Source: Symbiodinium sp. CCMP2592
Taxonomy: Eukaryota; Sar; Dinophyceae; Suessiales; Symbiodiniaceae
Direction: 5' to 3'
Assembly (NCBI GenBank): GCA_905221615.1
Contig: CAJNDT010005869.1
Location: 360,733-424,732 of the forward strand
DNA length: 64,000 nt
This document shows, in pieces, positions 1 to 64,000 of the stretch (positions are counted from its first letter, which is position 1; each line of letters begins with the position of its first letter). The notes beneath the pieces were generated by a model that was not told where the DNA came from, searched no databases, and saw nothing but the letters and a program-made list of their open reading frames with translations. The translations under genes and the position numbers were made by a program.

Positions 1-1
1 T

Positions 2-3000
2 GATCCAAGGTTTGCTGTGCTGCTTTCGCAGTGTCTTGTGGGTGATGAACGATCAGATCTCCGACAATGTTACTTGTTCGAAGATATCTTTGAGGATTTT
101 GATGATGGAACACTGTGTGCGTTGTGTTTGCGGTCAGACCGCAATTCAGAGGCTTTACCGGTTCTTCCGTCAGAAGCAGAGTACTCATTACTCTCAAACA
201 ATGACAAAGGGAAGCTTCCGACACCTCTGAGGTTTGTTGCGCCGCAGCGTTTTGTTACATCGTCTTTGGTCCAGACTCTGTCATATGTTGACAGTCTCCT
301 TCCCGGTACTGAGTTGGAAGTTCACACGACCACATCGTCTGACGCGGTCGCCTTGCGGCCGATGATTAAGAATGTGCGCGTGTTGACTCTGCCGTATCTG
401 GAGTTTGAGTACTGTAACGTCTACAGGGGGACTCAAGGGAAAACACTCCCTTTGGTTCATCGTCATCCTGATGCTGTTGTCATTTTGTGGCAGAAGGGTG
501 ATATGAATCATGTGTTTTTCGTGACGATGGCACAGTTGCTTCCTTGCCTTAAGGATATGCAATCAACGCACTGGTCCATGATAGTGTTCTGGAATGAGTC
601 ACATAACAACAATTCCAGACGCGGGCCTGATGTTGGCTTGGACTTCACGGACCAGCCAGCGCCGGCCCCGGTTGCACCGCAACCGCCAGCCACAGACGAT
701 GATGTGGACTATCCAGGATATGATGATCCACACGGTGATATGCCTGTGGACGATGAGGAAATGCCACTACAGCATCCAGAGCAGGATTTAGATGATAATC
801 CTGTTGAGTTGCATGTCGGTGGTGACCCTCCGTCACAACCTCCTGGAGGCGGTACTCATGTACCGGTACCAGGGGGAGATGATGATTCCGACCTGGATCA
901 CGATCCGGACGGTGATGGACATCCGCCAGGAGGCGGTCCTCAGGGACCGGGACCTGGTTATGGTCCGTCACCGGAAGAGCCTCCTCTTCCGATGGAGTTT
1001 CACGAGGAGTCGCCTCCTCCTGGAGGTCCTCCCGATTCTCCTGGGGCTCCGCCTCAGTTTGCGAACCCGGATCAGGTTCTTAGTCCACCGATGCCGTGGC
1101 CGGCACCACCTTCACCTATTGTTCCTGTTCCAATTCCGCCGCATCCTCACTTTCCGGTGCCACAGAGTATGCGACCGCCGTCGCCTCGCAATGTGTCTCA
1201 GACACGTGCCAGAGGCACACATCCTGAAGATGTGTCTAAGGCCAAGTCACGTACTGTTGTGGGACCTCCGGTTGTGTTGTTGCCTGGGCAGTCTGCGGGA
1301 AAGAAGGATCCCGATCCGTCGGGTGACTTTCCAGGTTTTCACGAACCTGCTTCCTCTTCTTCTGATCCGGCTCCTGTTCCTGGTTTGCCGGTGACTGAGG
1401 GGGAATTTCCTATCCAGCAAACCCCACTCCCGGAACCCACCCCGGAACCGCCGGTGCCGGAAGCTGGTGAGGATACTGATTCGGATGCTACGGTTGACTA
1501 TCGTGATGAAAGCTTGCTTGCCTTGGCTGCTGGCGACGACGACGTTTTGATTCGCCTTCCGTCGGACTTCAAGGTTCCGTCCTTTGTTCCGTTGGATGGT
1601 GATGGTTTTGCGTCGTGGTTGACTAAACAAGATAAAATCAAGGCAGGTACCCTCACGCCGGAGATGCAGCGCAAGTATGCCGCCGAAATTCGGAAGGCTA
1701 AACTTGAAGAGTTCAAGAGTTACTTGGACAATGATGCAATTCGGTTGACGGACCGTCGCAAGCTTAAAACCGATGTCAATTTTCTTACCGGACGTTGGGT
1801 CCTTACTGTGAAGGTTGACAAGAACGGTTACTTTTCCAAGTTCAAAGCCCGATGGGTTTGTCGTGGGTTTCAGGACAAGTTTGCCTGGGATCAACAAACG
1901 GACAGCCCTACGGCTACTCGGTATGGTTTCCGTTTGGTTGCGCAGTGCGCTGCCAATCACTATTGGGATCTTTTTCATTTGGATCTTAAGACCGCTTTCC
2001 TTCAGGGGGAACACTACAATCTGTCATCTCGCATGGTTGTGGTTCAGTTGCCTCCTGACATCGGTTTGCCTACCTGGATGGTTGGCCTTTGTCTCAGACC
2101 AGTCTATGGTCTGAACGATGCACCGAGAAGATGGTGGAATCGTTTGGACAAATTCCTCAGGTCTGTAGGCATGGAACCGACCAGAGCTGACCGATGCACT
2201 TATGTCGCATACGACGGCATAGAAGGCAAGAAGGGCAAGAGCCACCTTGCGGCAGGAAGCTCCTCTCAGGAGGAGGAACCTGAAGCAGGAAGCACCTCTC
2301 TTGAGGTGGAACCTGCCTACCTCAAGGAGGTTGCCCTTCATGCCATGACATGCTACGCATACGATGAAGGAAACCGTTCTTCCTCCGACCGTGCGGAGGA
2401 GAGATCCTATCTCTCATGTCCCGATATCGCTCAGTGTTTTAACACCGATACCAAGAAGATGGTTGACTATGCTTGGAGACCTGTTACTGACGATAAGCTT
2501 CTCGGATTCTTGGGCAGTGTTGCTTGTAAGAAGAGAGGTTGGTTCCCTTATGAGAACGGGCATGCTCTCGTTTCTCACAGGGCCAAGGCTCTTCGTACTC
2601 CAGCACCTGTCTATCAGGTCAAGGACTACCCTTATCGAGTTTCCATGATCCTTCGTAAAGGGACATGGTGGATTGTCGAAAGGGCTCATGACCTGAGGTT
2701 GGACAAGGGTGACAAGACCTGCTTCCTTGAAGAAGAAGCTGAGGTCCTAGTCTCTTTGTTCCTTCCAGAGAAGGCTTCATACAAGGTCGAGAGCTTATCA
2801 GAGCTCTCCCCCGAGTTGGTTGATCAGCTTCTTGAACACTTTGTTGACCCTGTGCATGGAAGTCCCAGCAAAGGTCGCAGGACAGTTGGAGTGATGAGTC
2901 TTCATGTTGATGATCTCATCATAAGTGGAACCCCTGAGTTCCTCACTTGGTTCCTTAAGAAGATCAAGGAACACTTCACTGTCGGCCATGAGGACAAGAA

Positions 3001-3979
3001 TGACCTTACGTTCACGGGACAGCGTGTTCGTTGGGTTCTTGATGCACAAGGGAAAAAGAAGTATATCTCGATCGATCAAAAGCTGTGTGTTTCAGAGCTT
3101 GAGGAGATTGTCATACCAAAGCATCTTAAGGATGCAGATGCGTGTGATAAATCTCTTCACACTTCCTATCGCTCTTTGCTTGGTAGCATCAACTGGCTTC
3201 AGTCGAGGACGCAATTTCAGGCATGTTACCAGTTCTCTCGTCTGGCATCAGCATCCGCTGCTCCGACTGTTGGTCACTGCAAGGAGTTGAACAAGTTGTG
3301 TCGACAGATACGCAGTGAGGAAGTAGAGTTGCGGGTGTGGCCAGTGAAGGGATCACCGAGGATTCTTGGAATTCCTGACGCAGCTTTCCGTAACAACAGC
3401 GACAAGTCCTCACAGAGGGCGATGACTATCTTCATCGCAGATGAAAGGGTCAAGAATCGAAGAGACACCCGAGGCTCATTGGTCTTCTTCGAATCAACCA
3501 AGATTAAGAGAACGACCCTCAGTACCACTGTCGCTGAGCTTTACGCCTTGATGAAGTGTTTTGGTACCTGTCAAATGCTTCGTGGTTTGTGGAAGGACAT
3601 TAGTGGTTTGGATGCCGAGATTCACATTCGCACCGATGCTAATAATCTCGTGTCTACCGCTTCTACTACTCACTCACCCGAACAACAGGAAACCATTCAC
3701 ATGATTCAAATGCTGAGAAAGGAAGCGTGTTCAGGTGCTATTGCTGATCTTTCTCACGTTCGAACCGAACACTGTCTTTCTGACTGTCTCACGAAACGAA
3801 GCGCTAATCCTAGAAACCTCCTGAGTTCTGTTCAAACTGGGTGGTTGAAGGAAATTGATTCACATCCTCCTTTTCGTTCCATGATTGAGCACAAGGCCTT
3901 CTTGAACGCCTGGCTCCGTAAGGAGTACGCGGTTTTGAGTGCAGTGCAACATGTCATGTTCATGCAGGAGCGTTTGTGA
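2..3979 (+). CDS. Ty1/copia-type Pol polyprotein, 3' part (RT + RNase H)
   Basis: The frame is open to the left edge, so the 5' part (gag, protease and probably integrase) lies outside the window. The first ~200 residues are unassigned. A Pro/Asp/Gly-rich linker follows (about 215-490). Then comes a copia-type reverse transcriptase (RVT_2): 'LTGRWVLTVKVD', 'FKARWVCRGFQ', 'HLDLKTAFLQGE', 'VYGLNDAPRRWWNRLD', and the active-site box 'MSLHVDDLIISG' near nt 2,900, with HVDD in place of the usual YVDD. RNase H follows, with 'LSTTVAELYALMK', 'IRTDANNL' and 'HCLSDCLTK' supplying the acidic residues. About 225 residues (nt ~2210-2885) are inserted between 'RADRCTYVAYDG' and the HVDD box, where copia RTs normally have about 20. 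The stop is TGA at 3977. The lack of frameshifts suggests a young or active copy. The family call is firm; activity is inference. Confidence 0.93.
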   Translation, partial: DPRFAVLLSQCLVGDERSDLRQCYLFEDIFEDFDDGTLCALCLRSDRNSEALPVLPSEAEYSLLSNNDKGKLPTPLRFVAPQRFVTSSLVQTLSYVDSLLPGTELEVHTTTSSDAVALRPMIKNVRVLTLPYLEFEYCNVYRGTQGKTLPLVHRHPDAVVILWQKGDMNHVFFVTMAQLLPCLKDMQSTHWSMIVFWNESHNNNSRRGPDVGLDFTDQPAPAPVAPQPPATDDDVDYPGYDDPHGDMPVDDEEMPLQHPEQDLDDNPVELHVGGDPPSQPPGGGTHVPVPGGDDDSDLDHDPDGDGHPPGGGPQGPGPGYGPSPEEPPLPMEFHEESPPPGGPPDSPGAPPQFANPDQVLSPPMPWPAPPSPIVPVPIPPHPHFPVPQSMRPPSPRNVSQTRARGTHPEDVSKAKSRTVVGPPVVLLPGQSAGKKDPDPSGDFPGFHEPASSSSDPAPVPGLPVTEGEFPIQQTPLPEPTPEPPVPEAGEDTDSDATVDYRDESLLALAAGDDDVLIRLPSDFKVPSFVPLDGDGFASWLTKQDKIKAGTLTPEMQRKYAAEIRKAKLEEFKSYLDNDAIRLTDRRKLKTDVNFLTGRWVLTVKVDKNGYFSKFKARWVCRGFQDKFAWDQQTDSPTATRYGFRLVAQCAANHYWDLFHLDLKTAFLQGEHYNLSSRMVVVQLPPDIGLPTWMVGLCLRPVYGLNDAPRRWWNRLDKFLRSVGMEPTRADRCTYVAYDGIEGKKGKSHLAAGSSSQEEEPEAGSTSLEVEPAYLKEVALHAMTCYAYDEGNRSSSDRAEERSYLSCPDIAQCFNTDTKKMVDYAWRPVTDDKLLGFLGSVACKKRGWFPYENGHALVSHRAKALRTPAPVYQVKDYPYRVSMILRKGTWWIVERAHDLRLDKGDKTCFLEEEAEVLVSLFLPEKASYKVESLSELSPELVDQLLEHFVDPVHGSPSKGRRTVGVMSLHVDDLIISGTPEFLTWFLKKIKEHFTVGHEDKNDLTFTGQRVRWVLDAQGKKKYISIDQKLCVSELEEIVIPKHLKDADACDKSLHTSYRSLLGSINWLQSRTQFQACYQFSRLASASAAPTVGHCKELNKLCRQIRSEEVELRVWPVKGSPRILGIPDAAFRNNSDKSSQRAMTIFIADERVKNRRDTRGSLVFFESTKIKRTTLSTTVAELYALMKCFGTCQMLRGLWKDISGLDAEIHIRTDANNLVSTASTTHSPEQQETIHMIQMLRKEACSGAIADLSHVRTEHCLSDCLTKRSANPRNLLSSVQTGWLKEIDSHPPFRSMIEHKAFLNAWLRKEYAVLSAVQHVMFMQERL

Positions 3980-4141
3980 GTCATGTCTGCTTCATGTGTG
4001 AGCTGTCGGAGCAATTCAATGCATGTGCTTCATGAAGAGTTGTTGGTCTCTTTTTAAATTTGTGCCTGCATTGCTCAAATCAGCTGGTTCAAAACTCAAG
4101 TGAGAAAGTAGCCCACAACTTCCTCTTCTTCTGTTACCAGC
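3980..4141 (+). promoter_or_regulatory. Pol-ORF2 spacer ending in a strong 3' splice acceptor
   Basis: This 162-nt spacer separates the Pol stop from the ORF2 start. Its last ~25 nt (4116-4140) are a near-continuous pyrimidine tract ending in ACCAG, one base before the ORF2 ATG at 4142. That is a textbook 3' splice site. It could serve cis-splicing of a subgenomic RNA, as in env-type genes, or dinoflagellate spliced-leader trans-splicing. A 17-nt word at 4052-4068 recurs exactly at 9952-9968, after the last ORF. Function is inferred; the tract and the repeat are seen directly. Confidence 0.6.
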
Positions 4142-6166
4142 ATGGCTGCGGCAGGACCCTCGATGGACACTGGACGCTCCTCTCATGAGGAGGCACCATT
4201 CCAGGTCTACTGGACACCGACAACGGGATGCAACTTCAAGATTGACGTCCGCACTGGTGTCCCCGACCTGTCCTTGTACCAACAGAGCGCGTCCTGGGCA
4301 AACCGTCGTGTACTCCGAACAGTTGGAGATGGCGACGGTAGTGCCAGCTATCCTACAAGGGATCGTCGAGCCTATCCTGCGAGTGCTCCGGTGGCCTCCC
4401 TCAGGATCATCCCAGAAGGTGTTCCACGGTTTTTCCGTCAGCAGGACACCACGGCGTACTTCCCTCAGGGGGAGATGGCCGCGGTGAACATTCTGGAAGG
4501 ACAGTTGGCCTTTCTGTCACACGTCCTGCTGTACGAGGAAGCTCACCCTGGGACCCATGTGTTGCAGCGGCACCTCACGTGGAAGTTCGACTTCCTCCGG
4601 TGCTTTCTTGGATGTCTTACCGGCGACGAGCTCACCGAGCTCGATCGTGAAATCTTCAACATTCACCAGATGCGCCACAATCACGGTGGATGGGCGGTGA
4701 AGTCATCCAAACAGCTGTCATCATTGACCAGGCACGACACGAGGGTCACGCCGGGTCGATACATGGAGATCCCGTTGGAGACGATGATGAAGCACCCCAT
4801 CAGGCCTTTCGAGTGGGAGCCCAAGAAGTTCTTCGCCTTCTTGATGGCGAACTCGAAGGGTCGCTTCAACATCTGGGTGGCCCCAGTGGCTCTGCAGTTC
4901 GAGCGGTTCTTTGACTTCGACTTCTATATCGGGGTCTCCGCCGTCCAGGGTCACTCACGGATACCCGAGCGGGTCTCTGATGTTGCTCTCGGGGAAAGGC
5001 TCACCTTGGAGCGATGCCGCCAGCTTGGAACGATTTTCCACGCCTCGGATAACAGCAACTACGAGAGCATCCGGGAAAACGGCTTAAAGCTGGAGGCGAC
5101 GAAGGCGGCGTGGCAGCGGCACAGGAAGGCCATCCACCTCGTTTATGCGGGTGGAGTGGTTTCTCCTGGGCCTGGGACCGTCATTAAGTACGGTACCTAC
5201 GTCTTCTACGCCAAGCTCGATTACGAGTGCTACCTGAGTCACGGCCACAATCTGTTTCTTACAGACAATGGCGTGGTGCTCTCGTACCAGGACATTCCGG
5301 CGATGTATCTCACACATCACTACCGTCCTCCTCACGAGCAAGATCCGGGTGGCATTCGCCACGAGAGGAAGCAGCAAAGCGCAGGGGTAGGCTCTTCTCA
5401 GGAAGAGGGAACCTCAGCGTCTGCTTCCGCATCTGCTTCCGGAGGCCCTCCACAGGGAGGGGTACCGGGTAGCAGCTCGGATCCAATGCCTTCGAAGCCA
5501 GCTCCCAAGAAGCGGCCAAAGACATCTCAGGATGCAGGCCAAGCGTCACCGGGAAGCTTCTCTCAGGAGAAGGTACCCACATTGGACGCGGCAGCTCTTC
5601 AGAAGCTTATTCGTGACAATGAGCTTAAGGAAGAGCGGGAGCGGCAAGCCACAGCCTCCGAAGGAGACACCAAGTATGCGTATCAGGCTGGGGACACCGT
5701 CCACGGCAAGATTGATGCGCATAAGTCCCAGCAGCAGGAGGAGCTCAACGAGGTTCTCCGCAAGGCCCGGACGAATCCATGGCATCTCTTCGCTCACGGC
5801 AAGTTGCACATGGTGGACTCCTCTGGCCAGCCGATGCTTAGCACCTATGGCGATGCCCTCGTTCAGGTCACCCCCTGGCACACTTTGACTACTTCTATGA
5901 GAGAGTCTTTGGGTGGTGAATACGATTGGGCATCGTGGTTGCAGCATCCTCTTTCGGGGTACTCCCTGCACTTCTTCCTCAAGGCCTTCGAGATGGGGAA
6001 GTTGCAGGGGAACTACCTCGTGGAGCTGGACAAGAAACCGAAGGTTTACTCCAACGGTTACACGTCACCTTGGATGAACTTTAAGCGTCATCCTGGCGGT
6101 CTTGCCCAGATGCTGGAACGATGTCTCCGTTGCCGCGTCGAACGAATTCAGGCCCAATTTGGGTAA
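4142..6166 (+). CDS. ORF2: protein with Tpt1/KptA-like RNA 2'-phosphotransferase domain
   Basis: A 674-residue ORF starting at an ATG right after a splice-acceptor-like tract. Residues ~185-395 match the Tpt1/KptA order of motifs: 'SKQLSSLTRHD' (like LSKxLSxxLRH; Arg197-His198), 'MANSKGRFNIW' (like NDKxRF), 'SAVQGHS' (like RAxQGHS; 269-272), 'FHAS' (like YHGT), 'RHRKAIHLV' (like RxHVHLS; about 326-333) and 'DNGVVLSYQDIPAMYL' (like SxNGVWLxxVPxxYL; 376 on). Known family members remove a splice-junction 2'-phosphate from RNA by way of an ADP-ribosylated intermediate using NAD+. The last Arg of the catalytic tetrad could not be placed, so activity is uncertain. The C-terminal third is low-complexity Ser/Gln/Glu/Lys with hairpin-coding 'SSQEE' stretches, then a unique tail. 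It overlaps ORF3 by 89 nt. A captured cellular gene is an alternative to element-encoded cargo. Confidence 0.8.
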   Translation: MAAAGPSMDTGRSSHEEAPFQVYWTPTTGCNFKIDVRTGVPDLSLYQQSASWANRRVLRTVGDGDGSASYPTRDRRAYPASAPVASLRIIPEGVPRFFRQQDTTAYFPQGEMAAVNILEGQLAFLSHVLLYEEAHPGTHVLQRHLTWKFDFLRCFLGCLTGDELTELDREIFNIHQMRHNHGGWAVKSSKQLSSLTRHDTRVTPGRYMEIPLETMMKHPIRPFEWEPKKFFAFLMANSKGRFNIWVAPVALQFERFFDFDFYIGVSAVQGHSRIPERVSDVALGERLTLERCRQLGTIFHASDNSNYESIRENGLKLEATKAAWQRHRKAIHLVYAGGVVSPGPGTVIKYGTYVFYAKLDYECYLSHGHNLFLTDNGVVLSYQDIPAMYLTHHYRPPHEQDPGGIRHERKQQSAGVGSSQEEGTSASASASASGGPPQGGVPGSSSDPMPSKPAPKKRPKTSQDAGQASPGSFSQEKVPTLDAAALQKLIRDNELKEERERQATASEGDTKYAYQAGDTVHGKIDAHKSQQQEELNEVLRKARTNPWHLFAHGKLHMVDSSGQPMLSTYGDALVQVTPWHTLTTSMRESLGGEYDWASWLQHPLSGYSLHFFLKAFEMGKLQGNYLVELDKKPKVYSNGYTSPWMNFKRHPGGLAQMLERCLRCRVERIQAQFG

Positions 6167-9100
6167 CATTGGATTCGATCGCCCTCGGGACAATGACTCT
6201 CGTGCAAAGATGCCAAGGACAGAGGATCCCGACTACTCTCGCAAGCTCGCCGCACACAAGGCTTTCCTCAGGGAAAGGTATGTGTATGAAGAGGTTGGCT
6301 ATGTGCGAGAGGATTTCCAGATGCTCGTCCGCGTCATCAATGAGGCTTATGGAGTGGACTTCTTCTCCTACATCCAGCGCCACGCCGGTGATCTGGAGGT
6401 TCGCCGTAAATACACGGTGCGAACCCCTGAGGGCTATTGTCTCTATGACAGTACCCTGAAGCAGCCGTTCAACGGCAGCTACCTCCTGGCGGTTCTGGAG
6501 AAAGTCTTCACGGAGTCTGACCAGCGCGATTTCAAGTCGGCTTTCGCCCGCAAGGCAAAAGCTGATTTAGTGGCGTACGAAGACTTGAAGGCGAAGAAGG
6601 AGTCTGAGCTGAATGAGCTCCTCACTCGACCATACGACGACATTATGATCGAGGAGTTCATCGAGCGACTCCCATGTCCACAGATCGAGGAGATCGAGGA
6701 GCCTCCCGCGGCTACTCAGATGGATACCTCCGAACCGTCGTCTGGATCCACGGACTTGCCACAGGGCAAGAAGGTTGATCCGGTTAAGACCGAGCCGACC
6801 GATGTGCCAATGGAGACTGAAGCTCCAGAAAGCTCTCCACAGGGAGAGGCATCTGGGGTTACTGTCGAGCCAATGGAGACGGACGCTCCGGAAAGCTCTC
6901 CACATGGGGAGGCATCTGGGGTGGATGTTCCACAACAGAAGACCGAAGCCACGGAAAGCTCTCCACAGGGAGAGGCATCCGAGGTGAAGGTCGAACCTGA
7001 TGCGCACATGGGTCAGGAAGGAGGTAAGTCCGAGAACGTCGAAATGGCTGAGGAAGGCTCACCACAGGGTGAGGAATCCATGCCAGACATTTCTCCCGAG
7101 AAGGATGATGAAAGTGAACTTCACGATCAAGGCATCTGGGGGAAATGCAAGACCGTTCCGGATCCTGAGTACTACCAGGCCGCGAAGGATGCAGAGGACC
7201 AGAATGAGAACGCGTTCGACAAGATGGGCAAAGCAAAGGAAAAGATCGAGCTCGTCGATCTCGAAGAGTTCAAACATTTCCTTACGCAGCTCACCGAAAT
7301 CGAACGACAAAGCCCTATGCGGATGCTCTGCAAGCAGCTGCATGGATATGGCTATTCAGGCTTGTATCATACAGGACTTCGTGATCCTGATTACGAGCCC
7401 GTTCTCGCCTACAAGGTGCAGCATATGAGTTGGAGGGTAAATGTTCCAAACCACAAGGGACAGAAATACTCTCTCTCTATGGTGGATCTATTCGACCAAC
7501 TCAACAAGATGGATCCCATCTATGAGCGTCGTCCCGACAAGAAGAACGTTGCTTTTCGTTCTGGGGACGTTCGTAGCACCTTGGACGACAAGCTCATGGG
7601 CAAGGCCTCTGACATCCGAGAATCAGCACTGGAAGTCATGGAAGCACTTCTTGATAAGCTGAAGTCCCTGGATGCAAGCGGCAATCCGGCAACTCGAGAA
7701 GAACTTTTGAATGCTATGATTCACTACTTCTTGAGCGCCGGAGTCGATGAAGAGGAGATCGGGGACCTCTCTCTTGAGAAGACGCCGAATCCTTATATTC
7801 ATCGTTTTGGTCTGGCAGAGGACTCCAATGTCCCTATCTTCACCAGCAAGACCAAGTATGCCGCGCTCATCCTCAATCTCGGCAACATGAGCAGGGGAAG
7901 AAAGCGTACCGCTCCTCGCTCCGTTGCTGATCACATTGACTGGGACGATGCTACACCATCTAAAGGAGCCTTGATAAAATCGATTGCACAGTCGAAGACG
8001 CATTTGTTCATGCTCTGCGAAGCGGCTCAGATCGATGACTCCGAAGAGGCCTTCCTCAAGTCACGCGGTTGGCAATTCCTTCGTAACGAGTCCAAGGACC
8101 TGATGGTGGGAAGTCGTACAAATGGTGTCGGATCTTCGATCACACGTCTTGCCGGCTCCACTCTCAGTGGATATGCCCACGAGTCCCTTCCAATAACCTA
8201 TATGGTCGCGGAAATCGTGTATGGCATGACGTTACCGACCGGTCTCCAGGGCAGTCGTGGTGATGTTCCAGATGAGTCACTGACCAAGGTCTTGGAGCGA
8301 GCTGGATCCGACCGGCTGAGAGTTTGTGTCTTCCACCTCCACAACGACGCGGCGGCAGACAAGGTGGCGTTGGCTCATGAAGTGTTGGGCAACATGTTCA
8401 TCGACTGCCTGCACTACCAAGTCGACCTCATCGGTGGCGACGCCAACATGGCCCTCTACCGGGCCACCGGCAGAAAGCAGGAGTCGATGGATATTCGTGG
8501 CGGGATGTACCAAAGCCTTCTCGACTACTTCTTGGAGGCATGGTCAGAAAGCCCAAAGTGCCCACACCTCTGTTCGCCTCGTGCGAGACATGTGTCAGCA
8601 AACGCCATGTGGCTTCTGAAACAGTATGAGGACACGCTGGGAATGCCATACAAGGAAGCTAAGCAACCAGACTGGAATACTTTTCCTGGTTTGGATCCTG
8701 TTATGGCTACAGTCATGGAATGGGGACACAGCATGTCGGACGATCAATGGGCGGAGTTTCCGTCTTCAAAGAATGAGTTCGACATCCATGTCTCTGAGTG
8801 GCTGTTAAACTCCACCAGCGCCGCGTACCTTCTCAACGATCGGGACTATGACGCTCACACTCCGCTCCTCATCGAGGTTCACGCGAACCAGTACTCTGGA
8901 GGCAGGATGAGAGCGCTCAACCGCAATCCCGACACCATGAAGGAAGCCGCGGACAGAAGAAAAGAGAGACAGAAGCTGAACAAGGCGCGTGGTTCTGGTT
9001 CTACTGGTCCTGCAGCCGCACCACAGGGAGCAAGCTCTTCTCAGGAAGAGGCAGCTTCTGGTGCTAAAGCTTCTGGTTCTCAACGTCCTCCAGAACCCGC

Positions 9101-9233
9101 ACAACCTCCTGGTGGCAAAGAAGGCGGCAAAGGAGGCAAGTCCTCCAAAGGAAAAGGGAAGGACGCCGACAAGGGCAAGTCCAAAGGCAAATCCAAGGAC
9201 AAGTCCAAGGGCAAGAACAAGGGGAAGAACTGA
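6078..9233 (+). CDS. ORF3: protein with EEP (endonuclease/exonuclease/phosphatase)-like domain
   Basis: The frame opens at 6078 and overlaps the end of ORF2 in the +1 frame. The first in-frame ATG is near 6210, so it could be reached by +1 frameshifting, by splicing, or from that ATG. Numbering from nt 6102, residues ~225-330 hold several copies of an acidic 'ESSPQGEASGV' motif encoded by hairpin repeats. Residues ~630-925 resemble an EEP nuclease fold: 'LFMLCEAAQ' (Glu640), 'RVCVFHLHNDAAADKVALAHEVL', 'LIGGDANMALYR' (Asp780, Asn782) and 'YDAHTPLLIEV' (Asp917, His919). These match the metal Glu, the GDxN box and the terminal DH box in order and spacing. The C-terminus is a basic Lys/Gly/Ser tail. 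APE-type EEP nucleases are known in non-LTR elements but are not expected beside a copia Pol. The fold call rests on motifs only. Confidence 0.72.
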   Translation, partial: TLSVILAVLPRCWNDVSVAASNEFRPNLGNIGFDRPRDNDSRAKMPRTEDPDYSRKLAAHKAFLRERYVYEEVGYVREDFQMLVRVINEAYGVDFFSYIQRHAGDLEVRRKYTVRTPEGYCLYDSTLKQPFNGSYLLAVLEKVFTESDQRDFKSAFARKAKADLVAYEDLKAKKESELNELLTRPYDDIMIEEFIERLPCPQIEEIEEPPAATQMDTSEPSSGSTDLPQGKKVDPVKTEPTDVPMETEAPESSPQGEASGVTVEPMETDAPESSPHGEASGVDVPQQKTEATESSPQGEASEVKVEPDAHMGQEGGKSENVEMAEEGSPQGEESMPDISPEKDDESELHDQGIWGKCKTVPDPEYYQAAKDAEDQNENAFDKMGKAKEKIELVDLEEFKHFLTQLTEIERQSPMRMLCKQLHGYGYSGLYHTGLRDPDYEPVLAYKVQHMSWRVNVPNHKGQKYSLSMVDLFDQLNKMDPIYERRPDKKNVAFRSGDVRSTLDDKLMGKASDIRESALEVMEALLDKLKSLDASGNPATREELLNAMIHYFLSAGVDEEEIGDLSLEKTPNPYIHRFGLAEDSNVPIFTSKTKYAALILNLGNMSRGRKRTAPRSVADHIDWDDATPSKGALIKSIAQSKTHLFMLCEAAQIDDSEEAFLKSRGWQFLRNESKDLMVGSRTNGVGSSITRLAGSTLSGYAHESLPITYMVAEIVYGMTLPTGLQGSRGDVPDESLTKVLERAGSDRLRVCVFHLHNDAAADKVALAHEVLGNMFIDCLHYQVDLIGGDANMALYRATGRKQESMDIRGGMYQSLLDYFLEAWSESPKCPHLCSPRARHVSANAMWLLKQYEDTLGMPYKEAKQPDWNTFPGLDPVMATVMEWGHSMSDDQWAEFPSSKNEFDIHVSEWLLNSTSAAYLLNDRDYDAHTPLLIEVHANQYSGGRMRALNRNPDTMKEAADRRKERQKLNKARGSGSTGPAAAPQGASSSQEEAASGAKASGSQRPPEPAQPPGGKEGGKGGKSSKGKGKDADKGKSKGKSKDKSKGKNKGKN

Positions 9234-9479
9234 CTAGGTTCCGATTCTTCGGACGTGGATATGGACAATGGTTCTGAAGAAGTTCCTTTGGAACAAGTTG
9301 GAGACGTTGCTCCAGATCCACAGATATCGCTACCTAGATCCCCTGCTGATCCCCGCGGTTACGACCCTGTTCGTCATCAGCCGGTGATGCCGATTCACAC
9401 TGTCGACATCTACCGTTGGCATGGTGAGGATCATTGGCGTGATAGAACCTGGGATGCAGACCTAGAGTTCGTCGACTGA
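9234..9479 (+). CDS. Possible readthrough extension of ORF3 (or separate acidic small ORF)
   Basis: This stretch is in the same frame as ORF3 and directly follows its TGA, which sits in the sequence TGACTAG. UGA-CUA is the best-known leaky-stop context. The 81 codons run without interruption to a TGA at 9477 and encode an acidic peptide with 'DMDNGSEEVPLEQ', 'PADPRGYDP' and 'DIYRWHGEDHWRDR'. An internal ATG at 9261 could also start a 72-residue protein. No homology is recognised. Readthrough is inference; the context and the open frame are seen directly. Confidence 0.45.
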   Translation, partial: LGSDSSDVDMDNGSEEVPLEQVGDVAPDPQISLPRSPADPRGYDPVRHQPVMPIHTVDIYRWHGEDHWRDRTWDADLEFVD

Positions 9480-9970
9480 ACTGGCTGTGTGTTTCACGGA
9501 ATGCTTCTTTCATAAGAAGGTATCCACTTTGAGCATTCGCCATTTCATAGGGAGATGCTTTTCTCAGGAAAAGGTACTTCCTAAAGAACTCTTTCTCAAA
9601 GGAAGATACTTATCTCAGGATAAGATACTTCTAATGCCCTTATATATTTGCCTTGCCGCAAGATGTCATGCTGGCATCAAGTAAAGCTAAGCTTTACACC
9701 TTTATGTTACAGTATGCTTTCCGCCTGGAGAGGGAACTGAAACACAAGTGGGCAACTTTCAAGCAAAAGTTTTCAGTTGAAGATCCGTTTGCGTTTCGTG
9801 CGTGTTCTGCTCTTTTCATTGAAGCTGTCTTCAGGCTAGAGATGTATAGATTCTCTTCAAGTCGCAGATGTAGCTCAATACTCCGCTAATTCGACCAAGA
9901 GCAATAACAGGCTTGTAGATTGCCGACTCCACGGCCATGCAGCTCTACGTGTTTTAAATTTGTGCCTGGT
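9480..9970 (+). repeat. 3' non-coding part of the copia-type element, with micro-hairpins
   Basis: No credible gene. Three more hairpins of the same family lie at 9504-9519 (CTTCTT arm), 9558-9573 (CTTTTC arm) and 9609-9624 (CTTATC arm), each spaced by related GGTAY/GATAC flanks. The block ends with the 17-nt word at 9952-9968 shared with the Pol-ORF2 spacer. It probably contains the 3' LTR or 3' UTR, but the 5' LTR is outside the window, so no LTR boundary can be drawn. Confidence 0.5.
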
Positions 9971-10155
9971 TGAAACACTGAATGTTACACATCCAGGTGC
10001 CTGTCTGTTTCACGTATCACTTGCATGTATCCATGCCTGTTGCTCAAGGTTCTAGTGCAGTGGACTACAGCTGTGCGCCTGTAGCAAAAGAGACACCTGA
10101 GTGCCTGTGTTCCTGTACGCCTAGCGAGGGGATACACGTCCAGGTTACATCTCAG

Positions 10156-10186
<31 letters not shown>

Positions 10187-12860
10187 GAGAACGCACAGCG
10201 CACAACCATATATAGAGAGACTCTCGGGTCATGTTTGGGTTCTGCTAGGTCTTACGAAGCCCCGAAACCCGTTCCAAACACCTCAGCACTTGGATCCTCG
10301 ACCTCCGAACCGTCCCCCCAACTCCCTCCTAAACTTATCAATTAGAATAGGGTCCTTGAAACGGGATTATACGAGGTAAGTTTAGGGTTCTATCAGGGAT
10401 CCATATTTGGGTCGTAATACCTCCTAAACCTTGTGAGCCGACGCCGCAAGGACTGCTGGTCAAGCTGCCGACGTCGGAGAGCAACACGGAACGTGGCAGC
10501 TCCAAAAAAGGTCCGACCCAAGGCCTCGGATTTGGGGTCGAGGCTTCCTATCCTACGTTTTTTCAGGGTTTCCGAGTATGATGTTCTTAAGTGCATAGGG
10601 TTCCTTAGTATGATGCTCTTAAAATTACATAGGTCCTAGGCTACCTAGGGTCCAGGACATTTAAAGTCCTACGAGCTAAGTTTCGCACGCTCCGTCGCCG
10701 AGGGCTTCGTCAAGAGTTCCTTGAAACCACGAGGCCTTGCCATGAGTGCCCGGAAACCCGTGGAGCCTAAATTCTAAACTCTAAGACCTGAACCCCTAAA
10801 CCCCTAAACCTTCAACCCCTAAACCCCTTCGAAATGCCCTGCTTCGGTTGATGATATAATCCTGCACGACCCATAATAAGGAATATACCATAATTCCCAC
10901 TTGTTCCTTATTATGGGTCATGCAGGATTTTTATCATTAACAGTCCGAACGGTGTCTTCTACATGCGTTGCTTTGGGCTCAACTTCGAGGCCTTTCAAAG
11001 GTTTAGGTGTTTTAGTGTTTGGGGTTTAGGGGTTTAGGGTTTAGGGGTGTAGGGTTTAGGGGTACAGGGTTTAGGGTTTAGAGTTTAGGGTTTAAAGTTC
11101 GGGGGTTAAGGTTTTAGGAACCCCCAAAATCTGCACCCACACTGGCGCGCAATTAAAACCCCAAGCCCCAAGCCCAGAATCCGAGATCCTGAGCCTGAAA
11201 CCCAAAGCCCGAACCCGAGAATCGGTCCAGAGCCAACCAGGACCCTCCTTTTGCCCTCGAATAGGGGTAAAGGGTCCCAAATAGTGGGCATTTAGGGTCT
11301 AATGGAGGGTGGATGGAGGGTCTAGGAAGTGAAACTTTCTACTGCCTAAGCTCGACACCCGCTATGGTTCGGGGGTTGAGGATTAAAACCCTCCTCCACT
11401 CTATAAACCTCAATCCGGCAGGGTGACGGAAAAGCCTGAATCATTACCACGGTGTTCTTTCGGGTTCCGAGGGTAATTATGGCATAATAAATAGCGAAAC
11501 CCTTGGCCAATGATAAAGGACCCTATATAAGCCAGGTAATCTTGTAAAGAGGTGGTGGTCTTCGCCTTTAACAACCCTTACAGGAACTCTAGTACGAACC
11601 ATCACGGAAGGTAAACCCCAAACCCTATGCCGTAAGCCCTAAACCGTAAGCCCTGAACCCAAACCCCTTGAGTCTTAACCCGAGTCCCAACAGCCAAGCC
11701 CTAAGCCCATTTCTAAACCTCAAACCCTGAGCCCTAACTAAACCCTAAACCCAAAGCCCTGCTCTCTAAACTACCCTGAACCCTAAACCCTAAGCTGCGA
11801 TGGCCTTTAAGCCATGGATCTTTACGCTGGCTTGCTTCTGCCTCGGCTTCAACTGCTGCTTCTGAGTGGCGAAAAGGAGGGCTTTCAGTTGAGGGGTCAT
11901 GGTTTCGGGTTTAGGGGTTAATCAGGGTTGAGGGAGTTAGGGGTTAGGGTTGAGGAGTTGGGGGTTTAAGTTTTCAGTGCTAATTCGGCAGATTACAAGC
12001 TAGAGTTTGGGGATTTGTTGATTGGAGGGCTCTTCAGTGGTATATGAAAGGGTGTTGTAAGGATTTTCTGACGGTTTTCTAAGGGGTCCATAGTCCTTTA
12101 ATCTATGGATATTCATAGGAGTCAATGTCGGGGCCCTTCGTGGGTTTGGAGATTACGGTGCACGGGGTTGTGGGAGTACTTGTTCTGGCAAGGTTCAGAA
12201 GTCTAATCTCGAAACCTTAAAACGCCGAAATCGTTCAAAAGCCTAAACGCTTTCGAAACTCTCCTAATAAGCCCTGAAGCACTTGCGTATGAAGCTCATG
12301 TCTCGATTGGGTCGAGCCTCGGCAAAAGAGTGCCACGCCAGAGACTGCACCAACGCCGAAGAAGGACAGGACAGCCTTCAACTCAAGACTTAAACCTTAA
12401 ACCCCTAGTTTAAGGGAGTGGGCACCTGGAAAAACTTATGAAAGCTCTCCGGGGGATAAATTATTAATTCTATTGTTAACGGGTTCCTCATTATGTTTAA
12501 TGCAGTATAATATACCCCCCAAGAAACAACCTATATAGATCCCTTGTAGAAACCTTAAGGGAACCCTTTAAAGATATTCCTTTTGAGGTCTGCTGGTTGG
12601 TCTCGATGGGGTGGAGCCTCGGCAAGCGAGGCCCGCACCAGAGACGACAGGCACCGAAGCCGAAAAAACAAAAGACAGGGTTTAGGGTTCAGGGTTTAGG
12701 GTTTAGGGTAAAGGACATGTAGTTTTACTCAAAGCTTAAACCATGAACCCTAAGTGTTAGGGTGTGTGGATTGAGGTTTAGGCAAGATCATATAAGAGTT
12801 TAGGGTTGAGATTAGGGTCTTGCACTCGACTTTGAACCCTGAGCCCTGAACAGCTAAACT
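9971..12860. repeat. Gene-poor DNA rich in degenerate TTTAGGG/CCCTAAA motifs
   Basis: Contains an uninterrupted run of 30 G at 10155-10184 and a dense TTTAGGGG block at about 11015-11110. CCCTAAA-type blocks lie at 10770-10830 and 11620-11800, with a short TTTAGGG run at 12677-12712. Motifs switch strand repeatedly and vary by one base, unlike a terminal telomere. Short ORFs here are artefacts of the repeat. No gene seen. Confidence 0.75.
10849..10939. repeat. Fold-back (MITE-like) element
   Basis: Two ~35-nt arms (10849-10883 and 10904-10939) are near-perfect reverse complements around a 20-nt centre. Both arms carry ATCCTGCAYGACCCATAATA. A few mismatches and one small indel show it is not a recent artefact. 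No target-site duplication could be assigned with confidence. Confidence 0.75.
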
Positions 12861-12867
12861 CAACCAC

Positions 12868-13528
12868 AGGCACCGCACCGTCACACCTCGATGTGGTAGT
12901 TGCTCACTGCGACAGACCCATCGGTTGGATCCAAGAGTTCGTGACCTGGCCCATCTCCACAATGACTGTGTTCAGCAAGTGCAACTATCCGGTAGAGGGG
13001 GCCCCAGCAACAGCTCAGATCGTTCGCATGGAGAACATCGGGCGCTGTGACCATACCTACGCCCATTGGCTGGCGAAGAACGGAAATCGCATACCTGCAG
13101 ATCGGCATGAGAGCGATCTCATCCTTTTCATTAAGGACAATGACATGTCCGCTCGGAACATTGGTGACATCCCAGTTGCATTTGAGAAGATGGTGCGCGT
13201 TGCCTCGGGACGACTGAAGTTTGCTTGCGGGCGTTCATGGCCCGGGCACAGCCTGTATCACATAAGTCAGTCGCTCATGAATTTTGCGCATGGGACGACT
13301 GTTTACAAAGTCTGGGAAAGCAAGAACAGAACCCGTGACGAACAGACCTTCATGTCGAGCTTCAAATCCTTTGGTGAGTGGGCAACAGCCATGGGCATCG
13401 CGAGAAGGATCAACAATCAGACACTGGTGCCTGTGTGCTATGGGGGGACCTTCCTTACCACCTATTCGCAGATGCTCAGCTTAGTTTTTTTAATGGGGTT
13501 CATCTCAACAGAATATCCAAGTATGTGA
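12868..13528 (+). CDS. DUF3431-like glycosyltransferase-type exon or gene fragment
   Basis: The open frame follows an acceptor-like CCACAG at about 12862-12867. It encodes 'LDVVVAHCDRPIGWIQEF', 'MENIGRCDHTYAHWLAKN', 'ESDLILFIKDND' and 'VPVCYGGTFLTTYSQM'. These resemble the DUF3431 pattern: an 'VVVAxYxEDLxWL' start, a 'NxGREaxTYLxHI' centre, and a GGxF segment. The biochemical role of DUF3431 proteins is not established. The frame degenerates after 'TYSQM' near 13480, where a donor or truncation probably lies. A short frame ending 'REIWDERLG' near 13700-13768 could be a last exon. Upstream exons are not visible in the telomere-like DNA, so a pseudogene is possible. Confidence 0.5.
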
Positions 13529-13769
13529 TTCGCGCGTACCTCAAGATGCAAACAAGATTCGCAGAAGGACCGCGAACCCGAAACCTTTTGCCCTCAGCCC
13601 CCTACACTCTGACCATTTTTCACACTGCAACCCCCCACGATCAGGTTTGGTGGTCTGACCGCTTAAGGGGGTGCTCTGTTCCTCTGTGCAAGTGTGGGCG
13701 TGCGTGAAATCTGGGATGAGCGTCTAGGCTCGGTCGATAACCGCCAAGCATTCGAGACATTCACGTAGC

Positions 13770-15600
13770 ACAGCTTTCACCGGTGCTTGCTGCAGCACGA
13801 CCGCACACCAAGCACTAGACCCCTACCTAATTCCAAACCCTCAACCCTAAACCGAACCCTAAATCCCAAACCTTAAACCCAAATCCCTAAACCCTAAAAC
13901 GCTAAGCTCAGGATTGTTCTCCCGCCCTTGGACGTCTGGAGCCGTCTGGAGACGTCGCTTTCCCGAGGCGACAACATCGACGCCAGCCCGTTCTTGAGTT
14001 GTTTAGTTTCAGGTTGTAGTATTGTTAGACGAGATTTTTGGTAACTTGGTCATTACAGAGCCTAGAGGGCCCTGAGCCCGTGGCGACCCTGAGCCCCAAG
14101 CCCTCAGCCCTAAAATTCGAAGCTCTGACCAGACCCTTGTGCGAGGGTCTCCAACCGAGGGGCAGGGTTCCCCCAGGAGTAGCTTGTCATTAAGGGGCCT
14201 GGATAATTAGAATAGGCGTCCTTTAAGGGTTCTTCAATTTAGAGTAGGGTTCTCTTATCTAGGGGGGTTAAATAATATCTATACCATTTTGGTGATAAGT
14301 AAGCAAAACATACCCCGAAACCCGATTCTAATCATTAAGCCCCCCTATGTTACCTGTTTGCTCTTTTTACTTTAGGGTTGCGTTTGGGGTTTAAGGTTTT
14401 AGGTGTAGGGTTTGGGGTTTGGGGTTCAGGGCTTTCTGTCCAGGGGTCAGTAGCACAATGACGCCTTGCCGATGAGTGTGCCCTTGTTCCCCCCCGTTCA
14501 GATTGAATAGCCACAAACCCTAAACCCCAAACCCTAAACTCTACACCCCAAGCCCGAAAGCCCAAACCCTAAACGCTTCACCCCAAGCCCGAAACCCAAA
14601 ACCGTAAACCCAAACCCTAAACGCTACACCCCAAGCCCGAAACCCCAAAACCCTAAACCCCAAAGCCTCGAAGAGCGAAGGAAGAGGGCCACTTTGCCGA
14701 GAGATCCTGGGCCGCTTTGCTCTCAAACCCGCTGGAGCTTGCCAAGCAAGGCACAGTCCTAAGCCGCATCTCTTCGGTCAAGCCTCAATTCTTTTGGGGG
14801 GGAGGGGGCGGGAGTTTTTTTTTTTTTTTGGTGATTTTCAGGGCTTAGATACATTGTTGAGGGTTTGGGGTTTGGGGTCTGGGTATGTAATAAGGTTTTC
14901 GGGTTTGAAGTTTGTGCGTTTTGAGTTTGGTGGAGGATTTTAGCGAGTTTGGTGCAGCCTCAAAGTTTTGGGGTTTGGGGGAAATAAGGTTTTGCAGGGT
15001 TTTGGGTGGTTTTGGGGGGTTTTGAGGGGTTTTGGGGGGGGGTTTTGGGGGGTTTGGGGGTGGGTTTGGGGTGGTTTGGGGGTTTAGGACTTTTTAAGGT
15101 TTTGCATCGGTCGAGCCTAGGGTTTAGGCAGGGGCCTTTGTGTTACTTGTTGTGTTTAGGGTTTAAGGGTTTATATAGGGTTTGGGTGTTCAAATGTTTC
15201 ACAAAGGGCACAGTTTTAATTTGCCTTCCTTCGCAACAAGAACCCCGATCTTTTCAAGTCATCATACAGTTTCACCGAGCTTAAGCGTATTTGTCGAAGA
15301 ACCCTGAATCCTACGTTTTCAACCCTATACCCCCAAATCCTAAACTCGTCTAAATGGCCTCCCGGACAAGTCCAGGTATCGGGAGGCTCTGGCAGTATCC
15401 CATGAACGGCATGCTGGAACTGCGCGGTGAAGATGTCACTTGAAACTGCGCCCTTTGGTGCAAAAAAGAGGGCGGTAGGCTGTAGGGTTTTAGGTTTAGG
15501 GTGCAGGCTTGAGGGTTTAGGCTGGTGGCAGGCACTTGGGTTCCAGTTCAGGCCGAGGAGCAGTGAACATGATTGTTTTCGGAGCATGATTTCACTGACA
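13770..15600. repeat. Telomere-like motif DNA, no gene
   Basis: CCCTAAA-type motifs are densest at 13830-13900 and 14510-14665. A TTTGGGG/GGTTTTGG-rich G-strand block covers 14860-15095. Short ORFs are translations of these motifs. MITE-like copies at 14192-14346 are listed separately. Confidence 0.7.
14192..14346. repeat. MITE-like repeat, one half copy plus one ~87-bp copy
   Basis: The copy at 14260-14346 starts AGGGGGGTTAAATAAT, ends with its approximate reverse complement, and holds internal words CATTTTGG and AAAACATACCCC. A left-end fragment precedes it at 14192-14255, starting GGGGCCTGGATAATTAGAAT. Other family members are at 21974-22066 and 25541-25637. Confidence 0.65.
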
Positions 15601-15639
15601 CTCTACTTGTGGTTCTGCTTTGGCCAACCATGAAAATCA

Positions 15640-16231
15640 TCATCAACACCAACATCATCACCAATACCACTACCACCACCATCATTATCATCATCTTCTT
15701 CTGGGATCATGCCTTGTTCGTAGCATCGTCGTTGTTGTCGTTGCGGCAGAGTCACCAGTGCAGTCATCGTCAACAGCCGCAGCAGCGTAGCAGCAGCAGG
15801 AGTAGCAACAGCGGTGGCAGTAGTCGTGGCAGCAAAGGCAGCCACCACAGCAGCCGCAGCCACAGCCGCAGCAGTGGTAATGGCAGCAGCAGCTAGCGAG
15901 GAGTTCGATGTTCGCGGTTCTCCGCGAGTAGTTCGCGGCAGTGAGATTTCTTCGTGGTCGTTCGGCATAGCTGGTAGTTGTAGTGTTGCTACGGCGCAAC
16001 AACATAGGCTGTCGCAGTAGAAGTAGTGGCAGCAGCAGGAGCGGGAGTGGGCCCCACCGCCACCGCACAGGTGGAGGGGAGCCCCCTGCCCCGGAATGAA
16101 CGTCGTACCACAAGCCCCCCCTTCTCAGATTCCAGGAAGCGTACTCCAAGCAGTACCAGTACTAGTTCACCAGTCACTAGTCGTAGTATTAGTAGTACTA
16201 GTACGAGTACGAGTAGTAGTAGTAGTAGTAG

Positions 16232-16267
<36 letters not shown>

Positions 16268-16279
16268 CAGCAGCAGCAG

Positions 16280-16361
<82 letters not shown>

Positions 16362-16425
16362 CGCAGTAGTCGTAGTAGTCGTAGTAGTGGTAGTGGTAGT
16401 GGTAGTGGTAGTCGTCGTCGTATCA
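15640..16425. repeat. Trinucleotide-repeat tracts (CAN, AGC, AGT)
   Basis: CAT/CAC-type triplets at about 15640-15700, AGC-rich triplets at 15775-15895, and long (AGT)n with AGC and AGG interruptions at about 16190-16420. All frames stay open and give Ser-, Val- or Gln-rich peptides that should not be taken as genes. Confidence 0.85.
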
Positions 16426-16429
16426 GTGG

Positions 16430-18110
16430 CGCTGTATTACCAGCAGGCCTGGGGGCGGGGGGTTACAGAACCCTGTGAAGTACCTAATAGGATGAAGCCC
16501 AACAACGCCTAAACCCTAAAGCAGGCAGTGGATCTGTAGGCTCCGATGGCAAAGAACTGCCAAGGCCGACAACCCAAAGCCAAGCCGGAGCCAGGGTTTT
16601 GGAGTGTAGGGCAGTGTAGGACCCCGCGGATTTATGCAGGGATTTATGCAGGTGCTGAGGGTTTAGTGCTTCAGTCGTTGAGGTTTTAGGGCCCATGTAC
16701 GTACATTTTGGTAGGACTGGGGCCCTGCCCTGATACCTAAGCAAGGGAAGAGCCCTCAGCGAAGCAAAGCAACTTGGTTAGGATCTAGGGTTTAGGGGAG
16801 ATGGGCATCCGCCCATGTGCACTGATCCTGGCCTTCTTCGTCTTGTTCGGCCTCTTCGAGCCACTGGCGAAGCTGGTCTCGGTCCTCAGTAGGGGCACCT
16901 GGCCCTGTACAGAATACCGCTTCGGAGTTTGGGGTTCTAGTCCTTGGGGTTCCGATGTTGCTTACAGTGTAAAATACCCAGAGCCCTATTCCAATCATTC
17001 AGGCCATGGTATTTAAAACAGATCCTCCTTCAGTCCTGGGTTGTATAGTAGGTCGTTTAGCATCCGACATCCCCGAAACTTGGGTTCATTAGGGAGGAGA
17101 ATGCCGATTGCCGGTACCAAAAGATGTTTTACGAAATGCTATGCTAGGATACCCTTGAATGAGGCAGTATATTCTTGGATTCACCGGGCAGGTTTGGGGC
17201 TCGCTTGGTAGAATCAAGGTTTTCAGGAGCCGCCAAAAGCCTATCAACCATCAGCATGAGCTTGTTGCGGTAGTTTGTACCACAAAATGGGTCGATTTCA
17301 ACAGTCGATGTGTACGTGTTTTCTGGTTCAGATGTTGTATGTTCGTAGGGCTTCCGATTAAGGTTTGGAGATCACTTGGGCCCAACTACGATAGGAGCAT
17401 GACTAGTAGCTGGATATAGGCTTGATCTCATCATGGATAATCAGAATCATATTAATCCCTCCCCCTTCTGCCTAAACACAAATACACATTCGGGAGCATT
17501 TCTCTGAACTCATCACCGCCGTTTATAACATTTTTCTTGTTAGGGTGGTTCATGAACAAGAGCAAGAGCAGAAGCAAGAGCAAGAGTAGGAGCCAGAACA
17601 AGATTTCATTCAGCATGCAGCGGAATCAAACCACCTAGCGAGTTGCACAGCCTTTGGCTGGAGTCTCATGTGGACTCGACACCGTGCCCGAAAGCCAAGG
17701 TGTCTGCATGCTTAAGCACAGGTGGCTCAAGCAGAACCTAAGCTTATAGACGTCCTCATTGTCATGGCGTTTCCACCTGGCCAATCAAGCGTAACATGAC
17801 CCCCCAAAAGTCAAAGTAGCGACAAAGCACCCCGAATAGTGAACACACCTCTCGAGTTTTGATTGGGGAGCGGGAGGCGGGGGGTTTCCCCCGTTTAATG
17901 TTCGGGGGAAGGGATTACTCCCTTCTTCTGATTTCCCAAGTACCAGCAGTCAGACGCTCGTGGGGTCGCTGGCCTTGAAGTAAATGACGACCATGAACCA
18001 TGAACTCTAACACCTATAAAATTGAAAACCGAGTACCTAAACGTGTTGAACTTGGACAGTCTGAGCGGGTAGCTCTGGGCTGAACGCCTATGGGGAGCTG
18101 AGGGTTAACA
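16430..18110. other. No gene recognised
   Basis: Mixed unique DNA and scattered TTTAGGG motifs. A fragment at about 16970-17010 resembles the right half of the MITE-like family (TATTCCAATCATTCAGGCC). An AGAGCAAGAGC-type purine tract lies at 17558-17605. No open frame resembles a known protein. Confidence 0.5.
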
Positions 18111-18230
18111 ATCTAGCGCTGTTGATTGGAAGCTGAAGCACGGCAGTTGTTTCTGCACGGCGGCGGTTCCTGGCTTAAGGCTTTATTGGTTAAGATTTCG
18201 CTCTCGGGTAAGTGTAGGCATCTCTGTTGA

Positions 18231-20347
18231 GGAGACGGCTGGGTTGGGACAAGCAGCCAAGGCACGGACAGTGCCGAAAAGCGCGAGCAGAGAGCACGGG
18301 CTGAGCTCAGTTCCCTCGTCTCTGCTGCGTCATTTTCGCCTGTGCCCTGCAAGGGGCCCAAGTTGATCGTTCATGTTGGGCCACAGAAAACGGGAACCAC
18401 AGCCATTCAAGAATTCCTGGTGGAGAATGCCGGCTGGCTTCAGGAGCAGTGGGGCGTCAGTTTGGGCTGGCATGGCAAAGGAAAAGCAGTTCAGGAGTAC
18501 ATTGTGCATCCACTTGTCTATATCTGCAACTATGATCTGGCACAAGATTGAGTGTTTTGTTTTGTTTTTTTGTTTTATTTCCCCACGGAATACAAGCCAA
18601 TATCGAATGAATGTTCTGTTTTTTGCAAGTTCTCGCCGACCACTCCTGATCACGATATTGAGCCCAGGCAATAGGAAGAGGGCCGTCTTGGACGAAAGGG
18701 GGATGTCAGAGACTGGGCTTTGGAGTACCATACTCGCATATTTTTTGTTGGTACTTGGTTCCTTACAAGAACCATCATGAAAATAAACGTCTATACCTTT
18801 TCCACCCTGGTTACTTCAAACCCTAGGAGAAGACGGCGAAGCAGCAACTCAAGCAAGGGCTGGACGTTCTCCAGTCCAAACTGAACTCATCTCACGTGGT
18901 TGTATTGTCCAGCGAAGGTTTCCAGAAGTTCAATGAAACATCCTGGCAGTGCTTGAAGTCTGAGATTCGGGCAGACATTTGCCAAATTGCAGTGATATTT
19001 CGCCGCAATTCCGCTACGTGGTATGCAGCACGCTGGTCGCAAGGCTCCAAGCACGCGAGTGCCTCGCCTGGACATGGGTCTGTTTAGGTTTTGTAGGTTG
19101 GCTGGTTTAGCGGTGAGTTGAACCCTCAATCCTAAGCCCTCTTGACCATGCTTCGTCATTCTCACAGCGGTCATTTGTCGTTTCTGTTTTCGCGCCTATG
19201 TTTTTTGTGCACGATGCAATTCTTCTGCGGGTAGGTACCTAGCCCCCAAACCCAGACATCCACTATGACATGTTGGGGTGTCTGAGCCGACAGACTAAAC
19301 GAAGGATGTACAGTCCTTCTAAACCCTCGTATATGGTTTGGTTTTGGGCCTGCAAATCCCTTTTCCATTTCCCTAAAGCCCAAGTCCTGAATCCCACTTC
19401 CCCGAAAGGTCCCCCGCCGAGCTTCTCTTCGCATCTGGCCGCACATGCAGGCGTTGCGTTTAGTGTTTATAGCTTTAGGCTGTCGTGTTTAGGGTTTGGG
19501 GTGTACAGGGCTTGGGCATTCGGAGGCCAGTACAAGGGCAAAGCCTTTATGATCGGACTTAACTGCACCGATCTCTCGAACACTAAACGAGAGTGATGTC
19601 CGGGGCCTAGCAGGTGAATCGTTCCTGCAATGTTCAGCCAGACCTCCCGATCCAGCTTTTCGGAGTGGCATTATGGAAGCACTTCTCGTATCAAAGTGTA
19701 CTCACCATCAGGCATGTTCTGCGAATCCAAGCATGTTACAGCGCCTGGAAAACTCAGAAAAAACAGAAGCAATGCGAGGAGACAGCGACGCACAGCTGCA
19801 GCAGCTGAACAGGCTGAGATTGTTTGACAGAGTGATTCCCGTTTCCTATGACTATCTGAAGGAGGTCAACTGCAGTGGAGCAGCCTTCCTGATCTGCAAT
19901 GCTAGTCTTGGCCTGACAGGCAACAAGTGGTATCAGTGCAGGAATGCCGTGAATGGCCGTGGCTCCAAGCTTTGGAACAAGTCCCCACCTCATGCAGCAA
20001 TTGATGTCGTTCGATTGGCCCGGGATTTTTACGAGATCAAGCAGGCAATGCGAAAAAACGCTTCGAGATGCAAGCCCTGGCCAGTCGGCTTTTTCAACGA
20101 GGACTATTTTCGCAGGCACCCTTATATCATGACGTCCACGAACCCTGCTGTCATCCAGGTGGCGAAAGAGATCCCGGTCAAGTGTGAAAAGTTCGACGGC
20201 TTGTTCCGCAGCGAGACTGAGAAGTGGTTTTCGTGGACCGGCGCCAAAAGGCCCAGTTCTGGCTCCAAGGACATCTGTACTGCAGATGTTGCTTCCTTCG
20301 AAGCGAAGCACTGGCGGTTGATCGGGAAGATCGCGCCCGGCTGCTAG
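18231..20347 (+). CDS. Sulfotransferase-like gene, several exons (boundaries partly resolved)
   Basis: Exon 1 is open from 18231 to about 18540. It has a hydrophobic lead then 'GPKLIVHVGPQKTGTTAIQEFLVENAGWL'; the KTGTT loop is the classic 5'-phosphosulfate-binding motif for PAPS. A second exon fits 18827-19020: an acceptor TAG precedes it and donor GTATGC follows. It encodes 'EKTAKQQLKQGLDVLQSKLNSSHVVVLSSEGF' and 'ICQIAVIFRRNSATW', the latter like the 3'-phosphate-binding RxxxS region. The last exon ends at 20347 with 'LFDRVIPVSYDYLKEV', 'FLICNASLG' and 'FYEIKQAMRKNAS'. Its start is uncertain because two frames look coding near 19640-19780. The introns contain TTTAGGG-type DNA. The first coding exon is not visible. 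Probably a carbohydrate or protein sulfotransferase; a decayed copy cannot be excluded. Confidence 0.6.
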
Positions 20348-21973
20348 CTGCAATATTCAGACACCCAAATCTTAGAGAATCGTCTGACTGAGGGGTTTGG
20401 ACACGGAGGCATTACTCTGTCACTCGTGTTTCTTCTCCAATATTGTGGAGCATGCATCAAACGAGATCGGTGGCTTATATGTTGGTAGTCAGTGTTGCCA
20501 CTTGTAGCAGCAATCTTGCATTCTGAGCGGGGAGACCACTGGCCGGATATCGAGCAGTGTGGGCCTACATCCCCTAGTAAACCAGCTTCTTTAAATGATT
20601 CGGACGCCCGTAACCGTCCGAGTCCCGGTCCCCAGCGAGATCCAAAGATGATCCTGCATGGGGCCAATATCATCCGGATTTCAGTAAGTGTCCGACGTGA
20701 CTCCCGGTCCCAAACGGGCTGAGAATGTGGTCATGCAAGCGGCCAAAAAACATGGCTGTTGACATGGAGCCTGGAAGCAAGTTTCGTTCTAGAAAATTCG
20801 CAAGAGGCACCTATATGACCCATATACCTATAAGGCAATCCCTTCAAAGCGTCAGTATATACTAGATATGTACATGGGGTCTTATATGCTATACCCTATA
20901 GAACCCTTACAATCATTAGGACCCTTGTATATGGTAACCCTAAACCTAAACCCTTAAGCTACGTGCAGCCTTAAGGGTACGCATTGATCTTCCTCGTCTC
21001 CGCGCCATGATCCGCAAGCTAAGTTCGACGTCACAGTACGTACCAGCAGGAAACTTAGGGTTTAGGGTTTAGGGTCCTTGACAAGGTATTTAACTTGGGG
21101 TTTGGGGTGTAGCTGCGAGAACTGTATTCTGCCTCGGAAACTCGATGGATCCGTCCGGAACCGGTGCGAGAGAGGTAGAGAGAGAGAGGGGTTTAGGGTG
21201 TAGATTGAACAAGCACAAGGTGCTCATGGCCCGGAGCCGCCACTACCAGGCCCAAGGGGAGTAAGTAAGAGCACCTTGTCCTTCCCCAAGCCCCGACCGC
21301 ACCAACGAACCTGAAACACGGTCTGCTGCAACGTCGCTTTTAACCAGAACCCTTGATAAAAGGAAGCCTGTTCAAATTCTTTGTGCCCCTGCAATATAGT
21401 TACAGGATGTTACAGCTTGAGATCTCCCTGCAAACCTGGAACTCCAACAACTCAGCTCGCGTGGATTGCAAGTCTGAATGTCGCGACCGCAACGCCGCAA
21501 GTTCCATTTTCAAGCTGAGCGGAACTTAAACCTCACGCCTTGACCCACGCGGTAGGCCATCACGAGAATAATCTCTGAACCCCAAGCCCTACATGCCGAA
21601 CACCAAGCCGGCAGAGGTAGAATGCCTAGGTCCCCCCAATAAGTTGTGATTCCTGCTGTTTGCAACTGCGGAAAAGCGACTGATTCGACACCAAAAATGC
21701 GCAACACAGAAGATATTACCCCCTTACTGCTTCTGATAGGACCGAAAAGTTCCTGAGTCGTCGTGTCGAAGATAGCGGTTCTCCCTAAACCCTAAACCCT
21801 AAACCCTAGTAACTAGGCATCCTAAAAGGACCCGGGCTCAGCAACTAGTGATCTGCTAAGTTTGAGCTCTACACCCTAAACCCTAAACTAAATTTACACA
21901 ACCCCTAGGTGAAGAGACCTAGCTGGACGCGAGAGACGCGAGCTAGAAACCCCAAACCCGAAATCCTTCTATC

Positions 21974-22066
21974 GGCGCCTAAATAATTACCCATACCATT
22001 TTGGGGGTTCCTGACTAGAAGTCTAGTAAAACATACCCCAAAACCCTATTCTAATTATTCAGGCCC
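21974..22066. repeat. MITE-like repeat copy
   Basis: The left end GGCGCCTAAATAATTACCC and the right end TAATTATTCAGGCCCC are approximate inverted repeats. Internal words CATACCATTTTGGGGGTTCC and AAAACATACCCCAAAACCC are shared with copies near 14.3 and 25.6 kb. Confidence 0.7.
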
Positions 22067-23607
22067 CTGCTTGTAGAACCCGAGAATTCGTGGCATGGCG
22101 TCAACAACGACGCCAGCGACGTGCATTCCTGCCATGCCGGACGAGGGGGCGCCGACTTCAGATGCCATGATTACGGGCCCGGGCCCCCTGGTCTGATTCT
22201 CAATTTCGGGTTTACCTTAACCTACCAAAACCTATGTACTTTTTTGTAGGGCCCCTATAATTTCCATATTAAAAAAGCAGGGTTTGGTAGTTTGAGGTAG
22301 GGCTTAGGGTAATCCCGAAACTCTGAGTTCCCTTATTATAGAACCGATTATATAGCGAAACCGGCAAAGGAGTCTTGTAGATCCCTGAGGGGATTCTTCT
22401 AACCCCCAGGCCCTGAGCAAGTGTCTTAAGGTTCGGGATTTCAGTCCCACACCCCGAACCCTAAACCCCTAAATCGTAAACCCTAAACCCCAAACACGAA
22501 ACCCTAAACCTATAAACCCGTGTAGTATAGTGTTCCCATCCGTCAACCAACCTGGTATTCTGAAGGCACCTATTGACGGAAAAGGAGGCTAACAAAGCAT
22601 AAATGCATAAACCTAAACCCCTGAATCGTAAACCCTAAAGGGCCGACACTCTAAACGCCCATTGCTATGTGATCGCATTCGTTTAGAATTCCTGTACAAG
22701 CAGGCTATACTCTATTCTACACCAAAGCCCTTATTATCGAATGATTAAGGCTACTAAAGCCCTACCGAGCCTGGTACTCTTCACAGAGGCAATCTATGCG
22801 TCGCAGTCAAGCTTCAGTAGTTTCATACGCAGCATCCCACGAGGGTTTCGGGTTTAAGGTTCTGCATTCTTAAGTCTTTATCACATTCTAAAGGGATTCT
22901 TAGTGAATCAAGGTGATCTGCGTCAACGTAGGTGCTTTGTGCTTTGGAGCGACGTGGGGTTTCGCAGCCCCAACCCGCTGCATTCCCAAACCTGAAATCC
23001 CTGTAGCATCCCACGTAGCTCCTTTTGCATTAGGGGTGCATTCTAGGGATCCGCATAAGAAGGATCCTGCCTATATTGGGGTCCCCGGATTTTCCGAATC
23101 CACCAATATCAAATATCAAACCCGAAAGGCTAGATCATGCAATGCTTCTGTGGGGAAACCTCTTGGTGAGGGCCCCATAACGAAAAGCAACACCTTGCCC
23201 AGATCCCTGTGAGGAATCGTATAAAGATCAGCAAACAACATACCCGACAAGCCCAGTTGGGCCGGCGAAACGCCGAACCAGAAAGCTTCTACAAGACTTG
23301 TGCACGGTTTAGGGTCTAGGGTTTAAGGACACCCCCCGCCACAATCCGCGTAAAAAGGCTCAATCAAACCCTTTCGCAAGGCCTCGGGTAAGATGTCTTA
23401 TATTGCACTGCAAACCCAGGAGCCTAACCCCTAGACCCCAGACTCTGGACCCTAAGCTCTAAACCCCGGACCCGAATCTAAGCACAACTAAACCCTAGGC
23501 CCTAAACCCTGGACCCTAAACCCTGAGAGAAAGGATCACCGCACTAAGGAAAAAGCCCTAAACCTTGAGCCCTAATAGTAATAACAGTAATCAGAGTAGT
23601 AGTAGTA

Positions 23608-23646
<39 letters not shown>

Positions 23647-23664
23647 GTAATCCTAGTAATCATA

Positions 23665-23753
<89 letters not shown>

Positions 23754-25540
23754 ATAATAGCCACAGACCTTACACCCTGAGCCCTACATCTTGGAGGCGC
23801 TGAGAGCACCTCGGAGGCGGCCTCGAAGGCGCAGATCGAGGAAGAGTTGGATGAGAGGCTCTGGGGCTTTAGGGGTTTTTAGGGTTTAGGGGTTTAGGGT
23901 TTCAGGGTTTAGGGTTTAGGGTTTAAGTGTTTAGGGTTTAAGTGTTTAGGGTTTAGGGGTTTAGGGTTTAGGGTTTAAGGAGTTTTTCTGGTAAGGGCTA
24001 CTGTAAGGGTTCGCAAAATCGTTACATAAAGGGTTTAGGCTTCAGGGGTTTAGGGGTTAGGTCGCAGGCTTTTGGGTTTAGGGTTGAATGAGACCCTTCC
24101 AAGCTTACTTGCATCTGTATAGGGTTCCATGCTTTTGATAGTACTCCGTGGTTTCATTTGTTGCAACAGCTTTCAGGACTGACAGTTATGCTTTATAAAG
24201 GGTTTCAAAACGATTCTGCAGAAGTTTCGGGTGCTGGGTAGGGGTGTGCGGGTCAAGAGGACTGACTTCAGACGTTTGGGGCGCAGGATTTCGTGAATGA
24301 GGGTTTCAGGCTTTTGTACAGGATCTAGGTTTTGGGTTTGAGTGGCTCTTCAGCTTCAGCATCTGGGAAGCGGATGTAACTATAAAGGTCGGAATAGTTG
24401 GTAATGGTATTCCCCTCTTGTTATCATAGTATGCCACTAGATTCCGAAGTAATGGCGGAAAGAAGTGCCATCGAAGGCCCACCGAAGGATCGGGGTAGGC
24501 GGGGATGCATATTCCACCACCGTAAACCCAAAGCCCTAAACTCCAAACCCCAACACTAAACCCCAAAACCCTAAAGCCCTAAACCCTAAACCCTTAAACT
24601 TAAACCTTAAGCCCCCAACCCTAGATCCCATTTGAACCCGGAGCATTCCCGACCCCCTACACCCTGCAGTCCAAAACCCCGAAACCCGAGAGCCAAGCCC
24701 TAAACGCGGAACCCCAGAACCTAAGCCCTAAACCCGAGGCCCTAAGCCCTAAGCCAAATATCCGTGTACACCCCACAGGTGGAATTACATCGCCTCCTTG
24801 GCGATCAAGTACTGGACGCAAGCTGGCGATGAGGAGAAGTGCAGAGGGTGCTTATGTATGGTTTAGGGTTCAGGTTTTGGGCGGTTTGAGGTTTAGGGTT
24901 TAGAGTTTAGGGTTCGGCGAAATAGTCGGTACAACATGTACTAGCATTCTTTAGGGCTCTCAATAGTGGAATGGAGTGTAACATACCCCGGGCCCCTGCC
25001 CTAATTATGAAAGGCTTTACATGGTGCTTGAAAGGGTTTCGGGGTTCATGATTTACTGCATGTCAGCTGAGGGGAGGTTTCGTTTGGATGTTCCGTGATT
25101 GTACTGGGTCGGGTTCTGTTGTGCTGAATGTGGTTCAAGGGTCTAGGGCTTGAAGGTTTAGGCTTTCAGGACTGTGCCACAGCATAACATAGACATTCGG
25201 AAGGCTACCAGATAGTCCTTATGACCATTGTAGAATAGTTTTGCTTGAGGGTTTAAGAAGGTCTCGGTGTCAGGAGTGTAGACCCAACTTACACCTGAAA
25301 CCCAAACCCTAAACCCCTAACCCTAAACCCTAAGCCCTAAACCTGACCCCAGGGTTCTTGAAGCTTGGAGTGCCTTAGATGGACCCAGGGTACCGAACTT
25401 GAGCAAACTGGCTTGAGGCTTAGAGACTTTGAGTCCAGAGCTTAGGAATGAAAGCTTAGGTTCAGGGTTCAGAAAAGATGTCGGGTTCGGGATGAGCGCT
25501 GAAGCATCAAACCAAAACCCAACCTCAGCTCCTGTACTTT

Positions 25541-25637
25541 AGGGGCCTGAATAATTGCCTATACTATTTTGGGGGGTTCCGTATGGTAATTCTAGCATAA
25601 TGGGCCCCAAAGCACTATTCTAATTTTCAAGGTTCCT
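25541..25637. repeat. MITE-like repeat copy
   Basis: Starts GGGGCCTGAATAATTGCC, has internal TATACTATTTTGGGGGGTTCC-like DNA, and ends with a degenerate inverted copy of the start. It is in the same family as 14260-14346 and 21974-22066, with similar length and internal order. Confidence 0.65.
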
Positions 25638-26904
25638 ACATTACCCCAAGCCGGTCAACCTGGGATTTTGGACTGTAGTGCTCTCCGCAGTAGTCGTGGC
25701 AATGACCATATCCACAGAAACCATCGCAAGAACGCTCCTACTTGTGACCGTTGCTTCCGTCCGGCGACGATGATGGTAGCAAGACATCATTCAACAGATG
25801 TGAGCAAGAATCGAACCCTAAACCCTGAAGCTTAGCGCCTGCATCATCATCATCATCATCCTCATCCTCATCATCATCATCATCATTACCATCATCACCA
25901 TCATCACCTGACTGTTCTCGAATAAAGTCGAACCATAAAGCCCCCCGCCCCCACCCCGCCGTCAGGCACCCCGATCGCCGCCGCAGTGTCCGCGGCAATG
26001 TCTGGGAGAGGCGGATTCGGCGTGACGGTCTGCTAAGATTAGGGTTTCGGGTTTAGGAACACTTATAGTTGTAAGATGCCCAAGATACAGTATATTGCCG
26101 TATCATTTTCATGCCAGAACCAAAGAACACATCATTGTGGCAGCAAGCCGATGGGTTATCATCATAGGAAGCCAAGAGGGGTTTTAGCCCATGGGGGTTT
26201 AGTAGGAATAAGGGTTCCCATAATACGGTTGACATTAAGGGATCCCTACCCCAAGAATCTTAAATCCTCATTTTTGGCCTCCCATGATATCATGCCGTAA
26301 CCTCTTCGAAGACGTCCAGTCTTGGAGAAGGTATTCTTGAGGGCTTCGGGGGCTCAGCAACTTGAGGGTAGAGGGGTTTAGGGTTTAGGGGTTTAGGCCT
26401 TTATGGCTTAGGGTTTAGGGGTTTAGGGTTTAGGGTTTATTTGGGTTTGAAATGGATCTGTGGGTTTAGTGGGCGGAATGGTCGAAGTTTGGGGGAATTC
26501 TGGGTTGTAGGGTTAAGTGAAGAGCGTGCAAGGCTTGGGGGGTTTTGGGATTTCATTGTTGCAGCGTAGATGTGGAGTTTAGGGTTCAGCATCGTGAACT
26601 GTTGCACAAGATGGTGATACCTATCTGCGTGGGGTTGTTGAACCCCAAGCCCCCCAAACCCTAAAGGCCCTAAAGCCCAAGACCCCTAGACCTTAAACCC
26701 TACAGCAATATTTTGAAACCTAGTTTGAAACCCCGAAGCCCGACAGCCCAACATTACGCTTACAGCCTTGAAAAACAAGTAACGGTGGGTTGATGGTTTC
26801 CGGTAAAGTTGTGCCAGGTTGGGAGCCCATGTCAGGTGCTGGTGGTCATGGCCTTTGTTTGAAAGTGCCCACGAACTGTCAAGCTCTGCGGCTTCATATT
26901 CTAG

Positions 26905-27195
26905 ACTTTCTAAACTGTAAGGACAGTATAAGTATGTAACGCCAATGCCCACCCTGAAGTTGCTGTGGCTTTGTATTGTAGGTTTTGTAAACTGTGAGGA
27001 CAGTATAAGCATGTAACGCCAATGTGCACCCTGAAATTGCTGTGTATTGTAGACTTTGTAAACTGTAATGACGGTATAAGTATGTAACGCTAATGTCCAC
27101 CCTGAAATTGCTGTGGCTTTGCATTGTAAACGTTGTAAACTGTAAGGATAGTTTAAGCATGTAACGCCAATGTCCCACCCTGAAATTGTTGTGGT
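26905..27195 (+). repeat. Tandem repeat, four units of about 70-77 bp
   Basis: Each unit carries GTAAACTGTAAGGACAGTAT, then a GTATGTAACGCCAATG word and CACCCTGAAATTGCTGTG. Unit 2 lacks a short GGCTTTG segment. Divergence between units is several percent, so the array is not recent. Overlapping antisense ORFs are repeat translations. Confidence 0.8.
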
Positions 27196-27615
27196 TTCGT
27201 TCACTTAGCCTCATTCGGAGTTGGTCCCCTAGATTCTGGCTCAAGGGGTATAAGCTTTAAACCGCTGATGGTTTGACCCTCTCCAGACGGGATGGGGTTC
27301 ATATTCCAAGATGGCATACTTGCACTTCGTGGTATGTCATGACAAAGCTTGTTGGCTGGGATGCTTCCCCCTTCCCAACCAGCCATTGTTGCGGGGCGTC
27401 TAGCAAGCAGCCTGTTATCCGACACGAGCTGCCTGGTGCTGGGTTCAAATCATTTGCGACATAGCTGGATCAGCCGAGCTGCGCAAGGCAAACCTAGATG
27501 CACAGCATGTTTGAGGTCTCCGGAATTCCAAGAAAGCCATACGTCGGAGCCTCACCTGCCTATGTGCAGCAGCAAGCTTCACGAGCACAAATCGGGTGAT
27601 CGATCTTAGAAAAAG
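27196..27615. other. No gene recognised
   Basis: Unique-looking DNA between a minisatellite and the membrane-protein gene. It could hold a promoter or an upstream exon of that gene, but no splice model or conserved frame could be supported. Confidence 0.4.
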
Positions 27616-28805
27616 ATGTCCATCACGTGCAGATATGTGTGCGGCATCATTATTGCGAACTTGCGCGCATGGGCGGGTTGGGCTGCTGAGCCTGGTTTCC
27701 TCATATTTTCGTTTGCTCAAGTGTCTTCTGGAAGTGGTCTCGCTTTGAGTGCTTTCCCTTTGAGCACAATGGTGGAATGCCACATGCCCCACGGGCCGAT
27801 TGCATGGAACCACCCATGTGCGATGCGTGCTTTGCGGGCACCTGTGTTACTTGCATCATTTGGCGGACGACAAGGCGAAGATGCGCTGCAGGCAAGTGCG
27901 CTAAAGACACGTGTCACTGCGTGGACTCCTGAGTGGACTGTCAAGCTGGCTTTCTGCATCCCGGCCGTGCTCCTTTTGTTGGCCCTGTTGGTCATTCTCA
28001 TGCTGGTGCGAGAAAGGCAGAGCCAGAAAGAGATTAACCTCATGTTGGTGCGACAAAGCGTTCGAGAAAGGCAGAGCCAGAAAGAAATCAGCAAGATAAA
28101 GGTGCGACGGACATGGCGGTTGGCAGCTACTGCTAAGCTGCGGGAAGTTGCTTATGATTCAACCTGCGAGGAGAAGATGAAGGCGAGCTGCAAACAGTTC
28201 GATCGTGATGAAGCACGTCAACGTGGTGACACCTTCTTCTTTGGATCTGAGGGCCTGGAAGCTACATTGCACGAGCTGGCAGATGCTAGCTTTGAAACAA
28301 TGAAGTGTCGCATGGAGTTGGATCAGGCACCGCCGTGGAGTTGGCAGGCCAATCACGCATGGCTTGCTGTACGAAGTTGGGGGGCCACCGTAGGGAAGTG
28401 GGTGATGCAGACACTTGCGGTAAGTTGTTGCGAACTCCTTTCGTTTGGCAGCTCTGGGGCTGGTGCTGGACAAGCTTTACTTGACAGGATGCTTGCAACC
28501 ATGGCAGCGCAAAATGAAGGAGTGATTTATGTGATCTTTTAATCCAGGCTGCGGCCGAATCTTTCTGGGAAGGTCAGGTCTTTACAAGCTTGGCAAGCAG
28601 CTTCAGCGAGGCGACTCCCCCACAATTGTTCGCCAACTGCCCAGGATGTGTTCAGAGGATTCTGAAGAGATGCCGCGAAGACTCAGGATTGAAGACTTTC
28701 GTCAGACTCGTGCAGGGAAAGCGTCGAAACAACGTTTCATCTTCAACGTCCAGCGGCTCAACGGCCTCTGCGCCATCGATATCGGCAGAGAAAACCCTAC
28801 CTTAA
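27616..28805 (+). CDS. Hypothetical single-pass membrane protein, two exons
   Basis: Exon 1 is 27616-28419 and exon 2 is 28548-28805. The intron has donor GGTAAGT at 28419-28425 and a pyrimidine-rich acceptor ending CCAG at 28547. Splicing is phase 0 and gives about 353 residues instead of running into intron sequence. Residues ~107-130 form a strong membrane helix ('LAFCIPAVLLLLALLVILMLV'). Right after it, an Arg/Gln/Lys-rich segment contains a duplicated 'RERQSQKEI'. The C-terminal part has a Cys pair ('CPGCVQRILKRC') and a Ser-rich tail. The ATG at 27616 is the first in frame, and one at 27771 is also plausible. No family is recognised. The clean junction favours a real gene over chance. 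Confidence 0.55.
28420..28547 (+). other. Spliceosomal intron, 128 nt, GT-AG
   Basis: The donor GTAAGT is a full match to the eukaryotic consensus. The acceptor follows CTTTTAATCCAG. Removing it joins two open frames in phase 0 and exposes 85 further codons. Confidence 0.65.
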
Positions 28806-29340
28806 GCTACCAGAACCTGTTGTTTCGTACGGCCCCCATAAACTGCATTTAGGGTTTACAACGAAAACCTACGAGAAGTAGGTCTAGGTAGGTGAAGGCA
28901 GGTCGTCCCTTGGTGTAGAGCAAGCTGTTGATCAAGCCTTGTAAAGCCTTTGGGACCCACGAACGACCCAGAAAGCTCCAACAGAGGACAATGATAATTT
29001 TCTACATCTTTGGATAAACCCCTTGAAACATCACCAAGCCCCAAATTCCTCAACAATTCGCAAACGAAGCGAAAAAACGTAGCATTTTTGAAGCCTCCCT
29101 AAACCCCAAACCCGAGCCTTCAAGACTCAGACACACACAAGACCCGAAAACCCACGAAGCCTTACAAAGCCTCATCAAACCAAACACCGCGAAGCTCCAT
29201 TAAGCCACATCAAGCCATATCAAATCATAGGCCCTAGACCAGATCAACCCAGAAAACCTAAACCCTAAACCCAGAAACCAACCCTGGGAGGACCACCTTC
29301 GCCTGCTCCGCTACCTCCGCGATGAGCCCAGCAGCAGTTC
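28806..29340. other. No gene; telomere-like motifs
   Basis: Mixed A/C-rich DNA with several CCCTAAA-type motifs (about 29095-29115 and 29255-29285). Nothing that looks coding. Confidence 0.5.
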
Positions 29341-29346
29341 CCAGGT

Positions 29347-29697
29347 GGGGGCTGTCATACACATTTACACATACGCTACACATCTACATATCTACATATC
29401 TACATATCTACATATACATACCTGCATATCTACGTATACATATCTACATATCTACATATACATATCTACATATCTACCTACACAAATCTACAAATACATA
29501 TCTACATATCTACATATACAAATCTACATATCTACATATCTACATATCAACATATACATATCTACATATACATATACATATAAACATATACATATACATA
29601 AACATGTACATGTACATATACATATACATCTACATCTACATATACATATACATCTACATATACATATATATATATATCTACATATACATATGCATAC

Positions 29698-29731
<34 letters not shown>

Positions 29732-29868
29732 GTGCACATATACATATACATATACATATGCACATATACATATGCACATATACATATGCACATATACATA
29801 TGCACATATACATATGCACATAAACATATGCACATAAACATATACATATACATATACATATACATATT

Positions 29869-29945
<77 letters not shown>

Positions 29946-30220
29946 GTGCACATATACATATACATATACATATACATATGCACATATACATATGCACATA
30001 TACATATGCACATATACATATGCACATATACATATGCACATAAACATATGCACATAACATATACATATACATACATATACATATATACATATACATATTT
30101 ACATATACATATACATATACATATACAGAAACTTTCATGTACAGACATATACAATCTACATCTACATCTCCTATACACTACATATACATATAAATATTAT
30201 CTACATATCATATGGCATAC

Positions 30221-30254
<34 letters not shown>

Positions 30255-30838
30255 GTGCCACATATACATTACATAAACATATGCACATATACATAGCACA
30301 TATACATATGCACCTATACATATGCCCATATACTTATGCACATAAACATATGCACGATAGACATATACCTATACAAACATAACATGTGCACATCTTACAT
30401 ATACCTTATATACATATACACATATACATTACCTATAAATATGCAGATACATATACATATACTATCATAATACAATTGTTGCCCTATACATATACCTAGA
30501 CATATAACACATATACATATACAGTAATAGACAATCCGCATATACATATACACATGGTACATATACACAGATACATATGACACATTACCTATACACCATA
30601 CCATAGACTTACATATGCAGGCTTCTACATATACTATACATATATAGATATACACCTACATATACATATACTTACATCTCACTATACATATACGCCATAT
30701 ACATATACACATATCCATATACACATATCCATAGGCACCTATACATATACGCCTAACATATCCACATATACATATACACATATACATATCCACATACTTA
30801 AATATACATATACATATACATATACGTATACATATAAT
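29347..30838. repeat. TACATA satellite array, left of the island
   Basis: Hexamer ACATAT/TACATA with a higher-order CATATGCACATATA variant. It is regular to about 30120, then full of irregular substitutions and short indels to 30838. All six frames remain open and give His/Ile/Tyr/Val-type peptides, which are not genes. Confidence 0.95.
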
Positions 30839-30925
30839 CCTTTCCCCTTAATATTAAAGGGTCGGGGCCCCCCCCCCCCCTTCGCCCTAAATAAAAACTC
30901 GAAAATGTTTTTATAATTAGGGGGG
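30839..30925. repeat. Junction sequence between TACATA array and island, with poly-C
   Basis: Begins CCTTTCCCCTTAAT, holds 13 C at 30868-30880, and ends TGTTTTTATAATTAGGGG at about 30906. A related sequence with the same two words about 65 nt apart is at 62552-62635, at the other edge of the island. The copy after the N gap starts within the poly-C. Confidence 0.6.
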
Positions 30926-31586
30926 GGTTGTTATCTCAATTCCTAGAAACACAGGTTCTACAAGTAATTAAATGATGAAAATGATGACGATGAAAATGAT
31001 GATGACGATTACGGTGATGCTTGTTATGATGAAGATGGCGGTAGTGGTGGTGATGGTAATGATGACGATGATCATATGATGATGATGAAGAACATGATGA
31101 TGATGTTGTTGTTGATGATAGCAATGCTTCATGGTTGCACAAGTGCAGAAGAGCACATGTGGTGAATGCCAGAAGCTTGGAAATAACATGATAATTAATT
31201 AAATATGATAGGAACTGATTAATTAATTAATGATGTTCCAAGATTCTGGCATTCGCTGCAAGTGCTTTGCTTCTGAAAGCTGTCAACAATCTGCCCGCTC
31301 CGCCACAGACAGGCAGCCTCAAGAAGAGGCCTTTGGGCCTCGCTTCAACAGGCTGTCACACACACACACACACTCACACTCACACTCACACTCAGACAGA
31401 CCAACCGGAGCACTCAAACACAGACACCACTCACACACACTCACTGAGGAGGCAGACAGACAGCTGGAAGTGCTTCTTCGCTTCGCCGCCATGGGCGGCT
31501 GAGTGCCGCCATGGGCGGCGAGGAAGCCCACGAGAAGGCGGGATCTTTTCTAAGACGGGCGTTAGTAATCCTTCAGACACAAAAAT

Positions 31587-31654
31587 GACGGGCAGGGGAA
31601 TCGAACCTCGGCACCATCCATTGAGAGTGTAGCACTACCCCCTCGGCTATCCTG
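31587..31654 (-). tRNA. tRNA-like sequence (Pol III box A and B), probably pseudo-tRNA
   Basis: On the minus strand it has a box-A-like TAGCCGAGGGGGTAGTGC with a 4-bp TAGC/GCTA D-stem and a box-B-like GAGGTTCGATTCCCC. The anticodon stem is poorly formed, so no isotype is given. Its 3' end CCCGTCATTTTTG is shared with other tRNA-like copies in the island, suggesting a tRNA-derived SINE. Confidence 0.45.
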
Positions 31655-31758
31655 TAGCATATCGAAGTAGTGCAATTCTGACCCCTAGGAGATTATCACG
31701 ACCACGATTCGCGGGCGCAAGGCCGAATGCAGTAATTACTGATAGCAAAGAACAGAGG

Positions 31759-32834
31759 ATTGTAGTACAAGCTTAGTACTGGAAGAGCCTCGTCTCGGAT
31801 GCTGTCGGGATGATGTCGGTGCTAGAAGTGTCTCCTGTCCGATGCTGGCTGGATGGTGCTCAATTCTAGTACAAGCTTAGTACTGGAAGAGCCTCGTCTC
31901 GGATGCTGTCGGCATGATGTCGGTGCTAGAAGTGTCTCCTGTCCGATGCTGGCTGGATGGTGCTCAATTGTAGTACAAGCTTAGTACTGGAAGAGCCTCG
32001 TCTCGGATGCTGTCGGGATGATGTCGGTGCTAGAAGTGTCCCCTGTCCGATGCTGGCTGGATGGTGCTCAATTGTAGTACAAGCTTAGTACTGGAAGAGC
32101 CTCGTCTCGGATGCTGTCGGGATGATGTCGGTGCTAGAAGTGTCTCCTGTCCGATGCTGGGTGGATGGTGCTCAATTGTAGTACAAGCTTAGTACTGGAA
32201 GAGCCTCGTCTCGGATGCTGTCGGGATGATGTCGGTGCTAGAAGTGTCTCCTGTCCGATGCTGGCTGGATGGTGCTCAATTCTAGTACAAGCTTAGTACT
32301 GGAAGAGCCTCGTCTCGGATGCTGTCGGGATGATGTCGGTGCTAGAAGTGTCTCCTGTCCGATGCTGGCTGGATGGTGCTCAATTGTCGTACAAGCTTAG
32401 TACTGGAAGAGCCTCGTCTCGGATGCTGTCGGGATGATGTCGGTGCTAGAAGTGTCTCCTGTCCGATGCTGGCTGGATGGTGCTCAATTGTACTACAAGC
32501 TTAGTACTGGAAGAGCCTCGTCTCGGATGCTGTCGGGATGATGTCGGTGCTAGAAGTGTCTCCTGTCCGATGCTGGCTGGATGGTGCTCAATTGTAGTAC
32601 AAGCTTAGTACTGGAAGAGCCTCGTCTCGTATGCTGTCGGGATGATGTCGGTGCTAGAAGTGTCTCCTGTCCGATGCTGGCTGGATGGTGCTCAATTGTA
32701 GTACAAGCTTAGTACTGGAAGAGCCTCGTCTCGGATGCTGTCGGCATGATGTTGGTGCTAGAAGTGTCTCCTGTCCGATGCTGGCTGGATGGTGCTCAAT
32801 TGTAGTACAAGCTTAGTACTGGAAGAGCCTCGTT
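31759..32834 (+). repeat. 104-bp tandem satellite, about 10 units, copy 1
   Basis: Units begin at about 31762 and recur every 104 bp. Each contains GTAGTACAAGCTTAGTACTG, then GAAGAGCCTCGTCTCGG, ATGATGTCGGTGCTAGAAG, and GATGCTGGCTGGATGGTGCT. Units differ by only a few substitutions. The last unit is truncated next to the gene upstream region. Confidence 0.95.
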
Positions 32835-32885
32835 TGGATGGTGCTGGCATGTTTCTTCTGATTGTTTTTTTTTCCCAAACGTGCA

Positions 32886-32945
32886 GGCCAGGCTGCGAGC
32901 CGCTTTGGAGAATGCTTTGGCCGAGCTTGACAAGGCGCAGGGGTG
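32886..32945 (+). CDS. Possible upstream exon of the DDE-Ulp1 gene
   Basis: A T-rich tract ending CAAACGTGCAG precedes an open stretch encoding 'ARLRAALENALAELDKAQG', a probable coiled coil. A short intron of about 40-50 nt would link it to the frame that encodes 'DDEREAKRRKTAKTVEVVDL' just before 33040. The exact donor is ambiguous (GG or GT start). It is conserved in copy 2 at +10645. Confidence 0.35.
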
Positions 32946-33039
32946 CTGATGAATGAATTGACCGAATTGCTCTAAACATCAGGACGACGAGAGGGAAGCC
33001 AAAAGAAGGAAGACAGCCAAGACAGTAGAGGTAGTTGAC

Positions 33040-34497
33040 TTGAGCAAGGAAGAACCACAGGCAGTGGTTTGCAGGCAGAGCAGCCAAGACAGCCTAGACA
33101 GCAGCCAGACAGCTAGAGGAGTCAAGAGGCAGGCGAGCTTTCACACACCTTCGCCGAAGAAGCGTCTGTTCAGTCCTGACAGCAAGGGTGGAGACAGCCA
33201 GAGCCCAGGCAGCCAGAGCCCGGGCAGCCAGAGCCCAGACAGCAACCCTGTGCAAAAGAGAAAGATAGAACAGCTCAAAAAGACCTTAGGCCCAGGCAGT
33301 CCAGTCTACTACAGGCTAGACTACCTTTGGGGCAAGGCAGCAGAGGCAGAGGCCAAGCCCGGCCTTTCGCCAGACACAGCTAGTGACAGACAGAAACAGC
33401 AGCAAGCTGAGAACATGCAAAACCTGCAGCAGAAAGCCAGCCAAGCAGTAGAAAAGCTCGAACTGGAGCCAGCTCTTGGAGTTCTTAAAAAGAGACGGGG
33501 AGGCAGACCGCTAGGCAGTAAGCAGAAGACGAAAGCGGTGCCGCATCTTCGCAAGAAACGATGTGATGTGACAGCCAGAGGCAAGCTTTCCATGATGGAA
33601 GAGCTAGACAGAGCAGCTGTAACTCACAAAAGCAAAACTGCAGCCAGGCAGCATGTCATGAGGCAGTATGGTGTGAGCAATTCTTTTTGCTTCAACCTGC
33701 AAAAAGACTATCACAGACAGAAAGTCACCAACTTTCTCGCCAGCACGGGGCGAGGACACAGTGCCAGACAGGCAGGCAGCCATTTGGGTCTCGTGCACCT
33801 CGTCAGCAAGTCAAATGGCCGAAGACTGCCTGACCCAGGCAAAGTGCTGGGTAGGCCAGACTTTCTCCTGCCAGTCTGGTCTGAGACCCGTGCTTGGGCC
33901 TTGAATGAGGAAGCCAGCCAGCACGTCCTGACGAACGAAGACGTGCTGATGGACTTCCAAGAAAGGCTCGACAAAGCCATTGCAGTCAGGCAGGCAGAAA
34001 AGGAAAAGGGTCTTCTTGACCAGACAGGTGAGAAGGAGCTGGCAGCCATGACGCAAAAGAAAGCCACGCTAGCCAGCAAGCCAAAGCAGAGGAGCAAGTA
34101 CCAGATCCTGCTCCTGGCAAAGTGCGGTCTTCGAAACAGATCCTGCCAACAGACAGCCAACCTGAGCAAGGAGGATGAGAAAGCCAGGCTAGACTTGTCC
34201 TGGCGACTCTGGGACTTGCTTTTGGAACAGGCAGCCAGCAAGACACCACAGCCAGACTTGCCTGTAGCAAGCCCAGAGCAGTGGACGACAAAGCGAGCAG
34301 AGACAGCCATCACCATGTCAGACCAAGTACCTGCTTGGCTCAAGCCAACGCCAGGGAAGGCGTTGACATCGGTGGTGCGCTTGAAGCTAGCCAGCGAGCA
34401 AAGCAAGGCCAGGCGAGAGAACAGGAAAGCCAGACAAACACAGCCAAAGGCCAAACCTGAGGCCAAAGCCAAGGCCGCACCTTGGCGGTTTTGTTGG
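33040..34497 (+). CDS. DDE-Ulp1 gene, N-terminal part (DNA-binding region and first catalytic Asp), copy 1
   Basis: The frame is open from about 32988 to a stop at 34666, with no early ATG, so an upstream exon is likely. It starts with a Ser/Gln/Pro-rich region, then an AT-hook-like 'GGRPLGSKQKTK' and a probable helix-turn-helix ('HKSKTAARQHVMRQYGVSNS'). A middle region carries 'GRPDFLLPVWSE'. Near the end is 'AITMSDQVPAWLKP' (Asp codon at 34321), which I read as the first DDE catalytic Asp, by analogy to pogo/CENP-B-type transposases. The coding sequence is crowded with CAGACAG/CAGCCAG words. The frame past 34497 becomes telomere-like ('FGFRVSLNPKPK'), consistent with intron. I propose the protein continues in the exon at 34602. 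The DDE assignment is by motif and spacing only. Confidence 0.65.
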
Positions 34498-34601
34498 GTG
34501 GATTCGAAGTGGACTTTCGGGTTTAGGGTTTCCTTAAACCCCAAACCCAAAAGCCAAAGCCTAAACATTCATGCACCTTCATGCTTTCGAAACCAACCGA
34601 G
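34498..34601 (+). other. Proposed 104-nt GT-AG intron in DDE-Ulp1 gene, copy 1
   Basis: The donor after GTTGG and an acceptor ending CCGAG give a phase-0 join between the two long ORFs that otherwise overlap in different frames. The interval holds TTTAGGG and CCTTAAACCCC motifs, like the other introns in this window. The same sites occur in copy 2 (45143-45246). No transcript evidence. Confidence 0.5.
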
Positions 34602-37073
34602 GCACCGAGGCTGGCATGTGCTTCTCGAGCCCCAGGTGTGGCAGCAAGGTGGCGAGTCAGCTTGGTAGCTAGACAGGCAGTGCAGAACTTCTTTGCGCCA
34701 GACAGACAGCCAGTGGGTGTCGTTATGCCCACGATACTTGTCACATACGGCAAACACTGCAGACTTGAAAACATCAGCCAGGAAGGCACGTGGATCAAGT
34801 CCGAGTGCTTCCAGGTAGGCAGCCAGACAGTCAGGAGAAGGGCAGGCCAGCGAGTGCCAGGACAGGTCATGCGCACTTGGCGCAAACTGCGACAGACCCA
34901 GCCACACCTGTTTGATGGCAGTGTCAGGGTGTGGTGCCAGCCAGCCGCAGTGGTAGATAGCGGGATTTACAGATGGCAGCTAGAGCTCGAGTCAGAAGAG
35001 CACAGCCAGGCAGTGCAGCTCGTCGATATGTTCGGCGGAGCATGGACGACGGAGTCCATGCACGCCGCTGCACTCCTGCAGCGAGCTCAGACAGGCATTG
35101 CAGCCGGGTGCACCGGCTTGACCCAGGTGACAGACATCGGGTTCGCCCAGCCAGCCAAGGCAGCTCTCAAAAGGTGGCAGGAAGACTTGAAGCAGCGCAT
35201 GCGAGAGAAAGCCAGACAGCAAAAGGTGCAGTGCACCTATAAGACAGGCCCGGCAGACATTCTGGAGGCAGCTAGACAGATGCACGCCAGGATGGTGCAG
35301 TTGAATGAGACAGAGAAGACAGTCCTTCGCTGCATGCGGCAGGGAGGCTGGTTCCACTTCCGTCCAGACAGTGAAGGCAGGCTTCAGGACTGTGGCAGCC
35401 AGGAATGGTGTCTGGACTTCCCTGAAGGCAATGCCAAGCTAGGCAGCGACCACCTCAGAGACAGGTCTCGTTGGGTGGACAAGACAGGCAAGGTGCTTCC
35501 GTGGACAGAGGCAGACAGCAAGACATTTGATGAATCCAATGCATTCGAACCCGAGTCTACGTACCTGCTTGGCCAGACAGACATACACTTGAGCTTCCGA
35601 GCGAAGCCCAATCTCCTTGCTCAGTCAGAAAGAGAGCTCAGAGAGGTCATTCTGAGACAGGTCCACCCGAACGAGAGGAGACGGCTTTTCCAGGAACAGG
35701 TGGACCAGACAACCAGCCAGACAAAGACAGACAGGCAGCAGAGAAAGGAAAAAAGGATCAAGAACGCGAAGCAAGACAGAAAGAGGCGCAAACTTTTGAA
35801 AGAATGGAGACAGCAGCAAGCCAGCAAGACAAAGAAGCAGGCTCTGCAGTCTGTCGTGCCCAAAGTGGGCCAGAAAAAGAAGAAGAAGGCAGACAGAAAG
35901 AAGCCCAGCCAGGTCAAGAAGCAGCAAAAGAAAGACCAGGCGAAGAAGGCTCAAAGACGGGCAGCCGAGCCAGGCAGTGAGGGACACTTGCATGGCAAGC
36001 AAGCTCGAGTGATCGGTGACCTGGCTCCTCTGCTGGGCAAGATCGTGGTGTGTGGAAAGCAGACAGACAGCCAAGTCCTGATCAATGCTGACGGAGTTCA
36101 TGAATGGGTCAGCCACACAGACATTACGCTGGACGTCAGAGACAGACAGTTTCCGCTGGTTTTGGATTTGGAGTCTTTCCCCAGTGCTGCAGCCAGCGAG
36201 GAAGCGGCAGCCAGTGCAAAAGATTTGCGGCTTTACAAGCACGAAGACCTGCTGACAGACAGCCAGCTCGAAGCTGGCATCAGGGAGATGGCATACCGAC
36301 TCTCCCATGGAGCAGAGCCAGCCAGCCTGTGTGTTTTGCGGCCAGCAGAGGCCAAGCAACTTATCCAGACACATACACTCAAGGCAGCAGCAAAGACAGC
36401 TATGGACAGCCAGGCTGGTTTGGTCTTGGCAGTCGTGCAAAGCCAGCCTCCGAGACACTGGTCCTTGCTGGTGGTCGAGACAGTCAGAGACAGCCCCGAA
36501 GCGAAGGTCAGGTACTATGACACGTTGCCCGGTGAGGCAGCCTACAAGGAAGCCAGTGCAGTTTTGAAGGTGCTGCTGCAGACAGCCAAGAAACAGGCCC
36601 AGCCTTTGCCTGCGCCAGTCAGTCTGCTCAGACAGACAGATGGCTTCTCGTGCGGCCTCTGGGTCTTGATGTATATGGAGCAGGAGTGGCGGCGGTGGAT
36701 GGGTGAGGCCCCGCAGCCACTTGTGAAAGACCTGCCAGCCAGAAGCAGCCAGCTGAACCGCTGGATTCAGCTGCTGCTGCGAGGCAAAGAGCTAGCCAGA
36801 CAGAAAGAGAGTCAGCAGCAAGACAGCCAGACAGCAGGAGACACCATCGTTTTTGGCTGTGCCCACTGCAGTTTTGCTCTGAGTGGCTGCCTTCGCTGCA
36901 ACAGAACGCAGTTTTTGAAGTATATGAGTAACCAGGCACACAAAAAGGCAGAGGAGGCAGCAAAGGCACCCGAGGCCCAGGCCAAGACCAAGGCCAAGGC
37001 CAAAGCCAAAGCAAAGGTGAAGGCTCTTGGAAAGCCAGGCAGCTCAGGAGCCATCTCGTGCACAACTAATTAA
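34602..37073 (+). CDS. DDE-Ulp1 gene, C-terminal part (DDE core and Ulp1/C48 cysteine protease), copy 1
   Basis: The frame is open from 34581 (an ATG there gives 830 residues); the splice model starts at 34602. The first part contains 'QLVDMFGGAW' (Asp at 35025) and 'LTQVTDIGFAQPAKAALKRW' (Asp at 35133), resembling the second and third DDE acids. They are 36 residues apart, and the second fits the 'QPLDvgvxkpfK' pattern of pogo-like transposases. A Lys/Gln/Arg-rich basic region follows (about 380-460). The last third is a Ulp1/SENP-type C48 peptidase: 'PRHWSLLVV' (His at 36456), 'RYYDTL' (Asp at 36519), then 'RQTDGFSCGLWV' (Gln at 36633, Cys at 36651). All four catalytic positions are present in the usual order. 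Known C48 enzymes cut SUMO-like modifiers. A Lys/Ala tail ends the protein. Confidence 0.8.
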   Translation, partial: APRLACASRAPGVAARWRVSLVARQAVQNFFAPDRQPVGVVMPTILVTYGKHCRLENISQEGTWIKSECFQVGSQTVRRRAGQRVPGQVMRTWRKLRQTQPHLFDGSVRVWCQPAAVVDSGIYRWQLELESEEHSQAVQLVDMFGGAWTTESMHAAALLQRAQTGIAAGCTGLTQVTDIGFAQPAKAALKRWQEDLKQRMREKARQQKVQCTYKTGPADILEAARQMHARMVQLNETEKTVLRCMRQGGWFHFRPDSEGRLQDCGSQEWCLDFPEGNAKLGSDHLRDRSRWVDKTGKVLPWTEADSKTFDESNAFEPESTYLLGQTDIHLSFRAKPNLLAQSERELREVILRQVHPNERRRLFQEQVDQTTSQTKTDRQQRKEKRIKNAKQDRKRRKLLKEWRQQQASKTKKQALQSVVPKVGQKKKKKADRKKPSQVKKQQKKDQAKKAQRRAAEPGSEGHLHGKQARVIGDLAPLLGKIVVCGKQTDSQVLINADGVHEWVSHTDITLDVRDRQFPLVLDLESFPSAAASEEAAASAKDLRLYKHEDLLTDSQLEAGIREMAYRLSHGAEPASLCVLRPAEAKQLIQTHTLKAAAKTAMDSQAGLVLAVVQSQPPRHWSLLVVETVRDSPEAKVRYYDTLPGEAAYKEASAVLKVLLQTAKKQAQPLPAPVSLLRQTDGFSCGLWVLMYMEQEWRRWMGEAPQPLVKDLPARSSQLNRWIQLLLRGKELARQKESQQQDSQTAGDTIVFGCAHCSFALSGCLRCNRTQFLKYMSNQAHKKAEEAAKAPEAQAKTKAKAKAKAKVKALGKPGSSGAISCTTN

Positions 37074-37127
37074 ATAATGAATTACATATCGAGTTTTACA
37101 TTAATTAATTACAGTAATTACTTCTTC

Positions 37128-37357
37128 GTACAGGATGTGCCTCGCTTCGCATGCTGGCTGGATTGTGCCACATCGTAGTACAAGCTTAGTACTGGATGTG
37201 CCTCGCTTCGCATGCTGGCTGGATTGTGCCACATCGTAGTACAAGCTTGGTACTGGATGTGCCTCGCTTCGCATGCTGGCTGGATTGTGCCAAATCGTAG
37301 TACAAGCTTAGTACTGGATGTGCCTCGCTTCGCATGCTGGCTGGATTGTGCCAAATA
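37128..37357 (+). repeat. 61-bp satellite, about 4 units
   Basis: The unit contains GTAGTACAAGCTTAGTACTG, GATGTGCCTCGCTTCGCATG and CTGGCTGGATTGTGCCAAAT. The first and last blocks are shared with the 104-bp satellite. Because 61 is not a multiple of 3, all minus-strand frames read through and give spurious ORFs. Confidence 0.95.
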
Positions 37358-37785
37358 ACACCTCCACAACACCTCCACAACACCTCCACAACACTTCCAC
37401 AATACCTCCACAACACTTCCACAACACCTCCACAACACCTCCACAACACCTCCACAACAACTCCACAACACCTCCACAACACTTCCACAACACTCCACAC
37501 AACACTTCCACAATACCTCCACAACACTTCCACAACACCTCCACAACACCTCCACAACACCTCCACAACACTTCCACAACACTTCTACAACACTTCCACA
37601 ACACCTCCACAACACCTCCACAACACCTCCACAACTTCCACAACACTTCTACAACACTTCCACAACACCTCCACAACACCTCCACAACACCTCCACAACA
37701 CCTCCACAACACCTCCACAACACCTCCACAACACCTCCACAACAAACACCTCCACAACACTTCCACAACACCTACCACAACACCC
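37358..37785 (+). repeat. 11-bp minisatellite (CCTCCACAACA)n
   Basis: CCTCCACAACA and CTTCCACAACA units, with a few shortened units. It directly abuts the 61-bp satellite and ends before an AAATCAGCAATGA word, an arrangement repeated at 48015 and 53735. Long ORFs on both strands are repeat translations. Confidence 0.95.
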
Positions 37786-37914
37786 AAATCAGCAATGAGC
37801 TTGTCTGCAGCACTCTCGACGCAGAGTGCCCAGGGCTTTTGGTCACCCAAAGTCTCGGTGCTCAAAGCTTTTGGTCACACAAAGTCTCGATTCCAGGCGG
37901 GGAAAGAGCTTAAA

Positions 37915-37988
37915 TGACGAGTCCGGGGATTGAACCACGGACCTAGTCCAATGCGAGTCGTCCGCCCACCCCTTAGGCTATCAGAGGA
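37915..37988 (-). tRNA. tRNA-like sequence, probably pseudo-tRNA
   Basis: The minus strand has box-A-like GATAGCCTAAGGGGTGGGC and box-B-like GTGGTTCAATCCCCGG, followed by CTCGTCATTT. It shares the 3' end pattern with 31587-31654 and 54340-54419. No credible anticodon arm. Confidence 0.45.
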
Positions 37989-38358
37989 TTGGAACGGAGA
38001 GGGCGATGGACCATCTTCAGTCACGGAGAGATCACAATTGTCGCAGCCCGGTGGGGTCTCCGGTGAGTGTTCCGAGTCGCCACCCCCTTTTGCTGAGCCT
38101 CCCAGTGCCGATGCCCAGAAATTCTGGGAATTGCCATGTGTAAGGTCGGTCGCCAAAAACCTTGCCGGCAGGGTTTTCATGGTCTAGTGGTTAACGTCGT
38201 GCCTGCCAGGAGCTGGAAGGCTGCCCGACAGATCCTGGGCAGCATGGACGAGCGACAAGGGCATCTTCGGAAATAGGGTGGATTGTGCTTTGGAGTAATT
38301 ATTGGAGGTGCTTTCCGAAGGATGCTGCATGGACTCTAGAATCATACACTGAACAGAG

Positions 38359-38435
38359 GACCCCATGGTCTAATGGATAAGGCGCTCTGTGGGTAAACCA
38401 CGGAAAGATGGGTGGTTCAAGTCCCCCTGGGGTTG
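38359..38435 (+). tRNA. tRNA-Arg-like sequence, degenerate anticodon loop
   Basis: The acceptor stem GACCCCA/TGGGGTT pairs over 7 positions (one G-U). The D-arm GGTCTAATGGATAAGGC is typical of tRNA-Arg. The T-arm GGTGGTTCAAGTCCCCC has one mismatch. The anticodon stem TCTGTG/CACGGA closes a loop GGTAAAC without the expected U33, so a functional isotype is doubtful. Copy 2 is at 48981-49057. Confidence 0.5.
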
Positions 38436-38607
38436 TTCTCATGCCAAGTCGCAGTACAAGCTTAATTAGTACTGGAACCGCATCCTTCCCAACCCTGTGC
38501 GGCAGGGTCCCGGTAGCGTAGTGGTTAGTACATCCTCCCTTGACCCTACCAAGCAGGGAGTCCCCAGCGGGCCACTAAGAGGCCAACGCGGCCGGGCCAT
38601 TTCTGAC

Positions 38608-38664
38608 CATTGGAGGTGTTAGCCGCTGCTCTTTGTAGTTTTATTGTAGGCTAAAGTTCAGGGC
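38608..38664 (+). repeat. Single arm of the fold-back element family
   Basis: Starts CATTGGAGGTGTTAGCC and ends GTAGGCTAAAGTTCAGGG, matching the right arm of 58828-58888. No opposite arm is seen nearby. Copy 2 at about 49230-49286. Confidence 0.75.
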
Positions 38665-40181
38665 TGTAGGCAACCCTAAGCCCTTGCTTGGAAGCTTGTC
38701 CTGGCTGACTGGAAGCTGCCTTGAAGTGGACTCTGTTCTGAAGAAGCTGCCCATGGAGAACGACCTGATGTGGCGGCCAGTCATCTGTGCAAGAGCAAAA
38801 AGCACTCACAGAGCCGGATCCGGCAGACCATGTGGACACTGGCAAATAATCCACAAGTGACAGGGAGACTGGCGACAACTGCAACTCACCGAGAACTCCC
38901 CTCGGGCTGCGTCTTTTTTGGGTGGTTTCTACTGGCTGATGCCTGCTGATGCTGGATGAACTGGCTGGCTGCGACTTGCTCATATTCTCAGTACTGGAAG
39001 TGTCTCCTGTCCGACTGCAGTGAGGCTTGCCCTGTGGCTTCCTCCAATGGTGGCCGCTGGACCCTGCAAGTCAAAACCAATTTTGGCTCAGTGGTTAAGG
39101 AGTGGGCTTGTTGCCCGAGCCAGAGATCAGAAGAATTACCTTTACTGGTAAATCAGCGCAAACCGCACGGAAGTAGGTTTTCGATGGTCTTCTGGTTAAG
39201 ACTGGCGGGGCCTGCTTGCCTTGTTTCGCATGCTGGCTGGATTGTGCCAAATCCTAGGACAAGCTTAGTACTGGATGTTCCTCGCTTCGCAAGCTGGGCA
39301 GGATGGTGCTGACTTGTAGTACGAGCTTAATTCATTCATTATTTACTGAAACATAATCAGTTTCGTCCTTCATGCACCAGATAATTACTTGGTTAGTTTG
39401 AGTTTTATTTTTCACTTAGTTCTACTTAGTTCTACTTCATTTGTTAATTATCTGGATTTCAACATCTCTCATAATTTCCACAGACCGCTCGCACCAGCCG
39501 GGAAGGAAAGCTGACTTGAAAGGAAGTTCCGCAGGCAGGACTTCATTTGAGACGCTTGCACAGACAACCAGATCAATCAATTCAGTAATTAATTAATTAA
39601 CTTTACCAGCCGAGATCCGTCTTCCATTCTCAGTCTCCTTTTCCAACGAAACATGCAGGGCGGGTTTGCCGGAAGACAGCCAGCCGAGATGCCTGACAGC
39701 CGCTGCAGGCCGACTCTCTTCGATTGTGCAGACACCAGACGGCTTGTTCAGTGATATTAATTTGATAGACACGAACGACTTTCCGTCAAAGTTTGTTTCC
39801 TGCCGAAAAGAAGCATGCAGGCCGTCTTTTCCTGGGCAGACAGCAAGCCGCCTGACAGACGGTGCAGGCCGAATCCATTGCTGTGTTCATTTCAGCAGGC
39901 AGCCTGTTCAGTCATGCAAGGAGTGCTTTCATTTGCCATTCGACCTGCAAAGCAAGCTGCTCCAATCCAGGCAGCGAGCCTGGAACAGTACGTAGCAGCA
40001 CAGGACTTACTTTCAGAACACAGCTAGAAGAGAGGCACAAACACACACTGGGCAGCGAGCCTGGAACAGAAAGAACAACACAGGATTTACTTTCAGAACA
40101 CAACTAATTAGGTGAGAAACACACACACACACAGACAAGTGGGAGACAGACAAAGGTAGCCAGACAGACAGACAGACAGCC

Positions 40182-40958
40182 ATGGCCTTGCAAGCCCTGG
40201 AGTACTTGTGCAAGTTCTCCGACAGCGACATCCAGACAGCTGGACGCCAGATAGACAGTGAGAAAGTCCGACGACTGTGTCACAGCTTGGTGGACTGCCT
40301 GGCCCAGCGAGTGACACAGACGGACTCAGGGCAGACAGCCGCTGCATCTGCCGCACCTGCAGACAGCCAAGCCAGCCAGGCCTCTCCTCGGAAAAGGAGT
40401 GTGAGCAACAAGAGGGGCAAGGTGGACCCTTACAAGACAGACAGCGGTGCCGCTAAAGGTAGTGGCCAGCAGGCAGGCCAGGCAGGAGGTGCCGCTGCTG
40501 GTGGTGGCCAGCAGGCAGGCCAGGCAGGAAGAGACAAGAGCAGGCCGCCGACAAAGAACAAGCTGCCGAAAGACACTCAGGCAGACCAGGTAGCGCCACC
40601 GCCAGCTCCGCCAGCTCCGCCACAGACGAGCCAGTGGTCTGGCCAGAGTCAGAGCAGCCAGTCAGATTGGGGCAGCCAGTCAGACTGGTGGTCGACCAAA
40701 CCTTGGTGGGAGTGGGAGAAAGAAAGCCAGACAGACAGCCCACCAATCCCGTCGACTGGACTGGTTGTGGCGAAAGGCAGACAGATCGGAGGCAGGGGCA
40801 GGTACAGCCATGCGCAGAAGACGTACTTCTGCATTGTCCAATGCTTGAAATGCAAGGCCGAACCTTGCAACAAGAGGATGGAGGCAGAGGTGGACGGCCA
40901 CTGGCCGCACTTCTGCCGTGCCTGCAAGCCCCACGGGGCGCCTGACCCTAAGTGGTAG
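40182..40958 (+). CDS. Hypothetical protein with C-terminal Cys-rich (zinc-binding-like) segment, copy 1
   Basis: A 258-residue ORF with ATG in an AGCCATGGC context. The N-terminal ~45 residues look helical ('ALQALEYLCKFSDSD', 'KVRRLCHSLVDCLAQRV'). The centre is low-complexity Gly/Gln/Ser/Pro with 'QQAGQAGG' repeats and Trp-rich 'SQWSGQSQ', 'SDWWSTKPWWEWEKE'. The last ~45 residues contain 'CIVQCLKCKAEPC' and 'HWPHFCRACKPHG', a spacing that could bind zinc. No family is recognised. It lies on the same strand and in the same duplicated unit as the DDE-Ulp1 gene, so it may be a second protein of the same element. It is unchanged in copy 2. Confidence 0.55.
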   Translation: MALQALEYLCKFSDSDIQTAGRQIDSEKVRRLCHSLVDCLAQRVTQTDSGQTAAASAAPADSQASQASPRKRSVSNKRGKVDPYKTDSGAAKGSGQQAGQAGGAAAGGGQQAGQAGRDKSRPPTKNKLPKDTQADQVAPPPAPPAPPQTSQWSGQSQSSQSDWGSQSDWWSTKPWWEWEKESQTDSPPIPSTGLVVAKGRQIGGRGRYSHAQKTYFCIVQCLKCKAEPCNKRMEAEVDGHWPHFCRACKPHGAPDPKW

Positions 40959-41400
40959 GGCAGGCAGGCAGGCAGGCAGTGGCCGTCGACCTCTGCCTCC
41001 ATCCTCTTGTCAGCCAGACAGCAAGGCAGTGGCCGGACAGCTAGACAGACAAGGCAGTGGCCGGACAGCTAGACAGCCAGACAGAGACACACCCTTGCAG
41101 GCAAGAAAAAAAATCGCCTTCAGAGTGGGAATCGCTGACTCATCAATCAAGCAGATAGAAGCAGATAGTGATTGTGCCTGTTGGCCAGGCGCCCGCGACC
41201 TGCCGCCAGACAGCCGTGTCAGCCCGCGACCTGCCGCCAGACAGCCGTGTCAGCAGTGTACGGGCCCACAAAGAAGCTGTGGCTAGCAGAGTAATTAATT
41301 AATTATTCGGTGGAAACCGTTCCGAACAAAACCTGCCTTAGCCTAAACGGCCCTAAACTCTGTGGGCTCTTCTATTCATGGATGTGCAGCCCAACCTAAA
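40959..41400. other. CAGACAG-rich spacer up to assembly gap
   Basis: Contains (GGCA)n, a two-copy GTGGCCGGACAGCTAGACAG block and a two-copy CGACCTGCCGCCAGACAGCC block. No gene. Confidence 0.6.
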
Positions 41401-41500
41401 NNNNNNNNNNNNNNNNNNNNNNNNNNNNNNNNNNNNNNNNNNNNNNNNNNNNNNNNNNNNNNNNNNNNNNNNNNNNNNNNNNNNNNNNNNNNNNNNNNNN
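41401..41500. other. Assembly gap, 100 N
   Basis: Exactly 100 N. The left side is the last base of unit copy 1 and the right side is the poly-C start of unit copy 2. A round 100 is usually a scaffolding placeholder of unknown true size. Confidence 0.99.
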
Positions 41501-42231
41501 CCCCCCCCCTTCGCCCTAAATAAAAACTCGAAAATGTTTTTATAATTAGGGGGGGGTTGTTATCTCAATTCCTAGAAACACAGGTTCTACAAGTAATTAA
41601 ATGATGAAAATGATGACGATGAAAATGATGATGACGATTACGGTGATGCTTGTTATGATGAAGATGGCGGTAGTGGTGGTGATGGTAATGATGACGATGA
41701 TCATGGTCCAGGAGAAGAACATGATGATGATGAAGAACATGATGATGATGTTGTTGTTGATGATAGCAATGCTTCATGGTTGCACAAGTGCAGAAGAGCA
41801 CATGTGGTGAATGCCAGAAGCTTGGAAATAACATGATAATTAATTAAATATGATAGGAACTGATTAATTAATTAATGATGTTCCAAGATTCTGGCATTCG
41901 CTGCAAGTGCTTTGCTTCTGAAAGCTGTCAACAATCTGCCCGCTCCGCCACAGACAGGCAGCCTCAAGAAGAGGCCTTTGGGCCTCGCTTCAACAGGCTG
42001 TCACACACACACACACACTCACACTCACACTCACACTCAGACAGACCAACCGGAGCACTCAAACACAGACACCACTCACACACACTCACTGAGGAGGCAG
42101 ACAGACAGCTGGAAGTGCTTCTTCGCTTCGCCGCCATGGGCGGCTGAGTGCCGCCATGGGCGGCGAGGAAGCCCACGAGAAGGCGGGATCTTTTCTAAGA
42201 CGGGCGTTAGTAATCCTTCAGACACAAAAAT

Positions 42232-42299
42232 GACGGGCAGGGGAATCGAACCTCGGCACCATCCATTGAGAGTGTAGCACTACCCCCTCGGCTATCCTG
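42232..42299 (-). tRNA. tRNA-like sequence, copy 2
   Basis: Same sequence as 31587-31654: box A and box B present, anticodon arm degenerate. Confidence 0.45.
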
Positions 42300-42403
42300 T
42301 AGCATATCGAAGTAGTGCAATTCTGACCCCTAGGAGATTATCACGACCACGATTCGCGGGCGCAAGGCCGAATGCAGTAATTACTGATAGCAAAGAACAG
42401 AGG

Positions 42404-43479
42404 ATTGTAGTACAAGCTTAGTACTGGAAGAGCCTCGTCTCGGATGCTGTCGGGATGATGTCGGTGCTAGAAGTGTCTCCTGTCCGATGCTGGCTGGATG
42501 GTGCTCAATTGTAGTACAAGCTTAGTACTGGAAGAGCCTCGTCTCGGATGCTGTCGGGATGATGTCGGTGCTAGAAGTGTCTCCTGTCCGATGCTGGCTG
42601 GATGGTGCTCAATTGTAGTACAAGCTTAGTACTGGAAGAGCCTCGTCTCGGATGCTGTCGGGATGATGTCGGTGCTAGAAGTGTCTCCTGTCCGATGCTG
42701 GCTGGATGGTGCTCAATTGTAGTACAAGCTTAGTACTGGAAGAGCCTCGTCTCGGATGCTGTCGGGATGATGTCGGTGCTAGAAGTGTCTCCTGTCCGAT
42801 GCTGGCTGGATGGTGCTCAATTGTAGTACAAGCTTAGTACTGGAAGAGCCTCGTCTCGGATGCTGTCGGGATGATGTCGGTGCTAGAAGTGTCTCCTGTC
42901 CGATGCTGGCTGGATGGTGCTCAATTGTAGTACAAGCTTAGTACTGGAAGAGCCTCGTCTCGGATGCTGTCGGGATGATGTCGGTGCTAGAAGTGTCTCC
43001 TGTCCGATGCTGGCTGGATGGTGCTCAATTGTAGTACAAGCTTAGTACTGGAAGAGCCTCGTCTCGGATGCTGTCGGGATGATGTCGGTGCTAGAAGTGT
43101 CTCCTGTCCGATGCTGGCTGGATGGTGCTCAATTGTAGTACAAGCTTAGTACTGGAAGAGCCTCGTCTCGGATGCTGTCGGGATGATGTCGGTGCTAGAA
43201 GTGTCTCCTGTCCGATGCTGGCTGGATGGTGCTCAATTGTAGTACAAGCTTAGTACTGGAAGAGCCTCGTCTCGGATGCTGTCGGGATGATGTCGGTGCT
43301 AGAAGTGTCTCCTGTCCGATGCTGGCTGGATGGTGCTCAATTGTAGTACAAGCTTAGTACTGGAAGAGCCTCGTCTCGGATGCTGTCGGCATGATGTTGG
43401 TGCTAGAAGTGTCTCCTGTCCGATGCTTTCTGGATGGTGCTCAATTGTAGTACAAGCTTAGTACTGGAAGAGCCTCGTT
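42404..43479 (+). repeat. 104-bp tandem satellite, about 10 units, copy 2
   Basis: Same unit and same number of units as 31759-32834, with slightly more uniform units. A GGCTGG to TTCTGG change is seen in the last full unit. Confidence 0.95.
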
Positions 43480-43684
43480 TGGATGGTGCTGGCATGGTTC
43501 TTTTGATTGTTTTTTTTTCCCAAACGTGCAGGCCAGGCTGCGAGCCGCTTTGGAGAATGCTTTGGCCGAGCTTGACAAGGCGCAGGGGTGCTGATGAATG
43601 AATTGACCGAATTGCTCTAAACATCAGGACGACGAGAGGGAAGCCAAAAGAAGGAAGACAGCCAAGACAGTAGAGGTAGTTGAC

Positions 43685-45142
43685 TTGAGCAAGGAAGAAC
43701 CACAGGCAGTGGTTTGCAGGCAGAGCAGCCAAGACAGCCTAGACAGCAGCCAGACAGCTAGAGGAGTCAAGAGGCAGGCGAGCTTTCACACACCTTCGCC
43801 GAAGAAGCGTCTGTTCAGTCCTGACAGCAAGGGTGGAGACAGCCAGAGCCCAGGCAGCCAGAGCCCGGGCAGCCAGAGCCCAGACAGCAACCCTGTGCAA
43901 AAGAGAAAGATAGAACAGCTCAAAAAGACCTTAGGCCCAGGCAGTCCAGTCTACTACAGGCTAGACTACCTTTGGGGCAAGGCAGCAGAGGCAGAGGCCA
44001 AGCCCGGCCTTTCGCCAGACACAGCTAGTGACAGACAGAAACAGCAGCAAGCTGAGAACATGCAAAACCTGCAGCAGAAAGCCAGCCAAGCAGTGGAAAA
44101 GCTCGAACTGGAGCCAGCTCTTGGAGTTCTTAAAAAGAGACGGGGAGGCAGACCGCTAGGCAGTAAGCAGAAGACGAAAGCGGTGCCGCATCTTCGCAAG
44201 AAACGATGTGATGTGACAGCCAGAGGCAAGCTTTCCATCATGGAAGAGTTAGACAGAGCAGCTGTAACTCACAAAAGCAAAACTGCAGCCAGGCAGCATG
44301 TCATGAGGCAGTATGGTGTGAGCAATTCTTTTTGCTTCAACCTGCAAAAAGACTATCACAGACAGAAAGTCACCAACTTTCTCGCCAGCACGGGGCGAGG
44401 ACACAGTGCCAGACAGGCAGGCAGCCATTTGGGTCTCGTGCACCTCGTCAGCAAGTCAAATGGCCGAAGACTGCCTGACCCAGGCAAAGTGCTGGGTAGG
44501 CCAGACTTTCTCCTGCCAGTCTGGTCTGAGACCCGTGCTTGGGCCTTGAATGAGGAAGCCAGCCAGCACGTCCTGACGAACGAAGACGTGCTGATGGACT
44601 TCCAAGAAAGGCTCGACAAAGCCATTGCAGTCAGGCAGGCAGAAAAGGAAAAGGGTCTTCTTGACCAGACAGGTGAGAAGGAGCTGGCAGCCATGACGCA
44701 AAAGAAAGCCACGCTAGCCAGCAAGCCAAAGCAGAGGAGCAAGTACCAGATCCTGCTCCTGGCAAAGTGCGGTCTTCGAAACAGATCCTGCCAACAGACA
44801 GCCAACCTGAGCAAGGAGGATGAGAAAGCCAGGCTAGACTTGTCCTGGCGACTCTGGGACTTGCTTTTGGAACAGGCAGCCAGCAAGACACCACAGCCAG
44901 ACTTGCCTGTAGCAAGCCCAGAGCAGTGGACGACAAAGCGAGCAGAGACAGCCATCACCATGTCAGACCAAGTACCTGCTTGGCTCAAGCCAACGCCAGG
45001 GAAGGCGTTGACATCGGTGGTGCGCTTGAAGCTAGCCAGCGAGCAAAGCAAGGCCAGGCGAGAGAACAGGAAAGCCAGACAAACACAGCCAAAGGCCAAA
45101 CCTGAGGCCAAAGCCAAGGCCGCACCTTGGCGGTTTTGTTGG
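43685..45142 (+). CDS. DDE-Ulp1 gene, N-terminal part, copy 2
   Basis: Same as 33040-34497. One visible protein change is Met to Ile in 'GKLSIMEELDRAAV'. The first putative catalytic Asp is at about 44966. The open reading frame is intact, with no frameshift relative to copy 1. Confidence 0.65.
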
Positions 45143-45246
45143 GTGGATTCGAAGTGGACTTTCGGGTTTAGGGTTTCCTTAAACCCCAAACCCAAAAGCC
45201 AAAGCCTAAACATTCATGCACCTTCATGCTTTCGAAACCAACCGAG
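45143..45246 (+). other. Proposed 104-nt GT-AG intron in DDE-Ulp1 gene, copy 2
   Basis: Same donor and acceptor as 34498-34601, with the same telomere-like content. Confidence 0.5.
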
Positions 45247-47718
45247 GCACCGAGGCTGGCATGTGCTTCTCGAGCCCCAGGTGTGGCAGCAAGGTGGCGA
45301 GTCAGCTTGGTAGCTAGACAGGCAGTGCAGAACTTCTTTGCGCCAGACAGACAGCCAGTGGGTGTCGTTATGCCCACGATACTTGTCACATACGGCAAAC
45401 ACTGCAGACTTGAAAACATCAGCCAGGAAGGCACGTGGATCAAGTCCGAGTGCTTCCAGGTAGGCAGCCAGACAGTCAGGAGAAGGGCAGGCCACCGAGT
45501 GCCAGGACAGGTGATGCGCACTTGGCGCAAACTGCGACAGACCCAGCCACACCTGTTTGATGGCAGTGTCAGGGTGTGGTGCCAGCCAGCCGCAGTGGTA
45601 GATAGCGTGATTTACAGATGGCAGCTAGAGCTCGAGTCAGAAGAGCACAGCCAGGCAGTGCAGCTCGTCGATATGTTCGGCGGAGCATGGACGACGGAGT
45701 CCATGCACGCCGCTGCACTCCTGCAGCGAGCTCAGACAGGCATTGCAGCCGGGTGCACCGGCTTGACCCAGGTGACAGACATCGGGTTCGCCCAGCCAGC
45801 CAAGGCAGCTCTCAAAAGGTGGCAGGAAGACTTGAAGCAGCGCATGCGAGAGAAAGCCAGACAGCAAAAGGTGCAGTGCACCTATAAGACAGGCCCGGCA
45901 GACATTCTGGAGGCAGCTAGACAGATGCACGCCAGGATGGTGCAGTTGAATGAGACAGAGAAGACAGTCCTTCGCTGCATGCGGCAGGGAGGCTGGTTCC
46001 ACTTCCGTCCAGACAGTGAAGGCAGGCTTCAGGACTGTGGCAGCCAGGAATGGTGTCTGGACTTCCCTGAAGGCAATGCCAAGCTAGGCAGCGACCACCT
46101 CAGAGACAGGTCTCGTTGGGTGGACAAGACAGGCAAGGTGCTTCCGTGGACAGAGGCAGACAGCAAGACATTTGATGAATCCAATGCATTCGAACCCGAG
46201 TCTACGTACCTGCTTGGCCAGACAGACATACACTTGAGCTTCCGAGCGAAGCCCAATCTCCTTGCTCAGTCAGAAAGAGAGCTCAGAGAGGTCATTCTGA
46301 GACAGGTCCACCCGAACGAGAGGAGACGGCTTTTCCAGGAACAGGTGGACCAGACAACGAGCCAGACAAAGACAGAGAGGCAGCAGAGAAAGGAAAAAAG
46401 GATCAAGAACGCGAAGCAAGACAGAAAGAGGCGCAAACTTTTGAAAGAATGGAGACAGCAGCAAGCCAGCAAGACAAAGAAGCAGGCTCTGCAGTCTGTC
46501 GTGCCCAAAGTGGGCCAGAAAAAGAAGAAGAAGGCAGACAGAAAGAAGCCCAGCCAGGTCAAGAAGCAGCAAAAGAAAGACCAGGCGAAGAAGGCTCAAA
46601 GACGGGCAGCCGAGCCAGGCAGTGAGGGACACTTGCATGGCAAGCAAGCTCGAGTGATCGGTGACCTGGCTCCGCTGCTGGGCAAGATCGTGGTGTGTGG
46701 AAAGCAGACAGACAGCCAAGTCCTGATCAATGCTGACGGAGTTCATGAATGGGTCAGCCACACAGACATTACGCTGGACGTCAGAGACAGACAGTTTCCG
46801 CTGGTTTTGGATTTGGAGTCTTTCCCCAGTGCTGCAGCCAGCGAGGAAGCGGCAGCCAGTGCAAAAGATTTGCGGCTTTACAAGCACGAAGACCTGCTGA
46901 CAGACAGCCAGCTCGAAGCTGGCATCAGGGAGATGGCATACCGACTCTCCCATGGAGCAGAGCCAGCCAGCCTGTGTGTTTTGCGGCCAGCAGAGGCCAA
47001 GCAACTTATCCAGACACATACACTCAAGGCAGCAGCAAAGACAGCCATGGACAGCCAGGCTGGTTTGGTCTTGGCAGTCGTGCAAAGCCAGCCTCCGAGA
47101 CACTGGTCCTTGCTGGTGGTCGAGACAGTCAGAGACAGCCCCGAAGCGAAGGTCAGGTACTATGACACGTTGCCCGGTGAGGCAGCCTACAAGGAAGCCA
47201 GTGCAGTTTTGAAGGTGCTGCTGCAGACAGCCAAGAAACAGGCCCAGCCTTTGCCTGCGCCAGTCAGTCTGCTCAGACAGACAGATGGCTTCTCGTGCGG
47301 CCTCTGGGTCTTGATGTATATGGAGCAGGAGTGGCGGCGGTGGATGGGTGAGGCCCCGCAGCCACTTGTGAAAGACCTGCCAGCCAGAAGCAGCCAGCTG
47401 AACCGCTGGATTCAGCTGCTGCTGCGAGGCAAAGAGCTAGCCAGACAGAAAGAGAGTCAGCAGCAAGACAGCCAGACAGCAGGAGACACCATCGTTTTTG
47501 GCTGTGCCCACTGCAGTTTTGCTCTGAGTGGCTGCCTTCGCTGCAACAGAACGCAGTTTTTGAAGTATATGAGTAACCAGGCACACAAAAAGGCAGAGGA
47601 GGCAGCAAAGGCACCCGAGGCCCAGGCCAAGACCAAGGCCAAGGCCAAAGCCAAAGCAAAGGTGAAGGCTCTTGGAAAGCCAGGCAGCTCAGGAGCCATC
47701 TCGTGCACAACTAATTAA
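45247..47718 (+). CDS. DDE-Ulp1 gene, C-terminal part, copy 2
   Basis: Same as 34602-37073. Changes seen: Gln to His in 'RRRAGHRVPGQ', Gly to Val in 'VVDSVIYRW', Asp to Glu in 'TKTERQQR'. The DDE acids (codons at about 45670 and 45778) and the C48 residues (His about 47101, Asp 47164, Gln 47278, Cys 47296) are all kept, so both copies look intact. The few substitutions are as compatible with allelic or sequencing differences as with paralogs. Confidence 0.8.
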   Translation, partial: APRLACASRAPGVAARWRVSLVARQAVQNFFAPDRQPVGVVMPTILVTYGKHCRLENISQEGTWIKSECFQVGSQTVRRRAGHRVPGQVMRTWRKLRQTQPHLFDGSVRVWCQPAAVVDSVIYRWQLELESEEHSQAVQLVDMFGGAWTTESMHAAALLQRAQTGIAAGCTGLTQVTDIGFAQPAKAALKRWQEDLKQRMREKARQQKVQCTYKTGPADILEAARQMHARMVQLNETEKTVLRCMRQGGWFHFRPDSEGRLQDCGSQEWCLDFPEGNAKLGSDHLRDRSRWVDKTGKVLPWTEADSKTFDESNAFEPESTYLLGQTDIHLSFRAKPNLLAQSERELREVILRQVHPNERRRLFQEQVDQTTSQTKTERQQRKEKRIKNAKQDRKRRKLLKEWRQQQASKTKKQALQSVVPKVGQKKKKKADRKKPSQVKKQQKKDQAKKAQRRAAEPGSEGHLHGKQARVIGDLAPLLGKIVVCGKQTDSQVLINADGVHEWVSHTDITLDVRDRQFPLVLDLESFPSAAASEEAAASAKDLRLYKHEDLLTDSQLEAGIREMAYRLSHGAEPASLCVLRPAEAKQLIQTHTLKAAAKTAMDSQAGLVLAVVQSQPPRHWSLLVVETVRDSPEAKVRYYDTLPGEAAYKEASAVLKVLLQTAKKQAQPLPAPVSLLRQTDGFSCGLWVLMYMEQEWRRWMGEAPQPLVKDLPARSSQLNRWIQLLLRGKELARQKESQQQDSQTAGDTIVFGCAHCSFALSGCLRCNRTQFLKYMSNQAHKKAEEAAKAPEAQAKTKAKAKAKAKVKALGKPGSSGAISCTTN

Positions 47719-47772
47719 ATAATGAATTACATCTCGAGTTTTACATTAATTAATTACAGTAATTACTTCTTC

Positions 47773-48014
47773 GTACAGGATGTGCCTCGCTTCGCATGCT
47801 GGCTGGATTGTGCCAAATCGTAGTACAAGCTTAGTACTGGATGTGCCTCGCTTCGCATGCTGGCTGGATTGTGCCACATCGTAGTACAAGCTTAGTACAA
47901 GCTTGGAGTACTGGATGTGCCTCGCTTCGCATGCTGGCTGGATTGTGCCAAATCGTAGTACAAGCTTAGTACTGGATGTGCCTCGCTTCGCATGCTGGCT
48001 GGATTGTGCCAAAT
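47773..48014 (+). repeat. 61-bp satellite, about 4 units, copy 2
   Basis: As 37128-37357, but with one unit interrupted by an extra AGCTTAGTACA duplication near 47893. Confidence 0.95.
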
Positions 48015-48407
48015 AACACCTCCACAACACCTCCACAAAACCTCCACAACACTTCCACAATACCTCCACAACACTTCCACAACACCTCCACAACACCTCC
48101 ACAACACCTCCACAACACTTCCACAACACCTCCACAACACTTCCACAATACCTCCACAACACTTCCACAACACCTCCACAACACCTCCACAACACCTCCA
48201 CAACAACTCCACAACACCTCCACAACACTTCCACAACACCTCCACAACACTTCCACAACACCTCCACAACACCTCCACAACACCTCCACAACACCTCCAC
48301 AACACCTCCACAACACCTCCACAACACCTCCACAACACCTCCACAACACCTCCACAACACCTCCACAACACCTCCACAACACTTCCACAACACCTACCAC
48401 AACACCC
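48015..48407 (+). repeat. 11-bp minisatellite, copy 2
   Basis: CCTCCACAACA units, shorter than in copy 1 and with a different order of CTTCC variants. Confidence 0.95.
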
Positions 48408-50795
48408 AAATCAGCAATGAGCTTGTCTGCAGCACTCTCGACGCAGAGTGCCCAGGGCTTTTGGTCACCCAAAGTCTCGGTGCTCAAAGCTTTTGGTCAC
48501 ACAAAGTCTCGATTCCAGGCGGGGAAAGAGCTTAAATGACGAGGCCGGGGATTGAGCCGCGGACCTACTCCAATGGGAGTCGTCCGCCCACCCCTTAGGC
48601 TATCAGAGGATTGGAACGGAGAGGGCGATGGACCATCTCCAGTCACGGAGAGATCACAATTGTCGCAGCCCGGTGGGGTCTCCGGTGAGTGTTCCGAGTC
48701 GCCACCCCCTTTTGCTGAGCCTCCCAGTGCCGATGCCCAGAAATTCTGGGAATTGCCATGTGTAAGGTCGGTCGCCAAAAACCTTGCCGGCAGGGTTTTC
48801 ATGGTCTAGTGGTTAACGTCGTGCCTGCCAGGAGCTGGAAGGCTGCCCGACAGATCCTGGGCAGCATGGACGAGCGACAAGGGCATCTTCGGAAATAGGG
48901 TGGATTGTGCTTTGGAGTAATTATTGGAGGTGCTTTCCGAAGGATGCTGCATGGACTCTAGAATCATACACTGAACAGAGGACCCCATGGTCTAATGGAT
49001 AAGGCGCTCTGTGGGTAAACCACGGAAAGATGGGTGGTTCAAGTCCCCCTGGGGTTGTTCTCATGCCAAGTCGCAGTACAAGCTTAATTAGTACTGGAAC
49101 CGCATCCTTCCCAACCCTGTGCGGCAGGGTCCCGGTAGCGTAGTGGTTAGTACATCCTCCCTTGACCCTACCAAGCAGGGAGTCCCCAGCGGGCCACTAA
49201 GAGGCCAACGCGGCCGGGCCATTTCTGACCATTGGAGGTGTTAGCCGCTGCTCTTTGTAGTTTTATTGTAGGCTAAAGTTCAGGGCTGTAGGCAACCCTA
49301 AGCCCTTGCTTGGAAGCTTGTCCTGGCTGACTGGAAGCTGCCTTGAAGTGGACTCTGTTCTGAAGAAGCTGCCCATGGAGAACGACCTGATGTGGCGGCC
49401 ACTCATCTGTGCAAGAGCAAAAAGCACTCACAGAGCCGGATCCGGCAGACCATGTGGACACTGGCAAATAATCCACAAGTGACAGGGAGACTGGCGACAA
49501 CTGCAACTCACCGAGAACTCCCCTCGGGCTGCGTCTTTTTTGGGTGGTTTCTACTGGCTGATGCCTGCTGATGCTGGATGAACTGGCTGGCTGCGACTTG
49601 CTCATATTCTCAGTACTGGAAGTGTCTCCTGTCCGACTGCAGTGAGGCTTGCCCTGTGGCTTCCTCCAATGGTGGCCGCTGGACCCTGCAAGTCAAAACC
49701 AATTTTGGCTCAGTGGTTAAGGAGTGGGCTTGTTGCCCGAGCCAGAGATCAGAAGAATTACCTTTACTGGTAAATCAGCGCAAACCGCACGGAAGTAGGT
49801 TTTCGATGGTCTTCTGGTTAAGACTGGCGGGGCCTGCTTGCCTTGTTTCGCATGCTGGCTGGATTGTGCCAAATCCTAGGACAAGCTTAGTACTGGATGT
49901 TCCTCGCTTCGCAAGCTGGGCAGGATGGTGCTGACTTGTAGTACGAGCTTAATTCATTCATTATTTACTGAAACATAATCAGTTTCGTCCTTCATGCACC
50001 AGATAATTACTTGGTTAGTTTGAGTTTTATTTTTCACTTAGTTCTACTTAGTTCTACTTCATTTGTTAATTATCTGGATTTCAACATCTCTCATAATTTC
50101 CACAGACCGCTCGCACCAGCCGGGAAGGAAAGCTGACTTGAAAGGAAGTTCCGCAGGCAGGACTTCATTTGAGACGCTTGCACAGACAACCAGATCAATC
50201 AATTCAGTAATTAACTTTACCAGCCGAGATCCGTCTTCCATTCTCAGTCTCCTTTTCCAACGAAACATGCAGGGCGGGTTTGCCGGAAGACAGCCAGCCG
50301 AGATGCCTGACAGCCGCTGCAGGCCGACTCTCTTCGATTGTGCAGACACCAGACGGCTTGTTCAGTGATATTAATTTGATAGACACGAACGACTTTCCGT
50401 CAAAGTTTGTTTCCTGCCGAAAAGAAGCATGCAGGCCGTCTTTTCCTGGGCAGACAGCAAGCCGCCTGACAGACGGTGCAGGCCGAATCCATTGCTGTGT
50501 TCATTTCAGCAGGCAGCCTGTTCAGTCATGCAAGGAGTGCTTTCATTTGCCATTCGACCTGCAAAGCAAGCTGCTCCAATCCAGGCAGCGAGCCTGGAAC
50601 AGTACGTAGCAGCACAGGACTTACTTTCAGAACACAGCTAGAAGAGAGGCACAAACACACACTGGGCAGCGAGCCTGGAACAGAAAGAACAACACAGGAT
50701 TTACTTTCAGAACACAACTAATTAGGTGAGAAACACACACACACACAGACAAGTGGGAGACAGACAAAGGTAGCCAGACAGACAGACAGACAGCC
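48408..50795. other. Spacer of unit copy 2
   Basis: As 37786-40181: tRNA-like segments at about 48537-48610 (minus) and 48981-49057 (plus), a fold-back arm at about 49230-49286, and a two-copy direct repeat at about 50591-50720. No gene recognised. Confidence 0.5.
48981..49057 (+). tRNA. tRNA-Arg-like sequence, copy 2
   Basis: Identical in structure to 38359-38435: good acceptor, D- and T-arms, atypical anticodon loop. Confidence 0.5.
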
Positions 50796-51572
50796 ATGGC
50801 CTTGCAAGCCCTGGAGTACTTGTGCAAGTTCTCCGACAGCGACATCCAGACAGCTGGACGCCAGATAGACAGTGAGAAAGTCCGACGACTGTGTCACAGC
50901 TTGGTGGACTGCCTGGCCCAGCGAGTGACACAGACGGACTCAGGGCAGACAGCCGCTGCATCTGCCGCACCTGCAGACAGCCAAGCCAGCCAGGCCTCTC
51001 CTCGGAAAAGGAGTGTGAGCAACAAGAGGGGCAAGGTGGACCCTTACAAGACAGACAGCGGTGCCGCTAAAGGTAGTGGCCAGCAGGCAGGCCAGGCAGG
51101 AGGTGCCGCTGCTGGTGGTGGCCAGCAGGCAGGCCAGGCAGGAAGAGACAAGAGCAGGCCGCCGACAAAGAACAAGCTGCCGAAAGACACTCAGGCAGAC
51201 CAGGTAGCGCCACCGCCAGCTCCGCCAGCTCCGCCACAGACGAGCCAGTGGTCTGGCCAGAGTCAGAGCAGCCAGTCAGATTGGGGCAGCCAGTCAGACT
51301 GGTGGTCGACCAAACCTTGGTGGGAGTGGGAGAAAGAAAGCCAGACAGACAGCCCACCAATCCCGTCGACTGGACTGGTTGTGGCGAAAGGCAGACAGAT
51401 CGGAGGCAGGGGCAGGTACAGCCATGCGCAGAAGACGTACTTCTGCATTGTCCAATGCTTGAAATGCAAGGCCGAACCTTGCAACAAGAGGATGGAGGCA
51501 GAGGTGGACGGCCACTGGCCGCACTTCTGCCGTGCCTGCAAGCCCCACGGGGCGCCTGACCCTAAGTGGTAG
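50796..51572 (+). CDS. Hypothetical Cys-rich protein, copy 2
   Basis: Protein identical to 40182-40958 as far as I can see: helical N-terminus, Gly/Gln/Trp low-complexity centre, and C-terminal CxxC-type segment. Confidence 0.55.
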   Translation: MALQALEYLCKFSDSDIQTAGRQIDSEKVRRLCHSLVDCLAQRVTQTDSGQTAAASAAPADSQASQASPRKRSVSNKRGKVDPYKTDSGAAKGSGQQAGQAGGAAAGGGQQAGQAGRDKSRPPTKNKLPKDTQADQVAPPPAPPAPPQTSQWSGQSQSSQSDWGSQSDWWSTKPWWEWEKESQTDSPPIPSTGLVVAKGRQIGGRGRYSHAQKTYFCIVQCLKCKAEPCNKRMEAEVDGHWPHFCRACKPHGAPDPKW

Positions 51573-52786
51573 GGCAGGCAGGCAGGCAGGCAGTGGCCGT
51601 CGACCTCTGCCTCCATCCTCTTGTCAGCCAGACAGCTAGACAGACAAGGCAGTGGCCGGACAGCTAGACAGCCAGACAGAGACACACCCTTGCAGGCAAG
51701 AAAAAAAATCGCCTTCAGAGTGGGAATCGCTGACTCATCAATCAAGCAGATAGAAGCAGATAGTGATTGTGCCTGTTGGCCAGGCGCCCGCGACCTGCCG
51801 CCAGACAGCCGTGTCAGCCCGCGACCTGCCGCCAGACAGCCGTGTCAGCAGTGTACGGGCCCACAAAGAAGCTGTGGCTAGCAGAGTAATTAATTATTCG
51901 GTGGAAACCGTTCCGAACAAAACCTGCCTTAGCCTAAACGGCCCTAAACTCTGTGGGCTCTTCTATTCATGGATGTGCAGCCCAACCTAAACCTTTTGTG
52001 GTCAGAGAGAGGGGATTTGCAGTTTGCAGCGAGTCCGTGCCCCGTTTTTCAGAGAGGCAGGCAGTGCTGATTGCTCGCATTGCTCACGTTGTGGAAGCTC
52101 GCAGCCAGCAAGCAGCACACGTTGTGGAAGCTCGCAGCCAGCAAGCAGCAGACCGGAAAGCCCCTGTGAAGAAGACAGCCAGACCAGCAGGCCGGGCGAC
52201 TCAAGAAAGCCCTTAAAATTCTTTCACAAAGATGAATGCTGGCAGGCAGTCAGCATGGCCAGCCAGGAAGCAGCAGCAGCCACAGCCAGACAGGCTGATT
52301 CGAAACCTTCCTCCTCAACCTAAATCCTAAACCATAATGAAGAAATTAATTAATTACAAGGGTTTGGGGTTGTAATTAAAAGGGTTGCTTGAGAGGTTGG
52401 AAGGTGATTTCGGGCTCCGAGGCAGCCAGGCAGTGAGTGTGCAAGGCTTCAGGGAGTTCAGGGTTTCTTCGGAGGTTGGAAGGTGGGGTGGGGCTCAGAG
52501 GCAGCGAGGCAGTGAGTGCGCGAGGTTTCAGGGAGTTCAGGGCTTCTTCGGAGGTTGGAAGGTGGGGTGGGGCTCAGAGGCAGCGAGGCAGTGAGTGTGC
52601 AAGGTTTCAGGGAGTTCAGGGCTGGGAAGTTGGGAGTAAGTACTTAGTAATTAACTAATCAGTACTAGTAGTAGTAATAGTAGTAGTAGTAGTAGTACTA
52701 GCAGTAGTCATTGGCAGTCGTCGTCGTAGTAGTAGTAGTCGTAGTAATTAATTAGTTGTAGTAGTAGTAATTAGTGGTAATAGAAC
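51573..52786. repeat. CAGACAG spacer and minisatellites right of the duplicated unit
   Basis: From 51989 on, the sequence has no copy-1 counterpart because copy 1 stops at the gap. A 33-nt direct duplication (CACGTTGTGGAAGCTCGCAG type) is at about 52086-52151. A 79-bp repeat with GGTTGGAAGGTGGGGTGGGG lies at 52393-52625 (3 units), and (AGT)n at 52660-52790. No gene recognised. Confidence 0.6.
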
Positions 52787-53734
52787 TGGTTTCGCATGCT
52801 GGCTGGATTGTGCCACATCGTAGTACAAGCTTAGTACTGGATGTGCCTCGCTGCGCATGCTGGCTGGATTGTGCCACATCGTAGTACAAGCTTAGTACTG
52901 GATGTGCCTCGCTTCGCATGCTGGCTGGATTGTGCCACATCGTAGTACAAGCTTAGTACTGGATGTGCCTCGCTTCGCATGCTGGCTGGATTGTGCCACA
53001 TCGTAGTACAAGCTTAGTACTGGATGTGCCTCGCTTCGCATGCTGGCTGGATTGTGCCACATCGTAGTACAAGCTTAGTACTGGATGTGCCTCGCTTCGC
53101 ATGCTGGCTGGATTGTGCCAAATCGTAGTACAAGCTTAGTACTGGATGTGCCTCGCTTCGCATGCTGGCTGGATTGTGCCACATCGTAGTACAAGCTTAG
53201 TACTGGATGTGCCTCGCTTCGCATGCTGGCTGGATTGTGCCAAATCGTAGTACAAGCTTAGTACTGGATGTGCCTCGCTGCGCATGCTGGCTGGATTGTG
53301 CCACATCGTAGTACAAGCTTAGTACTGGATGTGCCTCGCTTCGCATGCTGGCTGGATTGTGCCACATCGTAGTACAAGCTTAGTACTGGATGTGCCTCGC
53401 TTCGCATGCTGGCTGGATTGTGCCAAATCGTAGTACAAGCTTAGTACTGGATGTGCCTCGCTTCGCATGCTGGCTGGATTGTGCCACATCGTAGTACAAG
53501 CTTAGTACTGGATGTGCCTCGCTTCGCATGCTGGCTGGATTGTGCCACATCGTAGTACAAGCTTAGTACTGGATGTGCCTCGCTTCGCATGCTGGCTGGA
53601 TTGTGCCACATCGTAGTACAAGCTTAGTACTGGATGTGCCTCGCTTCGCATGCTGGCTGGATTGTGCCAAATCGTAGTACAAGCTTAGTACTGGATGTGC
53701 CTCGCTTCGCATGCTGGCTGGATTGTGCCAAATC
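52787..53734 (+). repeat. 61-bp satellite, about 15 units
   Basis: Same unit as at 37128. Some units read GCCACATC where others read GCCAAATC. Confidence 0.95.
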
Positions 53735-54102
53735 ACACCTCCACAACACCTCCACAACAACTCCACAACACCTCCACAACACTTCCACAACACTCCACAA
53801 CACCTCCACAACACCTCCACAACACCTCCACAACACCTCCACAACACTTCCACAACACCTCCACAACACTTCCACAACACGTCCACAACACCTCTACAAC
53901 ACTTCCACAACACCTCCACAACACCTCCACAACACTTCCACAACACCTACATCCACAACACTCCACAACACCTCCACAACACCTCCACAACACCTCCACA
54001 ACACCTCCACAACACCTCCACAACACCTCCACAACACCTCCACAACACCTCCACAACACCTCCACAACAACTCCACAACACTCCCACAACACTCCCACAA
54101 CA
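53735..54102 (+). repeat. 11-bp minisatellite, third array
   Basis: CCTCCACAACA units, again immediately right of a 61-bp array and again followed by CAAATCAGCAATGA. Confidence 0.95.
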
Positions 54103-55610
54103 CCCAAATCAGCAATGAAGCTTGGCTCAAAGAATAAACCCCTGTGGTTTGCGCTGTTCTTAACAGGCGAAGGAATTCTCCTGATCTTTCTGGGCATCAT
54201 GGGCCACACTACTAACCACTGAGCCAAAATTTGTTTTGGCTTGAGGCCTCGGCCAATTCCCTTTTGGATCTGGCAAATCCTGTCTAGCTCGCTTGAGTCC
54301 CTTTGATGAACCTCAATCCGCATCGGGAAAACCAAAATGACGGGCCCGGGAATCGAGCCCGCATACAATACATGAACCTGGCCGGAGTCGACGCCTTGCC
54401 CACTGAGCTACGGTGTCCATGTTATTCCAAGTCTCAAGGGCATATGATGGCTGGATTGCTGGGATGATGGTGAAAACTCGTAATTGCTGGAAGTGCAGCG
54501 TCTTTCAGGCTGGCTGGAATTTGCCAAATGAATCAAATTAATTAATTACGGTTTCTAGACACCTTGCAAAATTTTTTTGCATCCATTTCGCCAAGCATGC
54601 TCCTCTAGCACACTGGTGGAAGGCTGGGTGTTGATACCACATGCCTCCACAATGGATGCTTTGGTTCAGGGGCCCTCCGCTGTGATCTTCGCTGTTGCCT
54701 CAGGGTCCCACCGAGTGATTGGTCACTCCCCCTGCAATACCGAGGAATAAACCTCACACCCTGAGGCACCTAAAAGGCTTGTGGATCTCGTCCGGGTCGT
54801 CCTTGACCCGGTCTTCGTAGTCATCCTTGTAGCCTGACAAGAGCCAGATCTTTAACCACTGAGCTATGAAAACCCTGGGGAGGTGGATTGAAGAATCATT
54901 TGAACAAACATGCTGCCCCCGTGACCAGGGTGGGTTTGGCTTAGTGGTTAGAGCAACGTCTCTCGACAGGACGGATGCTGGCTGGATTGTGCTGGATTGT
55001 AGTACAAGCCTCAAGGCCTAGGGTTTTTAAACCCCTTGCAAATTTTTTTTTGCATCGAATTCGCCAAGCATAATTACAAGCTTAGTGCATGCTGGCTGGA
55101 TTGTGCCAAGTCGTAGTACAAGCATAGGAATCAATCCGGTAGGTGGAACTCCTCGAGCAGATCCTGTACACCTTACAGGAGATGCAGGCAGGCAGATCAT
55201 CAATAATTAGCTCGCCTGAATTTTGACAGAATCCAGAGGTGGAACTTGGGCGCCTCGGCCAGAAGTTGGCCTGCATGGAAGGCAGACAGGCCCGCTCAAG
55301 CTTTGGCTCCGACGCATACCAGCCTCTATCGGCAATGGGGTAAAATATGATAATTTCATGCAGTGGGAGCGATAGATCTTTTGTTCCTTTGTAAACAGGA
55401 CAGACAGCTCTGCGACCCCATGGATGTGGAGCGCCATGCGGCCTCGGCAGAGAGCCACGCAGAAAGACAGGTAGTCAGACTGAACACGGTCCGGGCAAGG
55501 CTGCGGCAAGCAGGCCCACCGGTGTCGTGGGCCTTGCTGTGCTGGTGCCTGTGAGACAGGCAGCCAGCAAGACAGAAAGACAGACAGGCTGTCAGAACAG
55601 TACGTTAACC
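54103..55610. other. tRNA-like sequences and scattered satellite fragments, no clear gene
   Basis: Box-A-like words lie at about 54218-54236 and 54855-54873 (minus) and 54945-54965 (plus). Single 61-bp fragments are at 54970-55000 and 55086-55125. The tract ending TTTGTAAACAG at 55399 precedes an open stretch 'DRQLCDPMDVERHAASAES' that could be an exon, but with no family match. Confidence 0.4.
54340..54419 (-). tRNA. tRNA-like sequence, probably pseudo-tRNA
   Basis: The minus strand has an excellent box A (CGTAGCTCAGTGGGCAAGGC) and box B (GGGCTCGATTCCCGGG), ending CCCGTCATTTTGG. The acceptor stem pairs poorly and the central region is long, so a functional tRNA is unlikely. Confidence 0.45.
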
Positions 55611-56077
55611 TTCAACCCTAAGCCCTGAACCTTAAACCTGAAACCCTAAACCCCAGACTCAGAAAGCCAGCCAGATCTGTCATCTGTCCATCTATAGTCA
55701 GTGAGGCAGGCTAGGACAGCCAAGCTCACCAGCGAGACGGGTAACGGAAAAGTAGGGTTTGATTCCGGAGAGGGAGCCTGATGAACTAATTCGATGCTGC
55801 GACAGTAATTAATCGAAATCAGTAATTACGAGAGGAACACTTCGTTCAGATTCTTGGTTAATTTTTGTGGCTTGCTGAAAAGCTAAGACCACGAAGCTAT
55901 CATCCTGAGACCTGCAGCAGAAAGGCCCAAGCAGCCAGAGCCCCCAGACGGACAGCACACCGGCAGTGACGTGAAGGCCGGGCTATCTACGGGCTCGGAG
56001 AATCCAGGCAAGTAATAAGATCAAAAGCCTTCAACCCCGGGCTTGCAGGCCATGGAACGCCTGCCAGAAGAGACCGC
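55611..56077. other. Telomere-like and CAGACAG-type DNA
   Basis: CCCTAAACCC-type words at about 55612-55655, then CAGACAG/CAGCCAG-rich unique DNA. No gene seen. Confidence 0.5.
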
Positions 56078-56138
56078 CAGCCAGGCAGCCAGCCAGGCAG
56101 ACAGGTCGATCTCAAATGACTCCAATAATTAATTAATT

Positions 56139-56222
56139 AGTCTCCATTGTAGTTGCTTTTGTTGGTTTAATTAACAAGATTTAGAAATTAGGTATTCCCA
56201 AAAAGGAACTGCAATGGAGACT
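56139..56222. repeat. 84-bp terminal-inverted-repeat element, copy 1
   Basis: The 22-nt ends (AGTCTCCATTGTAGTTGC.. and the reverse complement of AGTCTCCATTGCAGTTCC..) match at 20 of 22 positions. Both ends are bordered by AATTAATT runs. MITE-like in size and structure. Confidence 0.7.
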
Positions 56223-56239
56223 AATTAATTAATTAATTA

Positions 56240-56446
56240 GGTAATGGTCGACAGGGATAGTTGAGGGCATTCGTATTTAACTGTCAAAGGTGAAGGCTCT
56301 TGGATTTGTTAAAGACGGACTAATTACTGCGAAAGCATTTGCAAAGGATGTTTTCATTGATCAAGAACGAAAGTTAGGGGATCGAAGACGATCAGATACC
56401 GTCCTAGTTTTAACCGTAAACTCTGCCAACTAGAGATTGGAGGTCG
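56240..56446 (+). rRNA. Partial 18S rRNA pseudogene fragment, copy 1
   Basis: From GGTAATGG to AGATTGGAGGTCG it matches the central part of eukaryotic 18S rRNA, with highly conserved words GGGCATTCGTATTTAACTGT, AAGCATTTGC, CATTGATCAAGAACGAAAGT and ATCGAAGACGATCAGATACC. The conserved GTGAAATTCTTGG reads GTGAAGGCTCTTGG, and GACTACTGCG carries a 4-nt insertion (GACTAATTACTGCG). Only about 207 nt are present, so it is not a working gene. Confidence 0.9.
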
Positions 56447-56531
56447 AAACCGAGCCAGCTGCTGAGCCGGCAGTCAGCCAGGCAGCCAGCCAGGCAGACA
56501 GGTCGATCTCAAATGACTCCAATAATTAATT

Positions 56532-56615
56532 AGTCTCCATTGTAGTTGCTTTTGTTGGTTTAATTAACCAGATTTAGAAATTAGGTATTCCCAAAAAGGA
56601 ACTGCAATGGAGACT
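56532..56615. repeat. 84-bp terminal-inverted-repeat element, copy 2
   Basis: Same length and ends as 56139-56222. The flanking AATT runs have fewer units. Confidence 0.7.
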
Positions 56616-56628
56616 AATTAATTAATTA

Positions 56629-56930
56629 GGTAATGGTCGACAGGGATAGTTGAGGGCATTCGTATTTAACTGTCAAAGGTGAAGGCTTTTGGATTTGTTA
56701 AAGACGGACTAATTACTGCGAAAGCATTTGCAAAGGATGTTTTCATTGATCAAGAACGAAAGTTAGGGGATCGAAGACGATCAGATACCGTCCTAGTTTT
56801 AACCGTAAACTCTGCCAACTAGAGATTGGAGGTCGACACCCAGACGACTCCTTCAGCACCTTATGAGAAATCAAAGTCTGTAAGGATTGACGGATTGATA
56901 GCTCTTTCTTGATTCTATGGGTGCAACAAA
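56629..56930 (+). rRNA. Partial 18S rRNA pseudogene fragment, copy 2, with internal deletion
   Basis: Same start as copy 1, but it continues past GGAGGTCG into ACGACTCCTTCAGCACCTTA and TGAGAAATCAAAGTC. It then jumps to GTAAGGATTGACGGATTGAT and AGCTCTTTCTTGATTCTATG, which lie well downstream in 18S rRNA. So at least one internal segment is missing. The same GGCT and 4-nt changes as copy 1 are present. Confidence 0.9.
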
Positions 56931-57479
56931 AAAGGGTCTGGAGTGGGTTCAGGGTCGTTTCGGTGGTTGGAAGGCAAGGGCTCCGAGGCAGTCAGGCAGT
57001 GAGTGCGCAAGGCTTCAGGGTTTTGGGGTTTTGGTTCAGGGTTGTTTCGGTCGTTGGAAGGCAGTAGGGGCTCCGAGGCAGTCAGGCAGTGAGTGAGTGC
57101 GCCAGGCTTCAGGGTTCTTTTTTTTTTTGTGTGTTTTTCGTGCTGGATTGGAGTACTATGACTGGATTGCGCTGGATTGTAGTCTGGCTGCTGGCTGGAT
57201 TGTGCTGGATTGTAGTACCTGCTGGCTGGATTGTGCTGGATTGTAGTACGGCATTAGTACTGGAAGTCGGATGCTGGCAGGATGGTGCTTTCTCGTAGTA
57301 CAACCTTAGTACTGGAAGTGGTGGTTGTATTTGGTTTTCTTGCAAGCTGGCAGGATCGAAGGCGGGACAGCCTCGCGCCCCACAGAAGCAAGCAGAGAAG
57401 CAGAAACAGAAGACGGCACAAGGCACAACAACGAGCGGCAAAAGGAAAAAAACAAATGAATTCCTTACATTGCCAACTT
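56931..57479. repeat. Degenerate minisatellite and satellite fragments
   Basis: Units with GGTTGGAAGGCAAGGGCTCC resemble the 79-bp repeat at 52.4 kb. Fragments with CTGGCTGGATTGTGCTGGAT follow. No gene. Confidence 0.6.
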
Positions 57480-57560
57480 CCCCCGGCGGTGTGGTGGTGG
57501 CACAGCTGTGTAAGGGTGTGTCCCTGCACAGAGGTCCGGGTTCGAGTCCCGGTCGGGGTG
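57480..57560 (+). tRNA. tRNA-like sequence with strong T-arm
   Basis: The T-arm CCGGG-TTCGAGT-CCCGG is perfect and forms a consensus box B. Six acceptor pairs form (CCCCGG with TCGGGG; position 1 mispaired), and the D-arm is a 3-bp GTG/CAC stem. CTGTG/CACAG encloses 16 nt, which could be an anticodon loop with a small insertion. Box A is poor, so function is uncertain. Confidence 0.45.
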
Positions 57561-58725
57561 TTTGGGCGATGCCATTGTGTTGACCCTTTATACGGAAAGT
57601 TCCAGAATGGATGAGTGTCTTCCCCGTAGCTTGACCCAGGGTCTTGATGGTGTAGTGGTACATCACCTGGCTTCGTGACATTAGTACTGGATGTGCCTCG
57701 TTTCGATCCCCAGGGGTTTTGCCAGGCTCTGGAACGGGCTGGAGCAATTAATTACTGGATGTGGCCGGATTCTGGCTGAATTGTGCCACGAGCCCGAAAA
57801 CATCGGAAGCGCCATTTGCCAATCGTTGTGCCACGAGCCCGCAAACATCGGAAGCTTTGCAAAATGCCAATTGCCAAAAAAATTTTTCCTCCAGCTGCTC
57901 CCGGCCGCCAGAGGTTGATCCCATGCTCCTTGAAGCCGGTGCCAACACCAGCTTGGAGCCGAATGATGGGATCAAGTTATTGCAGGGCCCTCCACGTGAT
58001 CTTCACAAGCCTCAGGGCCCACCGGGTGGGAATTGAGCATCCACCCCCCTGCTCGAGGAAAACCTCGCTCCCTGAGGCACCAGTTTTGCACACCCTGGAG
58101 TCGCTTTGCCGCTCTGGATTGTTGTACAACCTTTGTGCTGCCTTGTATCGGGAGCTTGCAGCATAATGCTTTTCTCGTAGAACAATCTTAATTAGTACTG
58201 GGACTGGCTGGATTGTGCTGGATTGTAGTTCCGCATCAGTTGGTAATTAATTAATTACAAGCACTGCTGCCGATTCCTGCAGCAGCAAGCGAAAAAGAGC
58301 TTGCAAATCATTCTTCCGATGCAAATGAAATCCAATGCTCACAATGATTTGATGCAGCCACCAACTCCGATTCTACCCAATGGCCCGGAGGCACATCGTA
58401 TGACTCGAGGTGCAGACAGCAAAGGTGCAGGGGCTCAATCCCCGGGGGTGTCATGGCAAGACGCAGGCCCGGTCGGGATCCGGGGAGTGGATGGAGTCGC
58501 CAGTCCCGATGCATGGTGAGGAGCTCGCTGCTCAATTGCAGGGCCACTGCCAGATTGCTGGTGGCAGGTATTCTGAGTCTCCTGTCGAACTCGAGACTCG
58601 AGCCTTCAATCGTATGTCCAGCGACGGCTCAGGTTCCAACTTGCCGGTGAACTCAGTGTTGTGGTATGTGGCTGTCAAGCTGCCAGTCAAGCTTCCAGGC
58701 TTCAGATGGGTTTAAGGTTAGGGTG
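57561..58725. other. Mixed unique DNA, no gene recognised
   Basis: A box-A-like GATGGTGTAGTGGTAC lies at 57648-57663 and runs directly into a 61-bp-satellite piece ending GTTTCGATCCCC, a box-B-like word, at about 57700-57711. A two-copy GCCACGAGCCCGMAAACATC repeat is at 57784-57855. Short frames show no domain. Confidence 0.45.
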
Positions 58726-58727
58726 TG

Positions 58728-58888
58728 CCCTCCCTGAACTTTAGCCTATACCAACAAAAAACGGAGCAGTAGCTAACACCTCCAATGCTGGCAAGTGTTC
58801 GACTGACACAGGTGTCCGACTTTGCACCATTGGAGGTGTTAGCCACTGCTCCGTCTTTTTGTTGGTGTAGGCTAAAGTTCAGGGCAGG
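58728..58888. repeat. Fold-back element with ~60-nt arms
   Basis: The left arm 58728-58787 and right arm 58828-58888 are near-perfect reverse complements (CCCTGAACTTTAGCCTAYAC, GACGGAGCAGTRGCTAACAC, CTCCAATG) around a 40-nt centre. Single arms occur at 38608 and 49230. Confidence 0.9.
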
Positions 58889-59384
58889 GAAAACCCTAAT
58901 TTAACTCTTCTGAAGTGCAGCCTGCAAGCTTGGATGGTTGGAAGACAGTGGACAACTCTTTCATCTGGATGACACCGGCTGCTGTGAACAGAGAATCCAG
59001 CTTACCGGATTGGATGATGTACAACATTGGCGACAACAGCGATCAAGAAATGCAGGAGCTGAAGGCATACTTCTGCCAGAGCACTGAAATCGGGAATGGC
59101 GAGAACATCGACTCACCGGATCCCGCCGGGCCGCGACTTTTGCAAAAGAAATCCTAACCAAGATGCCATTGGAGATAATTAATTACTGATTAGCCCTTGT
59201 CGGGTCAACTCAACATGTACCGTGTGGCAGCTACACATGGGGTCATTGGGTTCGCCCTGTGACTAGGGTGGGTTTAGCTTAGTGGTTAGAGCGCTGGCTC
59301 AAGTCACTTACGCGGCAGCTGAACCGCGAGGGAACAGCCGAGATGAAGCTCCAAAGGGTTTTCTTGCATGTCGGCCTCCAATCG
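58889..59384. other. No gene recognised; one box-A-like sequence
   Basis: A 70-80-codon frame at 58915-59157 ('DGWKTVDNSFIWMTPAAVN') has no recognisable family. GGGTTTAGCTTAGTGGTTAGAGC at 59269-59291 resembles a tRNA 5' half, shared with about 54947. Confidence 0.4.
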
Positions 59385-61712
59385 ATTGTGCCAAGATTGT
59401 GCCAAATCATAGAGCAAGCTAGTACTGCATGTGCCTCGCTTCGCATGCTGGCTGGATTGTGCCAAATTGTAGTACAAGCTTAGTACTGGATGTACCTCGC
59501 TTCGCATGCTGGCTGGATTGTGCCACATCGTAGTACAAGCTTAGTACTGGATGTGCCTCGCTTCGCATGCTGGCTGGATTGTGCCACATCGTAGTACAAG
59601 CTTAGTACTGGATGTGCCTCGCTTCGCATGCTGGCTGGATTGTGCCAAATCGTAGTACAAGCTTAGTACTGGATGTTCCTCGCTTCGCATGCTGGCTGGA
59701 TTGTGCCACATCGTAGTACAAGCTTAGTACTGGATGTGCCTCGCTTCGCATGCTGGCTGGATTGTGCCACATCGTAGTACAAGCTTAGTACTGGATGTGC
59801 CTCGCTTCGCATGCTGGCTGGATTGTGCCAAATCGTAGTACAAGCTTAGTACTGGATGTGCCTCGCTTCGCATGCTGGCTGGATTGTGCCAATCGTAGTA
59901 CAAGCTTAGTACTGGATGTGCCTCGCTTCGCATGCTGGCTGGATTGTGCCAAATCGTAGTACAAGCTTAGTACTGGATGTGCCTCGCTTCGCATGCTGGC
60001 TGGATTGTGCCAAATCGTAGTACAAGCTTAGTACTGGATGTGCCTCGTTTCGCATGCTGGCTGGATTGTGCGAAATCGTAGTACAAGCTTAGTACTGGAT
60101 GTGCCTCGTTTCGCATGCTGGCTGGATTGTGCCAAATCGTAGTACAAGCTTAGTACTGGATGTGCCTCGCTTCGCATGCTGGCTGGATTGTGCCAAATCG
60201 TAGTACAAGCTTAATTAGTGCTGGATGTGCCTCGCTTCGCATGCTGGCTGGATTGTGCCAAATCGTAGTACAAGCTTAGTACTGGATGTGCCTCGCTTCG
60301 CATGCTGGCTGGATTGTGCCAAATCGTAGTACAAGCTTAGTACTGGATGTGTCTCGTTTCGCATGCTGGCTGGATTGTGCCAAATCGCAGTACAAGCTTA
60401 GTACTGGATGTGCTCGCTTCGCATGCTGGCTGGATTGTGCCAAATCGTAGTACAAGCTTAGTACTGGATGTGCCTCGCTTCGCATGCTGGCTGGATTGTG
60501 CCAAATCGTAGTACAAGCTTAGTACTGGATGTGCCTCGCTTCGCATGCTGGCTGGATTGTGCCAAATCGTAGTACAAGCTTAGTACTGGATGTGTCTCGT
60601 TTCGCATGCTGGCTGGATTGTGCCAAATCGTAGTACAAGCTTAGTACTGGATGTGCCTCGCTTCGCATGCTGGCTGGATTGTGCCAAATCGTAGTACAAG
60701 CTTAGTACTGGATGTTCCTCGCTTCGCATGCTGGCTGGATTGTGCCACATCGTAGTACAAGCTTAGTACTGGATGTGCCTCGCTTCGCATGCTGGCTGGA
60801 TTGTGCCAAATCGTAGTACAAGCTTAGTACTGGATGTGCCTCGCTTCGCATGCTGGCTGGATTGTGCCAAATCGTAGTACAAGCTTAGTACTGGATGTGC
60901 CTCGTTTCGCATGCTACTGGATGTTCCTCGCTTCGCATGCTGGCTGGATTGTGCCACATCGTAGTACAAGCTTAGTACTGGATGTGCCTCGCTTCGCATG
61001 CTGGCTGGATTGTGCCAAATCGTAGTACAAGCTTAGTACTGGATGTGCCTCGCTTCGCATGCTGGCTGGATTGTGCCACATCGTAGTACAAGCTTAGTAT
61101 TGGATGTGCCTCGCTTCGCATGCTGGCTGGATTGTGCCAAATGGTAGTACAAGCTTAGTACTGGATGTGCCTCGCTTCGCATGCTGGCTGGATTGTGCCA
61201 CATCGTAGTACAAGCTTAGTACTGGATGTGCCTCGCTTCGCATGCTGGCTGGATTGTGCCAAATCGTTGTACAAGCTTAGTACTGGATGTGCCTCGCTTC
61301 GCATGCTGGCTGGATTGTGCCACATCGTAGTACAAGCTTAGTACTGGATGTGCCTCGCTTCGCATGCTGGCTGGATTGTGCCAAATCGTAGTACAAGCTT
61401 AGTACTGGATGTGCCTCGCTGCGCATGCTGGCTGGATTGTGCCACATCGTAGTACAAGCTTAGTACTGGATGTGCCTCGCTTCGCATGCTGGCTGGATTG
61501 TGCCACATCGTAGTACAAGCTTAGTACTGGATGTGCCTCGCTTCGCATGCTGGCTGGATTGTGCCAAATCGTAGTACAAGCTTAGTACTGGATGTGCCTC
61601 GTTTCGCATGCTGGCTGAATTGTGCCAAATCGTAGTACAAGCTTAGTACTGGATGTGCCTCGTTTCGCATGCTGGCTGAATTGTGCTAAGCTGGCTGGAT
61701 TGTGCCAAATCG
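59385..61712 (+). repeat. 61-bp satellite, largest array, about 37 units
   Basis: Nearly uniform units. Variants include GCGAAATC, TTAATTAGTG inserted at about 60212, TTGTACAAG, and a deleted unit near 60915. Minus-strand ORFs of 60-80 residues are repeat translations. Confidence 0.97.
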
Positions 61713-62049
61713 ACGCAATTAATTAATTAATTAATTGGGTTGAAAGCTTAGGTAAGCCAGCTGCTGACAGCCATGAACAGCCAGACAGCGGCTCTCCAGG
61801 CACACAGCCAGAAACTTCCAATCTTTCAACAAGACAGACAGACATCAGCCAGGTAGTGGCAGACAGGTTGGCCACGCAGACGGATGTCTTGACAGACATC
61901 CAGGCAGAACAGATCAAACCACCAAAACCCAACTCGACCCTGGCACCTGCGAAGGAAGAGCTGCACATGGTGGGCAAGGCAGTCATCTGTGCTGAGAGAC
62001 GCCAGGCGGGGGGAATCACAGCCAAGGGAACGAGCTGGGGATAATCAGC

Positions 62050-62085
<36 letters not shown>

Positions 62086-62551
62086 ACTTTGTGCGATGAC
62101 TTAATTAATTAATTACCACTAATTAATAAACCATGAGCAGGACACCTGGATGGCGTTCTCCGCCGACGTCGGCCGCCACAGTGAGCAGGCTGAGACAGGC
62201 AGAGAGAAGAGACAGGTGTGGCTGCAGGCAGCACTTGCCAGAGCCAGACAGGCAGGTCCGCCCTTCAGCTGGGCACTTTTGTGCTGCTGCGCAGACTAAT
62301 GTCTGCCAGACAGACAGATAGGCATGCCAGGTAGCTAGTTCGCAGACCCCTTAACCTTAAACCCTAGTTTCTAAGACAGACAGGCAGTACAAACCCGCAG
62401 TGCACACAGGCAGCCTATCTGCAAGATCTATATAGCGAGGTAGGCTAGGCCAGCCAAGCTCGCAAAGACAGCAGCTGCACACAGGCAGACAGACAGCTGC
62501 CCAAAAAGACCGACGACTCAGCCAGCCAGCCTAAACCCTAAACCCCCTAAA
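61713..62551. other. CAGACAG-rich DNA, no gene recognised
   Basis: TTAA runs at about 61708-61735 and 62100-62126. Two short frames (61856-62044 and 62133-62321) have no recognisable domain. A few TTTAGGG/CCCTAAA motifs occur at 62350-62365 and 62530-62550. Confidence 0.5.
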
Positions 62552-62640
62552 CCTTCCCCTTAATGATTTTCAGGGTTTAAAGGGCGGTGCTACTTCCGGG
62601 TGGATCGGGGGAAAAGTGTTTTTATAATTAGGGGGTCCTT
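62552..62640. repeat. Right junction sequence of the island
   Basis: CCTTCCCCTTAAT at 62552 and GTGTTTTTATAATTAGGGGG at about 62616-62635, about 65 nt apart, as at the left junction (30839-30925). Confidence 0.55.
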
Positions 62641-62662
62641 TAATAAAAGGGGGAGGGGATTA

Positions 62663-62674
62663 CCTATACATATG

Positions 62675-62707
<33 letters not shown>

Positions 62708-62711
62708 GTGC

Positions 62712-62743
<32 letters not shown>

Positions 62744-62760
62744 GCATATACATGTACATG

Positions 62761-62791
<31 letters not shown>

Positions 62792-62869
62792 GCACATATA
62801 CATATGCACATATACATATGCACATATACATATGCACATATACATATGCACATAAACATATGCACATAA

Positions 62870-62906
<37 letters not shown>

Positions 62907-63035
62907 CATATACATATACATATACACACATATACATATACATATACATATACGTATACGTATACGTATACGTATACTTATACTTATAGGTATACTTATA
63001 CTTATACTTATACTTATACTTATACTTATACATGC
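62663..63035. repeat. TACATA satellite array, right of the island
   Basis: Same hexamer and same CATATGCACATAAACATATG variants as the left array, shading into TATACGTATACG and TATACTTATACT variants at 62950-63030. Confidence 0.95.
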
Positions 63036-64000
63036 ACACTCAAACACATCCATGCAAGTATTTGTTCCATGGTGTTGTTCTTGTTCAATTTTTGGAGTTA
63101 TGGGTTTCGGGAGTTGCTGATTCAAGGCTTTCAGGGGTGCTTGTCGGTCGTAGTAATGATAGTGCTTAACGGCCTGACAACGTTTTCGGGGTGTTTCAGA
63201 GGGCGTGGCTTGAGGGTTGTAGAGGCTTTCTGGGTTTGGCTCGGCTTTTGAGGATTGAAAGCTTTGCTTTTCCTGGTTTAGGGATAGGGGTTCAGGGGCC
63301 TTTCTTGATGCTTGTGTTGCCCTTCATGGCCTTCTTGTGGCTGCTTGTTTCGATGTTGAATGCGATTTTGTGTTTTTCTGGTAGAATTTGGGGTTTATGA
63401 CGGCCAACTAGTTGGCAATAAGAGTTTAGAAACTAGGATTCCAGACATAAGGATGAAGGCTTCGTCGGGTTCAGCGAAAAGGGCGTAGGGCTTAGGTATG
63501 ACTGTGCCGGGGTTGCCGGACTTAAGCCCACTCTGGCAAAAGACTTAGATAATTTTTGGTGTGCTACAGTTCCAGGGTTTATCAAGTCGTATGAAGTAAC
63601 TGTAAGAAAGGTATCATAGGGGTCGGAGCAATTCACAAAAGCATCCAATCGTAGTCGTAAATTTCGGGTAAATTCTGATCGCTAAGGCACCTATATTTTT
63701 GGGTTTAGACGATTCCTGAAACCTCTGTCTTGCAGTTGCACATCTGCTTCGCCTTCTCCGCAGGCATTTGCACGCTTCAGATGTCATTAAACCAATAAGA
63801 AACCCTATACGCAACCGCTATAGATCTTGCATAAAGCCACCTTCTTATAAGATTTGCTAGCCCTCCTCTTATTGAAACCATAGGAGCTCGGAAACCTCGA
63901 TTCCTCAGACTCCAGCTCCGAAACCGACAACCTTCAATCCTTCGATATTTGGCCCTGAGAGTTTAAGGTTTACAGGGCTTATGGGGTTTAGGGTGTAAGG
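63036..64000. other. No gene recognised; telomere-like motifs
   Basis: Unique-looking DNA with scattered TTTAGGG-type motifs (for example 63275-63295 and 63960-63995). No frame resembles a known protein. Confidence 0.5.

Follow-up and report, generated by a model that had tools for sequence, protein, structure and literature searches.

A young copia-type LTR retrotransposon of Symbiodinium with a Tpt1-derived domain and a dispersed family of RNA hairpins

Ty1/copia elements and the abundant Copia elements of Symbiodinium share TG..CA LTRs, a single gag-pol frame, and the RVT_2 domain with the element described here. In Ty1, likewise a member of the copia group, structured RNA close to the 5' end promotes the binding of Gag, and the packaging signal is described as a loosely defined 5' region with a pseudoknot and not as a hairpin repeated along the genome (PMC8396678). 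Dispersed packaging signals, many stem-loops scattered in one genomic RNA, have been proposed for RNA viruses (PMC6281560). Captured enzymes are represented by the DNA methyltransferase (DNMT)-carrying retrotransposons of dinoflagellates; the Copia elements of dinoflagellates are given as lacking DNMT in that study, whose main text has 0 occurrences of 'hairpin' (PMC5890265).

The present element differs from Ty1/copia and Symbiodinium Copia in its length of 15 kb, a second gene past Pol, and about 31 dispersed hairpins. Unlike the DNMT retrotransposons (PMC5890265), it carries a Tpt1-derived domain and an EEP-like half as cargo, and the host element is an LTR copia. In contrast to the RNA virus signals (PMC6281560), the hairpins belong to an LTR retrotransposon and share one design in which the outer and the inner helix both covary, and their binding is putative.

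Structure and class of the element

The window, a stretch of 64,000 nucleotides from Symbiodinium sp. CCMP2592, contains the 3' part of the element, which was read at the DNA level from one copy and compared with its relatives as proteins only. The sequence-only reading had described a copia Pol followed by Tpt1-like and EEP-like ORFs, and had proposed locating a 5' LTR left of the window and its match near 9.5-10 kb. The block was confirmed, and the LTR pair was located as follows:

L009:5200-5383, 5' LTR, 184 nt, same sequence as the 3' LTR
1..3979, + strand, gag-pol ORF, 3' part, with copia-type reverse transcriptase (RVT_2)
4052..4068, + strand, 17-nt sequence TTTTAAATTTGTGCCTG, the same 17 nt recurring at 9952-9968, just ahead of the 3' LTR
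4142..6166, + strand, ORF2: N-terminal region, Tpt1-derived domain (residues ~180-400), linker
6102..9233, + strand, ORF3: 3' part of ORF2's gene; C-terminal half with EEP-like boxes; K/G-rich basic tail
9234..9970, + strand, 3' untranslated region, 4 hairpins within
9971..10154, + strand, 3' LTR, 184 nt, TG..CA, identical to the 5' LTR

We identify it as a copia-type LTR retrotransposon, both young and full-length, in a dinoflagellate genome of the Symbiodinium kind. Its LTRs are identical, with 0 differences between the 5' and 3' copies. A candidate tRNA primer binding site, TGGTAGCGGAGC, begins 3 nt past the 5' LTR and is taken here to resemble that for initiator-Met tRNA. Unlike in Ty1/copia and Symbiodinium Copia, no purine-rich tract was seen by eye ahead of the 3' LTR, where its place is occupied by TTTTAAATTTGTGCCTG, the two copies of which flank the ORF2-ORF3 cassette. 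Because G runs lie on both sides of the element (5' GGGGGG, 3' poly-G), the length of a target site duplication cannot be fixed.

The gag-pol ORF starts at L009:5586 and encodes 2797 aa in one frame, with an RVT_2 match in Pol (Pfam, 3.3e-16, 60.1 bits) that identifies a copia-type reverse transcriptase. A Pfam search of the gag-pol half in L009 returned zero matches, and hence the Gag and integrase calls rest on relatives and on motifs read by eye. In P0074, a relative with 44% identity, an rve match below threshold lies at 1062-1151, ahead of RVT_2 at 2111. Gag-Pol relatives are present in Symbiodinium.

The Tpt1-derived domain and ORF3

ORF2 is the 5' part of a gene that relatives carry as a single ORF, and the frame shifts between ORF2 and ORF3 at ~6110-6125. 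The Tpt1 Pfam match of ORF2 scored 26.7 bits against a cut-off of 26, compared with 35.7 bits in the relative P0029, 44.5 in P0053, and only 23.6 in P0028; with the NCBIfam Tpt1 model, ORF2 fell below threshold (14.2 vs 231 bits). The domain was found to have the Tpt1 fold, and it is thus like the Tpt1/KptA RNA 2'-phosphotransferases in sequence and fold, but differs from them in belonging to a retroelement protein, in a long extra N-terminal region, and in insertions.

It also differs in the catalytic tetrad, which is Arg-His-Arg-Arg in Tpt1 (PMC6333775). The first Arg, the His, and the last Arg are aligned in ORF2, whereas the second Arg, kept in TRPT1, is replaced by Ser. Among the 30 of 59 relatives that cover this site, Ser was found in 25, Gly in 5, and Arg in 0. 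In another Tpt1, Ala at this position slows step 2 by 210-fold (PMC6333775). The domain is accordingly classed as Tpt1-derived, not as a working Tpt1.

In ORF3, the boxes LCEA, GGDANM, and D-A/S-H were read by eye. The usual EEP box is S-D-H; here a single residue separates the Asp and the His. Neither the whole ORF3 nor its C-terminal half alone matched Pfam Exo_endo_phos, and the best hhalign comparison with the EEPs of LINE elements in the genome reached 3.6% probability over a 46-column stretch at GGDxN, the rest being chance alignments. An EEP fold for ORF3 is weakly supported. Given this and the Ser in the tetrad, the proposed RNA-end-processing module is no more than putative. The Pfam match, the tetrad alignment, the fold, and the LTRs do support the view that a copia-type LTR element carries a Tpt1-derived domain as cargo.

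The pairing of Tpt1 with ORF3 was found again in protein relatives, and a gene model of Symbiodinium necroappetens (P0059) fuses Pol-integrase-like, Tpt1-like, and ORF3-like pieces, as judged by eye; at the protein level, both appear to agree with the order seen in the element. Additionally, LINE-type elements in this genome also combine Tpt1 with EEP, which the sequence-only reading did not include.

The hairpin family

The strongest statistics in the element belong to a hairpin family that was likewise absent from that reading. The element holds 31 copies of a 32-nt hairpin, every copy on the sense strand, which are spread from the 5' leader through every ORF into the 3' UTR. When 203,000 bases were searched with a covariance model and matches were accepted up to E 5, 31 of 32 fell within the element, each of these on the + strand; 28 of the 31 were the training copies of the model and 3 were new; the 188 kb searched outside the element gave one weak match. 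The hairpin is built from an outer helix of 5 bp, a 3x3 internal loop that contains purine-purine mismatches, and an inner helix of 6 bp; the terminal loop reads [U/A]CA[G/U] in 26 of the 28 clear copies. Repeated stem-loops with a common loop motif along the RNA, as expected of packaging signals, are thus present in 28 copies plus 3 weaker ones. The covariance model placed the following in the window:

842..873, +, hairpin (gag-pol)
926..957, +, hairpin (gag-pol)
2252..2283, +, hairpin (gag-pol)
2285..2316, +, hairpin (gag-pol), variant loop TCTT
4169..4200, +, hairpin (ORF2)
4305..4336, +, hairpin (ORF2), other codon phase
4451..4482, +, hairpin (ORF2)
5384..5415, +, hairpin (ORF2)
5438..5469, +, hairpin (ORF2)
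5549..5580, +, hairpin (ORF2)
6254..6285, +, hairpin (ORF3), other codon phase
6747..6778, +, hairpin (ORF3)
6825..6856, +, hairpin (ORF3), 1st of three in 63-nt tandem repeat
6888..6919, +, hairpin (ORF3), 2nd of three
6951..6982, +, hairpin (ORF3), 3rd of three
7050..7081, +, hairpin (ORF3)
7758..7789, +, weak hairpin, 17.9 bits, E 0.026
9027..9058, +, hairpin (ORF3)
9496..9527, +, hairpin (3' UTR)
9550..9581, +, hairpin (3' UTR)
9601..9632, +, hairpin (3' UTR)
9709..9740, +, weaker hairpin (3' UTR), 23.3 bits, E 0.00043

Hairpins with TCAG/ACAG loops numbered 21, whereas 200 first-order Markov sequences held 0.175 on average and never more than 2. Over the whole structure, 94.5% of cells were paired, and the covariation score of 0.802 was reached by 0 of 500 shuffles, which averaged 0.205. 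The core 21 copies were picked by inner stem and TCAG/ACAG loop alone, the outer helix playing no part; in these, 93 of 105 outer positions were paired versus at most 69 in 2000 permutations, with both-side changes at 5/5 pairs, and all 28 copies gave 123 of 140 versus at most 92. The purine-purine mismatch columns of the internal loop also change together (column 6-27: A.A 24, G.G 4; column 8-25: G.G 22, A.A 5, other 1; 28 copies). Pairing is maintained while the hairpin sequence varies.

When folded in 216-nt contexts, 22 of the 28 copies formed at a probability of at least 0.8, while two reached 0.47 and 0.07. The four leader hairpins are consecutive, and their place speaks for a packaging role, since retroviral packaging signals lie in the 5' leader. 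Against it, these four had probabilities of ~0, and the 207-nt leader favours a different fold of high stability (-100.9 kcal/mol, z -5.9).

Possible roles of the hairpins and the Tpt1-derived domain

The hairpins may serve as repeated RNA identity or packaging signals in a young copia element whose Tpt1-derived domain acts on RNA, a tentative reading to which we give slightly less than an even chance. A candidate reader, which could be Gag or else the Tpt1-EEP protein acting through its basic tail, would bind the loop and internal loop; the bound protein would coat the genomic RNA cooperatively, and the RNA of this element alone would be condensed and packaged. The Tpt1-derived domain would act on hairpin-bearing RNA or on RNA ends, and with one tetrad Arg replaced by Ser, binding or ADP-ribosylating RNA would be likelier than completing 2'-phosphate removal. 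A more specific form, which we hold to be doubtful, is a self-identity code in which ~31 alike-structured, sequence-diverse hairpins in leader, coding regions, and 3' UTR are recognised by an RNA-binding protein that the element itself encodes. Judged from proteins only, related families seem to use different loop codons, with Gln or His in this element but mostly Ser or Phe among P0029-like relatives, so that families may keep their RNAs apart through coevolution of loop and reader. The step-2-impaired Tpt1-derived domain may hold on to the tagged RNA or ADP-ribosylate it.

The hairpins could instead be a by-product of a peptide, S-x-S/P-Q-E/G-E, that recurs in disordered linkers and is maintained by protein-level selection or duplication, with codons complementary by chance. 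Some protein-level or duplication effect is present, since 18 of the 20 copies inside ORFs stand in the same codon phase; on visual inspection, most copies also appear to fall within linker-like sequence, and a 63-nt tandem duplication accounts for three ORF3 copies, which means that the copies are not all independent. However, 300 synonymous codon shuffles yielded a mean of 1.56 and a maximum of 6 hairpins against the 20 observed in ORFs, the outer helix, which codes for varied residues, covaries as well and forms at least 3 of 4 outer pairs in 20/20 in-ORF copies, two in-ORF copies are in other phases, and four leader and four 3' UTR copies (9709 included) lie outside ORFs, making this explanation very improbable. 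At 102 motif sites in 59 ORF2/ORF3 protein relatives, paired residue changes occur as base pairing predicts, both at residues 3/5 (S/E 27, P/G 61, S/G 9 as wobble, P/E 5 as mismatch) and at residues 2/6 (S/E 96, F/K 5, F/E 1 as wobble, S/K 0 as mismatch); the pattern is weaker in 80 Gag-Pol relatives (38 sites, 8 P/E and 7 S/K mismatches). A functionless DNA repeat of the hairpin-insertion type, tiny and mobile or spread by gene conversion, would fit the many copies of uniform design and the local duplication seen in the tandem copies. Spread of a fixed repeat predicts alike stems or, with decay, mismatches, whereas both helices vary among copies yet pair inside each copy; with 31/31 copies in one orientation and the near-confinement to the element, accumulation of such a repeat is improbable.

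Selected RNA hairpins could also act in another step, such as translation, nuclear export of the 15-kb unspliced RNA, dimerisation, control of splicing or polyadenylation, or the escape or triggering of RNA-based silencing. The structural evidence (Markov, covariation, codon shuffles, outer helix) is identical for this case, the leader copies form pairs among themselves, which dimerisation or a switch would require, and hairpins occur in the 3' UTR too. On the other hand, copies across all ORFs would be superfluous for a single-step signal, and the present results tie the hairpins to no one step; we regard this explanation as rather unlikely. Unlikely as well is a Tpt1-EEP gene for working RNA repair, through 2'-phosphate removal or the mending of cut RNA that blocks the element's reverse transcriptase, with the hairpins unrelated. 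The Tpt1 fold, the aligned Arg-His and last Arg, the carriage of Tpt1 with EEP by LINE-type elements, and the occurrence of KptA in a few RNA-virus polyproteins (PMC9503650) speak for repair, while the Ser or Gly of all covering relatives at the second tetrad Arg, the slowed step 2 of the Ala mutant (PMC6333775), and the absence of RNA-ligase families among the Pfam matches of the element speak against it.

Should the hairpins prove to be packaging or identity signals, a type of signal so far proposed in RNA viruses would be seen in a retrotransposon, at sequence level and with visible covariation, and a single element would already offer about 28 natural variants from which to work out a binding code. 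Selective packaging in Ty1/copia would become directly testable, the Ty1 signal being still loosely defined (PMC8396678). The presence of Tpt1 in both copia and LINE-type elements suggests a recurrent use of this RNA-repair enzyme by dinoflagellate retroelements, in parallel with their recorded capture of DNA methyltransferases (PMC5890265).

Structure of the element and its ORFs

The repeat search paired a 187-nt stretch in L009, the 10 kb directly left of the window, with a direct copy inside the window at 99.5% identity. After trimming, the LTRs were 184 nt in length, carried TG..CA ends, and showed no differences. The sequence-only reading had proposed looking for the 5' LTR left of the window and for its match near 9.5-10 kb; the former occupies L009:5200-5383 and the latter window 9971-10154, so that the element measures 14,955 bp. 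As the two LTRs are identical, the insertion is recent. The element was bordered on both outer sides by G runs, which would hide the limits of any target site duplication, with degenerate TTTAGGG-like repeats in the flanks. The gag-pol was encoded in a single frame of 2797 amino acids with RVT_2 (L009:5586 to window 3979), followed by ORF2 (4142-6166) and ORF3 (6102-9233), and the organism-labelled relatives of all three ORFs were Symbiodinium proteins, with S. natans among the sources; together with the TTTAGGG-like repeats, they point to a Symbiodinium-like dinoflagellate. At the DNA level, the Pol-Tpt1-EEP order and the hairpins described below rest on one copy, with the protein relatives in support.

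The ORF2-ORF3 cassette was bracketed by an exact 17-nt repeat, found at 4052-4068 between pol and ORF2 and at 9952-9968 directly before the 3' LTR, which may be a scar left by capture or a central site where plus-strand synthesis is primed a second time. At approximately 4115-4141, a pyrimidine-rich stretch was followed by CAG and one further base and then directly by the ORF2 ATG; this arrangement resembles a splice acceptor and may reflect trans-splicing.

Tpt1 and EEP folds had been proposed for ORF2 and ORF3, respectively. The former was upheld by a clear Tpt1 fold match, although phmmer of ORF2 against the PDB found no Tpt1. Foldseek with a low-confidence ORF3 model returned no meaningful rows. 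No usable EEP match to ORF3 was found in Pfam, NCBIfam, or by phmmer against the PDB, and the A3 profile gave no match among PDB sequences. The NCBIfam matches to ORF3 (E 0.012 and 0.56) were far below the cut-offs and were judged to be chance, as was a match of only 48 residues to the prolyl-tRNA synthetase 1nj8 (E 0.001). When ORF3 was aligned to LINE EEPs with hhalign, the best result was a weak stretch at GGDxN; the other alignments, including the run with L011 (a Tpt1 locus elsewhere in the genome), fell elsewhere in the sequence by chance.

Several other features were observed in the window. Past the 3' LTR, an inverted repeat with 26-nt arms of 96% complementarity was located at 10858-10929. 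An Rfam E-value search of window 1-12000 produced six matches with E values of 1 or less, none of them near its gathering score, and four of these were miRNA families on this inverted repeat. A tandem duplication of 10.5 kb (30872-41400 and 41501-51991, 98.7% identical) was separated by a 100-base N gap and could be an assembly duplicate. Each copy included ORFs of 542 and 830 amino acids and a predicted tRNA-Leu(taa), and the 830-aa ORF of the first copy had a weak Ulp1-protease match below the cut-off. At 59395-61686, a unit of about 61 bp was repeated in tandem, and the shifted copies listed were over 93% identical.

A hairpin family within the element

A 32-nt family with differing stems surfaced in the repeat search. 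L009 and the window were scanned on both strands for TCAG/ACAG hairpins of six pairs, allowing no more than one G-U. The + strand of the element had 21, and in 18 of these the stem was perfect. Beyond that set, one hairpin with a G-U lay elsewhere, at 16459, and each LTR had one on the - strand, also with a G-U. Among 200 first-order Markov sequences, the mean number of TCAG/ACAG hairpins was 0.175 and the maximum two; with all loops counted, 46 were observed, whereas the Markov sequences averaged 16.7 and never exceeded 28. A core set of 28 of these 46 was analyzed, of which 26 were selected by rule ([T/A]CA[G/T] loop) and two with variant loops (ACTT and TCTT) were picked with the outer pairing in view, and 18 were left out, including two doubtful ones at window -954 and 9717. 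A covariance model of the 28, searched against both strands of 203,000 bases, recovered all 28 and identified three new hairpins in the element, with one remaining match outside it (E 4.7). The additional hairpins were:

Window 7758, hairpin recovered by the covariance model
Window 9709, hairpin recovered by the covariance model
L009:9865, hairpin recovered by the covariance model

Pairing in the outer helix, which played no part in the selection of the 21 TCAG/ACAG copies, was retained in 93 of 105 pairs in that set, compared to at most 69 in 2000 permutations. The corresponding values were 113 of 130 (at most 86 permuted) for the 26 copies and 123 of 140 (at most 92) for all 28, and two-sided changes were observed in all five outer pairs in each set. 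Removal of two of three tandem copies left 114 of 130 outer pairs, against at most 86. Across both helices of the 28 copies, 94.5% of cells were paired versus 65.6% when shuffled, the covariation score was 0.802 versus 0.205, and none of 500 shuffles reached the observed score. When the alignment was slid by one column, only 52.6 or 57.5% of cells paired. At the outermost column pair of the internal loop, 24 copies had A.A and four had G.G; at the innermost, 22 had G.G, five had A.A, and one had another combination, an isosteric-looking swap of purine mismatches.

Within the three ORFs, 20 hairpins were observed, compared to a mean of 1.56 and a maximum of six in 300 synonymous codon shuffles, a null that moves codons over the whole ORF and does not hold local composition. 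None of the 20 lacked more than one of the four outer pairs. Eighteen were in one codon phase, with peptides mostly of the form S-S/F-S/P-Q/H-E/G-E/K.

The same peptide pattern was observed in protein relatives. Among 59 relatives of ORF2/ORF3, 102 peptide sites with distinct context were found by a search expression that fixes the permitted residues in advance, and residue pairs predicted by the stem were dominant. The first stem-linked pair was P/G in 61 sites, S/E in 27, the wobble-compatible S/G in nine, and the mismatched P/E in five, and the second was S/E in 96, F/K in five, the wobble-compatible F/E in one, and the mismatched S/K in none. Block-shuffled proteins contained 24 sites over five rounds. 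The pattern was weaker among 80 Gag-Pol relatives, where 38 sites included S/E (12), P/G (16), P/E (8), and S/G (2) for the first pair and S/E (24), F/K (5), S/K (7), and F/E (2) for the second. These sites are not independent events because they are inherited. In the protein sequences, the loop residue was Gln or His in window-like proteins and mostly Ser or Phe in those resembling the relative P0029; both groups also had some Pro and other residues.

Possible roles of the hairpins and the Tpt1-derived domain

As copies occur throughout the RNA, with four in the leader, a counting or coating signal fits better than a single switch, and a packaging or identity tag read by an element protein was our first choice. 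Two predictions stand against such a tag: the leader alone adopts another strong fold, and six of the 28 copies, including all four in the leader, have a low probability in context. The 207-nt 5' leader (L009:5384-5590) was predicted to fold at -100.9 kcal/mol (z -5.9 versus shuffles), and this fold pairs hairpin copies with each other. The hairpins may instead serve export, translation, dimerisation, or silencing. The Tpt1-derived domain may bind or ADP-ribosylate the RNA; complete removal of a 2'-phosphate is less likely because a Ser occupies the position of the second Arg of the tetrad. Among the literature titles listed, none dealt with Tpt1 in Symbiodinium or dinoflagellate retrotransposons, or with such hairpins or dispersed packaging signals in LTR retrotransposons.

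Tpt1 in other retroelements of the genome

Tpt1 was not rare in the genome. A PF01885 search of 1.10 Gb (5383 contigs) gave 1550 candidates, of which 150 were scored, and at least 152 matches were found, all counts being lower bounds. The hairpins were absent from all 13 further Tpt1 loci searched (L010-L022, 9-10 kb each), which led us to reject their presence in every Tpt1 element. Five of these loci (L010-L014) contained a 665-aa ORF with Tpt1 motifs, with Pfam run on L010 only. This 134-bit Tpt1 family was rejected as a copy of the present element, as its ORF is 665 aa and adjoins an ORF with RVT_1 in L011. Three Tpt1 matches spaced about 10.1 kb apart in contig G000:C890, the source of L010 and L011, suggest tandem copies of the element with the 665-aa ORF. 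The ORF in L010 (4892-6886) also had a sub-threshold PARP catalytic match (21 bits versus a cut-off of 26.7), and near this family, at L012:3-2216, an ORF encoded a ubiquitin carboxyl-terminal hydrolase domain (1.6e-8, above the cut-off) and a BED-type zinc finger.

Four other loci, L018-L021, seem to belong to a single LINE-type family. All four had Tpt1 at about 153 bits; EEP exceeded the cut-off in L018, L020, and L021 but fell short of it in L019. RVT_1, searched in L018 and L019, was above the cut-off in the latter and below it in the former. In L020 (4679-9181) and L021 (1263-5867), Tpt1 and EEP were encoded within one ORF. Since these LINE-type loci carry both domains, the pairing is not peculiar to the copia element. 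The module of the copia element may have come from a LINE, although ORF3 matched LINE EEPs only along the weak GGDxN stretch. The use of Tpt1 by retroelements looks recurrent in this genome.
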